In this document: piece by piece, positions 1 to 40,415 of the stretch | Layout: each line of letters begins with the position of its first letter | How positions within the stretch are numbered: the first letter of the stretch is position 1 | IMG/VR virus record: IMGVR_UViG_3300042691_010331 | Coordinates: 1 to 40,415 of that record | DNA: 40,415 nucleotides | Strand: one strand, 5' to 3' | Source of the DNA: a virus | The notes under the pieces: generated by a model | What the model saw: the letters and a program-made list of their open reading frames with translations, nothing else | Database searches by the model: none | Told to the model about the DNA's origin: nothing | Position numbers and translations under genes: made by a program

Positions 1-34
1 AGAAACATTCTTATTTAAGAAACATTCTTATTTC
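1..34. repeat. Tandem 17-bp direct repeat at the left edge
   Basis: Two adjacent copies of AGAAACATTCTTATTT plus one base occupy the first bases of the window. The copies are essentially perfect. The array may continue to the left of the window. No gene is attached to it. It could be part of a terminal repeat, a replication or packaging site, or simply the place where an assembly stopped. Confidence 0.75.
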
Positions 35-103
35 CTAATTTTTAATATTATGGCCATAGCTGATAGCGCATATATATGATGGGGGTGTGTCATATAGCGT
101 GAT

Positions 104-129
104 GGGGTGGCAGGGGTGTGCCGGGTGGG
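104..129 (+). other. G-quadruplex motif
   Basis: Four runs of three or four G are separated by loops of 5, 6 and 1 bases (GGGG-TGGCA-GGGG-TGTGCC-GGG-T-GGG). A further G5 run lies just upstream at 81-85. This fits the usual G3N1-7 quadruplex rule and stands out in a region that is otherwise A/T rich. Folding is a prediction. Position near the left edge and upstream of the late-gene promoter suggests a DNA-level role such as replication, packaging or pausing, but nothing in the sequence proves one. Confidence 0.55.
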
Positions 130-130
130 T

Positions 131-356
131 ATGTACATAGTGCACTCCACCTAAAAAATTTCTCCAAGAAATTCTCAATTATCGCCCTCATTAGAAATAC
201 CTAAAATAAAACATAAATAATGGAACAAATAAAATTGCTCGTTGTTGACAACTCGCATTAGCCTGACGGCTAAGCTTATTAAAAATACATTGACAAACTA
301 AATTTAATAAAAGTGTTGTATTTTTACAACACATATAAAAATAATTAAAATATTTC
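131..356. other. Non-coding stretch upstream of the + strand promoter
   Basis: No credible gene is seen. It holds two simple hairpins: TTAGCC-TGAC-GGCTAA at about 257-272 and GTGTTGTA-TTTT-TACAACAC at about 313-332. The second has an 8-bp stem and a T4 loop and ends 24 bases before the promoter -35 box. It could be an operator or a terminator of transcription arriving from the left. Confidence 0.5.
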
Positions 357-392
357 TTGACTTTTAGTCAAAAATATGCTATAATCAAAATC
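357..392 (+). promoter_or_regulatory. Extended -10 sigma70-type promoter for the structural arm
   Basis: The -35 box TTGACT (357-362) and -10 box TATAAT (380-385) are separated by exactly 17 bases. TGC directly before the -10 box makes an extended -10 element. The -35 box is one half of the palindrome TTGACTTTTAGTCAA, so a repressor could bind there. The core AAAAATATGCTATAATCAA recurs almost unchanged on the opposite strand at 39419-39447, upstream of the helicase. The start of transcription is expected near 392, which puts the conserved hairpin (416-435) about 24 bases into the transcript. Confidence 0.85.
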
Positions 393-410
393 TATTATAT
401 AGTATATATA

Positions 411-440
411 ATAGAAGCCGTGAGGCGGCACGGCTTCTAT
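411..440 (+). promoter_or_regulatory. Conserved promoter-proximal hairpin, left copy
   Basis: A perfect 12-bp stem (ATAGAAGCCGTG / CACGGCTTCTAT) closes the loop AGGCGG. The inner 20 bases, AGCCGTGAGGCGGCACGGCT (416-435), are identical to the inner 20 bases of the - strand hairpin at 39376-39395. It is the most GC-rich structure of the leader and the first hairpin of the predicted transcript. Position and duplication recall promoter-proximal antitermination RNAs such as put sites of HK022 or boxB of lambda. That role is inference. Confidence 0.8.
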
Positions 441-442
441 AA

Positions 443-758
443 TGTATGCGACAGATAAGTCGCATACACATAAACAAAGTGTCTCAAACACTTTGTTATA
501 ATAATAATAATAACAAGCTGTCTTAAACAGCTTGTTTATATATATATATATATATATATATAGGAATGTCTTTAAAAGACATTCCTTATAATATAATAAT
601 AAATAGAAAGCCTTTAAGGCTTTCTTATAATATATAATAATAGGTTCTAAGGAACCTATTAATTAATAGGAATGTCTTATAGGACATTCCTTATAATAAT
701 AAATAATTCCTGTTGACAGGAATTATTAATAGGAAGAAGTTGTTAACAACTTCTTCCT
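443..758 (+). repeat. Array of nine more hairpins in the late-gene leader
   Basis: Nine further hairpins follow one another, separated by A/T-only spacers. Positions: 443-468 (10-bp stem), 473-497 (10 bp), 512-536 (10 bp), 562-586 (11 bp), 605-625 (10 bp), 638-661 (10 bp), 668-691 (9 bp), 702-727 (11 bp) and 731-758 (28-base perfect palindrome). Stems are similar in length but different in sequence, with small loops often reading TTAA or similar. Those at 562 and 668 share the stem AGGAATGTC/GACATTCCT, and a relative (AGGAATGCC) occurs at 39304 in the right-hand array. Different stem sequences with conserved pairing argue for selection on structure. Confidence 0.9.
537..562. repeat. TA dinucleotide repeat
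   Basis: Thirteen consecutive TA units lie between two hairpins of the left array. This is a likely site of DNA melting and of length variation between isolates. The same A/T-only spacer style, in shorter form, occurs between other hairpins of the array. Confidence 0.9.
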
Positions 759-775
759 TATATATATAAATAATT

Positions 776-1276
776 ATGTTTAAAGATAATCTTAATAGAT
801 GGAGAACAGCTTCTCTGTTCTACGAATTAAATAAAGATGGATTTCCTTCCTGTTTTACGACACGAAGTGAGGATAGAGTTGTTGATGGTGTTACATATAA
901 AAGTTTTAGACGCCTCTATTTAAGTTACAATCATGTTCCTGGTTATGAATATGATTTCGCTAATGAGTGTTTAGGAGGATGGGAACATTGGTTAGCTGTA
1001 AGAAAAGGACGCCAATTACAGGAATTAATCACCTCCTGTCAAGCAGAGTTAGACATTAAAGCAAGAGCATCTGCAATAAAGAGTATTGTTAACACAGCAG
1101 TGGAAGGTGAAGGAAATACACAGCTTTCTGCTGCAAAATGGTTAGCTGAGAAAGGCTATATAGAAAAGAGAGGTCGTCCTACAAAGGCAGAGAAAGAAGG
1201 TTATTTAAAGCAAGAAGAGTCTTTACATAGTGCTGTAGAGGATGACTTACAACGTGTTCTAAAAGTGATAAAATGA
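776..1276 (+). CDS. terS: Terminase small subunit
   Basis: This is a probable DNA-recognition subunit of the packaging motor, 166 residues long. The centre and C-terminus carry the pattern common in podovirus small terminases: an alpha-helical stretch with AAKWLAEKGY, then KRGRPTKAEKEG, then a charged tail. It is the first gene of the structural arm, while the large subunit lies 4 kb downstream, past the fibre-like genes. The ATG at 776 has no Shine-Dalgarno sequence: the 20 bases before it are A/T only and follow the hairpin array directly. A small hairpin (AGAACAG-CTTCT-CTGTTCT, 803-821) lies inside the first codons. The stop overlaps the next start. Identification rests on motif style and position. 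Confidence 0.7.
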   Translation: MFKDNLNRWRTASLFYELNKDGFPSCFTTRSEDRVVDGVTYKSFRRLYLSYNHVPGYEYDFANECLGGWEHWLAVRKGRQLQELITSCQAELDIKARASAIKSIVNTAVEGEGNTQLSAAKWLAEKGYIEKRGRPTKAEKEGYLKQEESLHSAVEDDLQRVLKVIK

Positions 1277-1605
1277 GTATAAATGACAAACGACGTATTA
1301 GGAGTGTTAGTGTAACTCCTGCTTCAGCAGGTAGTAATGAAATTTTACCCGCAACAGCGGACATTAGATACAATGTGTATGGCTTTGTAGCCATAGCAGA
1401 ATTAGCAAATAAAATAACGTTCATGTCTGATGCTTCAGATATTTCTGCTGAATGGCCTTTAGCGGCCAATGGTGGTATGGTAGTAGGTGTTACAGAAGTG
1501 CCGTGGTTCTCTACCAATGTAGGAGAAGCATTAAATGTTAATATGACACAGAATGTGTCTACAGGCATCACACTACTTTATGGAGTAGATAATGGTAATG
1601 CGTAA
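1273..1605 (+). CDS. Small beta-rich virion protein
   Basis: The product is 110 residues, rich in V, A, S, T and N, with alternating hydrophobic residues expected of beta strands. The core pattern (SVTPASAGSNEILPA, then a strand, then ITFMSDASDISAEWPLAANGG) resembles small decoration or fibre-tip proteins found beside phage tail genes. The start overlaps the terS stop by four bases. Two small hairpins, 1318-1331 and 1378-1395, lie inside the gene. An exact role (decoration, fibre adaptor) cannot be assigned. Confidence 0.6.
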   Translation: MSINDKRRIRSVSVTPASAGSNEILPATADIRYNVYGFVAIAELANKITFMSDASDISAEWPLAANGGMVVGVTEVPWFSTNVGEALNVNMTQNVSTGITLLYGVDNGNA

Positions 1606-1816
1606 AGGTATGTGGTTAGTAGTGAATAAAGAAGAAGTAGGTATTCTGTTTGATTTCACTCCTGATGGTTTTATTGTTCATGTTGTTAATGATGATGGTG
1701 AAACCATCCGTATAGACGAGGTAAATCCAAAAACTGTACGTCAATGTAAATATCATGAAATTCCTTATAAACGTCGTGGCTTCACCCGCACTGAAGCATC
1801 TAAATTAGGATATTAA
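1592..1816 (+). CDS. Conserved small phage protein, unknown function
   Basis: The 74-residue protein has an N-terminal beta-like half (RKGMWLVVNKEEVGILFDF) and a basic C-terminus (YKRRGFTRTEASKLGY). Small proteins that open with a KGMWVVV-like strand are familiar beside podovirus terminase and fibre genes, but no function is known to me. It starts within the previous gene and is followed after one base by the next. A short hairpin GATGGT-GAA-ACCATC lies near the middle of the gene. Confidence 0.6.
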   Translation: MVMRKGMWLVVNKEEVGILFDFTPDGFIVHVVNDDGETIRIDEVNPKTVRQCKYHEIPYKRRGFTRTEASKLGY

Positions 1817-1817
1817 A

Positions 1818-2216
1818 ATGGCTCTAGTTGTTCCTACAGTAGGTGAAAATCTTGTTTTAGAAATGGTGACAAACAAGACAGCAGCCCAAGATTTAGTGTT
1901 ACGTCTATTTAAATCAAATACAACTCCGGCTGAAGGTGATACAGCCGGTACATACACAGAAGCTAATTTCAGTGGATATTCTGCTATAACTCTTACAGGG
2001 GCTTCTTGGGGTGCTGCAAGTGGAGGTAGTATAGCTTATGCACAACAAACATTTACACATAATGGTGGTGTTACATCCAATAGTATTTATGGTTATTATA
2101 TAACCCAGAGTGTGTCTGGTACACTATTTTTAGCAGAGAGAGATGGATCAGGGCCATTTACTCTTGTTAATACAGGTGATAATATCAAAATCACTCCAAC
2201 TATCACGGCTGAATAA
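1818..2216 (+). CDS. Tail-associated beta-rich virion protein
   Basis: The 132-residue protein belongs by eye to a common phage type: start MALVVPTVGE, then LRLFKSNTTPAEGDTAGTYTEA, an aromatic SGYSAITLTGASW strand, GYYITQ, and a final ITPTITAE strand. Such proteins sit next to fibre genes and are found in virions. The pattern has no enzymatic motif. A 7-bp hairpin with stem CCGGCTG lies at 1926-1948. The stop codon overlaps the start of the fibre-like gene, so the two are probably translated together. Confidence 0.6.
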   Translation: MALVVPTVGENLVLEMVTNKTAAQDLVLRLFKSNTTPAEGDTAGTYTEANFSGYSAITLTGASWGAASGGSIAYAQQTFTHNGGVTSNSIYGYYITQSVSGTLFLAERDGSGPFTLVNTGDNIKITPTITAE

Positions 2217-3361
2217 TGAGTCAGGTACAAATAATAGGATCTCATAGACTACCTCCAAGACACTATATAGATATAAATGTTGGAGCAACATCCACATTAA
2301 ATGCTGCAGGAGAAACCCAACACACTGTTGGTTATATTCGATTACAAAACCCTTATGGGGGAAGTAAGACGATTTCTGCTGCCGGTGGAGGAAGAATTGT
2401 ATGGGATACCTCTTCTGTTACTTTTGCTAATGCAGGTACAACGTTTAAAGTAGGTATTCAAGATGTATCTACAGCCACATCTCCAGCACAAGGAGATGGA
2501 ACATTTGATGTAGAAGCCTCCTTTACAGGCGGTGGTGGAGGAGTCACTGCAAATACTACACAAACATCTGTTATGACCACGGGCACTAAAACAATAGCGC
2601 ATGGTAATCTAATTGCTATTACATTTGCAATGACAGCGAGGGGTGGCACAGACTCAATAGCTGTTGAAAATACCCACCCTGGAGTATATTCTAATGGGGC
2701 TAATTTACCAGCTGTTACAAACAACACCGGAGGTAGTTACACAAAATTAGCTAATGCTATTCCAAATTGTTATATTATATTCGATGATGGTACGATTGGT
2801 TGGTTCTTGGGTTGTCCTTTTATACAAGTACAACCCACAGGATTGCCTATTAATTCAGGAACAGCTACAGCAGATGAATATGGAAATATAATTAATTCCC
2901 CCACTACATTCCTAGCTTTAGGAATGGAAGCGGAACTTACTATTAATAACACCAGTGCAGATTTTGAAATGCTCTTATATAGTGATCCGTTAGGAACACC
3001 CGTTGTGGAACGAATTATTACTATAGATGCTACTCAAGTAGCATCAACAAATGTGGGATGGATTGGGGCTATGTTTACAACTCCCTTTCTAATTAAAGCA
3101 AATACCCTCTATTGTATAAGTGTGCGGCCAACTACTGTAAATAATGTACAAGTTTATTATCTAGGTTCTAATAATTCTACAGGTGCTTCTTTGGGTGTAA
3201 GTGGTTCGCAACATTATGCTTGTAGACGATTAAATAATGCAGGTGCTTTCTCTGATTACAATGGTGGCACAGCACAAACCCGTGTAATGATGATGAATTT
3301 AATTGGTGATTATAGAGAACAAGGTGTTAATATGTGCAGTGGTCAAGTAGGAGTTTATTAA
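2216..3361 (+). CDS. Probable tail fibre or receptor-binding protein
   Basis: The product is 381 residues, rich in T, G, N and S, with low charge. Residues 1-100 look like an immunoglobulin-like or jelly-roll region (HTVGYIRLQNPYGGSKTI). A glycine hinge (FTGGGGGV) near residue 105 separates it from a beta-rich C-terminal part of about 270 residues. This two-part form and its place among other fibre-type proteins suggest a receptor-binding structure. No enzymatic depolymerase or peptidase motif is visible. It could also be a minor capsid appendage. Confidence 0.55.
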   Translation: MSQVQIIGSHRLPPRHYIDINVGATSTLNAAGETQHTVGYIRLQNPYGGSKTISAAGGGRIVWDTSSVTFANAGTTFKVGIQDVSTATSPAQGDGTFDVEASFTGGGGGVTANTTQTSVMTTGTKTIAHGNLIAITFAMTARGGTDSIAVENTHPGVYSNGANLPAVTNNTGGSYTKLANAIPNCYIIFDDGTIGWFLGCPFIQVQPTGLPINSGTATADEYGNIINSPTTFLALGMEAELTINNTSADFEMLLYSDPLGTPVVERIITIDATQVASTNVGWIGAMFTTPFLIKANTLYCISVRPTTVNNVQVYYLGSNNSTGASLGVSGSQHYACRRLNNAGAFSDYNGGTAQTRVMMMNLIGDYREQGVNMCSGQVGVY

Positions 3362-3363
3362 CA

Positions 3364-3675
3364 ATGGCTAATAGTAATCCACCAAAGAAAAATCAAGCTT
3401 TTGTCACTTATGTTTGTTTGCGAGATTCAACGGATAATCTATCGCTAAAATCCACTCCAACAATTGCGGCAGGTGATTTTAAAATCAGCAAAGACGGCGG
3501 CGCGTTTGCTAATCTGACCACATTACCGACAAATACTCCAGCTAGTACGGTGAGTGTTAAATTGAATTTATCAGCTACAGAAATGAATGCTGATAACGTT
3601 TTAATTACATGGATCGATCAAACATCAACGAAAGAATGGGCAGATGGCTGGTTAGAAATTAACACCACTGCTTAA
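3364..3675 (+). CDS. Small phage structural protein
   Basis: The product is 103 residues. ATG at 3364 is chosen because it directly follows the previous stop; an in-frame ATG 30 bases upstream would overlap the fibre gene. The core reads ISKDGGAFANLTTLP, then a strand, then LSATEMNADNVLITWID and a final WLEINTTA strand. This is a widespread small protein type next to phage fibre genes. Its middle part has more G/C and different codons (for example GACGGCGGCGCG) than its neighbours, which may mark a recently exchanged module. Confidence 0.65.
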   Translation: MANSNPPKKNQAFVTYVCLRDSTDNLSLKSTPTIAAGDFKISKDGGAFANLTTLPTNTPASTVSVKLNLSATEMNADNVLITWIDQTSTKEWADGWLEINTTA

Positions 3676-3677
3676 TC

Positions 3678-4166
3678 ATGGATGGTATTTATTTTGGTAG
3701 TTATGCAGCAGCCACTACTACCACTATAACTCCTAGTGGTGGTATCACTTTTAGTGGGACAAACAATTTAATAGTACAAAATTTCTACACATTAGCAGTA
3801 AGTGGTGGTGTTATTTTAGGTACAACAATGCCTATCACTGCCGGTTTTACATATATAATCACTCCTAGCGGTAGTGTAGTAATAGGAGATACAATGCCAA
3901 TTGTTATAGATTGGCATAGAATAACCCCAGAAGGTGGTATAGTGATTAGTGGAGAAAATCCACTAACATTTGATGTAGCTGATAGTTATACACTTTCTGT
4001 TAGTGGTGGGATTGTATTCTCAGGTGACAACCCACAAATAAGAACAAATGTAATTGAAATGGATGGTACTATCACTATTAACAAAGTGTGTGGTGAGGAT
4101 ATGATAGTTTCTACTTATATATATGTAGGTGAGGATTGCAGACCAATACGAGGAGTAGGAAAATAA
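3678..4166 (+). CDS. Beta-repeat virion protein
   Basis: The 162-residue protein is built from about five repeats of 21-27 residues. Each has the form ITPSGGI-x-FSG-x-N followed by a short hydrophobic strand (TITPSGGITFSGTNN, TLAVSGGVILGTTMP, IITPSGSVVIGDTMP, RITPEGGIVISGENP, TLSVSGGIVFSGDNP). The last 35 residues are different and contain two cysteines. Such short glycine-turn beta repeats usually build elongated or solenoid surface structures. Position in the fibre cluster fits a virion appendage. No partner can be named. Confidence 0.65.
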   Translation: MDGIYFGSYAAATTTTITPSGGITFSGTNNLIVQNFYTLAVSGGVILGTTMPITAGFTYIITPSGSVVIGDTMPIVIDWHRITPEGGIVISGENPLTFDVADSYTLSVSGGIVFSGDNPQIRTNVIEMDGTITINKVCGEDMIVSTYIYVGEDCRPIRGVGK

Positions 4167-4170
4167 TATT

Positions 4171-4434
4171 ATGCCATTTATGAAGGATGGAAAGCGTGAT
4201 TATAAACGCGAAAGAGAGTGGGAAAAGGCCAATGGGGATAAACGTGGTAAAGAACGTGCTATGCGGAATAAAGCACGTAGAGAAGCTGGATTAAAAGTAG
4301 GTGATAAGAGAGAAGCCGATCATAAAGTACCATTATCTGAAGGTGGAAGTAATAGTAAGAAAAATATTAGAATAGTGTCACAGAAAACAAACGCACAGAA
4401 AGAAGTTAAACGTAAACAAAAAGGAGTTAAATAA
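4171..4434 (+). CDS. Small HNH-type nuclease-like protein
   Basis: This very basic 87-residue protein has an HNH-like core, ADHKVPLSEGGSNSKKNIRIV, near residues 49-70: the DH pair, then the spaced glycines, then the N of the helix. The N-terminal half is nearly all K, R and E. Small HNH proteins near terminase genes assist DNA cutting during packaging in several phages, which fits the position here. The last catalytic histidine is replaced in the visible pattern (SQKTNAQK), so activity is uncertain. Confidence 0.65.
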   Translation: MPFMKDGKRDYKREREWEKANGDKRGKERAMRNKARREAGLKVGDKREADHKVPLSEGGSNSKKNIRIVSQKTNAQKEVKRKQKGVK

Positions 4435-4712
4435 TGGCAGATAGAAAAGCACCAGCATTAATGTTAGCATCGGATAGAGTAAAGATGATGCAAGAACGCA
4501 AGAATGCTAATAAAGATGTATCTGGTAAATCCACTAAGATTGATATGACCAAGAAAGCAGTGGTTACACCGAAGGCAAAACCAAAGGCAGCTACACCAGC
4601 TAAACCAACAAAAACACGTGAAGAATTTAATAAAGCATTTGCTGCTGCTAGGAAATCAGGAGTAGCTACCTTCACATTCAATGGTAAAAAATACACTACT
4701 AAACTAAAATGA
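4434..4712 (+). CDS. Conserved small basic phage protein
   Basis: The product is 92 residues, basic, with a proline/lysine/alanine linker (about residues 42-62) and a conserved-looking C-terminal unit, EFNKAFAAARKSGVATFTFNGKKYTTKLK. That C-terminal unit, with its FTFNGKKY strand, recurs in many phage proteins near virion genes and may be a small binding module. It overlaps the HNH gene by one base and the next gene by four (ATGA). Function unknown. Confidence 0.6.
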   Translation: MADRKAPALMLASDRVKMMQERKNANKDVSGKSTKIDMTKKAVVTPKAKPKAATPAKPTKTREEFNKAFAAARKSGVATFTFNGKKYTTKLK

Positions 4713-4951
4713 AACATATAATCATCTTGTTAATTGTAACATCTTTGTTAGGTTGTTCTACAACTGCAAAGCAGAAAGTAAGAGATACTATGGCAGATGT
4801 TGCACATGCTGTGGAAGTGTTAAATGATAAATATTGTGCAGAAACAAATGAAGAAATGAGAAACATTATACAGACAGGAATAAGATTTTATTTTCCTGCT
4901 TACCCTGATGACGGTTATTGTGACTTAGTGGAGATATTAGATGGCAAATAA
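4709..4951 (+). CDS. Small lipoprotein
   Basis: The 80-residue precursor starts with MKHIIILLIVTSLLGC: a charged start, a hydrophobic core and a lipobox ending in C16, so signal peptidase II processing is expected. The mature part is about 65 residues, with alpha-helical stretches and two further cysteines. It sits just before a holin-like membrane protein, ahead of the large terminase, where T7-type phages keep lysis genes. An outer-membrane spanin-like role is possible, but the proline content expected of Rz1 is low here. Confidence 0.65.
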   Translation: MKHIIILLIVTSLLGCSTTAKQKVRDTMADVAHAVEVLNDKYCAETNEEMRNIIQTGIRFYFPAYPDDGYCDLVEILDGK

Positions 4952-5240
4952 ATTTACAGCAGTTTTTTCTATCCCTGAAGCATTGAAACAGGGGAAGATG
5001 GTAGCAAATCCTGTTGCATGGAAGCAAGGACAAATCACTGTAGCCTTTCTTGCAGGATTTCTGGGTATGATGGTAGCTGTTTTACCTTTATTTGGGTATA
5101 CATTAGATGTGGATGAAGTTACGCTTAATTCTATTGCTGGTGGTATTCTTGCTGTTTATGGGGTGTACAATCAAGTTGCCACAGCAGCCTCCACTGACAA
5201 AGTTGGAATTACAGGTAAAGCCCACTCTGTTAAATCTTGA
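4941..5240 (+). CDS. Holin-like two-helix membrane protein
   Basis: The product is 99 residues with two predicted transmembrane helices: about residues 30-54 (ITVAFLAGFLGMMVAVLPLFGY) and 64-82 (LNSIAGGILAVYGVYNQVA). Both ends are hydrophilic, with a K/H/S-rich tail. Size and topology fit a class II-like holin, which would permeabilise the inner membrane for the endolysin. A GGAG site lies seven bases before the ATG. A lipoprotein-like reading frame lies out of frame in its second half. Another membrane protein (24139-24393) is the alternative holin candidate. Confidence 0.55.
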   Translation: MANKFTAVFSIPEALKQGKMVANPVAWKQGQITVAFLAGFLGMMVAVLPLFGYTLDVDEVTLNSIAGGILAVYGVYNQVATAASTDKVGITGKAHSVKS

Positions 5241-5310
5241 TAGAGAGCATATAAATTTTTATATACCTAATAACACTGGTGCAGGTATTAACCTAAAAGT
5301 TGAATATTAA
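5107..5310 (+). CDS. Nested Rz1-like lipoprotein (candidate)
   Basis: This frame starts inside the holin-like gene in a different register and ends 11 bases inside the large terminase gene. It encodes 67 residues (65 from the second ATG at 5113). The start MKLRLILLLVVFLLFMGC is a lipoprotein signal with a somewhat irregular lipobox. The mature part begins TIKLPQQPPLTK and is proline-rich near its N-terminus, as in Rz1 outer-membrane spanins. It fills an otherwise unexplained 59-base gap between the holin-like gene and terL in a genome with almost no gaps. Against it: a weak ribosome-binding site, and the hydrophobic start could be a by-product of the overlapped membrane helix. Confidence 0.5.
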   Translation: MWMKLRLILLLVVFLLFMGCTIKLPQQPPLTKLELQVKPTLLNLDREHINFYIPNNTGAGINLKVEY

Positions 5311-6829
5311 TAAAGATAAATATCAAGCAATAAGAGAAGCTGCTGAAAGGGATGTGCTAGCGTTTATACGTTTAGTAGCTCCATATATGCACTTAGGTGC
5401 TATACATGAAGAACTTTTGCAATGGTGTATAAGAGAGGATGCAAAAGACAATCTACTTGTTCTAATGCCACGCGACCACTTAAAGAGTAAAATGGCAGCT
5501 TTTATAGCTGCTTGGTGGTTAGTAAAAGATCCTACAGAAACTATTTTATATGTTTCTAGTACAGCTTCTCTAGCTGAGAAGCAATTAGGACAGATAAAGC
5601 AGATATTAGAAAGTGTAGCTTGTAGACGTTATTGGCCAGAGCTTATCAATATAGATGAAGGCAAACGTGCTAGGTGGAATACAGAGGAAATTATTGTAGA
5701 CCATCCATTAAGGAAAGCAGAAGGGATTGCTGATCCCTCTATTAAAGCTATAGGTATCACAGGAAGCGTTACAGGCTTTCATGCTAGTAAAGTAGTATTA
5801 GATGACCTTGTAACCCCTCAGAATGCGTATACAGAAGAAGGAAGGGGTAAGGTGGCATCTCTGTATTCGCAACTTGCTTCAATTGAATCTGCGACATCTA
5901 AAGAGCTTGTAGTGGGTACACGTTATCATCCGAAAGATTTGTATAATGATTTAATTATGATGCGAGAAACCTTCTTTAATGAAGAGGGTGAGGAAGAAGA
6001 AAGAGAAGTGTATGAAGTGTTTCAGAGAGTTGTAGAAGAAGATGGTGAATTTCTATGGCCTAGAACACAACGAGCTGATGGAAAAGCTTTTGGATTTGAT
6101 GCCCAAATATTAGCTAGAAAGAAAGCAAAGTATATAGACACTTCTCAATTTTATGCTCAATATTATAATAATCCCAATGATCCAGGTAATCAGCTTATTA
6201 GTGATAATAAATTTCAATACTATGATGTAAAGAATTTAATTAATAGGGAAGGGATTTGGTACATACGTGATAGAAAATTAAATGTATATGCTGCAATTGA
6301 CTTTGCATTTAGTAGAAGTAAGAAAGCTGATAGTACAGCTATAGCAACAATAGGTGTGGATAGTAACAATTCTTTTTATGTTTTAGAAATTCGTAGATTT
6401 AAAACAGACAGAATCAAAGAATATTACGAGAACATATTTGCAGCACATGGTAAGTGGGGGTTTAGAAAACTGCGTGCTGAAGTTACAGTGGCACAACAAG
6501 CAATTGTAACACAACTTAAAGAGTTGATTAAACAGGATGGTTTAGCCCTATCAATAGATGAATATAGACCTTCTAGGAATGAAGGGGATAAAGCAGAACG
6601 TATAGCTTCTGTATTAGAACCCAAATATGATAATCTTCAAGTGTGGCATTATAAGGGTGGTTATTGTCAATTACTAGAAGAAGAATTGAAATTAGCTAAA
6701 CCACCACATGATGATATAAAAGATGCTCTAGCAAATGCAATAGCAATAGCAAAACCACCACATAAAAGCTACCAAGGGCAGCAAATTACAAATGTTATTT
6801 ATAATAGTAGGTTTGGAGGTATAGGATAA
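5300..6829 (+). CDS. terL: Terminase large subunit
   Basis: This is the packaging motor ATPase and nuclease, 509 residues. The Walker A-like motif MPRDHLKSK is at residues 56-64 and Walker B (KVVLDDLV) at 163-170. The nuclease domain begins with D333 in AAIDFAF and ends with the acidic pair D470-D471 in KPPHDDIKDALA. Length and motifs match podovirus large terminases. An in-frame stop at 5294 leaves the TTG at 5300 as the only start that keeps the conserved N-terminus, so translation probably couples to the overlapping lipoprotein frame. The stop overlaps the portal start (TAATG). Confidence 0.93.
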   Translation: MNINKDKYQAIREAAERDVLAFIRLVAPYMHLGAIHEELLQWCIREDAKDNLLVLMPRDHLKSKMAAFIAAWWLVKDPTETILYVSSTASLAEKQLGQIKQILESVACRRYWPELINIDEGKRARWNTEEIIVDHPLRKAEGIADPSIKAIGITGSVTGFHASKVVLDDLVTPQNAYTEEGRGKVASLYSQLASIESATSKELVVGTRYHPKDLYNDLIMMRETFFNEEGEEEEREVYEVFQRVVEEDGEFLWPRTQRADGKAFGFDAQILARKKAKYIDTSQFYAQYYNNPNDPGNQLISDNKFQYYDVKNLINREGIWYIRDRKLNVYAAIDFAFSRSKKADSTAIATIGVDSNNSFYVLEIRRFKTDRIKEYYENIFAAHGKWGFRKLRAEVTVAQQAIVTQLKELIKQDGLALSIDEYRPSRNEGDKAERIASVLEPKYDNLQVWHYKGGYCQLLEEELKLAKPPHDDIKDALANAIAIAKPPHKSYQGQQITNVIYNSRFGGIG

Positions 6830-8616
6830 TGGCTGGAAGTGTAGCTACAGTAAAAGGAATATCTAAAATATTAAACGAAAAGAGTGAAGCTTTAGCTCTA
6901 TCTTTAATCTCTATTTATGCTAATTGGAAATTACAGAGAGATGCAAAAGAACGTGAGTGGAAAGAATTGCGTAATTACATCTTTGCTACAGACACTTCCA
7001 CTACTTCTAATAGTAGTTTACCTTGGAAAAATAGAACCACTATTCCAAAGATTTGTCAAATAAGAGACAATCTCCATGCTAATTATATGGATGCCTTATT
7101 TCCTAATGACGATTGGCTTATTTGGGAAGGGGATGATGAAGATAGTATCTCTATTGACAAACGAAAAATATTAGAATACTACACAAAGAATAAGGCAGAG
7201 AATTCGGGTTTACGTGAAACTATTAGCGATTTGCTATTAGATTACATTGATTACGGAAATGCTTTTGCAGAAGTGATTTGGGTTAATGAAACCCATATTG
7301 ATGCTCTAACTGAAGAAGAGGAAACCACATATAAAGGCGGTAAATTAGTTAGAATTTCTCCTTATGATATTGTGTTTAATCCTTCGGCTATTAGTTTTAA
7401 CAAATCTCCTAAATTTAGACGATATGTAAAGTCAATAGCGGAGTTAAAAAAAGAATTAAAATACCGCACAGATTTACAGTTTGACAAGCAGGTATTTAAC
7501 GATTTAATAGAAAGACGCCAGGAATTGTCTACATTCAGAAAAGAGGACATAGATAAAGCTGAAGGTTATCTAGCTGATGGATTTGGTACTCTGTCTGAGT
7601 ATTATGGTAGTGGTATTGTAGAACTTATAGAATTTGAAGGTGATTATTATGATAGTACGAATGATGTTTTGTACGAAAACAGAATAATTACTATTGTAGA
7701 TAGATTACAGATTATAAGAAACATACCAAATCCCAGTTGGATTGGTAGGGACAACAAAATACATGTTTGCTGGAGAGCAAGACCAGATAATTTATATGGT
7801 ATGTCTCCATTAGAGAATTTAGTAGGATTGCAATATAGATTAGATCATTTAGAGAATGCTAAGGCTGACGCTTGGGATCAAACCATTCTGCCTCCTAAAG
7901 TAATACAAGGAGACGTGGAGCCTTTTGAATGGGGGCCAAATGCTACCATCCATGTACCGGAAGATGGTAATGTTACAATTCTTCCACCAAATCCCGCAGT
8001 ATTTCAAGCCAATAATGAATTAGCTTATTTAATGTCTGTTATGGAAGAAATGGCTGGTGCGCCTAAACAAGCCATGGGCATTAGAACTCCAGGAGAGAAA
8101 ACAGCATTTGAAGTACAGACATTAGAGAATGCAGCAGGACGCATATTCAATAATAAAATATTGAAGTTTTCTAGGGAAATGTTAGAACCAGCTATTAATC
8201 TATTTGTAGAGGTTGCACGTAGAAATCTAGATTATGCTGACACAATTAAAGTAGTAGACAATGATTATGGTGTGTCTCAATTCATGTCTGTTACAAAGGA
8301 TGATTTAACTGCTAAGGGTAAACTACGTCCTGTCGGAGCAAGACATTTTGCAGCAAGGGCACAACTAATCCAAAACTTAACAGGTATATTCAACAGTCCT
8401 ATTGGGCAAATGATACAACCAGATTTATCAAGAAAGGCGCTTACCCAGTTAATAGAAGAAATATTAGGACTCTCTAAATTTAAATTATTTAAAGATAACA
8501 TTGCTATTTCTGAGCAATTGGAAACACAGAAATTAGCACAACAAGGGCAAATAGATTTACAGAATGAGGCAGTTGCTCCACTTGAAGAAGGTATGTTGGG
8601 GGAAACTGAAGAATGA
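6829..8616 (+). CDS. Portal (head-to-tail connector) protein
   Basis: The 595-residue protein forms the dodecameric DNA gate at the capsid vertex on which terminase docks. Typical portal features are the stem and crown region MEEMAGAPKQAMGIRTPGEKTAFEVQ (about residues 404-430), followed by ENAAGRIFNNKILKFSREMLEPAINLF, and an acidic, glutamine-rich C-terminus. Size and place between terL and the scaffold match T7-like portals. The start overlaps the terL stop by one base and its end overlaps the next gene by four. Confidence 0.93.
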   Translation: MAGSVATVKGISKILNEKSEALALSLISIYANWKLQRDAKEREWKELRNYIFATDTSTTSNSSLPWKNRTTIPKICQIRDNLHANYMDALFPNDDWLIWEGDDEDSISIDKRKILEYYTKNKAENSGLRETISDLLLDYIDYGNAFAEVIWVNETHIDALTEEEETTYKGGKLVRISPYDIVFNPSAISFNKSPKFRRYVKSIAELKKELKYRTDLQFDKQVFNDLIERRQELSTFRKEDIDKAEGYLADGFGTLSEYYGSGIVELIEFEGDYYDSTNDVLYENRIITIVDRLQIIRNIPNPSWIGRDNKIHVCWRARPDNLYGMSPLENLVGLQYRLDHLENAKADAWDQTILPPKVIQGDVEPFEWGPNATIHVPEDGNVTILPPNPAVFQANNELAYLMSVMEEMAGAPKQAMGIRTPGEKTAFEVQTLENAAGRIFNNKILKFSREMLEPAINLFVEVARRNLDYADTIKVVDNDYGVSQFMSVTKDDLTAKGKLRPVGARHFAARAQLIQNLTGIFNSPIGQMIQPDLSRKALTQLIEEILGLSKFKLFKDNIAISEQLETQKLAQQGQIDLQNEAVAPLEEGMLGETEE

Positions 8617-8831
8617 AAAACCTATTAAAGGATAAAGAGGAATATGAAAAATTAACTAAGACAGAAGTTATTGCTCATATTAGAGCCTACTTAATAGAAT
8701 TAGCAGATGTTTCAGAAAGAAGCAGATTAGATAAAGAGAATTTTGAGAAAGCTTCTTGGCCATACCTACAGGCTTATGAATGTGGGGTACAAAAAACAAT
8801 CCACAAATTACAAGAGTTTATTAACATATGA
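8613..8831 (+). CDS. Small helical protein between portal and scaffold
   Basis: The 72-residue protein is predicted to be all helical and contains many E and K residues (KDKEEYEKLTKTEVIAHIRAYL). It overlaps portal and scaffold genes by four bases at each end, so it is made together with them. Small proteins of this kind occur at this position in other podoviruses. No domain is recognised and no function can be given. Confidence 0.6.
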   Translation: MKNLLKDKEEYEKLTKTEVIAHIRAYLIELADVSERSRLDKENFEKASWPYLQAYECGVQKTIHKLQEFINI

Positions 8832-9517
8832 CAGATAATATTTTTAATCAGGGAAACGACCAAGTACCTAATGAAACACCTGTAGTACAACAACCAGTAA
8901 TTCCACCAGAATTACAGGAGTTTGTCGGAGCAGGTAAAAAGTATGCTAGTTTGGATGACGTTTATAAAGCATTTCCTCATGCACAGAAACACATCTCTAC
9001 TTTAGAAGAAGAGAACAAGCAGATAAAGGAAGAGCTACAACGTAGAAAAACAGCAGAAGAACTCCTAACTGAGATACAGCAAAGAACTGTTACACAGCCG
9101 GAAGTGACTACCCCACCTCCTTCGATGCCTGATATTGCTTCAGTAGTGAGACAAGAAATACAGCGTACACAAGCAGAAGCCATTTCTGCAGCCAATCAAC
9201 ATGAAGTGGTAAATAAGTTTACCTCACTCTATGGTGAAAAAGCTCAAGTTCAATTTGAACAGCTGGCTAATGAATTAGGTGTACCAATTACTTCATTAAA
9301 TCAGTTGGCAGCTACATCGCCAAAAGCACTATTTAAGTTGGCTGGTATTGATGTTACTAAGGCCACATCCTCTGGGACATTGCAGAGTGATGTAACTTTG
9401 CAGGGCAACATAACACCTACTAACGATAAAATCACTGTAGGTTTACACAGTGGTGCTAGAGAAGATGCAGCAGCTATAAAGAAAGCAAGAGACTTAATAC
9501 TAAAACAATACACTTAA
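8828..9517 (+). CDS. Capsid scaffolding protein
   Basis: The 229-residue protein would guide procapsid assembly and leave before DNA fills the head. The N-terminus is proline/glutamine rich (PNETPVVQQPVIPPELQEF). A coiled coil follows at about residues 55-85 (ISTLEEENKQIKEELQRR), and the C-terminus is basic and helical, as in scaffolds that bind coat protein through a basic tail. It lies directly before the major capsid gene, as gp9 does in T7. No protease motif is seen. Confidence 0.85.
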   Translation: MTDNIFNQGNDQVPNETPVVQQPVIPPELQEFVGAGKKYASLDDVYKAFPHAQKHISTLEEENKQIKEELQRRKTAEELLTEIQQRTVTQPEVTTPPPSMPDIASVVRQEIQRTQAEAISAANQHEVVNKFTSLYGEKAQVQFEQLANELGVPITSLNQLAATSPKALFKLAGIDVTKATSSGTLQSDVTLQGNITPTNDKITVGLHSGAREDAAAIKKARDLILKQYT

Positions 9518-9527
9518 AGGAAAATAA

Positions 9528-10511
9528 ATGACTCAACTTACTTCAAATACTACTGCGTTTATTGACGCACAGATATATAGTAAATATATTATCGACAACT
9601 TGGAACCCTACTTGCTCCCAGAAATCTTCTGGCGCGATGTTTCAGATTTTCAAAATGGTACTACTCTCAATGTAAAAACGGTAGGTGATGTTGTACTACA
9701 GGAAGCATCTGAAGATTCTCCATTGACTTTTAGTCCAATTGATACTGGCACTGTAACGCTAAGCATCACTGAGTATGTTGGTGACGCTTGGGCTGTATCT
9801 GATGACTTGCGTAAAGATGGTAGCCAAATAGACCAATTGATGGGACTTCGCGCACGCGCATCTACTCGTGCATTAGCGCAACATCATGAATCTAAATTCT
9901 TGGCAAAAGCTGCAACCATTCAAACCAATGCTGATGTTAACTTAGTTAATGGTTCACCTCATCGTTGGGTAGCTGGTGGTTCAGGTGGTACAAACCGTGT
10001 TATGACGTTGGATGACATTGCCTATATGCAATATACTTTTGATAATGCTGATGCTCCTCAAGCAGGACGTGTCGCTATTGTCGATCCTATTGTTGCATTG
10101 GCATTAAATTCTCTGTCTAACTTAGTTAACGTATCTAATAACCCTATGTTTGAAGGTATTGTTACGTCTGGTTTCCAACAAAACCATAAGTTTGTGCGTA
10201 ACATTTTTGGATGGGATATTTGGACATCTACGCGTTTACCACGTAAAACCGCTACCGAAGCTCTTAATGCATCCTCTTACAGCTTGGCAAACGACACGGC
10301 TGAAATTGGTGACGTTGGTAACATATTTATGTGTGTTGCTGATGATAATTGCAAACCAGTTATGCACGCATGGAGAGCAATGCCTTCTGTTGAAGGATGG
10401 AGAGATCATGAATTGAGACAAGACAAGTTTCAAACTCTGTCTCGTTTTGGTTTTGCTGGCCAGCGTCTGGACACCATTGGTGTCATCTGGACTTCTCCAA
10501 GCGCATACTAA
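9528..10511 (+). CDS. Major capsid protein
   Basis: This 327-residue coat protein lies between scaffold and tail genes. It opens with an N-terminal arm (TSNTTAFIDAQIYSKYIIDN) and contains a beta-rich region (GTTLNVKTVGDVVLQEAS), a long central helix region (LMGLRARASTRALAQHHE) and a C-terminal RFGFAGQRLDTIGVIW strand, consistent with an HK97-type fold. An AAAGGA site precedes the ATG. Its codons are more G/C rich (CGT, CGC, GGT) than the neighbouring genes, as expected for a very highly expressed protein. A GC-rich hairpin follows directly after the stop. Confidence 0.92.
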   Translation: MTQLTSNTTAFIDAQIYSKYIIDNLEPYLLPEIFWRDVSDFQNGTTLNVKTVGDVVLQEASEDSPLTFSPIDTGTVTLSITEYVGDAWAVSDDLRKDGSQIDQLMGLRARASTRALAQHHESKFLAKAATIQTNADVNLVNGSPHRWVAGGSGGTNRVMTLDDIAYMQYTFDNADAPQAGRVAIVDPIVALALNSLSNLVNVSNNPMFEGIVTSGFQQNHKFVRNIFGWDIWTSTRLPRKTATEALNASSYSLANDTAEIGDVGNIFMCVADDNCKPVMHAWRAMPSVEGWRDHELRQDKFQTLSRFGFAGQRLDTIGVIWTSPSAY

Positions 10512-10519
10512 TATTAACT

Positions 10520-10537
10520 GAGCCTCTTAGGAGGCTC
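10520..10537 (+). terminator. Hairpin after the major capsid gene
   Basis: The perfect 7-bp stem GAGCCTC/GAGGCTC closes the tetraloop TTAG and is followed by TTCATAA. A copy with the loop TTCG follows the next gene. The poor T-run makes full termination unlikely. A partial terminator or a 3' stabiliser of capsid mRNA is more likely. Confidence 0.7.
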
Positions 10538-10557
10538 TTCATAAAAAGGAAATAAAA

Positions 10558-11049
10558 ATGAGTTTAGAAGCTGATGGAATCCGTGGTACTTCCAAAGTTT
10601 ACGGAGTACGTAACACAGATATGAGATATGGTGGTTTTACTGATGGTGATAGCCTGATTAAAACTATTGTATGGGATTTTAACTATGATGGCTTACCCGA
10701 TGCGGGTGCAACCAAGCATGAGTATGTAGTTCCTGCTGGAAGCACTATTGTATCATGCCATTTACGTATTGTTACAGCCTTTACGTCAACCTCAACTACA
10801 ACAGATTTGGATGTAGGTTTCCAACGTTCAAATGGTACTGAGATTGATAACAATGGTTTAATCACTGCCGCAGAAGCTACACAAACAGCTATTGCAGTAG
10901 TAGGAAGTTACATTGCTGGTGCTGGTGCATTAATTGGTAAAATCTCCGATGCTACTTATAATGCAGAACTAGTAGTTACTCCTACGGTTGCTGATTTATT
11001 AACCGGTCGTGGTCAAGTTATTCTGCAATACATCCCACCTGCTCCATAA
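10558..11049 (+). CDS. Capsid-associated beta-rich protein (decoration candidate)
   Basis: The 163-residue protein is beta-rich, with the C-terminal strand GRGQVILQYIPPAP. The centre (EYVVPAGSTIVSCHLRIVTAF) resembles phage head decoration or head-fibre proteins encoded directly after the coat gene. It has its own good ribosome-binding site (AAAAGGAAATAAAAATG) and is bracketed by two near-identical GC hairpins, so it may be expressed at a level close to the coat protein. Role inferred from place and composition. Confidence 0.6.
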   Translation: MSLEADGIRGTSKVYGVRNTDMRYGGFTDGDSLIKTIVWDFNYDGLPDAGATKHEYVVPAGSTIVSCHLRIVTAFTSTSTTTDLDVGFQRSNGTEIDNNGLITAAEATQTAIAVVGSYIAGAGALIGKISDATYNAELVVTPTVADLLTGRGQVILQYIPPAP

Positions 11050-11057
11050 TAATTATA

Positions 11058-11075
11058 GAGCCTCTTCGGAGGCTC
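11058..11075 (+). terminator. Second copy of the capsid-region hairpin
   Basis: The stem GAGCCTC/GAGGCTC is identical to the hairpin at 10520-10537, but the loop is TTCG, the very stable UUCG tetraloop in RNA. The bases after it (TTCATA, then a purine-rich ribosome site) are also similar. The change of loop with an unchanged stem suggests selection for the hairpin itself. Confidence 0.75.
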
Positions 11076-11095
11076 TTCATATAAGAGGATAAAAC

Positions 11096-11131
11096 ATGGC
11101 ATCAAGATCAAACATTGTATTTAAGGCTTAA
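11096..11131 (+). CDS. 11-codon mini-ORF before the next virion gene
   Basis: The reading frame MASRSNIVFKA has a good ribosome-binding site (AGAGGATAAAACATG) and stops two bases before the next gene. The AAGG inside its end is the only ribosome site for that gene, so translation of the peptide may drive translation of the 185-residue protein. It could also be the remnant N-terminus of a longer protein. The peptide itself may have no function. Confidence 0.35.
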   Translation: MASRSNIVFKA

Positions 11132-11133
11132 TT

Positions 11134-11691
11134 ATGACTGCTCATGCATCTTTACCTGAGGCTGATTTACATGAATGTAAGGGTGCTTCCACCGCTACTG
11201 TAGGTAAAACTATAGTAGCTGGTGGTGCAGGCACAGCTACATTTAAATATGCCAATCCACATGGGGCTGTATATTATACTGATTTAGCTACAGGCACTAC
11301 AATTACATATCCAAGTAGTTATACTATAGTAAACCCAACAACAACTGCTGTTGGTATGGCTATAGAATTTACAGAAGCTACAACAGCGAAATTAACATAT
11401 ACAGGTACAGACACACTAGACTGCCGAGTATTGGGGAATATTACGTTAGATCAATCTGCGGGTGCAGATAGAGATATTTATTTTAAAATCTATAAAAATG
11501 GTGTTGCTGTAACAGGGACAGAGGTTGGTATTACTACACAATCTGGTAAGAAGGTTAATATAGGAATCACATTTGATATTGCTAATTTAGCAACAAATGA
11601 CTATTTAGAAATTTATTGTAAAAATAATGGTGCATCAGGAGATGTAAAAATCTATTCATTCTATTTAACGGCATTCTGTATGAGAGGTTAA
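11134..11691 (+). CDS. Virion protein with a C-terminal jelly-roll-like domain
   Basis: The product has 185 residues in two parts. The N-terminal part (residues 1-60) has the common phage pattern LHECKGASTATVGKTIVAGGAGTATF. The C-terminal part (about 85-185) has the strand pattern of a jelly-roll head or fibre domain: DRDIYFKIYKNGVAV, KKVNIGITFDIANL, DYLEIYCKNN, KIYSFYLTAF. It probably decorates the head or forms a short fibre. The start is translationally coupled to a mini-ORF. Confidence 0.6.
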   Translation: MTAHASLPEADLHECKGASTATVGKTIVAGGAGTATFKYANPHGAVYYTDLATGTTITYPSSYTIVNPTTTAVGMAIEFTEATTAKLTYTGTDTLDCRVLGNITLDQSAGADRDIYFKIYKNGVAVTGTEVGITTQSGKKVNIGITFDIANLATNDYLEIYCKNNGASGDVKIYSFYLTAFCMRG

Positions 11692-11692
11692 T

Positions 11693-12448
11693 ATGGCCAT
11701 TAAAACTGTAGGCGAATTGGTAGATGACATTCTTTCTGCGATGGATAGCGATCCTGTTACATTATATGATGACACTGTTGAAAGTAGACAGGTAGCACAG
11801 ATATTAGAAACTGTATATTATCAAATTATAGATGGTAAAGATTGGCCTAATTTATATTCTCCTTTTAGACTAACTCAGACAGGTGTTTCTACTCCTACTC
11901 ACCTAACTATACCATCAGGCGTGATGGATATAAAGTATATTAAGTATGATTGTAAGGATGTGGATGATACCAAAGACAAATATACAGAAATCAAATGGAT
12001 GGAGCCAAAACCATTCATGGATATGTTAGATGCTAGAGATAGTAGTGCTACAGAGATAGACCAAATAACAGACACAAGTAGTATTTTACTTAATATCTAT
12101 AATGATAGAGCCCCTGTCTACTACACGTCATTTGATGAGCAAACTATTATTATGGATAGTTACGACAGTGCTGTAGAAACATATTTAAAGACAGCAAAAA
12201 CACAATGTTATGGTAAAGTATATCCAACTGTAACGATGGCAGATGATTTTATATTTGATTTACCACCAGATGCTTTTTCTCTTTTATTAGCGGAAGCAAA
12301 AGCTGTAGCATTTGCCGAATTAAAACAAATACAAAATCCTAAAGCAGAGCAATTTGCTGTTACACAGCGGCGCAGAATGTCTCAAGAAGCTTGGAGAATA
12401 CGTAATGGTATTTCCTACCCTAATTATGGTAGAAGTGGAGTGAAATAA
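11693..12448 (+). CDS. Tail tubular protein A (adaptor, gp11-like)
   Basis: The 251-residue protein would form the ring between portal and nozzle. The N-terminal pattern ([18 protein letters not shown], then [21 protein letters not shown]) and the C-terminal helix ([24 protein letters not shown] followed by [10 protein letters not shown]) are typical of T7 gp11-like adaptors. It lies between the head genes and the large nozzle gene, as in T7. The stop overlaps the next start (TAATG). Confidence 0.88.
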
Positions 12449-12579
12449 TGCCACTAAAAAAAGGAAAATCGAATAAAACAGTTAGCACGAATATAAGTAA
12501 GTTAATGCATGAAGGTTATCCACAAAAACAGGCAATAGCAATTTCTCTTAATAAATCAGGAAAGAAGAAGAAAAAATGA
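12448..12579 (+). CDS. 43-residue basic protein (DUF6496-like)
   Basis: This short gene encodes a lysine-rich protein with the pattern [19 protein letters not shown], then [19 protein letters not shown] and a run of lysines. The same small protein is very common near the tail genes of unrelated podoviruses and siphoviruses. Its function is unknown; a DNA- or RNA-contacting role is only a guess from charge. Start and stop overlap both neighbours by 1 and 4 bases. Confidence 0.8.
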
Positions 12580-12830
12580 AAGAATTTAAATCCCCAAATG
12601 AGGGAAAAACTCTACAACTTTATAATGAAGGTCATAGTGTACGTGTACGATGGAAAGAAGGTGGAGTATTACCGGAAACACTAAAAGGTACTTGGACAGA
12701 TGCTATTAGAGCAGAATACTCTATTATTAAATATCTTAATGATGCAGAACCATTGCACATTCAGGAAAAAGATGAGAATGGTATATTTCAGAAAGTAAAA
12801 AATCCGAAGAAAAATCCTGTTGAGGCTTAA
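12576..12830 (+). CDS. Conserved hypothetical protein in the tail cluster
   Basis: The 84-residue protein is charged, with an aromatic strand ([16 protein letters not shown]), a helix region ([16 protein letters not shown]) and a lysine/proline tail. It starts with an ATGA overlap on the preceding mini-gene and ends two bases before the nozzle gene. No domain is recognised. Place suggests a role in tail assembly. Confidence 0.55.
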
Positions 12831-12832
12831 TA

Positions 12833-15514
12833 ATGCCAACACAAAAAGGCAATCAACCTATAGCATCATTTGTTAAAGGACTTATCACAGAAGCAACTCC
12901 CTTAACATTTCCAGAGAATGCTTCATTAGATGAAATGAACTTCGAGCTTCTACTTGATGGTAGTAGGAAGCGTCGTTTAGGATTAGATTATGAAGATGGA
13001 TACGCTCTTATTGACCCAGGGGTTACAGCAGATAGTTTAGCTGAAGCTACACAATCTTGTTTCTATTGGCCATCTCCTAATGGCAGTAGAAAGGTGGATA
13101 TTGGTGTTGTACAAGTAGGTAGATTTATTTATTTTCTTAATTTATTAACATCAAATCCATCGGCTAATGTTTTAAATGGTGGTGTTCCTATTGAGTCTAG
13201 TGTACCTAATAATAGCAAATGGCAGTTTGCTATTATTAAAGATTATTTGATTGCTGTTAATGCTTATCTTGATACTCCTTATTTGGTATCTTATGATGAT
13301 GAAGCAGATGTAATATCATATAGAACAGGTCGTATTGTAATACGGGATTTGTATGGAGTAGATGACGGATTAGCTATAACAGAAAGACCAACAACATTAT
13401 CAGATTTACATAAATATAATTTAAGAAATCAAGGATGGAGTACGAATATTGTAACCACTTGTGGTACAGATGTATTAGATTGTACATTTACTACTCTAGG
13501 AATATACCCAGGAAATTCAGACCAATGGGGTATTGGTCGTATTGGAGATTTAACATCTGCAGATGTTTATAAATATGACCCATCTATAGCAACAAGAAAT
13601 GCTGTTGATGGGGGGCAAGTGCCACAAGGTAGTTTTATTATAGACTTGTATAATAGAGGGGAATCTCGATTAGCTAATACAGGAATTACACTTCCTGCTG
13701 ATAGAGAAACCACATTTATATCCACCGTGGCAGCTTATGCTGGACGTGTTTGGTATTCAGGAATACAAGGCAAAATTGTTGATGGTGATGATAGAAGTGT
13801 CCATTTAAATAATGCTGTTTTATTCTCACAAGTATTTGACACTTATGAGTCTTTAGTAAGATGTCATCAAGCATCAGATCCAACAAGTTATACCTTTAGT
13901 GATGTAGTAGATACTGATGGTGGGATTATTCATATTATTGGTGCTGTTGATATTGTTAAACTGCTTCCTATTAAACACAGTTTGTTTGTATTTGCTAGAA
14001 ATGGTGTATGGGAAATCACAGGTGGACAGGATGGATTTACAGCTACAGTATTTCAAGTAAATAAAATATCTAGTATAGGTGTATTCTCTCCTTATAGTAT
14101 TGTAGAAGCTAATGGTGTTATTTACTTTTGGAGTGTGTCAGGTATTTATGCTATTACACCAAATCCAAATTTAAGTGGTGTATGGGATACAAATTCTGTC
14201 TCTATGACTACAATACAGAGTTTATATAATAATATTCCAGATATTATTAAACGTGGAGCTAAAGGTTTTTATGATGCTGCTGCAAATAGAGTTAGATGGT
14301 TGTTTGCATCAGATTATGGTCATGTACAAGGACAGCCTATAGATCAACCACCTTTAGTTATATATCCAAGCATAGGAACTCCAGTAGATATTGATTTTGG
14401 TAGATATACATCCTATTTCGATGTTACCGCCTTAGATAGTGAAACAGTAGTAATTACTGCTGTTACTCGTCCTGGTGCTGGTGGTGGTGCTTTCGGTGAT
14501 ATACGTGGAATTGTTTGTAAAGTGGATGTTACAGATAACACTATTACAACTATAGGTAGTCCAACTATTATAGAGAATGTTAGTAGTACCTATTTAAACA
14601 TTTCTACTGTTAAACTTGAGGCTGGTAAATTTGCTGTTATTGCCCACGAGGACACGGGTAAAGATGTATATTGTGTAGTATGCACTGTTTCTGGAACTAC
14701 TATACTTCCAACAGCTAGGCAAGCTATTTCAACAACAACAGTAGCTAATATATTTACAACAACTCCATCATCTCGATTGGAGGATAATAAATTTATATGT
14801 GGATGGGAAGGAAATACTGGCACAACATCTAGTAGATCACCCCGAACAGTTGTTGTATCTGTTAGTGGCACAACCATTGCTGCTGCAACTGAAGTAGTAT
14901 TAAATGACTATCCATCACAAGACACCCAAATTATTGCATCTAATTCATCAAATTATACTTTATATGCAAATGTTGCAGTTTCAGGTGCGCGTAAAATAGT
15001 TCCAATTTCTGTTAGTGGATCAACAATAACACCAGGTTCATTAAGTGATGCTATTACAGGGTATTATACTGGTTCGACAGAAAATACAATTGCACCATTA
15101 AAAGATACAAATATTGTTTTAGTAGCCACAGATAATTTATCTGCCTTATTTATAGCTGCTGTGGATTTATCTGCACCAGCAGCTAGCCAATTGAAAGACA
15201 CTATATCAATTAGTACAATAAGTAATTTATGGCCTGGAAGTATCCGTATTATTAGTGGTTATAATGGTAAATTCACAGTATTCTATCAAAATAGTACAGG
15301 CATGGCTTATCAAAACTTTGAATATTCTGGTGGAAGTATCACTACAGTAGGATCTGAGGTTATTATTGATGCAGCCAATACTACTTCGAGTAATTACTAC
15401 CTTCAATGCACTGATGAACCTATTGCTGGAGATGTTTATGGTGTGGTCTATCCAGCAGTGTCTGGTACACCCTATCCATTAAAATTATTCTTATATAACA
15501 CAGGGAATGCATAA
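12833..15514 (+). CDS. Tail tubular protein B (nozzle), N-terminal part with added beta domain
   Basis: The 893-residue product starts like podovirus nozzle proteins (IASFVKGLITEATPLTFPENASLDEMNFEL, with DGSRKRRLGLDYE) and keeps the pattern as far as GFYDAAANRVRWLFASDYG near residue 490. The remaining 390 residues are unlike a normal nozzle. They consist of about six repeats of 60-65 residues with hydrophobic strands and the motif VSGTTI or VSGSTI, looking like a beta-propeller. The usual nozzle C-terminus is instead encoded by the next gene, joined by TAATG. The added domain may be exposed on the tail, for instance for receptor contact. Confidence 0.8.
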   Translation: MPTQKGNQPIASFVKGLITEATPLTFPENASLDEMNFELLLDGSRKRRLGLDYEDGYALIDPGVTADSLAEATQSCFYWPSPNGSRKVDIGVVQVGRFIYFLNLLTSNPSANVLNGGVPIESSVPNNSKWQFAIIKDYLIAVNAYLDTPYLVSYDDEADVISYRTGRIVIRDLYGVDDGLAITERPTTLSDLHKYNLRNQGWSTNIVTTCGTDVLDCTFTTLGIYPGNSDQWGIGRIGDLTSADVYKYDPSIATRNAVDGGQVPQGSFIIDLYNRGESRLANTGITLPADRETTFISTVAAYAGRVWYSGIQGKIVDGDDRSVHLNNAVLFSQVFDTYESLVRCHQASDPTSYTFSDVVDTDGGIIHIIGAVDIVKLLPIKHSLFVFARNGVWEITGGQDGFTATVFQVNKISSIGVFSPYSIVEANGVIYFWSVSGIYAITPNPNLSGVWDTNSVSMTTIQSLYNNIPDIIKRGAKGFYDAAANRVRWLFASDYGHVQGQPIDQPPLVIYPSIGTPVDIDFGRYTSYFDVTALDSETVVITAVTRPGAGGGAFGDIRGIVCKVDVTDNTITTIGSPTIIENVSSTYLNISTVKLEAGKFAVIAHEDTGKDVYCVVCTVSGTTILPTARQAISTTTVANIFTTTPSSRLEDNKFICGWEGNTGTTSSRSPRTVVVSVSGTTIAAATEVVLNDYPSQDTQIIASNSSNYTLYANVAVSGARKIVPISVSGSTITPGSLSDAITGYYTGSTENTIAPLKDTNIVLVATDNLSALFIAAVDLSAPAASQLKDTISISTISNLWPGSIRIISGYNGKFTVFYQNSTGMAYQNFEYSGGSITTVGSEVIIDAANTTSSNYYLQCTDEPIAGDVYGVVYPAVSGTPYPLKLFLYNTGNA

Positions 15515-16287
15515 TGGCTTTATCAGAAATTAGCTATCCTAATAGCTATAATAGAGAACTAATATTGGATTTAACATTAAATGCTTTTAGTGTATATGAT
15601 TTCGACCATGAGAACTATCCACGTGTCCATGATTATGTTCAGCTTCCTGGTTTTATCCTCACAGAAACATCAACGAGTGTTTATGATAGTTCTGGTAATG
15701 TTGTAGTAGATGGAAGTGGTAATCCTGTTACCACTTTAGTGTTAGTTACAGGGAATAGAAGCACGGACTTGCGAAGAGAGAATTTTAAATTATTAGTAAG
15801 TGAGTCTCCTCAATTTACACTAGGGGAATATAAGGATTACACATTTACAGACTGGGTGAGTTTTGATGGCGTTGGAGTTGACTTTTCTAGTTTTTTGCTT
15901 ACTGGTTATAATTTAGCTGGTGATATGGCCAGACAAAAACAAGTTATATATTTACAAGTGTTTTGTAGACGAACAGAAGATTACTATGATATTTTAGGTA
16001 ATTTGGATCATCAGTCATCTTGTATGGTCAAAAGTGAATGGAATTGGAATAATAGTGCAGCGCAAGGCAAATGGGGAACAAGTTTCCAAGCATATAGGTT
16101 TTTATATCCGTATGCAGCCACAGGAACAACAGGTGATGCGTTTGACTACGGGGAAACAGTAGTGGTTACAAAAAATAAACTACGTGGTAGAGGCAAATCC
16201 TTATCTATTCTATTTGAATCTGCAGCAGGAAAAGATTTACACCTTTATGGATGGAATGCCCTTGTAACAATAAATGGAGAACCTTAA
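15514..16287 (+). CDS. Tail tubular protein B, C-terminal part
   Basis: The 257-residue product begins YPNSYNRELILDLTLNAFSVYDFD, which in related nozzle proteins usually follows the FYD...RVRWL segment within one chain. It ends with the usual RTEDYYD, SCMVKSEWNWNNS, VVVTKNKLRGRGKSLSILFES, GKDLHLYGW pattern. It looks like the C-terminal third of the nozzle protein turned into its own gene by the domain insertion upstream. Both chains probably assemble in the same ring. An independent minor tail protein is less likely. Confidence 0.7.
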   Translation: MALSEISYPNSYNRELILDLTLNAFSVYDFDHENYPRVHDYVQLPGFILTETSTSVYDSSGNVVVDGSGNPVTTLVLVTGNRSTDLRRENFKLLVSESPQFTLGEYKDYTFTDWVSFDGVGVDFSSFLLTGYNLAGDMARQKQVIYLQVFCRRTEDYYDILGNLDHQSSCMVKSEWNWNNSAAQGKWGTSFQAYRFLYPYAATGTTGDAFDYGETVVVTKNKLRGRGKSLSILFESAAGKDLHLYGWNALVTINGEP

Positions 16288-16580
16288 TGTACCACATGAT
16301 ATATGATGATGCTGATATTGAAATTATTTCAGAAACGTATGATAGTATTCCAGATGGTGTAGTGTTAAATACAGAAGTAAAACAATTCTCATTTTCCATA
16401 TATAAGAAATTTAAAAAAATATGGGTAGAGTTGCAGAAAGAGTTTAAGCACATTGGATATACTTACGTGATTTCAATCCCACTTGAAGAAGAAGATGTGC
16501 GCTGGAATGAGCATTGGGGTTTTAAAGACACTGGTCTGAGAGTTGATGGTCATAAAGTAATGAGGTTTGATTTATGGTAG
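16287..16580 (+). CDS. gp13-like internal/assembly protein with acetyltransferase-like end
   Basis: The product is 97 residues from the ATG at 16287, which overlaps the previous stop; an in-frame ATG 36 bases upstream is less likely. The C-terminal pattern (YVISIPLEEEDVRWNEHWGFKDTGLRVDGHKVMRFDL) looks like the last strands of a GNAT fold, as in T7 gp13. The place after the nozzle gene and before the gp14-like gene matches T7 order exactly. The N-terminal half of a full GNAT is missing, so enzymatic activity is doubtful. Confidence 0.6.
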   Translation: MYHMIYDDADIEIISETYDSIPDGVVLNTEVKQFSFSIYKKFKKIWVELQKEFKHIGYTYVISIPLEEEDVRWNEHWGFKDTGLRVDGHKVMRFDLW

Positions 16581-17101
16581 CCGAACTTATAGGAAGTTTA
16601 TTTACAAAGAATAAGCGCAAGAAAATACGCCGGGCACAAAGAGCAGCTTTTGCTGCTATTTCTGCCGAACAACAGAAACTATTTCAGCTAGAAACTCTAC
16701 GCGCTGATTTTGGAACAAGGCAGGAGAAAATCCAACAATTACGTGAAAGTAGAATACGAAGGGCACAAATATTAGCTAGTGCAGCCAATTCAGGGGCTAT
16801 GGATAGTAGTAGTGCTAAAGGTGGTGCATCTAGTGCTTATTCTACTGCTATAGGGAATATAGGTGTGTTAAATGCGTTCCAGAGCTACAGTAAAGCTATA
16901 GGAACATCCCAATCTGAAATAGCCAAGCAAGAAGGAATATTACAGCAACTTGGTGTTAAGATGGAGGCTCAACAGGCTAAGGCACAAATGATAGGTAGTA
17001 TTGCTGGTGCTGTTGGTACTATTGCCACACTTCCGTGGGGTGGTGGAGTTGGTAGTGTTGCTACGTCAATTGGTCGTCAAGTTGGATTAGGTGGTGGATA
17101 A
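16574..17101 (+). CDS. Internal virion protein B (gp14-like)
   Basis: This 175-residue protein begins with a very basic helix (KNKRKKIRRAQRAAFAAISAEQQ) and continues with the coiled segment QEKIQQLRESRIRRAQILASAANSG. It ends in an Ala/Gly-rich hydrophobic part (IGSIAGAVGTIATLPWGGG) able to insert into a membrane. This is the pattern of T7 gp14, the core protein that forms the outer-membrane pore at DNA ejection. It overlaps its neighbours by 7 and 1 bases. Confidence 0.75.
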   Translation: MVAELIGSLFTKNKRKKIRRAQRAAFAAISAEQQKLFQLETLRADFGTRQEKIQQLRESRIRRAQILASAANSGAMDSSSAKGGASSAYSTAIGNIGVLNAFQSYSKAIGTSQSEIAKQEGILQQLGVKMEAQQAKAQMIGSIAGAVGTIATLPWGGGVGSVATSIGRQVGLGGG

Positions 17102-20100
17102 TGTATTCGTTAGATGAAGATAAAATACCAGAGAGTTTACCAGAACGTGCCCCATTAAAACCACTACCTAATGATGTTGAAGCTAGGCAGCAAGCTTATT
17201 ATGCTGCTTATTCTGCTTCCAAGAAGTCATTAATAGGACGGGCTAGATTAACAGCACAAGAACAACAAAAAGAGTTTCTAAATTTATATGGAAAAATCCA
17301 TAATGATTTAGTTACTAATGGTGTGTCTCAGGACATGGAGGATGAGAAAACCGCTATTATTAATAGAGATGCTCAGGATGAGCAACAGGATATTATTAAT
17401 ATTGCTACAGATCCAACTATCCCTGTTGAACAAAGGGCTAATGTTTTGACCAATAAGCCGAAGAATCCTTTCAATTGGGCTGATAAATATAAAACTACCA
17501 TCACGGCTGAGAATCATGGTGTTACAAAGAAAGATGAATTAGCTCAGGATAAGAATGTAGCTACATACATTCCAAAGAACATACAGGCTGCTAAAGACGT
17601 TGAAGATTTAAAGAATGCTGCTGCTGGTTCTTTAAATATCACACATGCTGGATTTGCTGGTTCTGCCTTGCTCAATTTTATCCCTGGTAGAACAGGCGTT
17701 CTTACAGCTAATCTATATGCTGCTATGACTAACGATCATAGTTTTACTACTAGAGCTAAAAATATTGTTCTTCCTGGTAGTGCTAATAAAGAAATGGGTA
17801 AGTTATGGCAACAATGGGATGCTAAAGAAAAGAGAGAAGGGTTAATACGCATTATACGATATATGGAGTCATCCACGGCATTAGATGCTGACAAAGTGGA
17901 GATGCTATTAAAGACATTAGAAAATCCAGATCAACCTTGGTGGGAAACATCCCTTAGTAATATTAGTGGCATATTAGATGCAACCTTTGTTGGGGCTGCT
18001 GCAAAATCCCCTATAAAATCAGCTAAGGAGTTTATTAAATGGGCAACAACATATAATGCAGCAGGTGATAAAGCTGCTGTGTCATTTGTTAAAAATGTGT
18101 TCACTAAGAAGAATGTAGCTGCTGCTGGAGCAACTACTAAGGCAGCCCAAGAAGTAGCTACAGATGCAACTATTATACAAGCTGTTACTAAGAATGAGCC
18201 ACCTGTAACATCCCCTTTAGGGATTGAGGTGATTAATAATCCTGACAAGGCTTCCAAAACTATTGTAGCTAGTGTTTTAGACGACACAGGTGAAGTGGCT
18301 AAGGTTGTTACACCTGAGGGTAAAGGGCAGATAGTTGATGTTGTTCTTCCAAAGAGTGTTGATTCTGGTGAATTACAGACAATGTATCCAGATGTATTTG
18401 AGAAGATTAACACTTACGCAAAAGCTTTAAAACCTGAATCACAAATCAATCCTGCTTTGTATGATGATGCTTTTCAACAAAGTGAAATTAATACACACAT
18501 TGAGATAATAAAGAGAACACAATACCCTAGCTTGCAGCTTTCTAACACTGTTGTTGATTTCCGTTTTGGTGATACATCCTACATAAAAGCTATGTATGGA
18601 GAAACACCTAATAGAGGTTGGCTGACAGAAGGTGAGGCTATGTCTATGTTAAATAAACTGAAAGGAGATATTCCTCCTGATGTTTATAAGAATATGGAAG
18701 TGACCTATCATCCTAAGAATAATGAATATTACATTACACATAACATAGAGAAACAATTTACGCCTAATGTATTAATGGGTGATGATTATGGTGCTACATT
18801 TCAAATACCATATACTAAGAAAGAAATTAGCTTAGATGCTATTGCTAGAAATAAATACATTAATTGGATATTGCCTAGCTCAAGTAGAATGACCTCTGGC
18901 CTATCTAGCAGTGCTATAGCTACAGAAATGGGTGTAGCACAGAACATTTCAAAGTTAAATCAATATTTGAATAACTTTGTCATGAATAAGACGGATGTAT
19001 TTCCTGACTTGAATAAAGAATTGAAACTCATTCATGAGCAACAGATAAGTGGCTGGAAATCTGTGAAAGAACTGTTAGCTGACAAACCACATCTGTCTGA
19101 AGCACAGAAAAAGGATTTAGTGGAAGCCTATTATTCTGTTAAAGCATTAGGTGATACGTTCTATGACATGGCTAACAAACGTCATAGAGGTGATTTAGTG
19201 TTAGATGGACAGAAGGCTATCTATGGATCAGATGGAAGTATAAAAGGGTTTGGTAAAGATGTTCCATTTGATGAGACAACACATAAATATATATTTGACA
19301 TTGATTTAAATGCTGCTGTTGTTTTAACCAAAGAAACATTAGCTGGTGGTAAGATAGTTAAATTAAAATCACTTCTGTCAGATGCTAATGGTGATAAATG
19401 GGAATATGCTATATTACGTGGTGGTAGTAAGCTAGGAGAACTTCCTCCGAATACACTTAGTAGAATAGATAATTACATTCCATGGTATCACACTGCTGAT
19501 TTCTTTGTACAGCGTACACCATTAAAGATGCGTCTGAACGGCTTATCTGTTTCTGATGAAAGTACCCTGGCTAAATTCTCAGAACGTATAGCTGGCGCTC
19601 GTACACATGCCGATGCTGACAAGATAGTAGCAGAAATGACAGCAGAATTTGGTGACACGTATACATTTAAAACTGTATTAAGAAGCGAGAATGTTCTTGA
19701 TGAGATAGTTAATGTACATGAAGAAGCTACTAAATATGCTGCTTGGGAAAAGCACAGAGGACAGAGATTACTTAACTATGATCCTATAGATGATCCTATC
19801 AGAAGCTTACATATGATGGGTAAATCTTTAATGCAACTAGACGCATGGGAAGATTTTAATAGATATTTCAAACAACGCTTTGAGAAAACCTATGCGGACA
19901 TATTACCAGAAGGACAAATACCTAAAAATCCAGATAGGTGGACTCTACCAGATGGGAAAAATACAAAAGAAAATATAGCTTTATTAGCTGCGGGTAAGCG
20001 TGAACTAGAATGGCATAATGGTATATTCAGAAGCATGGTGGAGAGTGATAGAGCGGTGTCGTCATTCTTTCATTCTACTGCTGATGTGATGAATCAATAT

Positions 20101-21831
20101 GGCATTAAAGGTGATAAAGCTGTACGTGATTTAGCTAAACAAGGTAATGTGTTCCTACGTATTCCTAATGCTGCTGCTACACATCTCTTGCTATATAATA
20201 ACATTGCTAAACAATGGGTAGTGCAGACACAAAACATTTGGAGTTTACATGCTCTTGATCCGGCATTCATTCGCTATGGTTTGCCTAATGTACTTCCATT
20301 TATTTTTGCTACACTGGGAAAGAGTAAATATTTTCAAGGACAAGAATCTACCTTTATCAAAATATCTAAGTTTATTGGTGAAACACTTAGTGGTATTAAA
20401 GGTAAAGAGTGGGATGATATGTATAATGGCTTTGCTAACAGTGGTATGTTACAAGCTGTCGACTTAAACCAGATGGTTTTAGGTTTGAAACATCATGGTA
20501 ATTATACACTAACTCCTGAAGTACATGAGCAGATAGCTAAAGGATTAACACAAGCTATATCATTACCTGGAAACATTGCTAAAAACTTAGGCTACACTCC
20601 TGCTGAATTAACCAACTTAGCTGGTGCTTGGATATACTCATATAAACAATATCAGAAATTACATCCTGGTGTTGATATGACTAATCTACATCACATTGAA
20701 CAAGTGAAGGCTAAGGCGTTAGCTTTAACAGGAAGTATGGCGGGTAGTGCTGACACCATGAGCTACCAACGTGGTATGTGGTCACTTCTGTTTAAATTTA
20801 TGCCAATTCAGAGCAAGCAATTAGCATTAATGACAACATCCAAAGCTACCACTAAGGAAGAGAAAATACGCCTTGCTGTGGGGCAAACTATTTTATGGGG
20901 AACAGCCGGTACATTAGGAGGAACATTAATACATGATGGTGTTAATGCTTGGATGACAGACGAAGAAAAGGAAGTGTTTAACAAGTATGAGGGTGGTTTA
21001 ATTGACTTAGTATTTAATAACATTTTAGATATTACACTACGTCATGCGTTTGGTATAGATGATGAGAAGCCAACATCAATAGGATGGAGTCATTCCATGG
21101 GGCCGTTTAACAATGGCTATGGTGTTCCAGCCATTGACGTATTTTATAGTTTATACAAAACATTTACAGATCAGGAAGCTGCTAATCCCCGTATTGCTGC
21201 CGTTGGCGCTACAGGTGTTATAACTAATTTTATTACCTCTATTAGCAATAGACTAGCTATACAAGGTGAATATGATACACCACACATAGCTAATGCTATT
21301 ATAGCAGAAACTCCCACTCTGTTTAAAGCTTGGGATAATGCAGCTAAGGGTTATGTAATGTGGCAAACTGGCAAGCTTGTCTCGAAGCATGGAAATCCTA
21401 GAGATTTGGTAGCATCTCATGGTGATGCTATTGGCCGTATGGCTGGTGTATACACTAAAGAGGAATTAGATGCTTTCAAAAATATAGATGTGGAGAAAGG
21501 AAAGAAAGCAGCACAGAAAGCAATGGAAAAGGAAGTGTTCGATTACATCATGAAGAATAGAACAGATATTCTGTTTTTAGGTAGGACAGATAGAGCTGTA
21601 GAATTAGACAAGATGCTATATGTGCTTGGGCACGATGATCCAGAACTAATGTCTAAAATGCGTACCAGCATAGAAAAGAAATTATTCTATGCTAATAAAG
21701 AATTTGCTGATAGCTTACAACAACAAATAGATAATAAAATGTCTGAGGCTAAAGCTTCTTTAGACCAAGCTGAAGCAGAAGTTAGCGATGGTGCATTGAA
21801 AGAATTGATACAAACTTTAAGGAATAAATAA
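17101..21831 (+). CDS. Large internal core / DNA ejection protein
   Basis: At 1576 residues it is the longest product in the window. It corresponds in place and size to the big T7 inner-core proteins (gp15/gp16). The N-terminal 160 residues are charged helices, and alpha-helical segments alternate with Ala/Gly-rich stretches (for example AAGATTKAAQEVATDATIIQ). The last 60 residues form a charged coiled coil (NKMSEAKASLDQAEAEV). No lysozyme or transglycosylase motif is apparent here; that activity lies in the next gene. It is expected to enter the cell with the DNA and help form the periplasmic tunnel. Confidence 0.7.
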   Translation: MYSLDEDKIPESLPERAPLKPLPNDVEARQQAYYAAYSASKKSLIGRARLTAQEQQKEFLNLYGKIHNDLVTNGVSQDMEDEKTAIINRDAQDEQQDIINIATDPTIPVEQRANVLTNKPKNPFNWADKYKTTITAENHGVTKKDELAQDKNVATYIPKNIQAAKDVEDLKNAAAGSLNITHAGFAGSALLNFIPGRTGVLTANLYAAMTNDHSFTTRAKNIVLPGSANKEMGKLWQQWDAKEKREGLIRIIRYMESSTALDADKVEMLLKTLENPDQPWWETSLSNISGILDATFVGAAAKSPIKSAKEFIKWATTYNAAGDKAAVSFVKNVFTKKNVAAAGATTKAAQEVATDATIIQAVTKNEPPVTSPLGIEVINNPDKASKTIVASVLDDTGEVAKVVTPEGKGQIVDVVLPKSVDSGELQTMYPDVFEKINTYAKALKPESQINPALYDDAFQQSEINTHIEIIKRTQYPSLQLSNTVVDFRFGDTSYIKAMYGETPNRGWLTEGEAMSMLNKLKGDIPPDVYKNMEVTYHPKNNEYYITHNIEKQFTPNVLMGDDYGATFQIPYTKKEISLDAIARNKYINWILPSSSRMTSGLSSSAIATEMGVAQNISKLNQYLNNFVMNKTDVFPDLNKELKLIHEQQISGWKSVKELLADKPHLSEAQKKDLVEAYYSVKALGDTFYDMANKRHRGDLVLDGQKAIYGSDGSIKGFGKDVPFDETTHKYIFDIDLNAAVVLTKETLAGGKIVKLKSLLSDANGDKWEYAILRGGSKLGELPPNTLSRIDNYIPWYHTADFFVQRTPLKMRLNGLSVSDESTLAKFSERIAGARTHADADKIVAEMTAEFGDTYTFKTVLRSENVLDEIVNVHEEATKYAAWEKHRGQRLLNYDPIDDPIRSLHMMGKSLMQLDAWEDFNRYFKQRFEKTYADILPEGQIPKNPDRWTLPDGKNTKENIALLAAGKRELEWHNGIFRSMVESDRAVSSFFHSTADVMNQYGIKGDKAVRDLAKQGNVFLRIPNAAATHLLLYNNIAKQWVVQTQNIWSLHALDPAFIRYGLPNVLPFIFATLGKSKYFQGQESTFIKISKFIGETLSGIKGKEWDDMYNGFANSGMLQAVDLNQMVLGLKHHGNYTLTPEVHEQIAKGLTQAISLPGNIAKNLGYTPAELTNLAGAWIYSYKQYQKLHPGVDMTNLHHIEQVKAKALALTGSMAGSADTMSYQRGMWSLLFKFMPIQSKQLALMTTSKATTKEEKIRLAVGQTILWGTAGTLGGTLIHDGVNAWMTDEEKEVFNKYEGGLIDLVFNNILDITLRHAFGIDDEKPTSIGWSHSMGPFNNGYGVPAIDVFYSLYKTFTDQEAANPRIAAVGATGVITNFITSISNRLAIQGEYDTPHIANAIIAETPTLFKAWDNAAKGYVMWQTGKLVSKHGNPRDLVASHGDAIGRMAGVYTKEELDAFKNIDVEKGKKAAQKAMEKEVFDYIMKNRTDILFLGRTDRAVELDKMLYVLGHDDPELMSKMRTSIEKKLFYANKEFADSLQQQIDNKMSEAKASLDQAEAEVSDGALKELIQTLRNK

Positions 21832-21832
21832 T

Positions 21833-24136
21833 ATGCCGTTATTAGATGCAACAATACGTCCTAGTCCAATTGACCCTAGATTTGCTCTCACTGTTGCTGT
21901 TGATGAATCTGGCAAGACAGAAGCAATGTCTGAAATACCAGGGCTACAAGAGAAAGCTTATCAATATGGTGTTGCTGGTGCTACAGCACAAGCGGCAGGT
22001 GAATTAATTTCAGAAGCTCATAAGGGCTTCCAACTAGGTAAGCTTGGTGGACAGATAGAAAGAATAACAGCGCCTACTAGGGAAAGTTTAACACAAATAG
22101 CTAGTTTAGAAAATGACATTCATGGATTGAAACAACAAAAAAGATTAGCTACTTCTCATGAAGAAGTGTCAAAGATAGAGCCACAACTAGCAGCAAAAAT
22201 GCAGAGTTTAATACAAGCTAAACAGCAAGGCTTTTTAAATTCTAATGATGTTACATTACGTGTAAAAGCTGCTGTCAGAGAAGCAATAAATAATAATCCT
22301 GGTTATACAACTGCATTATCTAATTATGCCAGTGATGTTCTATGGGCATCAGGTATTCGTGAAATAGGTGATCCTACTCCTGCATTAGATGCTGCTGAAG
22401 CACAAGCTAAGAAACAAGTAAGAGATTTACAATTAAAGCAAGCACAGAGTGCGGGTGTTTTTATTGATGCCACTAAGATGCATGATGAAACTTACATGCG
22501 AGAAAGACAAGTTGATGTTCTGAATGCAATGGAAGCTAAGAATGCTATAGATGACATTATAGCCGGAAAGAAAATAGCTGATATAAATAAAGCAGCTACA
22601 ACTTCCGAACGGAATAAAAGAGCATTACAAATGCAGAATGGCGGTAGGGCTACTATTAATGATGTAGTCAATGTAACTTCTGAAGCGTTAAATAAAGCAA
22701 CTACTCCACAAGAAAAAGCTCAGATAAAACAAAATTCTATATCTACTGTTGAAGATGGACTAGACAAACTACGACAGCATTATGTTGATAGTGGCCATTC
22801 GATTTCAGAGGCGGAAAACTATACAGATAGTTTAAGAACCTATTATAACAATTTAATGAAACTGCATGATGATAGAAAGAATAATAAGATTAGTCAGGAA
22901 CAATTTGTCTCGGCTGTACATTTTGATAAAGCCATAGAGGAGGCTTATGAAACTCTAGGATTCTCTAAGGAATTTCGTAAAATAGCTGCTAAAACAAATA
23001 CAGCAGAAAAGGCTGCGTTGTTGAAAGAAAATCCTGCTCTAGCAAATCAAATAAAAAACTTCACTAAGCTGCAAGCGCATATTATTGATCCTGATACACG
23101 TGCTATGTTAGTAGAAAATATGAGGGCATTCGATAATAAACCTGCTGCTGTCCACTGGCTAACCACCTATATGCAATCTGGAAATTATGAGATGGTACAA
23201 GAAGTGACAGATGCATACACTAGGATGTTAAAGAATTTGTCTTCTCCTATGTTGTCAAGAGAGGACAGAATTAAAGGTCGGGATGTCATGGTAAGCACTC
23301 TCTCAAATTTAGCACCCGATGCACATAAATTCCTGTCATCTGAAACTAAGGCGAATGTTACAGAAGCTTTGCACGATCAAATAACTTCTGTGATGCACTT
23401 TGTTAATGGTAGTAAAAAGACATATAACTACTCAAATAAGATGGATGAGAACGGAATTATCCTCACTGTATTAGATGAACGTGGTAATGTAGATAATGAA
23501 AAAACTGCTACTGCACGTAATGTATTTGGTGTCCGTATTAACGAAGCACTAAAAGTGTATTCTCGTATTAATGGTAAATCCATGAACGAGGCTGCTAATG
23601 CCTTGCTTCCCCAGTACACTGATACATTAGGAGTTACACTACCAGAACAAACTAAACAAGGAGGTCAAGATATGTTGTCAAAAGAGTTTATTAAATCTAA
23701 GGAAGGGTTCAGAGAAAAGGCTTATAAGGATGGTGCTGGTAAATGGACTATCGGTTATGGCTTTACATCTATAGATGGCACTCCTGTTAAAGAAGGTGAT
23801 GTTATCTCTAAAGAGGATGCAGAGTTTCAATTGGATAGGATATTAGATGAGCATAAAACATTTAAAAATAAAATCACCCGTGAGCTAACTCCTTATCAAG
23901 AGGATGCGCTTGCCAGCTTTGAATACAATCTAGGGGGTGGTGTTTGGAATAAACCACGAGGTATGAAAATAATTGAAGCCATAAACAATGGTGATTTTAA
24001 CACAGCAGCAGAGTTATGGCGTACATACAATAAAATAAAGAATCCCAAAACAGGACAATATGAAGTGAGCAAAGGATTAGTTAGTAGACGAGAAGAAGAA
24101 GCTAAAATGTTGATGGCACAAAATGAAGGGGAATAA
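21833..24136 (+). CDS. Internal virion protein with C-terminal GH24 lysozyme
   Basis: The 767-residue protein has a long helical N-terminal part (residues 1-600, gp15-like, with coiled coils such as SLENDIHGLKQQKRL). A T4-type lysozyme domain follows at about 614-765. The catalytic triad E624, D633, T639 has exactly the T4 lysozyme spacing (E11, D20, T26), in EGFREKAYKDGAGKWTIGYG. As part of the virion it would open peptidoglycan at DNA entry. An internal start with a perfect ribosome site (see 23672-24136) could also release the lysozyme as a free endolysin. Confidence 0.85.
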   Translation: MPLLDATIRPSPIDPRFALTVAVDESGKTEAMSEIPGLQEKAYQYGVAGATAQAAGELISEAHKGFQLGKLGGQIERITAPTRESLTQIASLENDIHGLKQQKRLATSHEEVSKIEPQLAAKMQSLIQAKQQGFLNSNDVTLRVKAAVREAINNNPGYTTALSNYASDVLWASGIREIGDPTPALDAAEAQAKKQVRDLQLKQAQSAGVFIDATKMHDETYMRERQVDVLNAMEAKNAIDDIIAGKKIADINKAATTSERNKRALQMQNGGRATINDVVNVTSEALNKATTPQEKAQIKQNSISTVEDGLDKLRQHYVDSGHSISEAENYTDSLRTYYNNLMKLHDDRKNNKISQEQFVSAVHFDKAIEEAYETLGFSKEFRKIAAKTNTAEKAALLKENPALANQIKNFTKLQAHIIDPDTRAMLVENMRAFDNKPAAVHWLTTYMQSGNYEMVQEVTDAYTRMLKNLSSPMLSREDRIKGRDVMVSTLSNLAPDAHKFLSSETKANVTEALHDQITSVMHFVNGSKKTYNYSNKMDENGIILTVLDERGNVDNEKTATARNVFGVRINEALKVYSRINGKSMNEAANALLPQYTDTLGVTLPEQTKQGGQDMLSKEFIKSKEGFREKAYKDGAGKWTIGYGFTSIDGTPVKEGDVISKEDAEFQLDRILDEHKTFKNKITRELTPYQEDALASFEYNLGGGVWNKPRGMKIIEAINNGDFNTAAELWRTYNKIKNPKTGQYEVSKGLVSRREEEAKMLMAQNEGE
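23656..23674 (+). promoter_or_regulatory. Intragenic Shine-Dalgarno site
   Basis: AAGGAGG is followed seven bases later by an in-frame ATG. It is fully complementary to the anti-SD end of 16S rRNA. The codons it uses (CAA GGA GGT) code for Q-G-G in the linker before the lysozyme domain, where protein-level constraint is likely low. Confidence 0.7.
23672..24136 (+). CDS. Free GH24 endolysin from an internal start (candidate)
   Basis: Inside the 767-residue gene, the in-frame ATG at 23672 (Met614) is preceded by AAGGAGG with a seven-base spacer (AAGGAGGTCAAGATATG), an ideal Shine-Dalgarno sequence and the best I see in the window. The resulting 154-residue protein would start MLSKEFIKSKEG exactly at the domain boundary and contain the whole lysozyme, close to the size of free phage endolysins (146-164 residues). 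No other endolysin gene is visible. It has no signal peptide, so a holin would be needed. Internal initiation is inference from sequence. Confidence 0.65.
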   Translation: MLSKEFIKSKEGFREKAYKDGAGKWTIGYGFTSIDGTPVKEGDVISKEDAEFQLDRILDEHKTFKNKITRELTPYQEDALASFEYNLGGGVWNKPRGMKIIEAINNGDFNTAAELWRTYNKIKNPKTGQYEVSKGLVSRREEEAKMLMAQNEGE

Positions 24137-24138
24137 CA

Positions 24139-24393
24139 ATGCTAGAAATAGCAATATATGTAATGGGGTTGTTTATATCAATAACAGGATTTTATATTAA
24201 ACGGGTATATGACAAAATGGATGCCTTAGAGCAAGACTTAATTAACCATAAATTAGAAGATGCTAAAATCTATGCTACCAGGAATGAAATATCTAAAGTA
24301 GCAGATGACATTAAGGACTTAATAACTCCTATAGCTCAAAAATTAGCTAGTATAGAAGAATTTTTACGGAGTGGTGGAAAGAACACCCACTAG
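24139..24393 (+). CDS. Small membrane-anchored coiled-coil protein
   Basis: The product is 84 residues. One N-terminal transmembrane helix (IAIYVMGLFISITGFYIK, about 3-20) is followed by a helical coiled-coil segment (YDKMDALEQDLINHKLED, then ISKVADDIKDLITPIAQKLASIEEFL). Following the lysozyme gene directly, it could be an inner-membrane spanin (Rz-like), an XhlA-type accessory lysis protein, or a holin. It is the last + strand gene before the convergent terminator. Confidence 0.6.
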   Translation: MLEIAIYVMGLFISITGFYIKRVYDKMDALEQDLINHKLEDAKIYATRNEISKVADDIKDLITPIAQKLASIEEFLRSGGKNTH

Positions 24394-24441
24394 GAATTGA
24401 TTTAAGGCATTATCTCAACTAGGTTGATATCTTCCTATGGA

Positions 24442-24471
24442 AAGAGGGGTAAAATAGCTTCTACCCCTCTT
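24442..24471. terminator. Convergent-point terminator hairpin
   Basis: The perfect 10-bp stem AAGAGGGGTA/TACCCCTCTT with a 10-base loop lies in the 87-base gap between the last + strand gene and the last - strand gene. Both sides are A/T rich but without a long T-run (TTAAAATGCTT on one side, TTTCC on the other). Its place, 50 bases after the + strand stop and just after the - strand stop at 24481, fits a two-way terminator for the two arms. Confidence 0.7.
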
Positions 24472-24480
24472 AAAATGCTT

Positions 24481-24567
24481 CTATTCAAGAATAACAACGA
24501 TTGCTACTATTATTAATACAAATATGGAAAGTAATGTCCATATTCCGTCAATTACTTCAGTTCCCAT
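24481..24567 (-). CDS. 28-residue transmembrane micropeptide
   Basis: The reading frame begins MGTEVIDGIW and continues as one hydrophobic helix of about 18 residues (LLSIFVLIIVAIVVIL), ending in E. An AGAGGAG ribosome site stands eight bases before the ATG, which is strong evidence that the frame is used. It overlaps the 3' end of the DUF3310 gene by 16 bases and is the last gene of the - strand arm. Function unknown; single-helix peptides of this kind in phages can act as holins, antiholins or regulators of host membrane proteins. Confidence 0.65.
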   Translation of the reverse strand: MGTEVIDGIWTLLSIFVLIIVAIVVILE

Positions 24568-24788
24568 TTAATTAACTCCTCTAAATAGTCTTTAGCTTTC
24601 TCCAAATCTACTATACCACCCTTCTCGGGGTAGCGCGAAATATATTTGATTACATTTCCTCTTAAATAACCTCTATATTCATTCTCTGTAAATATACTTT
24701 GCATATATTCCCAGGGCTGTATGGAGAAGTTATAATGATCTGGGCATTTATTAGATACAGGTAACTCTGTCCATTGTTTAATTTCCAT
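24552..24788 (-). CDS. DUF3310 (SaV-like) protein
   Basis: The 78-residue protein has the DUF3310 core: WEYMQSIFTENEYRGYLRGNVIKYISRY, then KGGIVDLEKAKDYLEELIKWE (residues 26-77). The family occurs widely in phages and often lies near nucleotide-metabolism genes, as here downstream of ThyX and RNR. Its biochemical role is not settled. AAGGAA six bases before the ATG supports the start. Confidence 0.85.
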   Translation of the reverse strand: MEIKQWTELPVSNKCPDHYNFSIQPWEYMQSIFTENEYRGYLRGNVIKYISRYPEKGGIVDLEKAKDYLEELIKWELK

Positions 24789-24814
24789 GTAATTTCCTTA
24801 TTTTTCTAAGTTGT

Positions 24815-25042
24815 TTAACTAAGCGTGTCATACTGTTCCTTTATTTTGTTAACATGTTCTGTAATAAAGTTTAATTCGTCAATGTCAAGGCGTATACTGT
24901 TACCGTCGTGTAGATTGGTAATTTCAAGAAATACCCCTGCTGCCTCGTCCATAAGTTCAATTGTAGTAACACTGTCCCCAAATATAGGATTGTCCCCTGC
25001 ATGATGAACAGAAAATTTAGTGGGTGTAATTATATATTTCAT
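24815..25042 (-). CDS. Unknown protein downstream of ThyX
   Basis: The product has 75 residues when started at the ATG that overlaps the ThyX stop (ATGA); an in-frame ATG 24 bases upstream has its ribosome site too close. Beta-rich, it contains PIFGDSVTTIELMDEAAGVFLEIT and a helical end (DIDELNFITEHVNKIKEQYD). No domain recognised. Translation is probably coupled to ThyX. Confidence 0.6.
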   Translation of the reverse strand: MKYIITPTKFSVHHAGDNPIFGDSVTTIELMDEAAGVFLEITNLHDGNSIRLDIDELNFITEHVNKIKEQYDTLS

Positions 25043-25953
25043 ATTAAGTGCCTGTATTGTCGCCATCCTCTAAAATTACCACTCCATAGTGAACCATATC
25101 TATCCATGTGGGTAATTCCTGATTCATATTCTAGGCATGATATATCATATCCTTCTGGATATTTCATAGGGGTGGCTTGATGTTCAAATGGGGACATATG
25201 CCCATCTTTTAGTAACCTATCTGCTAGATTAATGTCATTGTTTATGTCTGGTGTGCTATTATCATGATTTAGATAACTTACTCTAGCACATCTAGCAACA
25301 GAACATTTTATAGCTTGGTTAGTAGTTAGAACACCATGTAAATCATGATTTATTTTTCCTATTGGTAGATATTCATTACCAAAAGTGTTATCTTCAAAAT
25401 CTTTAAATTCAACATATGGTAAATGCCACTCACCTATTCCTAGATCCCTAGGTGTGCTATTCATCATAGCTTCTTTCATAACTCTAGCTAGTTCTTGTAT
25501 TTCAGGTTGAGCGCATGAATGTGCCCGTAAGCTAAAGAAATTATCCCACTCTGTTGCTGTAACAATAACTTTTATATGCAGGAAAGGCTCTAACAGCCTA
25601 TTTGCTACTTGTTTATGCAAAGCACACTCCTCGCTAAGAGTGCCTGCGTGATTTGCTGCATCCTCTGCTGCAATCTCCCATGTTGTTATCGCCAGGGGTT
25701 TGTGTATTGTTTCCTCATCAGCCTGCATTCCAGACTTATTCTTTCCCCAATTGATGGGCATGGCAGGATCATTCCTGACAGAATTAATCATCCTCCCTGT
25801 GGGGATAGCTCGACTACTAGATGCGTTCCGAGAAAACACCCTATGTGTCATAAACTCACTATGTATAAATCTAGGATAGGTTAACTCCAATGTCGTTAAC
25901 CTGATGTTGTGCTGACTAACAGAGTCGGCTATTATTTTGGCTGTTATTGTCAA
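25039..25953 (-). CDS. thyX: Flavin-dependent thymidylate synthase ThyX
   Basis: The 304-residue enzyme converts dUMP to dTMP with FAD, NADPH and methylene-THF. The signature region is SEFMTHRVFSRNASSSRAIP (residues 32-51), the phage version of the RHRxxSxNxxSxR motif. A later active-site-like segment is AWARVSYL-type: CSVARCARVSYLNHD near residue 230. It is longer than bacterial ThyX (about 220-250 residues) because of inserted segments. The start is TTG, overlapping the previous stop, with GAGGAA upstream. It works with NrdAB and MazG to supply dNTPs. Confidence 0.88.
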   Translation of the reverse strand: MTITAKIIADSVSQHNIRLTTLELTYPRFIHSEFMTHRVFSRNASSSRAIPTGRMINSVRNDPAMPINWGKNKSGMQADEETIHKPLAITTWEIAAEDAANHAGTLSEECALHKQVANRLLEPFLHIKVIVTATEWDNFFSLRAHSCAQPEIQELARVMKEAMMNSTPRDLGIGEWHLPYVEFKDFEDNTFGNEYLPIGKINHDLHGVLTTNQAIKCSVARCARVSYLNHDNSTPDINNDINLADRLLKDGHMSPFEHQATPMKYPEGYDISCLEYESGITHMDRYGSLWSGNFRGWRQYRHLI

Positions 25954-26138
25954 TGTAATTCCTCACTTTCTGTGTCTGTGTAGAATATACCACCAACAGA
26001 AAATTTAACCAATACATCTGGCATATCTGGATAGGTGAAGGATAATTCTACTACATCTGTTAGTAAATTTAATTCAGCTTCATAAGCTGAATTAACCACC
26101 TCTTCTACTATGTTTCTAAATCTATCTTTGTGTATCAT
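25950..26138 (-). CDS. Small unknown protein upstream of ThyX
   Basis: The product is 62 residues from the ATG at 26138, which has GGAGG six bases upstream; a further-upstream start would overlap the zinc-ribbon gene. Acidic, it has a helical N-terminus (KDRFRNIVEEVVNSAYEAELNLL) and a beta end (DVLVKFSVGGIFYTDTESEEL). The stop overlaps the TTG start of thyX. No family recognised. Confidence 0.55.
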   Translation of the reverse strand: MIHKDRFRNIVEEVVNSAYEAELNLLTDVVELSFTYPDMPDVLVKFSVGGIFYTDTESEELH

Positions 26139-26140
26139 TG

Positions 26141-26317
26141 TTAGTCCTCCATAGATACACAAGGTTTTTGCATTCGCTTTCTGGTAGCCTCATTATTTAA
26201 TGCTACTAACCCACAACCTGAACAATACATCCAACTAACTATTTTTTTGTTAAAAACATGCTGTGTAGTTTTGAATGTCCTCTGTTGCTGTTTCCATTTT
26301 TCTTTTTTGGTTATCAT
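26141..26317 (-). CDS. 58-residue zinc-ribbon protein, copy 1
   Basis: The reading frame begins MITKKEKWKQQQRTFKTTQH and contains YCSGCG followed 17 residues later by KPC, then ends VSMED. The C-x2-C and distant C (with a possible H) look like a zinc-binding ribbon. It is a clear paralogue of the frame at 39457-39633: same length, same KPC-x-SMED end, about half the residues identical. The GGAGG in its last codons is the ribosome site of the next gene. Function unknown. Confidence 0.75.
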   Translation of the reverse strand: MITKKEKWKQQQRTFKTTQHVFNKKIVSWMYCSGCGLVALNNEATRKRMQKPCVSMED

Positions 26318-26335
26318 ACTATTTATTATTTATTA

Positions 26336-26680
26336 TTAAATTATGTACTTCTGTCGTAAGTCTTTTACAAAATTTAGAGAATCTTCTCTACCACCTCTAT
26401 ACAGTGTTAACTCTAACTGTGCAAGATCATGTAGTAAATCCCCATATAACTCTCTGTGGATGTGGTATTTGACATTCTCTACGCACCTATTAAGGTCAGA
26501 CTGTTTAGCAATAATTTCAGAACCTAGTCGCAATTCAAATCTGTACTTATAGTAGTCATCAAAAGACACGTCAAGTTTGCTTACCTTTTCAGTGGGTAGA
26601 AAGTAGAAATCATTGTTTGAATAACTAGCTAAAACTCTCTCGTTTGTATTAATCAATTTAAATTGGTCTATTATTGACAT
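26336..26680 (-). CDS. Unknown protein between zinc-ribbon gene and nrdA
   Basis: The product has 114 residues when started at the ATG at 26680, eight bases after AAGGAG (a GTG three codons upstream is less likely). It has a beta-rich first half (NERVLASYSNNDFYFLPTEKV) and a helical second half (SDLNRCVENVKYHIHREL, DLLHDLAQLELTLYRGG). No domain is recognised. It lies directly downstream of nrdA. Confidence 0.6.
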   Translation of the reverse strand: MSIIDQFKLINTNERVLASYSNNDFYFLPTEKVSKLDVSFDDYYKYRFELRLGSEIIAKQSDLNRCVENVKYHIHRELYGDLLHDLAQLELTLYRGGREDSLNFVKDLRQKYII

Positions 26681-26731
26681 GCTATACACTCCTTCTGCCT
26701 AAATCCAGTGCATCTCTGGCTATTAATGTTC

Positions 26732-28408
26732 TCATTGACAAGCCTCACACTCACCCTTACTGGCCGTTACACCAGCTTTACTATAGCAATAATATAAACT
26801 TAAAATATCTTCATTTAAAAAGGCTTCTTTATGAACAGAACTAATATACTCTTCAGAAGCATCAGCAGCAAAGAACAAATTAACACTCTGTCCTTGATCT
26901 ATATATGGCTGACGCTGTGCTGCATGGCGTATAATAACATGTTGGTCAATTTCAAACGCGGTTTTGAACACTTGCTTTTCATAATCACTCAACCAATTTA
27001 CAGACTGAACACTACCAAAATTATTAACTATCTCCTGTATGTGCTTAGTGTCATATACATGACGCACTTTCATAATTTCTAGTAAAACTGAATTAACTCT
27101 TTCCATTTCACCTGCCACAGTGGTTTGTGTGTATGTCATGGCCGGGTCTGGATTGATACCTTCACTAATCCCTCCCATAATAAGTGCTGTACTCTTTGTA
27201 GGAGCAATAGCCATTAAATGAGTGTTCATTTTTTGGGTGTCTTTACACCAAAGAGGACGCCCAAATAAGAAAGATGAATCTTCAGACGCCTGTGTGCTTT
27301 GTTGTTTAATATGTTTAAATATAGTAGTGTTTAAAAACTGTGCCTCTAAACTTTCAAATGGTATGTTTTTAAGTTGTAATAGTGTATGCCAACCACATAC
27401 ACCTAAACCTAATGCTCTACCATTCTGAGTAAATTGTCTAGCTTTCTCTAGTCCATATACACCTTCACTCTGCTTAATAAACTCCTCAGCAACACAATCT
27501 AGGAATATTGTAGAAAAGTATACGGCATTTGTATTCTTCCACTCATCCCACTTAGCTAAATTCATAGATGATAGCACACATGTAAAAGTGTTGTGGTCAT
27601 CACTATGTAACATTATCTCTGTACAAAGATTACTAGCTTTTATGTCTAAATTGTTATTAATATATGCTAACGGTCTGTGTCTATTAGCTTTATCAACAAA
27701 AAAGAAATAACCTTTGCCGGTTATCATCTTTGTTTTTAATGCTTTTTGATAACGTCGAATAGCTTCAGAATTTGATTTGTTCAAATCCTTAATAAACTCG
27801 TCTGTGATATTCCATCCAATATTTACATCATCAGGATGGTGTAATATAAAATCACACAGTTCATCAAAATCACCATGTGTGATGGGTAAATATCCTGCCC
27901 ATGCCCCACGTCGGGCTGTGCCTTGAGCAACATAACGCATGTCCTCTACAAATCCTTTAACAACAGGTAATACACCATAGGACTTACCACCTGTAGTAAT
28001 ATCACTGCCTCTTGCACGGATAGCTCCTAAATAACTTGATGTACCAAACCCATACTTAGTTAATATGGCATTCTCATGTTTGGATGTATAAATACCATCA
28101 ATACTGTCCGGTATATACCCACCAGAACAGGATACAGGCATACCTCTGTCTGTTCCCATATTGGCTAATATTGGTGTTGAAGGGCTTAACCACCCTTTCC
28201 ATAGAAGCTCAAAAAATTTTTCTGTATAGAATGTCTCATTTATTGTGTGCATTGCTGCTGTTTTAGCAATACGCATGTATTGCTCTTTAGCTGTATTAGC
28301 TTTATACAAATATCTCTCTTGAAATAATTGCCACCCTGCTGTGGTAAACCAAGAAGGTATTGTCCCTTGTTTCTGTAATCTTTTTCTTTCACTACTGTAT
28401 TTGTTCAT
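26732..28408 (-). CDS. nrdA: Ribonucleotide reductase large subunit, compact class I
   Basis: The 558-residue subunit reduces ribonucleotides to dNTP precursors. The ATG at 28408 overlaps the nrdB stop (TAATG) and is chosen over one 33 bases upstream. Catalytic residues are present: C94 in PVSCSGG, N260-C262-E264 in NLCTEI (thiyl radical cysteine), C277 in FTCVLSSMN, tyrosines Y539-Y540 in LSLYYCYS, and C-terminal C554/C557 in GECEAC. It is about 200 residues shorter than E. coli NrdA and lacks the N-terminal ATP-cone, so allosteric activity control is probably lost, which suits a phage that wants constant dNTP supply. Confidence 0.93.
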   Translation of the reverse strand: MNKYSSERKRLQKQGTIPSWFTTAGWQLFQERYLYKANTAKEQYMRIAKTAAMHTINETFYTEKFFELLWKGWLSPSTPILANMGTDRGMPVSCSGGYIPDSIDGIYTSKHENAILTKYGFGTSSYLGAIRARGSDITTGGKSYGVLPVVKGFVEDMRYVAQGTARRGAWAGYLPITHGDFDELCDFILHHPDDVNIGWNITDEFIKDLNKSNSEAIRRYQKALKTKMITGKGYFFFVDKANRHRPLAYINNNLDIKASNLCTEIMLHSDDHNTFTCVLSSMNLAKWDEWKNTNAVYFSTIFLDCVAEEFIKQSEGVYGLEKARQFTQNGRALGLGVCGWHTLLQLKNIPFESLEAQFLNTTIFKHIKQQSTQASEDSSFLFGRPLWCKDTQKMNTHLMAIAPTKSTALIMGGISEGINPDPAMTYTQTTVAGEMERVNSVLLEIMKVRHVYDTKHIQEIVNNFGSVQSVNWLSDYEKQVFKTAFEIDQHVIIRHAAQRQPYIDQGQSVNLFFAADASEEYISSVHKEAFLNEDILSLYYCYSKAGVTASKGECEACQ

Positions 28409-29364
28409 TATTTTACCCAAATAAATTCTTGTTCTTTCCAATCTCTAGTGTATTCTCTTCCTTGTCCACTGAAGAAATCATTATATTGGAAATTGTTTAT
28501 CCCTGTATAAAACCAATTTGCTATTGGGTTGAACTCTCCATCAGCAACAGCCCAGTGCTTAGGATCAATCCATAAATTCTGTAAGCAGATAGCAATACGA
28601 CTTTGTACAAACAGTTTTAAATCTGTGGCTGTGATTCCCTCAATTTCACCTTTCTCGAAAATCATATCAATTATCTGATTTTCATGCTCATATATCTGCT
28701 GTGCTATTTCATATATGGGAGAAACATCATCTAATTCTCGGATGTGTCTATATACATAAGCACCAGCCATGCTATGTAAATTTTCATCTCTAACAGAGAA
28801 GTTTATCCCTCTTACAATGTTAGTAAGTTTGTTCTTTCCCAAACTCTGGAAGTGTTTTAGAAAAGCGAAACTACTATACAATATAACACCTTCTACCATT
28901 GAGAATGCTGCCAAGGATAGAGCATCATATGGGTTATTAATATACTCATCTATTGCATTCATACGATTTACCAGAACAGGATTAGTTTGATAGTCTGTAT
29001 AGAATGCAGGATTAGCTGCATTTAATAATTCATTAATCTTGTTATAAAATGGCTTATGAACAGCCAATTCAAACATACCAAAGGTGGCGGCCATTGTCTG
29101 TAATTGGTGATGTTGAAATGTATCTTTGAATCTCCCATTCCAATACTCTGCACCAGCTTCTTGCTCATACAATGTGAAGAGTTTTAATACAGTGAATACA
29201 CCATGCCGTTCTGCATCTGTCAAATTTACAAGAACGTCTTGTACATCTTTTTCCACGTGTATTTCATCGGCAGTCCAAAACACCTTTAATTGGTCTTTGG
29301 TAAACTTCTCTATCTCTGGAAAGTCATTGGTAAAAACTACCGTTTTATCAAAAAAGTTAGCCAT
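28408..29364 (-). CDS. nrdB: Ribonucleotide reductase small subunit
   Basis: The 318-residue radical-generating subunit has ferritin-like helices carrying the metal site: E67 or E69 (TLYEQEAG), H103 (FELAVHKPFY), E158 (MVEGV), E194 and H197 (RDENLH). Y107 sits at the place of the radical tyrosine, four residues after H103. Unlike the usual ExxH, E99 is four residues before H103. The C-terminus ends DWKEQEFIWVK. A GGAG site precedes the ATG. It is co-translated with nrdA. Confidence 0.92.
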   Translation of the reverse strand: MANFFDKTVVFTNDFPEIEKFTKDQLKVFWTADEIHVEKDVQDVLVNLTDAERHGVFTVLKLFTLYEQEAGAEYWNGRFKDTFQHHQLQTMAATFGMFELAVHKPFYNKINELLNAANPAFYTDYQTNPVLVNRMNAIDEYINNPYDALSLAAFSMVEGVILYSSFAFLKHFQSLGKNKLTNIVRGINFSVRDENLHSMAGAYVYRHIRELDDVSPIYEIAQQIYEHENQIIDMIFEKGEIEGITATDLKLFVQSRIAICLQNLWIDPKHWAVADGEFNPIANWFYTGINNFQYNDFFSGQGREYTRDWKEQEFIWVK

Positions 29365-29692
29365 TTAGTTTCTCCAATATTTTTTGGTATTCAGGGTCTG
29401 TTTCTTTAACAAATACACCTTGCCACATAATACCTTTCCTGTCTTTAATCTCTTCATAAGCTGCTTCTAAACACTCCGTAAGAGACAAACCACATTGTTC
29501 TGTTAAATTAATTAAGCAGACAAGAACATCACCAATAGCATCTCTTGTTTCTTCCATCTGCCCTTTTAAGAGGGCATCAGCAAGTTCACCCATTTCACTC
29601 TGAGCTTTCATGTATTGGCGATAGAAATCGCTACCATTAATAATGTTTCTATCGAAAGCCCATTGTCTTACTTTAAATATTAAATCGTTCAT
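29357..29692 (-). CDS. mazG: MazG-like nucleotide pyrophosphohydrolase
   Basis: The 111-residue protein has the single-domain MazG pattern: QSEMGELADALLKG (EGEL-like helix, residues 31-44), then EETRDAIGDVLVCLINL (E...D metal ligands, 47-63), then AAYEEIKDRKGIMWQGVFVKE. Such enzymes hydrolyse NTPs or ppGpp-like alarmones, and in phages are thought to keep the cell in a growth state or to clean the nucleotide pool. It overlaps nrdB by eight bases. Confidence 0.88.
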   Translation of the reverse strand: MNDLIFKVRQWAFDRNIINGSDFYRQYMKAQSEMGELADALLKGQMEETRDAIGDVLVCLINLTEQCGLSLTECLEAAYEEIKDRKGIMWQGVFVKETDPEYQKILEKLNG

Positions 29693-29693
29693 A

Positions 29694-29876
29694 TTAGTCC
29701 TGAGAGTGTTCTGTAATTAATGTATATGTTAAGACATTAACACATTTTATTTTATCATTTGTTTCTCTATACCATTGGGCTTCAGCATTTGCGCGTTCTT
29801 TCGTAATGTATAGGGAATAGCCTTGCCATCTAAAATTAGCGTAATCCACAAACTCTAATCCATAGTATTGTGTCAT
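29694..29876 (-). CDS. Small unknown protein
   Basis: The product is 60 residues from the ATG that overlaps the preceding stop (ATGA), with GAGGAA upstream. Aromatic-rich (YYGLEFVDYANFRWQGYSLY), it has a helical middle (TKERANAEAQWYRET). No domain recognised. It is followed after one base by mazG. Confidence 0.55.
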   Translation of the reverse strand: MTQYYGLEFVDYANFRWQGYSLYITKERANAEAQWYRETNDKIKCVNVLTYTLITEHSQD

Positions 29877-30064
29877 TTTTTTTCCTCTATATATCCACAA
29901 TCTTCAGTCCTAAATTTAGCCAACATAATTGGTGGATGGGGTGTTTTTAGTGAATTTGTAGACCATCTAACAGCATTGTTGAACTCCTCTTCTGTTAGAT
30001 TTCTATCACATGTAATATTACCACACGGTGTATCACACCAGGATCTGTCTTTATAACAAATCAT
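29873..30064 (-). CDS. Cysteine-rich small phage protein
   Basis: The product is 63 residues with five cysteines: C3, C10, C14, C19 and C56, in the pattern CYKDRSWC-x3-C-x4-C-x2-NLTEEEF. Small proteins opening with CYKDxTFC are common in phages and bacteria and probably bind a metal, but their role is unknown. It overlaps both neighbours by four bases. Confidence 0.65.
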   Translation of the reverse strand: MICYKDRSWCDTPCGNITCDRNLTEEEFNNAVRWSTNSLKTPHPPIMLAKFRTEDCGYIEEKK

Positions 30065-30249
30065 GCTTGTTCCTTTAATAATTCAGGGAGGACATAAACG
30101 TAGCCATCCCAATTTTCCACACCATATGCTTCGAGTGTTTTTAAATTATGCTCTGCACTTATTAGTCTATTGTACTCTTCTCTAGAAATGGTAACATAAT
30201 CATCAGACATATAGTCCCATTCGTCTGTAGTTGTCTCACATTTAAACAT
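30061..30249 (-). CDS. Small acidic unknown protein
   Basis: The product is 62 residues from the ATG at 30249, which has AAAGGA eight bases upstream (an ATG three codons earlier is too close to it). The segment VTISREEYNRLISAEHNLKTLEAYGVENWDGY is a helix pair typical of small phage proteins with an SREEY start. No function known. Confidence 0.6.
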   Translation of the reverse strand: MFKCETTTDEWDYMSDDYVTISREEYNRLISAEHNLKTLEAYGVENWDGYVYVLPELLKEQA

Positions 30250-30610
30250 TTTTAACATCCTTTAACTTAGGCATCCACCATTTTTTATGTTGGTTATAGT
30301 ATAACCTCATTGCAGTATACATCTCAGTTGAGTACCTATGCTGAAACCATGCCCATGTTCCTTCATTAACATTTGTCATAGCATCATCTGAATAGTAGAA
30401 ATTAGTAATGCTATCATATAAATCAAGTAGTAGAACGTGTCTATCCGCGTGAAAATACTCTGAAAGAATCCATTGAAACTGCCACCAGCTAGGATCTATC
30501 ATTAAATCGTAAACATCATTAATAAAGTAATCTAATATACGACATTTTTGTTCAGCCCAAACAAAAACCGGTTTTACTGGAGATTGCCACAATTCTTCAT
30601 TCTTCATCAT
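30242..30610 (-). CDS. Unknown tryptophan-rich protein
   Basis: The product is about 122 residues from the ATG at 30610, five bases after GAGGA (TTG and further ATG codons lie nearby, so the start is uncertain by one codon). Aromatic residues are unusually frequent (PSWWQFQWILSEYFHADRH, GTWAWFQHRYS, KKWWMPK). No signal peptide or membrane helix. No family recognised. Confidence 0.55.
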   Translation of the reverse strand: MMKNEELWQSPVKPVFVWAEQKCRILDYFINDVYDLMIDPSWWQFQWILSEYFHADRHVLLLDLYDSITNFYYSDDAMTNVNEGTWAWFQHRYSTEMYTAMRLYYNQHKKWWMPKLKDVKNV

Positions 30611-30758
30611 CAAATTCCTCAACTAAATATTCAAATTTTTCATCAATCTTATCAGAAAATCTATCCACTATATCTGTAGACGTTATTTCTAATAACTCTA
30701 GTAAATCAACTTCAGGACATTCCTCAAGTTTTTCTTTTAAATCCTTATAAGTTAACAT
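30597..30758 (-). CDS. 53-residue acidic protein
   Basis: The short frame begins MLTYKDLKEKLEE, continues LLELLEITSTDIVDRFSDKIDEKFEYL and ends in acidic EEFDDEE. The pattern (LTYKDL, then LLELLEI, then VDRFxDKI) is familiar from small proteins of T7-like phages near PhoH and nuclease genes. It overlaps phoH by 14 bases and the next gene by 14. Function unknown. Confidence 0.75.
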   Translation of the reverse strand: MLTYKDLKEKLEECPEVDLLELLEITSTDIVDRFSDKIDEKFEYLVEEFDDEE

Positions 30759-31404
30759 TGCTCTCTGCTATAATAAATTCCTTAACCAACTTACTTCTAA
30801 CAATGTCGTCAGAAGTAAACTCGATAAAACAAACACTATTCATGCATCTTAGCACATTTAGAAACCGATGTAAACCACTATTTTTCTCATCGGCTTGTTT
30901 AAAATCACCACAGAATACTATTTTAGTTTTATCTCCAACTCGGGTTATAACAGAATACAGTTCGTGATATGTTAAGTTCTGCACTTCATCTACAATAATG
31001 ATGCTATTGTCAAAGGTTAAACCGCGTATAAAACTTGTTACAAGAAACTCAAGCTTTCCTTGCTCCTTTAATCTTGTGTACACATCTTTCTGTGGAAACA
31101 GAGAAGAAACTAAATCATTATAAGGAAGCTCATAAATTTCTGTTTTCTCTGTTATATCCCCTGGAAGATGTCCTATGTCTCTTGTTGAGACAGCACTTCT
31201 AACAATAATCAATTTCTTGTTCCTGCTGTGAAGCACTTCTTCAATTGCTTTATACAAGCTTATGAATGTCTTTCCTGTTCCAGCAAATCCGTGGAGGACA
31301 AAGATTTGATGTTTACCCCAATGGTGAAACAGAAGGGATTGATTCGACGTTATAGGGGAAATGCTTAGTAAATCGGCTTTGTCTACTTTTAATTTATTTG
31401 TCAT
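30745..31404 (-). CDS. phoH: PhoH-like ATPase
   Basis: The 219-residue P-loop ATPase has Walker A GFAGTGKT at residues 39-46 and Walker B SIIIVDEVQN around 134-143, followed by the arginine/aspartate patterns of the PhoH core (KIVFCGDFKQAD). PhoH-like genes are common in marine phages; the function is uncertain, with RNA helicase or RNase-associated roles proposed. It overlaps the metallophosphoesterase by 11 bases. Confidence 0.9.
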   Translation of the reverse strand: MTNKLKVDKADLLSISPITSNQSLLFHHWGKHQIFVLHGFAGTGKTFISLYKAIEEVLHSRNKKLIIVRSAVSTRDIGHLPGDITEKTEIYELPYNDLVSSLFPQKDVYTRLKEQGKLEFLVTSFIRGLTFDNSIIIVDEVQNLTYHELYSVITRVGDKTKIVFCGDFKQADEKNSGLHRFLNVLRCMNSVCFIEFTSDDIVRSKLVKEFIIAESNVNL

Positions 31405-32158
31405 AGTTCTTTTTTAAATACTTGAGTGAAACAAACATTTCATCAAACTCCCCATCACTAACTTCATTAAGCATTATAATACCGCGCCAATGATTATTGG
31501 ATTGAGCATCTAAATAGTTCTCGTCATGCTCATAACAACTACCACAGATGATTGACGTAAGACGTTTTCCATCTGCGCGTTTGCTATATGCAACATCCCT
31601 TCCTTGTTGATGACCGACTACAACACTTTGATGACGTTGTGTTAGCAAACCTCTTGCGGTTGTTATTGGCCTACCCATTACACCAGATGTAATGTAGTGA
31701 CAATAAACAACTCCATCTATAATGATGGGTTGTAGGAATGGTATAACTTCCCAATTATAAGAGCTATATTCTAAATCAGAAACAGAGATTAACCCATCTA
31801 ATTTCCTGTCTAAATCTATTGCTCTGCTTATTCTATGCTCATGATTACCTAGTGTTAAAACTAGTCTAGGATTCCATCGCTTCTTTCTATTGGCTTCGAT
31901 TCTCACTTGTTCTTTTAGAATAGGAACCATAAGCTTTGTCATAGCCTCTTTAGCTGCTTCTACATCTGCTCTGTATGTTCTACCTTCAAAGGACTTTTTA
32001 CCAACATCATATTGAGAGAGGGATGGCATATCAGCAAAATCACCTAAACAAACTATAACATCAGGTTTATGCTTTACTGCATACCTCCCTATGCAACTAA
32101 GAAATGAAAAATCATTCCCAGGTTTTGCCTGGGCATCAGGTATAATTAAGTGTTTCAT
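31394..32158 (-). CDS. Calcineurin-like metallophosphoesterase
   Basis: The 254-residue protein has the metal-site motifs of the family: D8 (PDAQ), GD at 39-40 (CLGDFAD), GNHEH at 104-108, then CHYITSG and VVGHQQGRD in the second half. Phage members may act on nucleic acid or nucleotide phosphates. Place in the replication arm, between exonuclease/HNH genes and phoH, supports DNA-related work. It starts with an ATGA overlap. Confidence 0.88.
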   Translation of the reverse strand: MKHLIIPDAQAKPGNDFSFLSCIGRYAVKHKPDVIVCLGDFADMPSLSQYDVGKKSFEGRTYRADVEAAKEAMTKLMVPILKEQVRIEANRKKRWNPRLVLTLGNHEHRISRAIDLDRKLDGLISVSDLEYSSYNWEVIPFLQPIIIDGVVYCHYITSGVMGRPITTARGLLTQRHQSVVVGHQQGRDVAYSKRADGKRLTSIICGSCYEHDENYLDAQSNNHWRGIIMLNEVSDGEFDEMFVSLKYLKKNYDK

Positions 32159-32340
32159 AATATTTTAGTTAATTTTATCCACTCGGCTTTAGAATAGGGA
32201 GTTACTTTAGCTATTTCTTGTGCGATAAACGGGATGTCTTTACCATAGGAAACACGAGCATATCCATCAATAGTATGGACAATGTAAAGTGACATCATAT
32301 CATAGTCGTCTTGATTGTTCTTCAACTGTTTTACTGTCAT
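32155..32340 (-). CDS. Small unknown protein
   Basis: The product is 61 residues from the ATG at 32340, five bases after AAGGA (frames upstream would overlap the HNH gene more). Helical, basic C-terminus (YSKAEWIKLTKIL). Overlaps the HNH gene by 41 bases and the metallophosphoesterase by four. No family recognised. Confidence 0.55.
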   Translation of the reverse strand: MTVKQLKNNQDDYDMMSLYIVHTIDGYARVSYGKDIPFIAQEIAKVTPYSKAEWIKLTKIL

Positions 32341-32665
32341 GGCAATCCTTGCATAATACCTGAAATCCATCTTTAGAACAGAACATTCTACTTATGTACT
32401 CATCCCATGATGTAAACCCAGTGTTTACATCCACTACCGGAATTATGTGGTCAACACACACTTGGCTACTAGGATATTCTTTCTTACAACAATTGCATTT
32501 ATAATGAAAACTCATCCTATTGGTGAGTTTATTTAATTTCTTCCCTGTCCTAGCAGATTTTAATACATCATTCCTTGGTGGCCACCGTAATGTACCTTTT
32601 CTTAGCAGAGAAATCACCCATTGCTTAAACTTGGCGGGTGTCCAACTCGGTATTGGGGATAGCAT
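32300..32665 (-). CDS. HNH endonuclease
   Basis: The 121-residue protein has a zinc-supported HNH site: C57-x2-C60, the VDHIIPVVD histidine pair (D72-H73), the FTSWDEYISRMFC segment, and C105-x2-C108-H109 (FQVLCKDCHDSKT). The pattern is that of the small free-standing HNH enzymes of T7-like phages. It could be a homing endonuclease or a DNA-processing nuclease. AGGA six bases before the ATG supports the start. Confidence 0.9.
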   Translation of the reverse strand: MLSPIPSWTPAKFKQWVISLLRKGTLRWPPRNDVLKSARTGKKLNKLTNRMSFHYKCNCCKKEYPSSQVCVDHIIPVVDVNTGFTSWDEYISRMFCSKDGFQVLCKDCHDSKTVEEQSRRL

Positions 32666-32846
32666 CTAATTCCTTTAGTTTATTACCAATAATAAGTAAA
32701 TCTTCTGAATTATAATATGTGAAATCATCTGGAACAAACCACCAGCCTTCTTCATCTTTGTCTATTTGTCCTATGTATTTATCGTTCTCAAGTGACAAAT
32801 CACTTACATTATATTGATGTAAACTTGTTTGATTAAATACTATCAT
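32625..32846 (-). CDS. Small acidic unknown protein
   Basis: The product is 73 residues from the ATG at 32846, which overlaps the stop of the preceding gene (ATGA). It contains the strand segment GWWFVPDDFTYYNSEDLLIIGNKLKELD. Acidic overall. It overlaps the HNH gene by 41 bases. No family recognised. Confidence 0.6.
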   Translation of the reverse strand: MIVFNQTSLHQYNVSDLSLENDKYIGQIDKDEEGWWFVPDDFTYYNSEDLLIIGNKLKELDAIPNTELDTRQV

Positions 32847-33019
32847 GCTAGTGCTTCCATAAAAAGAGTTATTGCCTGTAATTCTTCTAGGCTTGTGCCT
32901 AGCGGGCATCTGTGGTAGTAAAACCATTTGTCTACAGCTAAGTAGATTTTACCTATATGCATATCGTCACCCATGACACTATACTCGTTATGGTATAGTT
33001 TTTTGAATGTTACAATCAT
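32843..33019 (-). CDS. 58-residue unknown protein
   Basis: The short frame begins MIVTFKKLYHNEYSVMGDD and continues IGKIYLAVDKWFYYHRCPLGT, then a helix EELQAITLFMEALA. AAGGA lies about ten bases before the ATG. It overlaps the exonuclease 3' end by 32 bases and the next gene by four, the usual spacing in this arm. Not related by eye to the 58-residue zinc-ribbon pair. Function unknown. Confidence 0.65.
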   Translation of the reverse strand: MIVTFKKLYHNEYSVMGDDMHIGKIYLAVDKWFYYHRCPLGTSLEELQAITLFMEALA

Positions 33020-33743
33020 TTATTTCTTTCCTTATTGAATATGTGATACCATAACTACGCCAAATCCACAGTAAATCGAGGTTTCTAAAGAAGCGCTCTA
33101 TATTGCAACACCTGTTTTCTTCATCGTGTTCTAAACTACTTGTGTAGAAATAATTAACAATGTCGTACATATCTTGCTCTGTATGAGCATCTTGCAAATA
33201 GAAAGCTGCTTTCTTAGCCCCAATTCCCTCTACCCCTACAATATTATCAGACGTATCTCCTGTTAACATTTGTGTGAAGAAGTTTCTAAATCCTGTCTCC
33301 TCATCTATGTGAAGAAACTCTTCTTGCCTTATGATTTGTCCTTTCCTAACTATTGGCCATCTATAATGTTTTCCTGGTATTTGTAAGAGGTCTTTATCAA
33401 TTCCTACAATGATTGTGTCTTTTGTTTGTTCACAACCACAGGCATCATCTGCTTCGTACCCATCACAAGGAATTGCTTTCCATTTATCTATTAAATGGAG
33501 CCGTAAATCTTCTCTATACTTTGGGTCTTGTTTACCTTTCCTATTAGCTTTGTATGTACGATCAATTTCTTTTCTGAAGTTATTTCCAGCAGAAACAAAG
33601 AGAGAAAATGTGGTACATCCAACAGAAGTTAAGAGCCTGTCTATTTGTTTGTCCAATGTGTATTTAGCAATGGCTAGTGTATCATTTTCACAAACTAATG
33701 CTGAATTATAAATTGGTGTATCTGAATCAACTAATGCGTGCAT
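32988..33743 (-). CDS. 5'-3' exonuclease (FEN-like, gp6-type)
   Basis: The 251-residue nuclease has the flap-endonuclease motifs: D7 (VDSDTP), RTYKANRKGKQD (62-73), EADDACG (97-103), GIDKDLLQIPG (114-124) and the helix-hairpin-helix GDTSDNIVGVEGIGAKKAA (162-180). It would degrade host DNA and remove RNA primers, as T7 gp6 does. The ATG has no ribosome site; instead the upstream 87-base gap can fold into a hairpin or pseudoknot ending beside the start. Confidence 0.9.
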   Translation of the reverse strand: MHALVDSDTPIYNSALVCENDTLAIAKYTLDKQIDRLLTSVGCTTFSLFVSAGNNFRKEIDRTYKANRKGKQDPKYREDLRLHLIDKWKAIPCDGYEADDACGCEQTKDTIIVGIDKDLLQIPGKHYRWPIVRKGQIIRQEEFLHIDEETGFRNFFTQMLTGDTSDNIVGVEGIGAKKAAFYLQDAHTEQDMYDIVNYFYTSSLEHDEENRCCNIERFFRNLDLLWIWRSYGITYSIRKEINDCNIQKTIP

Positions 33744-33830
33744 AATTTAATGGGATGTAATTTTAGAGTATGAAAAAGGAGAACGCAAAGATGTAAATTA
33801 CACCCCATCTTCGTTCAGAATTTAATCATG
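33744..33830 (-). promoter_or_regulatory. Structured intergenic RNA before the exonuclease gene
   Basis: On the - strand RNA, GAACGAAGATG (33816-33806) pairs with CATCTTTGCGTTC (33793-33781) and is followed by TCCTTTTT. The loop GGGTGTAATTT (within 33806-33795) can pair with AAATTACATCCC (33763-33752), which lies ten bases before the exonuclease start codon. The two pairings are either a pseudoknot or alternatives. A terminator/attenuator or a translational switch would fit. Confidence 0.45.
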
Positions 33831-33992
33831 TTAGAATACCTCCCGTAATTCACCTTCTTTAACATAGAAGGTGGCGTTATCTATCTTTATCTCATACTCA
33901 ATCTGAGTATCTTCATCTAGGAATACAGAAACAACTTTTCCTGTTAGGGCTACAGTGTCGCCTATCTGAAATTTATTTAATGTCCGGTTCAT
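33831..33992 (-). CDS. 53-residue unknown beta-rich protein
   Basis: The short frame begins MNRTLNKFQIGDTVALTGKV and looks like a small SH3-like or OB-like barrel: QIGDTVALTGKVVSVFLDED, then EYEIKIDNATFYVKEGELREVF. GAGGA lies five bases before the ATG. It follows the SSB gene after 21 bases. Function unknown; a nucleic-acid-binding barrel is possible. Confidence 0.65.
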   Translation of the reverse strand: MNRTLNKFQIGDTVALTGKVVSVFLDEDTQIEYEIKIDNATFYVKEGELREVF

Positions 33993-34013
33993 AATATTCC
34001 TCTAGTTTCATTT

Positions 34014-34523
34014 TTATAATGGTATGTCGTCCATTATTGATGAAATATCGTTAGATATTTCCTGTTTTTCATCTAAAACCCAAGCTGTAAATTGTGCTGC
34101 CAAGTTCATAACTTCAAATTGGTCTGCAGATTTCTTACCCTGTAGTTCCAGTAGTTTTAACGCATTTGTTAAACTACTCTGACGAACAATTACCTTCTGC
34201 CTTACGGCACGTTCTTCCCTATCTTCCCATCTACCATCATCATAAGTTTTCTTAGCTGCTGGTGTGGCATCTTTTCTAATACCTTTAACATTCCAATACT
34301 CACCTTCTTTTTCTTTAGTGATAACAATGTTATCCCCTGGAGACAATTCTGCGAGAGCATTCTTTAATGCTGCATTATATTTTAATGCATTGCTGTGAAA
34401 CACTTGTTTCTGTTCACCCTTATCAGAATTGTATACAAGAACAGCACCTTTATATGTGCTTCCATCTTGTTTTTCAATTGTTTCATTCTGTTTAACACTA
34501 ACCACTATTCCTTTAATTTCCAT
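34014..34523 (-). CDS. Single-stranded DNA-binding protein
   Basis: The 169-residue protein has an OB-fold-like N-terminal domain (EIKGIVVSVKQNETIEKQDGSTYKGAVLVY, GDNIVITKEKEGEYWNVKGI; residues 2-84). A charged linker, a helical segment (QSSLTNALKLLELQG) and an acidic tail ending SSIMDDIPL follow. The DDIP-type tail is the usual docking tip of phage and bacterial SSBs for replication partners. It overlaps the polymerase palm gene by 11 bases. Confidence 0.8.
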   Translation of the reverse strand: MEIKGIVVSVKQNETIEKQDGSTYKGAVLVYNSDKGEQKQVFHSNALKYNAALKNALAELSPGDNIVITKEKEGEYWNVKGIRKDATPAAKKTYDDGRWEDREERAVRQKVIVRQSSLTNALKLLELQGKKSADQFEVMNLAAQFTAWVLDEKQEISNDISSIMDDIPL

Positions 34524-35223
34524 ATTTAATTTCCTTTAAATTATACATATCATCACCAACACTTATTTCAATGTTTATTTTTAAATCAAATTTGACATTG
34601 AAAATATTATTGATATTGCTCGGTAAGTCAATAAATACATTATTACATAAATCGACGCACTTGTCAACGTCCCTCGTATCAATATCGAAAACAATACTAT
34701 CATGCACAGTGCTAACCAAACAGCCTCTAATAGAAGCATTCTGCCACCTCCTAAATAAACTACACCTTGCTATGGATACAATGTCTGCTCCATAGCCTTG
34801 CACGGGGTAATTTTTTATCTGGGTTAATGGTAGTTTACTACCACTCACCCTATCCCATTTATACATTCTACCAAAGGGAGAGACATACATCCCTGTTTTT
34901 AATACTTCATTTGCTATTTGATTGTGCCATCTAGCAATGCCTACATATTTTTCATAATACTTATCTATCACCTTTTTCCAATAGTTCTCACTGCGAGAGA
35001 TAAATGTAAAATCAGGGTCATTAGCGAATGAATACTCTAGTGCCCCATACAATAATTTAAATTTAAATATCTTGGCTGTTATCCTGTCCGGCAAGCCAAA
35101 CTTAGCTTGATTATCTGAATGTATATCAGCACCATTATTTAACTCATTATATAACACAGGGTCTTTTGATAAGAATGCAGCGCATACTACTTCTAAACCC
35201 TTTACGTCAATATTCACTATCAT
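34513..35223 (-). CDS. DNA polymerase family A, palm/fingers subunit
   Basis: The product has 236 residues from the ATG at 35223. It begins right at motif A: NIDVKGLEVVCAAFLS, with catalytic D6 and E11. Motif B is RITAKIFKFKLLYG (R47, K51, F55, Y59; exact family spacing). The motif C site is H174-D175-S176 (TVHDSIVFD), with S where E. coli Pol I has E. YPVQGYGADIVSIA lies between. It is only the C-terminal third of a T7-type polymerase and needs the thumb part from the upstream gene. A TTG six codons upstream is an alternative start. Confidence 0.9.
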   Translation of the reverse strand: MIVNIDVKGLEVVCAAFLSKDPVLYNELNNGADIHSDNQAKFGLPDRITAKIFKFKLLYGALEYSFANDPDFTFISRSENYWKKVIDKYYEKYVGIARWHNQIANEVLKTGMYVSPFGRMYKWDRVSGSKLPLTQIKNYPVQGYGADIVSIARCSLFRRWQNASIRGCLVSTVHDSIVFDIDTRDVDKCVDLCNNVFIDLPSNINNIFNVKFDLKINIEISVGDDMYNLKEIKYGN

Positions 35224-35365
35224 TTTCGTCTTTATGACCAAACCATTCTGTGGCTTCTCCAGATTCTATGTAACAACCTAGAGGATTAATATCACAATTG
35301 GGGTATGCCGGGCATCCTAAATGCGTTGGTTTGTAATTATTTTCAAAATAAACTACATCATCCAT
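35207..35365 (-). CDS. 52-residue insert protein between polymerase parts
   Basis: The product starts at an ATG overlapping the stop of the polymerase thumb gene (TATGGATGA), eight bases after GGAG, and overlaps the palm gene by 17. It is acidic, with three cysteines (HLGCPAYPNCDINPLGCYIESG). It sits exactly where the chain of a normal polymerase would continue from the thumb into motif A. It could be a metal-binding linker partner or an unrelated small protein inserted into the gene. Confidence 0.65.
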   Translation of the reverse strand: MDDVVYFENNYKPTHLGCPAYPNCDINPLGCYIESGEATEWFGHKDENDSEY

Positions 35366-36056
35366 ATCTTGTCTCCATATATTTTTTTGTTTGTTTATCA
35401 GCATTCTGCCCATTCGGTTTGCTGCTAGATAATCTTCCTGTTATAGCCACACATTGATTATAACTTGGATATAACATATTATGTTCCCAATTCATTTTCT
35501 CAATCAGTTTAGCATATCCTTCCAGGTAAGTGCCTCTTAATTTCTCAAGTTTATTATATTCCAATAGAAGCTTTATGATTTCCTTCCCCTTTCCTTTAGC
35601 TTTTAAACTACGTAGAACAGGCTCATTTACTTCCCATAAGCTATGTTCAGAGTGTGTACCATCTTCTATTCTTTTCTTTGACTTAGCTGTTTCTGTTCTA
35701 GGTAGTGGATCAACCAATCTGTTGTAGTAATGGGACAATGTTTTTTTCTTAAACTTAACTTCACCTTTTCTATTCCCTGTTTTATAATGACCGACTGGCA
35801 CATAAATATCTTCTGTAATAACACCACCATATAAAATGGCACTAACATCATCGTTAGAACTAAGATTAACATTACTGTTACCAACAAGTAAATAAATGTT
35901 ACATAAAATGCTGTCAATATCTTCAGATAGTTTCTTAGCATGTTCTAATGCCTTTTCTGTATTAAAATAAATACCACTACGTTCCATCTCCAACAAGCAT
36001 AACAAATCATAACATTGTATTTTAAATAGTTTGTATAAATTCTCAGAATGAGTCAT
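35358..36056 (-). CDS. DNA polymerase family A, thumb subunit
   Basis: The 232-residue product corresponds to the segment between the exonuclease and motif A of T7-type polymerases. It opens with LLCLLEMERSGIYFNTEKA (start of the thumb) and has KGKGKEIIKLLLEYNKLEKLRGTYLEGY. It ends with the DNA-contact motif ITGRLSSSKPNGQN (about residues 205-218), then METRYG and a stop. The rest of the polymerase is encoded downstream after a small insert gene. No strong ribosome site precedes the ATG. Confidence 0.88.
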   Translation of the reverse strand: MTHSENLYKLFKIQCYDLLCLLEMERSGIYFNTEKALEHAKKLSEDIDSILCNIYLLVGNSNVNLSSNDDVSAILYGGVITEDIYVPVGHYKTGNRKGEVKFKKKTLSHYYNRLVDPLPRTETAKSKKRIEDGTHSEHSLWEVNEPVLRSLKAKGKGKEIIKLLLEYNKLEKLRGTYLEGYAKLIEKMNWEHNMLYPSYNQCVAITGRLSSSKPNGQNADKQTKKYMETRYG

Positions 36057-36068
36057 AGTCTGTAATTT

Positions 36069-36422
36069 TCATTCTATAACCATCTCATTTATTTTATAAT
36101 CATATAAGTCTTTTATATCATGTTGATCTTTTAAATCTTCTACAAACACTTCAGCATCTTCTTTTAGATAGAATATTCTTATTAAATCCCATTCACCTAA
36201 ACAACAATAACTACTAAATACACAATAAACTTTCATATTTTCCATATTCCTTTTGATTAACATTTTTAAATCATCATCATGAATTAATATTTGAGCTGTG
36301 TGATCGTTACCTATACCTATAATAACACTATACCACTCATCTGAACATAGTTCTATTCGAGTAGGGGCATAATGCACCCTCTCTTGTTTTAGAATCATGT
36401 ATAATAGTTTCTCACTTTTCAT
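36069..36422 (-). CDS. 118-residue insert protein between exonuclease and polymerase
   Basis: This product (from the ATG at 36422) has a beta-rich centre (ELCSDEWYSVIIGIG, AQILIHDDDLKMLI, MKVYCVFSSYCCLGEWDLIRIFY) and a helical acidic end (LKEDAEVFVEDLKDQHD). Such SYCGLGEWD-type accessory proteins occur as separate genes in phages. No endonuclease motif is visible, so it is not an obvious homing element. It separates the proofreading gene from the polymerase thumb gene. Confidence 0.65.
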   Translation of the reverse strand: MKSEKLLYMILKQERVHYAPTRIELCSDEWYSVIIGIGNDHTAQILIHDDDLKMLIKRNMENMKVYCVFSSYCCLGEWDLIRIFYLKEDAEVFVEDLKDQHDIKDLYDYKINEMVIE

Positions 36423-36429
36423 GCTATTC

Positions 36430-36939
36430 TTAGAATACTCCAAATTGTTTGGCTTGTTCTTTAAATACACTTTCCGTTCCTATCAAATCATAGTCAAGGT
36501 AGTCCTTGACTATGTGCTTAGGTATGTTCTCTGTGCTAATACCTTTATCCCAATATTCTGTTTTAACAACGTCTAATTTAACAGGATGCCCATACTTAAT
36601 TAGTGCATCATTCAAACTAGGATAGGGATTTCTCTGACACTCTACCATAAATTCAAATATCTGACAATCCCATATTCTTTTTTTAGCACTGTAGAACTCT
36701 GATAAATCTATTCCAACATTTAACAGCCAATGCAAATCAAACTTAATGTTAAACCCCACTAACAAATCACATTGATTTAATTGTGCTTGTGTATATTCTG
36801 CAAAATCCTGGTCAAGCCAGAACACCTCCGGTGTTTCATCCAGCCATTTTAAACCTATACAAACAAGTTTATTTGCCCTGTCTGCCCAATGGCCTTTGTT
36901 CGATGTGGTTGTTTCAACATCAATAGTTAGTATTTTCAT
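36430..36939 (-). CDS. 3'-5' proofreading exonuclease subunit of the DNA polymerase
   Basis: The 169-residue protein has the three DnaQ-type motifs: D7-x-E9 in TIDVETT, N64-x3-D68 in VGFNIKFDLHWL, and Y147-x3-D151 in DYLDYDLIGTESVF. It matches the N-terminal domain of T7-type family A polymerases but ends just after motif III. It would give proofreading when bound to the other polymerase polypeptides. It starts with ATGA overlap on a membrane micropeptide gene. Confidence 0.88.
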   Translation of the reverse strand: MKILTIDVETTTSNKGHWADRANKLVCIGLKWLDETPEVFWLDQDFAEYTQAQLNQCDLLVGFNIKFDLHWLLNVGIDLSEFYSAKKRIWDCQIFEFMVECQRNPYPSLNDALIKYGHPVKLDVVKTEYWDKGISTENIPKHIVKDYLDYDLIGTESVFKEQAKQFGVF

Positions 36940-37025
36940 ATATAACCAGCAAACGCTTCAGTGTTTGCTATCCAGAAAAACATAATAGCAAATAGAATAA
37001 TTAATAGTTTTGTTGTGTCATTCAT
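36936..37025 (-). CDS. 29-residue transmembrane micropeptide
   Basis: The frame begins MNDTTKLLIILFAIMFFWIA and ends with a signal-like AFAGYI. The single hydrophobic helix of about 16 residues resembles a membrane anchor or a secretion signal with an AFA cut site. The stop overlaps the exonuclease start by four bases (ATGA), like other gene pairs here. The ribosome site is weak. Function unknown. Confidence 0.5.
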   Translation of the reverse strand: MNDTTKLLIILFAIMFFWIANTEAFAGYI

Positions 37026-37036
37026 TTTCTAATAAC

Positions 37037-37258
37037 TCAATACTTATTATTTTTAAATTGTTCATTTAAATCTTTAACCGTATTATATAATAATAACAAA
37101 TCTTTTTCGAGTAATTGAACGCCACCAATATCAAAAGATGCCACAGAATTATTATTTGGCATTCCAATTTTTCCTATAATAATACCATCATATTCCATAA
37201 CATCTCGATATAAGTCATCTGATATTTCAATAGCCATTTTTCTCTGAGTAATCCCCAT
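37037..37258 (-). CDS. Unknown small protein
   Basis: The product is 73 residues from the ATG at 37258, six bases after GGAGAG. It has a strand-rich centre (YDGIIIGKIGM, SVASFDIGGVQL) and a helical end (EKDLLLLYNTVKDLNEQFKN). No domain recognised. Confidence 0.55.
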   Translation of the reverse strand: MGITQRKMAIEISDDLYRDVMEYDGIIIGKIGMPNNNSVASFDIGGVQLLEKDLLLLYNTVKDLNEQFKNNKY

Positions 37259-37271
37259 TACTCTCTCCATA

Positions 37272-37694
37272 TTATATAATCCTCGTATATTTCTCTACTT
37301 CCTCTGGGGTTAGTGGAATTGCTCTTCCCCACCTGATTAATCCTTCCGCTACATAATGAAAAGATTTGTCCGTTGGATTGTATGATGTAATTAACCTTAT
37401 GTATTTTTGCACGGGACTACCATCCCTGTCATCCCACACCCAACATAATACACCATCACCTATATTATCTTCCCAGGGCACTTCTATTTCCCATTGTTCA
37501 ACACGATTCCAACAATTTTCTTCGAGAGCATAGTGATAGTCATCATGTTGTGTGATACAGCGATATGGTGAATACCCTAATTTTATATAGTTGTAATCAT
37601 ACAACAGTTTACTTCCCTTATAATAAAACACACCCCCATTTCTAAGGGCTTTTTCGGCGTCTTTAAAAGTTCTCAATCCTGCATTCTTTCTCAT
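37272..37694 (-). CDS. Conserved phage protein, unknown function
   Basis: The 140-residue product contains TFKDAEKALRNGGVFYYKGSKLLYDY near the start and GVLCWVWDDRDGSPVQKYIRLITSY, then WGRAIPLTPEEVEKY at the end. The VLCWVWDD and W-x-RAIPLT patterns recur in phage proteins of unknown function. Aromatic-rich, soluble, no active-site motif is evident. Confidence 0.65.
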   Translation of the reverse strand: MRKNAGLRTFKDAEKALRNGGVFYYKGSKLLYDYNYIKLGYSPYRCITQHDDYHYALEENCWNRVEQWEIEVPWEDNIGDGVLCWVWDDRDGSPVQKYIRLITSYNPTDKSFHYVAEGLIRWGRAIPLTPEEVEKYTRII

Positions 37695-37715
37695 AATTTT
37701 TCCTTTTTCTATAAA

Positions 37716-38048
37716 TTATTCATCGAATGGCGTAAAGCTGTATTCAAATTCTTTGGGGTGAGCAAATGGCGGAAAATATCCATGACATAAAACCGCTGGT
37801 TCATGAGAATTTTTCGCTCTTGCAAAAACAGGCTGCCCAGTTTTCGCCCATTGGCAAATCATGTCAGCGTATTGGTGAGGTTGGCGGATTAAATACCATG
37901 CAATATCATTTCTATTTAAAAACAAATCATCGTGCTTATAAATAATAGATTCTCCGCCATTTAAGTGGCGCAATAAGTATCCATTATTTGATTTTCTCAT
38001 TTCATCAATCTGTTCCGGCGCACCTGTGTATTTCATCCATTTAGTCAT
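37716..38048 (-). CDS. Unknown protein with higher G/C
   Basis: The product is 110 residues from the ATG at 38048; AGGA lies upstream at fair spacing, while an ATG three codons earlier would touch it. Contains YLLRHLNGGESIIYKHDDLFLNRNDIAWYLI and QPVFARAKNSHEPAVLCHGYFPPF. By eye its coding sequence is richer in G/C than its neighbours (GGCGG, GGCGC), which may indicate recent acquisition. No domain recognised. Confidence 0.6.
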   Translation of the reverse strand: MTKWMKYTGAPEQIDEMRKSNNGYLLRHLNGGESIIYKHDDLFLNRNDIAWYLIRQPHQYADMICQWAKTGQPVFARAKNSHEPAVLCHGYFPPFAHPKEFEYSFTPFDE

Positions 38049-38075
38049 TTGGAGCATTTCCTATAGATAAATATA

Positions 38076-39215
38076 TTAAATTTCTTTGAATCTTGCATGT
38101 AGTGCATCAATTAAACATTCTGTTCGATGTTCCCCTGGTCGAAACTTATTCTTAACAGTGCGAATAAATCTAACATCCTCCATTCCAATGTCATTAGTAT
38201 ATCCTATTCCTAAAATAAAATCTGCTTCGCTACTCTTCGCTGTATGTGCTGAGGCAATGTCTGTGTGTTGCAACCACTTCTTATTCTCTGCTGTGCTACC
38301 TGCTTGACACACTGCAATAACAGGGGCATAGGTTTTTGCTATCTCTCGTGCCCATGTGTATATTTTACCAAGCCGTAAATCTTCCCTATCTCCTTTAAAT
38401 CCATAGATTTTATCTATGTTATCTATTACTATCAATTGCGGCGTATATAGCTCACAATAGCCTTCTATGTCTCGTTTGTGCATCATTGGCATGTCATGAA
38501 ACTTTAAATTTGTCTCCGACAGAAATATGTCAGCACACTTTTGCCTATTTTCCTTTAACCTTTCATCTGTTGCACCAAAATATGCCTGAAATATACGCCA
38601 TTTCATCCTAGCGGCAGCTTCTTCGTTGAAACAGAATAGTGTGGGCTTTGCCTGAGATAACATAAAAGACACTTCGCTTGCTATAAATGTTGACTTACCT
38701 GTGTTTGTTCTTGCAAACACAAATCCAAAATCACCTTTATGTAATCCACCTAACACTCTGTTTAGCCAAGACAGACGCCATTGTAAGCCACCATTTCTAT
38801 CAACTTCTTTTTCGAGTAATTCAAAATCATCTGTAACAAGTGAATTATCAACAGAAACATCAATCACCTTTCTGTTATACACATCTTCTAATTCCTCAAT
38901 ATTTCCTTTACCTTCCGAAATATTAATTGCTGCCAGTGCTACGTCGTGCGCCCATTGTCTCTGTAGAAATTGCTCTACAACATTTTGCATGATTTCCTCT
39001 GACACATCTGGCAACTGCTTCACTTCGTTTAAAACAGTAATGTTATCAGGAGATAACAACATTAGTTCTTCAACAGAAATGTCATTTTGTGACATTTCAT
39101 GAGCTTTGTTTATGTGTTCATAGACAGAATGTTTACTTCTGTCTATATATTTGTAGTATTTATTATAAAAGTGCTTCTTTAAAAGCACTTTTATTATATA
39201 TAATTCTATATTCAT
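38076..39215 (-). CDS. DnaB-like replicative helicase
   Basis: The 379-residue RecA-fold helicase has Walker A FARTNTGKST at about 167-176, Walker B QLIVIDNIDK at 260-269, and C-terminal motifs IAVCQAGSTAENK and IRTVKNKFRPGEH. The N-terminal 130 residues are helical and probably bind partners. Unlike T7 gp4 it is not fused to primase; the primase is a separate gene upstream. The ATG has no Shine-Dalgarno sequence, and three perfect hairpins are built from its first 47 codons (39076-39098, 39120-39146, 39165-39194). Confidence 0.9.
   Translation of the reverse strand: MNIELYIIKVLLKKHFYNKYYKYIDRSKHSVYEHINKAHEMSQNDISVEELMLLSPDNITVLNEVKQLPDVSEEIMQNVVEQFLQRQWAHDVALAAINISEGKGNIEELEDVYNRKVIDVSVDNSLVTDDFELLEKEVDRNGGLQWRLSWLNRVLGGLHKGDFGFVFARTNTGKSTFIASEVSFMLSQAKPTLFCFNEEAAARMKWRIFQAYFGATDERLKENRQKCADIFLSETNLKFHDMPMMHKRDIEGYCELYTPQLIVIDNIDKIYGFKGDREDLRLGKIYTWAREIAKTYAPVIAVCQAGSTAENKKWLQHTDIASAHTAKSSEADFILGIGYTNDIGMEDVRFIRTVKNKFRPGEHRTECLIDALHARFKEI
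39076..39194 (-). repeat. Three hairpins inside the start of the helicase gene
   Basis: GAAATGTCA/TGACATTTC with a 5-base loop (39076-39098), ATAGACAGAA/TTCTGTCTAT with a 7-base loop (39120-39146), and ATAAAAGTGCTT/AAGCACTTTTAT with a 6-base loop (39165-39194) are all perfect stems of 9, 10 and 12 bp. They continue the style of the non-coding array directly upstream, although here the bases also encode the protein N-terminus. Confidence 0.85.
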
Positions 39216-39232
39216 AATATTACTTATTATAT

Positions 39233-39364
39233 ACAGGATGTTTAAGACATCCTGTTATTATTAATATATGTCTGTTAGAACAGACATATTTCTTATATAT
39301 ATAAGGAATGCCATTAAGGGCATTCCTATTATTATTTATATATACGCTGTTTTGATATAGCATA
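39233..39364 (-). repeat. Hairpin array in the helicase leader
   Basis: In the non-coding gap before the helicase, stems occur at 39233-39255 (9 bp, ACAGGATGT), 39266-39289 (11 bp, ATATGTCTGTT), 39304-39327 (9 bp, AGGAATGCC), and a weaker one with one mismatch at about 39340-39364. They are separated by A/T-only spacers, as in the left array. The first also covers the area where a ribosome site would be expected upstream of the helicase ATG. Confidence 0.85.
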
Positions 39365-39372
39365 TAATATAT

Positions 39373-39398
39373 AACAGCCGTGCCGCCTCACGGCTGTT
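39373..39398 (-). promoter_or_regulatory. Conserved promoter-proximal hairpin, right copy
   Basis: On the - strand a 10-bp stem (AACAGCCGTG/CACGGCTGTT) closes the loop AGGCGG. The inner AGCCGTGAGGCGGCACGGCT (39395-39376) is identical to the left copy at 416-435. Outer base pairs differ from the left copy but pair perfectly (compensated), which supports a folded RNA. It begins about 23 bases after the -10 box. Confidence 0.8.
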
Positions 39399-39412
39399 AA
39401 TTAAGTAATTAA

Positions 39413-39447
39413 AAATTGATTTTAGCATATTTTTACCTGTTTGTAAA
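39413..39447 (-). promoter_or_regulatory. Extended -10 promoter for the helicase and downstream replication genes
   Basis: On the - strand, -35 TTTACA (39447-39442) and -10 TAAAAT (39424-39419) are 17 bases apart, with TGC before the -10 box. The core AAAAATATGCTAAAATCAA matches the + strand promoter at 370-388 with one change. It lies inside the - strand gene series, so it would boost helicase, polymerase and nucleotide genes over the primase-side genes. A TTGACA is present a little further upstream but with too long a spacer. Confidence 0.8.
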
Positions 39448-39456
39448 GTGGTGTTG

Positions 39457-39633
39457 TCAATCTTCCATAGAATAGCATGGTTTACTTGCTGTCTTTCTGG
39501 ATGCGTCATTTTTTAATAGTACATGCCCACACCCTGTGCAATACTTCCAATGAAATATTTTGCCTTTATATACATGAGCTGTCGTTTTAAATGCTTTTTG
39601 TTGCGCTTTATACTTCTGTGATTTTGTTAACAT
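39457..39633 (-). CDS. 58-residue zinc-ribbon protein, copy 2
   Basis: The frame begins MLTKSQKYKAQQKAFKTTAH and has YCTGCG followed 17 residues later by KPC, ending YSMED. It has the same length and plan as copy 1 at 26141-26317, with shared AFKTT/TFKTT, HV, KI, W-x-YC-x-GCG and KPC-x-SMED. Cysteines at C-x2-C and KPC may bind zinc. It is the last gene before the helicase promoter. Function unknown; a regulator of replication-arm expression is one possibility. Confidence 0.78.
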   Translation of the reverse strand: MLTKSQKYKAQQKAFKTTAHVYKGKIFHWKYCTGCGHVLLKNDASRKTASKPCYSMED

Positions 39634-39920
39634 GATGGTAATTTAGGATATAATATTTCTGCAGTTTCTCTAATTGTTTGCCAAGACACGCCAACATCTG
39701 CATTATGATATTCAGACACTGCCAACAACACAGCCATACATTGATTTGCTGTTAAATCCCCTCTTACTTCCATAACATCGGTAATATCCCAGACAATAGC
39801 TATTTGTCTTGTAGGATCATAACAATATTGACGTTGTTCTTCGAGCCATTCTATTTCATCACGTAAGTTTGCATTTTCTTCATCTAAGTCGTTTACATAT
39901 TGTTCCATTGTTTTAGTCAT
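39627..39920 (-). CDS. Conserved small phage protein
   Basis: The 97-residue product has an N-terminal coiled coil (EQYVNDLDEENANLRDEIEWLEEQ) and a second unit IAIVWDITDVMEVRGDLTANQCMAVLLAVSEYHNADVGVSW. The VWDI-x-DV-x-EVR-x-DLT unit is a recurrent phage and plasmid domain of unknown function. GAGGAA precedes the ATG. Overlaps the zinc-ribbon gene by seven bases. Confidence 0.7.
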   Translation of the reverse strand: MTKTMEQYVNDLDEENANLRDEIEWLEEQRQYCYDPTRQIAIVWDITDVMEVRGDLTANQCMAVLLAVSEYHNADVGVSWQTIRETAEILYPKLPSC

Positions 39921-39932
39921 TTTATAATTTCC

Positions 39933-40139
39933 TCAATATAAACAAATGTATTCTTTTTCTGTAGAACCGTAACTATCAAATCCACATGCGTGAGTAATAG
40001 TTGAAATATCACGTGCCTGTATTAAACACCATCCTGGGGATTCTAATAGAATCATATTAAACTTATTATTTAAGTTTATGGCGACTAATAAATTATCATC
40101 ATATTGTTCTAACTGTTCTTTTAATTGCTTAACATTCAT
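39933..40139 (-). CDS. Small unknown protein next to primase
   Basis: The 68-residue product begins MNVKQLKEQLEQYDDNLLVAINL, a helix and strand start common in small phage proteins (TVKQLK-x2-L-x2-YDD). One AAGGA site and a TAATG-type overlap with the primase stop show it is translated with primase. Function unknown. Confidence 0.65.
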   Translation of the reverse strand: MNVKQLKEQLEQYDDNLLVAINLNNKFNMILLESPGWCLIQARDISTITHACGFDSYGSTEKEYICLY

Positions 40140-40415
40140 TAGTTTTTCCTTGTTAAAATTTTCAATTGCTCATAAGTGTATTCCTTTGGATCGTGTTCGG
40201 ACAATACGCTCGAACAGCGAAAGCCATTTAAACGCATTTCCTGGGCTTTTTCTACAGTTTTGATATGCATATCAGGATCAAGAAATAAAACGCATTCTAT
40301 GGGGTTTATATCACGAATATGGGTAAAATTTATATTAGTGCCAAACAGACATTTAACCCATACACCTAGTTTACTCAATTTTATTGCTGAAATAACATCC
40401 TCCACTAAAAAAAGC
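40139..40415 (-). CDS. DNA primase, C-terminal part (cut by window edge)
   Basis: The open frame runs off the right edge. The visible part starts FLVEDVISAIKLSK, the entry to a Toprim domain, then VLFLDPDMHIKTVEKAQEM (acidic D-x-D pair) and ends with VLSEHDPKEYTYEQLKILT. This matches the end of T7-type and DnaG-like phage primases. The zinc-binding and catalytic N-terminal parts would lie beyond 40415. A GTG in this frame at 40405 is inside the domain and is not the true start. Confidence 0.82.
   Translation of the reverse strand, partial: LFLVEDVISAIKLSKLGVWVKCLFGTNINFTHIRDINPIECVLFLDPDMHIKTVEKAQEMRLNGFRCSSVLSEHDPKEYTYEQLKILTRKN

Follow-up and report, generated by a model that had tools for sequence, protein, structure and literature searches.

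The stretch of DNA analysed here, hereafter the window, is the whole of IMG/VR record IMGVR_UViG_3300042691_010331, a virus contig of 40,415 bp from an uncultured podovirus. Judged by TerL similarity and genome layout, the phage can be classed as a Zobellviridae-like podovirus. Its TerL matches that of Methylophilales phage MEP402 at 59%, that of MW202697 at 62% and those of several IMG/VR fragments at 78-80%, and its genes lie in two opposed arms with RNR, a split DNA polymerase, PhoH and MazG all present. Between 25042 and 39215 on the minus strand, the early arm holds a class I RNR pair, thymidylate synthase, PhoH and MazG, and the parts of the DNA polymerase lie at 36433-36939, 35361-36056 and 34516-35241 on the same strand. 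The longest open frame, of 1576 aa, has an internal virion protein match. At the extreme start of the contig (1-34), a 16-bp unit, AGAAACATTCTTATTT, stands twice in close tandem.

Two genes are of particular concern here. On the plus strand, the first late gene (776..1276) matches phrog_8035, a family of unknown function, and is homologous to the gene directly before TerL in ICP2; it is probably the small terminase. On the minus strand, 38076..39215 encodes a DnaB-like replicative helicase (phrog_19, E 7e-40). Further upstream on that strand are two small ORFs and, truncated by the contig end, what is probably the C-terminal part of a DNA primase (40142..40415; phrog_22173, a weak match with E 8e-4). 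A primase-helicase gene order is also found in Alcaligenes phage QDWS535 and in MEP401/402. The contig is probably incomplete, with part of the early arm missing and the break falling inside the primase.

Promoters and a duplicated hairpin

The late (TerS/TerL) operon is preceded by a sigma70-type extended -10 promoter at 357..385 (+), TTGACT-17-TATAAT, which scores 11/12. A second extended -10 promoter, TTTACA-17-TAAAAT, lies before the helicase gene at 39419..39447 (-) and scores 10/12. Both carry a TG before the -10 and are ordinary strong sites of their type. They share the core AAAAATATGCTAWAATCAA, at 370-388 (+) and 39434-39416 (-), just as the first-pass annotation of this DNA had described. 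Promoters of similar type are also present in the related contig L017 and in QDWS535, so the likeness between the two copies in the window is in itself unremarkable. The match in QDWS535 was considered as a counterpart of the whole module and rejected, being a promoter similarity only with no GC hairpin there. The same annotation had set the two copies at the head of two large operons, one for each arm. This is correct for the plus copy, which drives the late operon; the minus copy is instead internal to the early arm, between primase and helicase, because the putative primase fragment lies upstream of it.

What is duplicated beyond the promoters is a 20-mer, AGCCGTGAGGCGGCACGGCT, which occurs exactly twice in the window, at 416-435 (+) and 39395-39376 (-), and forms the core of a hairpin (hairpin A) at 411..440 (+) and 39372..39399 (-). 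The gap between the -10 and the 20-mer is 30 nt in the plus copy and 23 nt in the minus copy, within the range first reported. Shuffled sequences yielded no match to the 20-mer, even with up to three mismatches, and the duplication is thus not expected by chance. The four pairs that flank the 20-mer are all paired in both copies; two of them are changed on both sides (A-T/C-G and G-C/A-T) and two are identical. The earlier reading of these outer pairs, that they differ yet stay paired and so point to RNA structure, is borne out for the two that changed.

As a functional unit in its own right, the 20-nt hairpin fared less well. It is only the first of a train, a larger feature that had escaped the first-pass annotation, and the 20-mer is found in no other IMG/VR viral contig. 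Among 84,980 prokaryote genomes it has two exact matches, in unrelated bacteria, which is about chance level. A search of related phages for hairpins repeated on both arms found none comparable. Hairpin A is the sole part of the leaders with a fixed sequence; it would be a start module copied between two operons, possibly with an extra specific contact, and its identity in both copies leaves room for a separate, specific function.

Trains of hairpins behind both promoters

Directly behind each of the two promoters stands a train of near-perfect hairpins, each independent of the next. The linkers are A/U throughout the plus leader and, on the minus strand, as far as the 5' UTR extends. The plus leader, which ends at the first late ORF (776), holds 10-11 of these hairpins in 400 nt, with stems of 9-12 bp and a median centre spacing of 34.5 nt. 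This region contains 11 perfect hairpins per 400 nt, against a mean of 0.06 and a maximum of 1 in dinucleotide shuffles, and its minimum free energy is -156 kcal/mol, against -64 for the shuffles (z -22.5). Read by eye, an A/T-rich 10-bp hairpin stands at the predicted 5' end (391..415); on its 3' side it shares sequence with the outer stem of hairpin A, which makes these two alternatives. After hairpin A come hairpin B (443..468) and eight further perfect hairpins at 473-497, 512-536, 562-586, 605-625, 638-661, 668-691, 702-727 and 731-758, all on the plus strand.

G and C in the plus leader are nearly confined to the hairpins. The spacers (AA, CATA, ATAATAATAATAAT, (TA)n, TATAATATAATAATAAAT and the like) contain no G and a single C, none is longer than 25 nt, and together they hold 13 TAA; ATG does not occur in them, although the leader has four ATGs elsewhere. 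The signature of an intrinsic terminator, a G/C-rich hairpin followed by a sense-strand U-tract, was not found in the plus leader, where the longest T-run of the spacers is 2. Four hairpins of this train do look like terminators when read on the antisense strand; on the sense strand none does. Many loops in the trains of the window are variants of YUUAA or UUAA, and related hairpins recur within the leaders, where AGGAATGYC is present three times and AACAA..TG twice.

The minus-strand train comprises about nine hairpins, five in the 5' UTR and four in the helicase ORF. There are 7 perfect hairpins per 400 nt in this leader, where shuffles give a mean of 0.09, and the z-score of its fold is -8.9. 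After hairpin A comes a hairpin B at 39341..39366, with eight pairs, one of them G-U, and three further 5' UTR hairpins found by the scan at 39327-39304, 39289-39266 and 39255-39233. The other four span 39038..39194 and belong to the helicase ORF, all within its first 180 nt (ORF nt 22-51, 69-97, 118-140 and 152-178). The first 150 nt of this ORF hold three hairpins, a number reached in 0 of 1000 synonymous-codon shuffles (mean 0.18, maximum 2). On the sense strand, weak terminator-like calls occur at hairpin A alone, with the tail TATATTATAT.

Leaders and early zones of related phages

The closest available relatives, chosen by their first late gene (48-54% identity), do not keep the 20-mer, whose presence next to the promoter in related genomes had been proposed as a check on the module; they keep a hairpin architecture instead. 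L017, whose promoter is of the same type, carries a late-leader train of about eight hairpins of other sequence (z -10.0), and the late leaders of L016 and L020 have fewer hairpins, again of other sequences (z -6.1 and -6.7). In L129, with 37% identity in the first late gene, six hairpins stand immediately 5' of its ATG. This gene was compared at 69 distinct loci: a density of at least 5 hairpins per kb is reached upstream of the gene at 10 of them and downstream at none, and density is higher upstream than downstream overall (Wilcoxon p 0.001). The helicase loci of 80 relatives were examined and have no train. Among the available records, which may lack near-identical ones, the minus train is thus far unique to the window. 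Trains are likewise absent from the Zobellviridae and neighbours examined, namely MEP401/402, CRP-4/5, ICP2, ICBM2, P12053L, SIO1, PA11, GP100, VP41s3 and the oyster-associated records, the last read around TerL only.

Upstream of the late gene, four contigs share a conserved non-coding element (window 78-200, L016 1462-1560, L020 2868-2975, L118 260-365). In this element a G-rich stretch precedes GTGCACTnCAnCTAAA..TTTCT..AAATTnTCAAT; it might be a packaging site, a genome end or an origin.

In a sister clade, the early arm starts with a zone of 1-2 kb that reaches 14-21 hairpins per kb, compared with 1-3 in most of the rest of these genomes. Such zones were located at 26990-28990 in G010, 41700-43900 in G011, 10400-12700 in G012, 42400-46000 in G013 and 13500-18500 in G014 (L242-L253, L260). 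Most stems there have 7-8 bp and close on a loop of three bases; C(GAA)G is the loop found most often in the G010 clade. In G010 most of the hairpins are inside small (overlapping) ORFs with ribosome-binding sites. In homologous genes of G010 to G014, aligned on protein and not on structure, hairpin positions match with different letters: 13 of 45 are shared where circular shifts lead one to expect 4.6 (p 0.001). Synonymous shuffles of the zone genes (300 each) were exceeded in every case by seven of nine genes, one of them narrowly, and not by the other two. Paired changes are seen in the alignments. In one (CAGTCC-TTT-GGACTG and AAGGCC-TTT-GGCCTT), a Ser to Ala substitution is matched by a silent change; in another (ATCGTC-CTT-GACGAT and ATTGTC-ATA-GACAAT), a silent change is matched by Asp to Asn. 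Since a scan picked out the hairpins, selection bias affects everything here but the position test and the synonymous test.

The search for a gene that tracks with the hairpin zones found no partner protein specific to the zone genomes and the window. Two long genes that the zone genomes share at the CobS/CobT-like place of ICP2 were rejected as partners, having homologs in ICP2 and G019, which are without zones, and being absent from the window.

From their place, their spacing and their shared entry into codons, we infer that the trains of the window and the zones of the sister clade are one phenomenon, with no sequence in common. Since the same control region in relatives has trains or zones of unrelated sequence, it is base pairing and spacing that are kept rather than letters, and structure, not sequence, seems to be under selection. 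It is possible, and we put it forward with caution, that some dsDNA phages carry a distributed, sequence-free structural code in the control region and first downstream genes: a hairpin every 30-40 nt in UTR and codons alike, maintained by compensatory and even amino-acid-changing substitutions, which would give a hairpin-saturated transcript head outside every described RNA family. Structured RNAs of DNA phages usually come to light as families with conserved sequence. In the present case nothing recurs but pairing, spacing and place, and searches with covariance models therefore miss the trains; Rfam gave no family above the gathering threshold. A small search of the open-access literature found no description of such hairpin arrays.

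Possible roles of the hairpins

Our preferred explanation, which we hold tentatively, is that of a passive, RNA-only leader for read-through and stability, a structured shield of nascent RNA against termination and decay. The molecule under selection would be the transcript. The train would fold in the wake of RNA polymerase departing from the promoter, so that no long stretch stays open. Rho would then find nowhere to load, and endonucleases no point of attack, on a leader that is long and poorly translated, and the missing U-tracts would stop the hairpins from acting as terminators. Antitermination in a broad sense, with polymerase reading through a long ribosome-free leader, may be at work. 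What speaks against the shield is the lack of trains at the helicase of the 80 relatives and in the cultured Zobellviridae examined, together with the weak terminator-like calls at the minus hairpin A; A/U linkers are, moreover, typical RNase E sites. A shield for untranslated RNA also does not explain all of the hairpins, because ribosomes would unwind those in translated genes. The leaders provide a natural test case for the question of how long leaders that lack an antiterminator protein avoid Rho and RNases.

One alternative is that the array provides binding sites for one or more RNA-binding proteins of phage or host, which would read the shape of the stem and a loop such as YUUAA to control the late and helicase genes. 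The recurrent loops of the window fit this reading, as do the regular spacing of about 35 nt and the prevalence of C(GAA)G in the G010 clade. However, palindromes in AT-rich DNA favour such loop centres by chance, loops vary between clades, and no gene is specifically common to the hairpin genomes and the window. We regard it as rather unlikely.

A function at the level of DNA is similarly doubtful: cruciform extrusion or folding of single-stranded DNA at the control region, for instance in replication initiation or genome entry. The stems are nearly free of G-U and A-C, with a non-Watson-Crick fraction of 4.4% compared with 12.7% in chance hairpins elsewhere, the arrays cross coding and non-coding DNA alike, and C(GAA)G is a very stable DNA mini-hairpin loop. 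On the other hand, the trains start directly after promoters, and the second one stands before the helicase, away from the divergent junction. In six of six trains, moreover, A outnumbers T in the spacers as read on the transcribed strand, and the terminator-like tails of the plus train are found on the antisense strand only. Finally, G-U exceeds A-C in stems read on the sense strand (48 and 30, p 0.054, which is suggestive only). On these grounds RNA is favoured over DNA. A role for DNA nevertheless stays a candidate, since the stems are unusually perfect and the sense-strand G-U excess is weak. The leaders and zones also bear on whether RNA or DNA structure shapes the codons of phage early genes.

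It is quite improbable that the hairpins are a mutational by-product, left without selected function by a polymerase or repair process that perfects palindromes and duplicates them near strong promoters. Very perfect stems, related hairpins within leaders and fast sequence turnover between relatives would all follow from such a process. Yet the hairpins are restricted to the control region, with 1-2 per kb elsewhere, their positions are conserved across homologous genes, and spacers free of G and C need selection or a rule of composition.

The first-pass annotation had likened the duplicated module to put or nut sites, noting that no N-like protein was evident. This last point agrees with our scans against PHROG, which covered proteins of at least 60 aa, most of the early ones (the early arm being incomplete) and several of the late ones, and found no N-, Q- or sigma-like protein. 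Phage N4 uses hairpin promoters, which serve its virion RNA polymerase. These share short perfect hairpins with the window and the G010 clade, and three-base loops with the latter; the stems of the window are of 9-12 bp, however, and its trains lie downstream of ordinary sigma70 promoters. N4-type promoters are unlikely because the longest frame of the window, at 1576 aa, leaves no virion polymerase of N4 size. In lambda nut/N, a hairpin also lies in the leader of operons read by the host polymerase, whereas the window has many hairpins, no N-like protein was found in it, and hairpin A is by eye unlike boxB.

In HK022, PUT RNA contacts the beta' zinc finger of RNA polymerase (PMC4499122). As in the window, its RNA hairpins lie directly behind phage promoters, twice per genome, with no phage antiterminator protein found; put is one two-hairpin element, whereas the window has 8-11 hairpins of different sequence in a train that enters coding sequence. 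The least probable of the explanations is put-type antitermination by RNA alone, with hairpins A and B binding elongating RNA polymerase directly to make it resistant to terminators: two hairpins with an invariant core do stand right behind each promoter, but the A-B gap is 2 nt in the plus leader and about 5 nt in the minus one, the two copies of B differ in sequence, no other IMG/VR viral contig has the 20-mer, the rest of the train is left unexplained, and blastn of 385-465 against 50,697 phage records gave no significant similarity, with a best E of 0.7 among the matches listed and no lambdoid record among them.

The nearest known kind is that of structured, stabilising 5' UTRs such as that of E. 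coli ompA, in which two hairpins are separated by A/U-rich single strands. The window shares this arrangement and differs in having ten hairpins, in an array that also extends into an ORF and has counterparts of unrelated sequence in related phages; its train is an extreme variant of such leaders.

Repeated palindromes were also observed in two other genomes. In QDWS535 (L014), TCCTAAYRTTAGGA is repeated many times on both strands (25208, 35817, 41997-48093), for the most part where the early arm lies close to the divergent region, and could be an operator or a hairpin. In G019 (L264-L266), TATAACATTGTTATA is repeated at 3505, 16529, 27017, 28558 and 41634 and is probably the operator of a dimer.

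Follow-up and report, generated by a model that had tools for sequence, protein, structure and literature searches.

A single gene of this podovirus is likely to yield two products from two in-frame starts, namely a virion-type protein of 767 amino acids and a free endolysin of 154 amino acids. The gene would probably supply the lysozyme for entry as well as that for exit; initiation at the internal ATG, the virion location of the long form and both enzymatic roles we infer from sequence. The features concerned are as follows, with positions given in the window, by which is meant the whole stretch of 40,415 bases that was analysed.

17101-21831, + strand: homologue of an internal virion protein, 1576 aa, directly 5′ of the core gene (phrog_12003, internal virion protein, E-value 3.1e-21)
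21833-24136, + strand: internal-virion-type (core) protein of 767 aa in a single open frame, with a C-terminal GH24 lysozyme domain
23658-23664, + strand: AAGGAGG Shine-Dalgarno-like (SD) site, 7 nt 5′ of the internal ATG (duplex -12.1 kcal/mol)
23672-24136, + strand: nested in-frame ORF of 154 aa, a predicted free GH24 endolysin, whose Met aligns with the start of the PA11 free endolysin
23693-24100, + strand: GH24 lysozyme domain (PF00959; profile positions 1-125 of 125, E-value 2.7e-28), the sole match in the record

Translation from 21833 would give the internal virion (ejection-type) protein, which would enter the particle at full length, its C-terminal GH24 domain cutting peptidoglycan at entry and so aiding the genome in crossing the wall. 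Translation from the AAGGAGGT-ATG at 23672 would give the free GH24 endolysin, which would accumulate in the cytoplasm until let out for exit by a separate holin, for which the candidate lies at 4941-5240.

The virus record has its late genes on the + strand and its early genes on the - strand. With portal identities of 61% to MEP401, 50% to PA11 and 48% to ICP2, it is a podovirus of the Zobellviridae, and it encodes RNR, ThyX, MazG-like and PhoH-like genes. In comparison with MEP401 the primase end of the early region is apparently absent, and an ORF runs off the right end, so the record is probably incomplete and missing part of its early region. A DNA polymerase match is spread over three - strand ORFs between 34513 and 36939 (36430-36939, 35358-36056 and 34513-35241), with a 133-aa ORF between two of them; in MEP401, too, the polymerase annotation covers two genes, separated by a small ORF. 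This arrangement may represent a split gene, an intervening element or frameshifts. The tail appendage family phrog_8094 is also split, over two adjacent + strand ORFs at 12833-16287, whose products of 893 and 257 aa match the family at its beginning and its end, respectively. A hairpin-like stretch with GAGCCTCTT.GGAGGCTC occurs on the + strand in two copies (77% alike), one after the capsid gene and the other after the next gene (10509-10560 and 11047-11098), these being possible terminators or processing sites. A 65-aa protein (30061-30258, - strand) matches phrog_6234, annotated as a host RecBCD nuclease inhibitor (E-value 8.2e-14).

The anatomy of the core gene is as the initial annotation had described it. 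The site AAGGAGGT stands 7 nt before an ATG at 23672-23674, which is in frame with the start of the gene (23672-21833 = 1839 = 3 x 613) and encodes residue 614. The GH24 domain (PF00959) spans aa 621-756 of the 767-residue protein (E-value 9.7e-26) and covers the full profile (1-125) at 91 bits, against a curated cut-off of 22.3, so the ATG, which has its own RBS, lies just outside the domain, at the border where it had been placed. The short ORF has the claimed 154 residues and an intact E-D-T set, with E11, D20 and T26 (numbered from the internal Met) invariant in an alignment of four sequences; we take the Glu-Asp-Thr catalytic triad of GH24 from T4 lysozyme. In the alignment the free endolysin of the Zobellviridae phage PA11 begins at the position of the internal Met. 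Residues 6-147 of the short product are covered by the best-matching solved lysozyme, and the product is predicted to be a whole lysozyme. In a structure model of the whole protein, which is of low confidence (mean pLDDT 62.1), the linker at aa 606-628 falls below a pLDDT of 50 and is predicted to be disordered, while the first lysozyme helix begins at residue 614, the internal Met itself.

The long form appears to be an internal-virion-type protein by its place and its relatives, since the gene follows the 1576-aa internal virion protein homologue as do the corresponding genes in other Zobellviridae, and it is from this synteny that a location in the virion is proposed. Its hydropathy profile has no segment over the threshold. 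A near-DNA search and a whole-protein single-sequence search were unproductive, and tblastn of the core part returned no match in named phages.

The internal ribosome site is predicted to be a strong one. Its computed anti-SD duplex (-12.1 kcal/mol) exceeds that of each of 39 gene starts tested, the best of these being the portal gene with -10.6 kcal/mol, while the capsid gene, whose SD is AAGGA, has -5.6. It is the best of 187 in-frame internal ATGs, none of the other 186 reaching an SD match of 6 nt, and the local structure is open, with a mean unpaired probability of 0.66 round the start; among 77 internal ATGs from five large genes, four equal or surpass it in openness. In the ORFs of the window, L087, L088 and L089 (L087 and the relative L006 are the same contig), 18,622 in-frame codons include 576 ATG or GTG, three of them with an SD match of at least 7; two of the three lie in GH24 linkers, those of the window and L087, and the third is also in L087. 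By estimate, about 1.1% of in-frame 12-codon stretches in these genomes have an ATG or GTG with an SD match of at least 5.

It could be argued that nothing is initiated at the SD-like stretch, which would instead make translation pause between the two domains or have arisen by chance from the QGG linker. The bare motif AAGGAGG is indeed at chance level (3 in the window, 3.21 expected) and was dropped as evidence, and with the peptide QGG fixed, 20.8% of 1000 synonymous reshuffles of the core gene had an SD match of at least 7 at this position. Reshuffling of 21 late genes produced at least one internal ATG or GTG with such a match somewhere in 82 of 200 trials. By these controls the presence of such a site somewhere is unremarkable, and what is unusual is its place at the domain border together with the sites in all four fused linkers (below). 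A pause site, however, needs no ATG at initiation spacing, the site is exactly where a free endolysin would start, and the relatives L088 and L089 have an SD-like site and ATG with other residues, so that a pause or chance origin is very improbable.

Three relatives have the same fusion, namely L006 (62% identity over the whole protein), L088 (44%) and L089 (40%, the protein being cut at the contig end). A sequencing error fusing two genes was ruled out, as the fusion is uninterrupted in L006 and L088 and, as far as its contig reaches, in L089. All four linkers have a start codon after an SD-like stretch, these being AAGGAGG and ATG in the window, AAGGAGG and GTG at 4 nt in L006, and only AAGGA (-5.6) with ATG in L088 and L089. 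Conservation of the site in relatives, which had been proposed as a check, thus holds for the presence of a start codon with an SD-like site in four of four linkers, but not for SD strength, which varies. The linker residues differ, two of the linkers having QGG and the other two PKE; as the linkers fall into homologous pairs, they represent perhaps two independent cases and not four. A DNA pattern scan gave 22 contigs, three of which were the known records of L006, L088 and L089, and 80 loci were obtained when closer lysozymes were sought, all at 40% identity or less. Of 80 related viral GH24 loci tallied for N-terminal length, one was open at its 5′ end and was left out; in none of the other 79 do more than 250 aa precede the domain. 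One comparison of relatives covered 50 loci, 42 of them from one 80-locus relative set, and left out L012, L017, L030, L033, L040, L049, L060, L075, L081 and L085.

Other members of the family keep the endolysin elsewhere. PA11 has a free GH24 gene that overlaps the core gene at its end, with AGGAGG (start GTG) inside the core frame; CVT22, Asterion and Pecta have a free GH24 gene one gene further on from the core. The core proteins of PA11, CVT22, Asterion, Pecta, P12053L and CW02 gave no hydrolase match, and an entry lysozyme on this protein is therefore not a general feature of the Zobellviridae. The lytic gene of MEP401 (Phage_lysozyme2) is also a separate one, as is that of the Manatee Spring phage (SLT), directly after the core; the latter gene (L003, 12569-13807, - strand) joins the SLT lytic domain to an ART-PolyVal ADP-ribosyltransferase domain. 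The environmental relatives G006 and G011 have, before the terminase, the order small membrane protein, GH24, Rz/Rz1-like pair and TerL, and in G023 and G016 GH24 also precedes TerL. There was no PF00959 match in ICP2, SIO1, P12053L, CW02, VpV262 or 177E37-1. The core of G006 ends in a region resembling a 'tail injection transglycosylase' (phrog_7182, E-value 3.4e-11; L231, 6533-8794, - strand) where the window has GH24. The C-terminal hydrolase of the core protein thus appears to be exchangeable, and the lysozyme module occupies the place that in relatives is taken by a different virion hydrolase-like region, as in G006, or by a free endolysin adjoining the core, as in PA11, CVT22, Asterion and Pecta.

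The PA11 arrangement bears on the main rival to the dual-product gene, namely that the internal SD and ATG are a relic of a free endolysin fused in frame, with only the full-length protein being made and either doing both jobs or being cleaved to free the lysozyme. In PA11 the two genes are unfused and the endolysin SD lies inside the end of the core gene, as such an origin would have it, but the core proteins of PA11 and the window are at best very weakly related (profile comparison over 71 columns, probability 27%). The GTG at short spacing in L006 and the weaker SD of L088 and L089 resemble decay, and the predicted disorder of the linker in the low-confidence model makes cleavage conceivable. 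On the other hand, the window and L006 retain a full-strength SD, and start codons with SD-like sites are kept in linkers of different residues, which leaves a relic start unlikely.

A lysis-like cluster was identified before the terminase. Its features, together with the gene following the core, are listed below.

4709-4951, + strand: lipoprotein-like protein of 80 aa in the cluster 4709-5310, with a signal segment ending LLGC (homologues in L009 and L225)
4941-5240, + strand: membrane protein of 99 aa, a candidate holin judged solely by its hydropathy and position (homologues in L225, 81%, and L009, 77%)
5107-5310, + strand: lipoprotein-like protein of 67 aa overlapping its neighbours, Rz1/o-spanin-like by layout, with a segment ending FMGC and then PQQPP (homologues in L225 and L009)
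24139-24393, + strand: protein of 84 aa with one N-terminal membrane segment by hydropathy, next after the core (homologue in L006, 47%)

The cluster at 4709-5310 is compact, with overlapping genes, and lies directly 5′ of the terminase; among the loci compared, homologues were present only in L225, which is the record of L089, and in L009. The order in these two and the window is HNH, lipoprotein, membrane protein, Rz1-like lipoprotein and TerL. The three ORFs gave no PHROG match, the candidate holin no family match over the curated cut-off, and tblastn of the candidate holin and of the 84-aa protein no match in named phages. The 84-aa protein was itself considered as a holin and dropped, a homologue being present also after the core gene of G006, which has a full lysis cassette of its own. 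The ORF at 3678-4166 (162 aa) was likewise considered as a hidden endolysin and dropped; it contains PSGG-type repeats, matches no family and has a homologue in L225.

The statement in the initial annotation that no other endolysin is visible agrees with the scan of the window, in which 56 ORFs were compared with PHROGs and/or Pfam and no wall hydrolase was found besides the core protein; these are from the 100 ORFs of 60 aa or more, the other 44 being mostly antisense or overlapping. The record has one GH24. That no recognisable endolysin is seen here is meaningful because a holin/spanin-like cluster, not mentioned in the initial annotation, precedes the terminase. GH24 is absent from this cluster in all three clade members showing it (the window, L225 and L009), and in the two records where both places are visible, those of the window and L089, the fused lysozyme goes with an empty endolysin place; on the contigs of L006 and L088 that place is not visible.

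These observations also bear on a role in entry only, in which GH24 would be a virion lysozyme and lysis would be due to an endolysin outside the record or one that the profiles do not recognise, perhaps in 4709-5310. The record appears to lack part of the early region, and a distant endolysin may sit in the missing primase end; G006 has both a hydrolase-like core region and a free endolysin, and no PHROG was matched by the ORFs at 4709-5310. However, the free GH24 genes of the relatives examined lie near the core or before the terminase, and both places are present in the window with none there, while the proteins of 4709-5310 are 67-99 aa and membrane- or lipoprotein-like. A role in entry only is accordingly judged improbable.

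The lysozyme module has a history apart from that of the core, judging by sequence identities. The core of the window is 64% identical to that of L006 and 37% to that of L088, whereas its lysozyme is 56% identical to that of L006 and 69% to that of L088; a closer relation of the window to L006 receives a bootstrap of 1.000 for the core and of 0.001 for the lysozyme. The cores of L088 and L089 are 36% identical and the 50 lysozyme residues present in both are identical, although L089 ends within the lysozyme and contig ends can be chimeric. At the DNA level the two have an identity of about 0.6 in the core, which increases to 0.92 over the 200 bases starting 62 bases before the ATG. Exchange of this kind would be expected of an endolysin gene that carries its RBS with it, but the domain of a protein could be swapped likewise.

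The initial annotation had proposed that one gene could supply both lysozymes. Anatomy and relatives favour such a dual product; set against this are the incomplete early end of the record, the weak SD in two of four linkers and the close GTG of L006. For the clade as a whole, the chances are about even that a GH24 module with its own RBS was captured by an internal virion protein gene, that the dedicated endolysin is gone from the lysis cluster, that the nested gene feeds entry and exit, and that the module still moves between divergent cores like a free endolysin gene.

In-frame internal starts in endolysin genes are known. The lysA gene of phage Ms6 gives two polypeptides from one gene in this manner (PMC3111421), and such starts have been surveyed in phages of Gram-positive hosts and mycobacteria (PMC9430671). 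In that survey, internal starts are considered unlikely in phages of Gram-negative hosts because their endolysins are mostly single globular domains, and proteins with tail domains were filtered out; of the seven cases described earlier, five have a short form that is a wall-binding domain only (PMC9430671). A recent data set of lytic proteins also excluded virion-associated lysins (PMC12596118). The present gene resembles the two-polypeptide endolysins in having one lysis-enzyme gene with an in-frame internal RBS and start, a shared stop and two products, which are predicted here; it differs in that the long form there is an endolysin and here virion-type, and the short form here is predicted to be a whole catalytic endolysin. 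As the 767-aa protein is internal-virion-type and not itself an endolysin, the gene would work like internal-start endolysin genes but is not a strict member of that group.

Cobaviruses, which are classed in the Zobellviridae, are described as having diverse endolysins next to internal virion genes, the endolysin type being exchangeable (PMC6775973). The window shares with the cassettes of these phages and of PA11, CVT22, Pecta and Asterion the order of internal virion genes and then lysozyme, but in the latter four the endolysin is separate and the core has no hydrolase match, whereas here it is fused to the core gene. Like the virion-associated lysins of podoviruses, the long form joins a virion-type protein to a domain that would cut peptidoglycan, the transglycosylase-like region of G006 being an example in the same place, but here the domain is of an endolysin type (GH24) with its own RBS and start codon. 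PRD1 P15 and phi6 P5 are enzymes serving entry and exit as one protein, and T7 4A/4B and lambda C/Nu3 are nested in-frame phage genes with two products per frame. All are alike to the present case in having one gene for two steps or two products from one frame, but to our knowledge none joins a virion protein with a nested free endolysin. Searches of an open-licence library yielded no description of a nested endolysin in a virion protein gene. The claim that the arrangement is little described thus needs to be narrowed, as it applies to the coupling to a virion-type protein and not to in-frame internal starts in endolysin genes.

Phages are usually described with two wall-cutting activities, a small particle-borne dose for entry and a large soluble dose for exit. 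If the proposal is correct, surveys that discard lysins with virion-type domains can miss real endolysins. The gene would make both activities, the soluble dose being set by the internal ribosome site, and it would show how the two may be merged and split again by the loss or gain of one stop codon.
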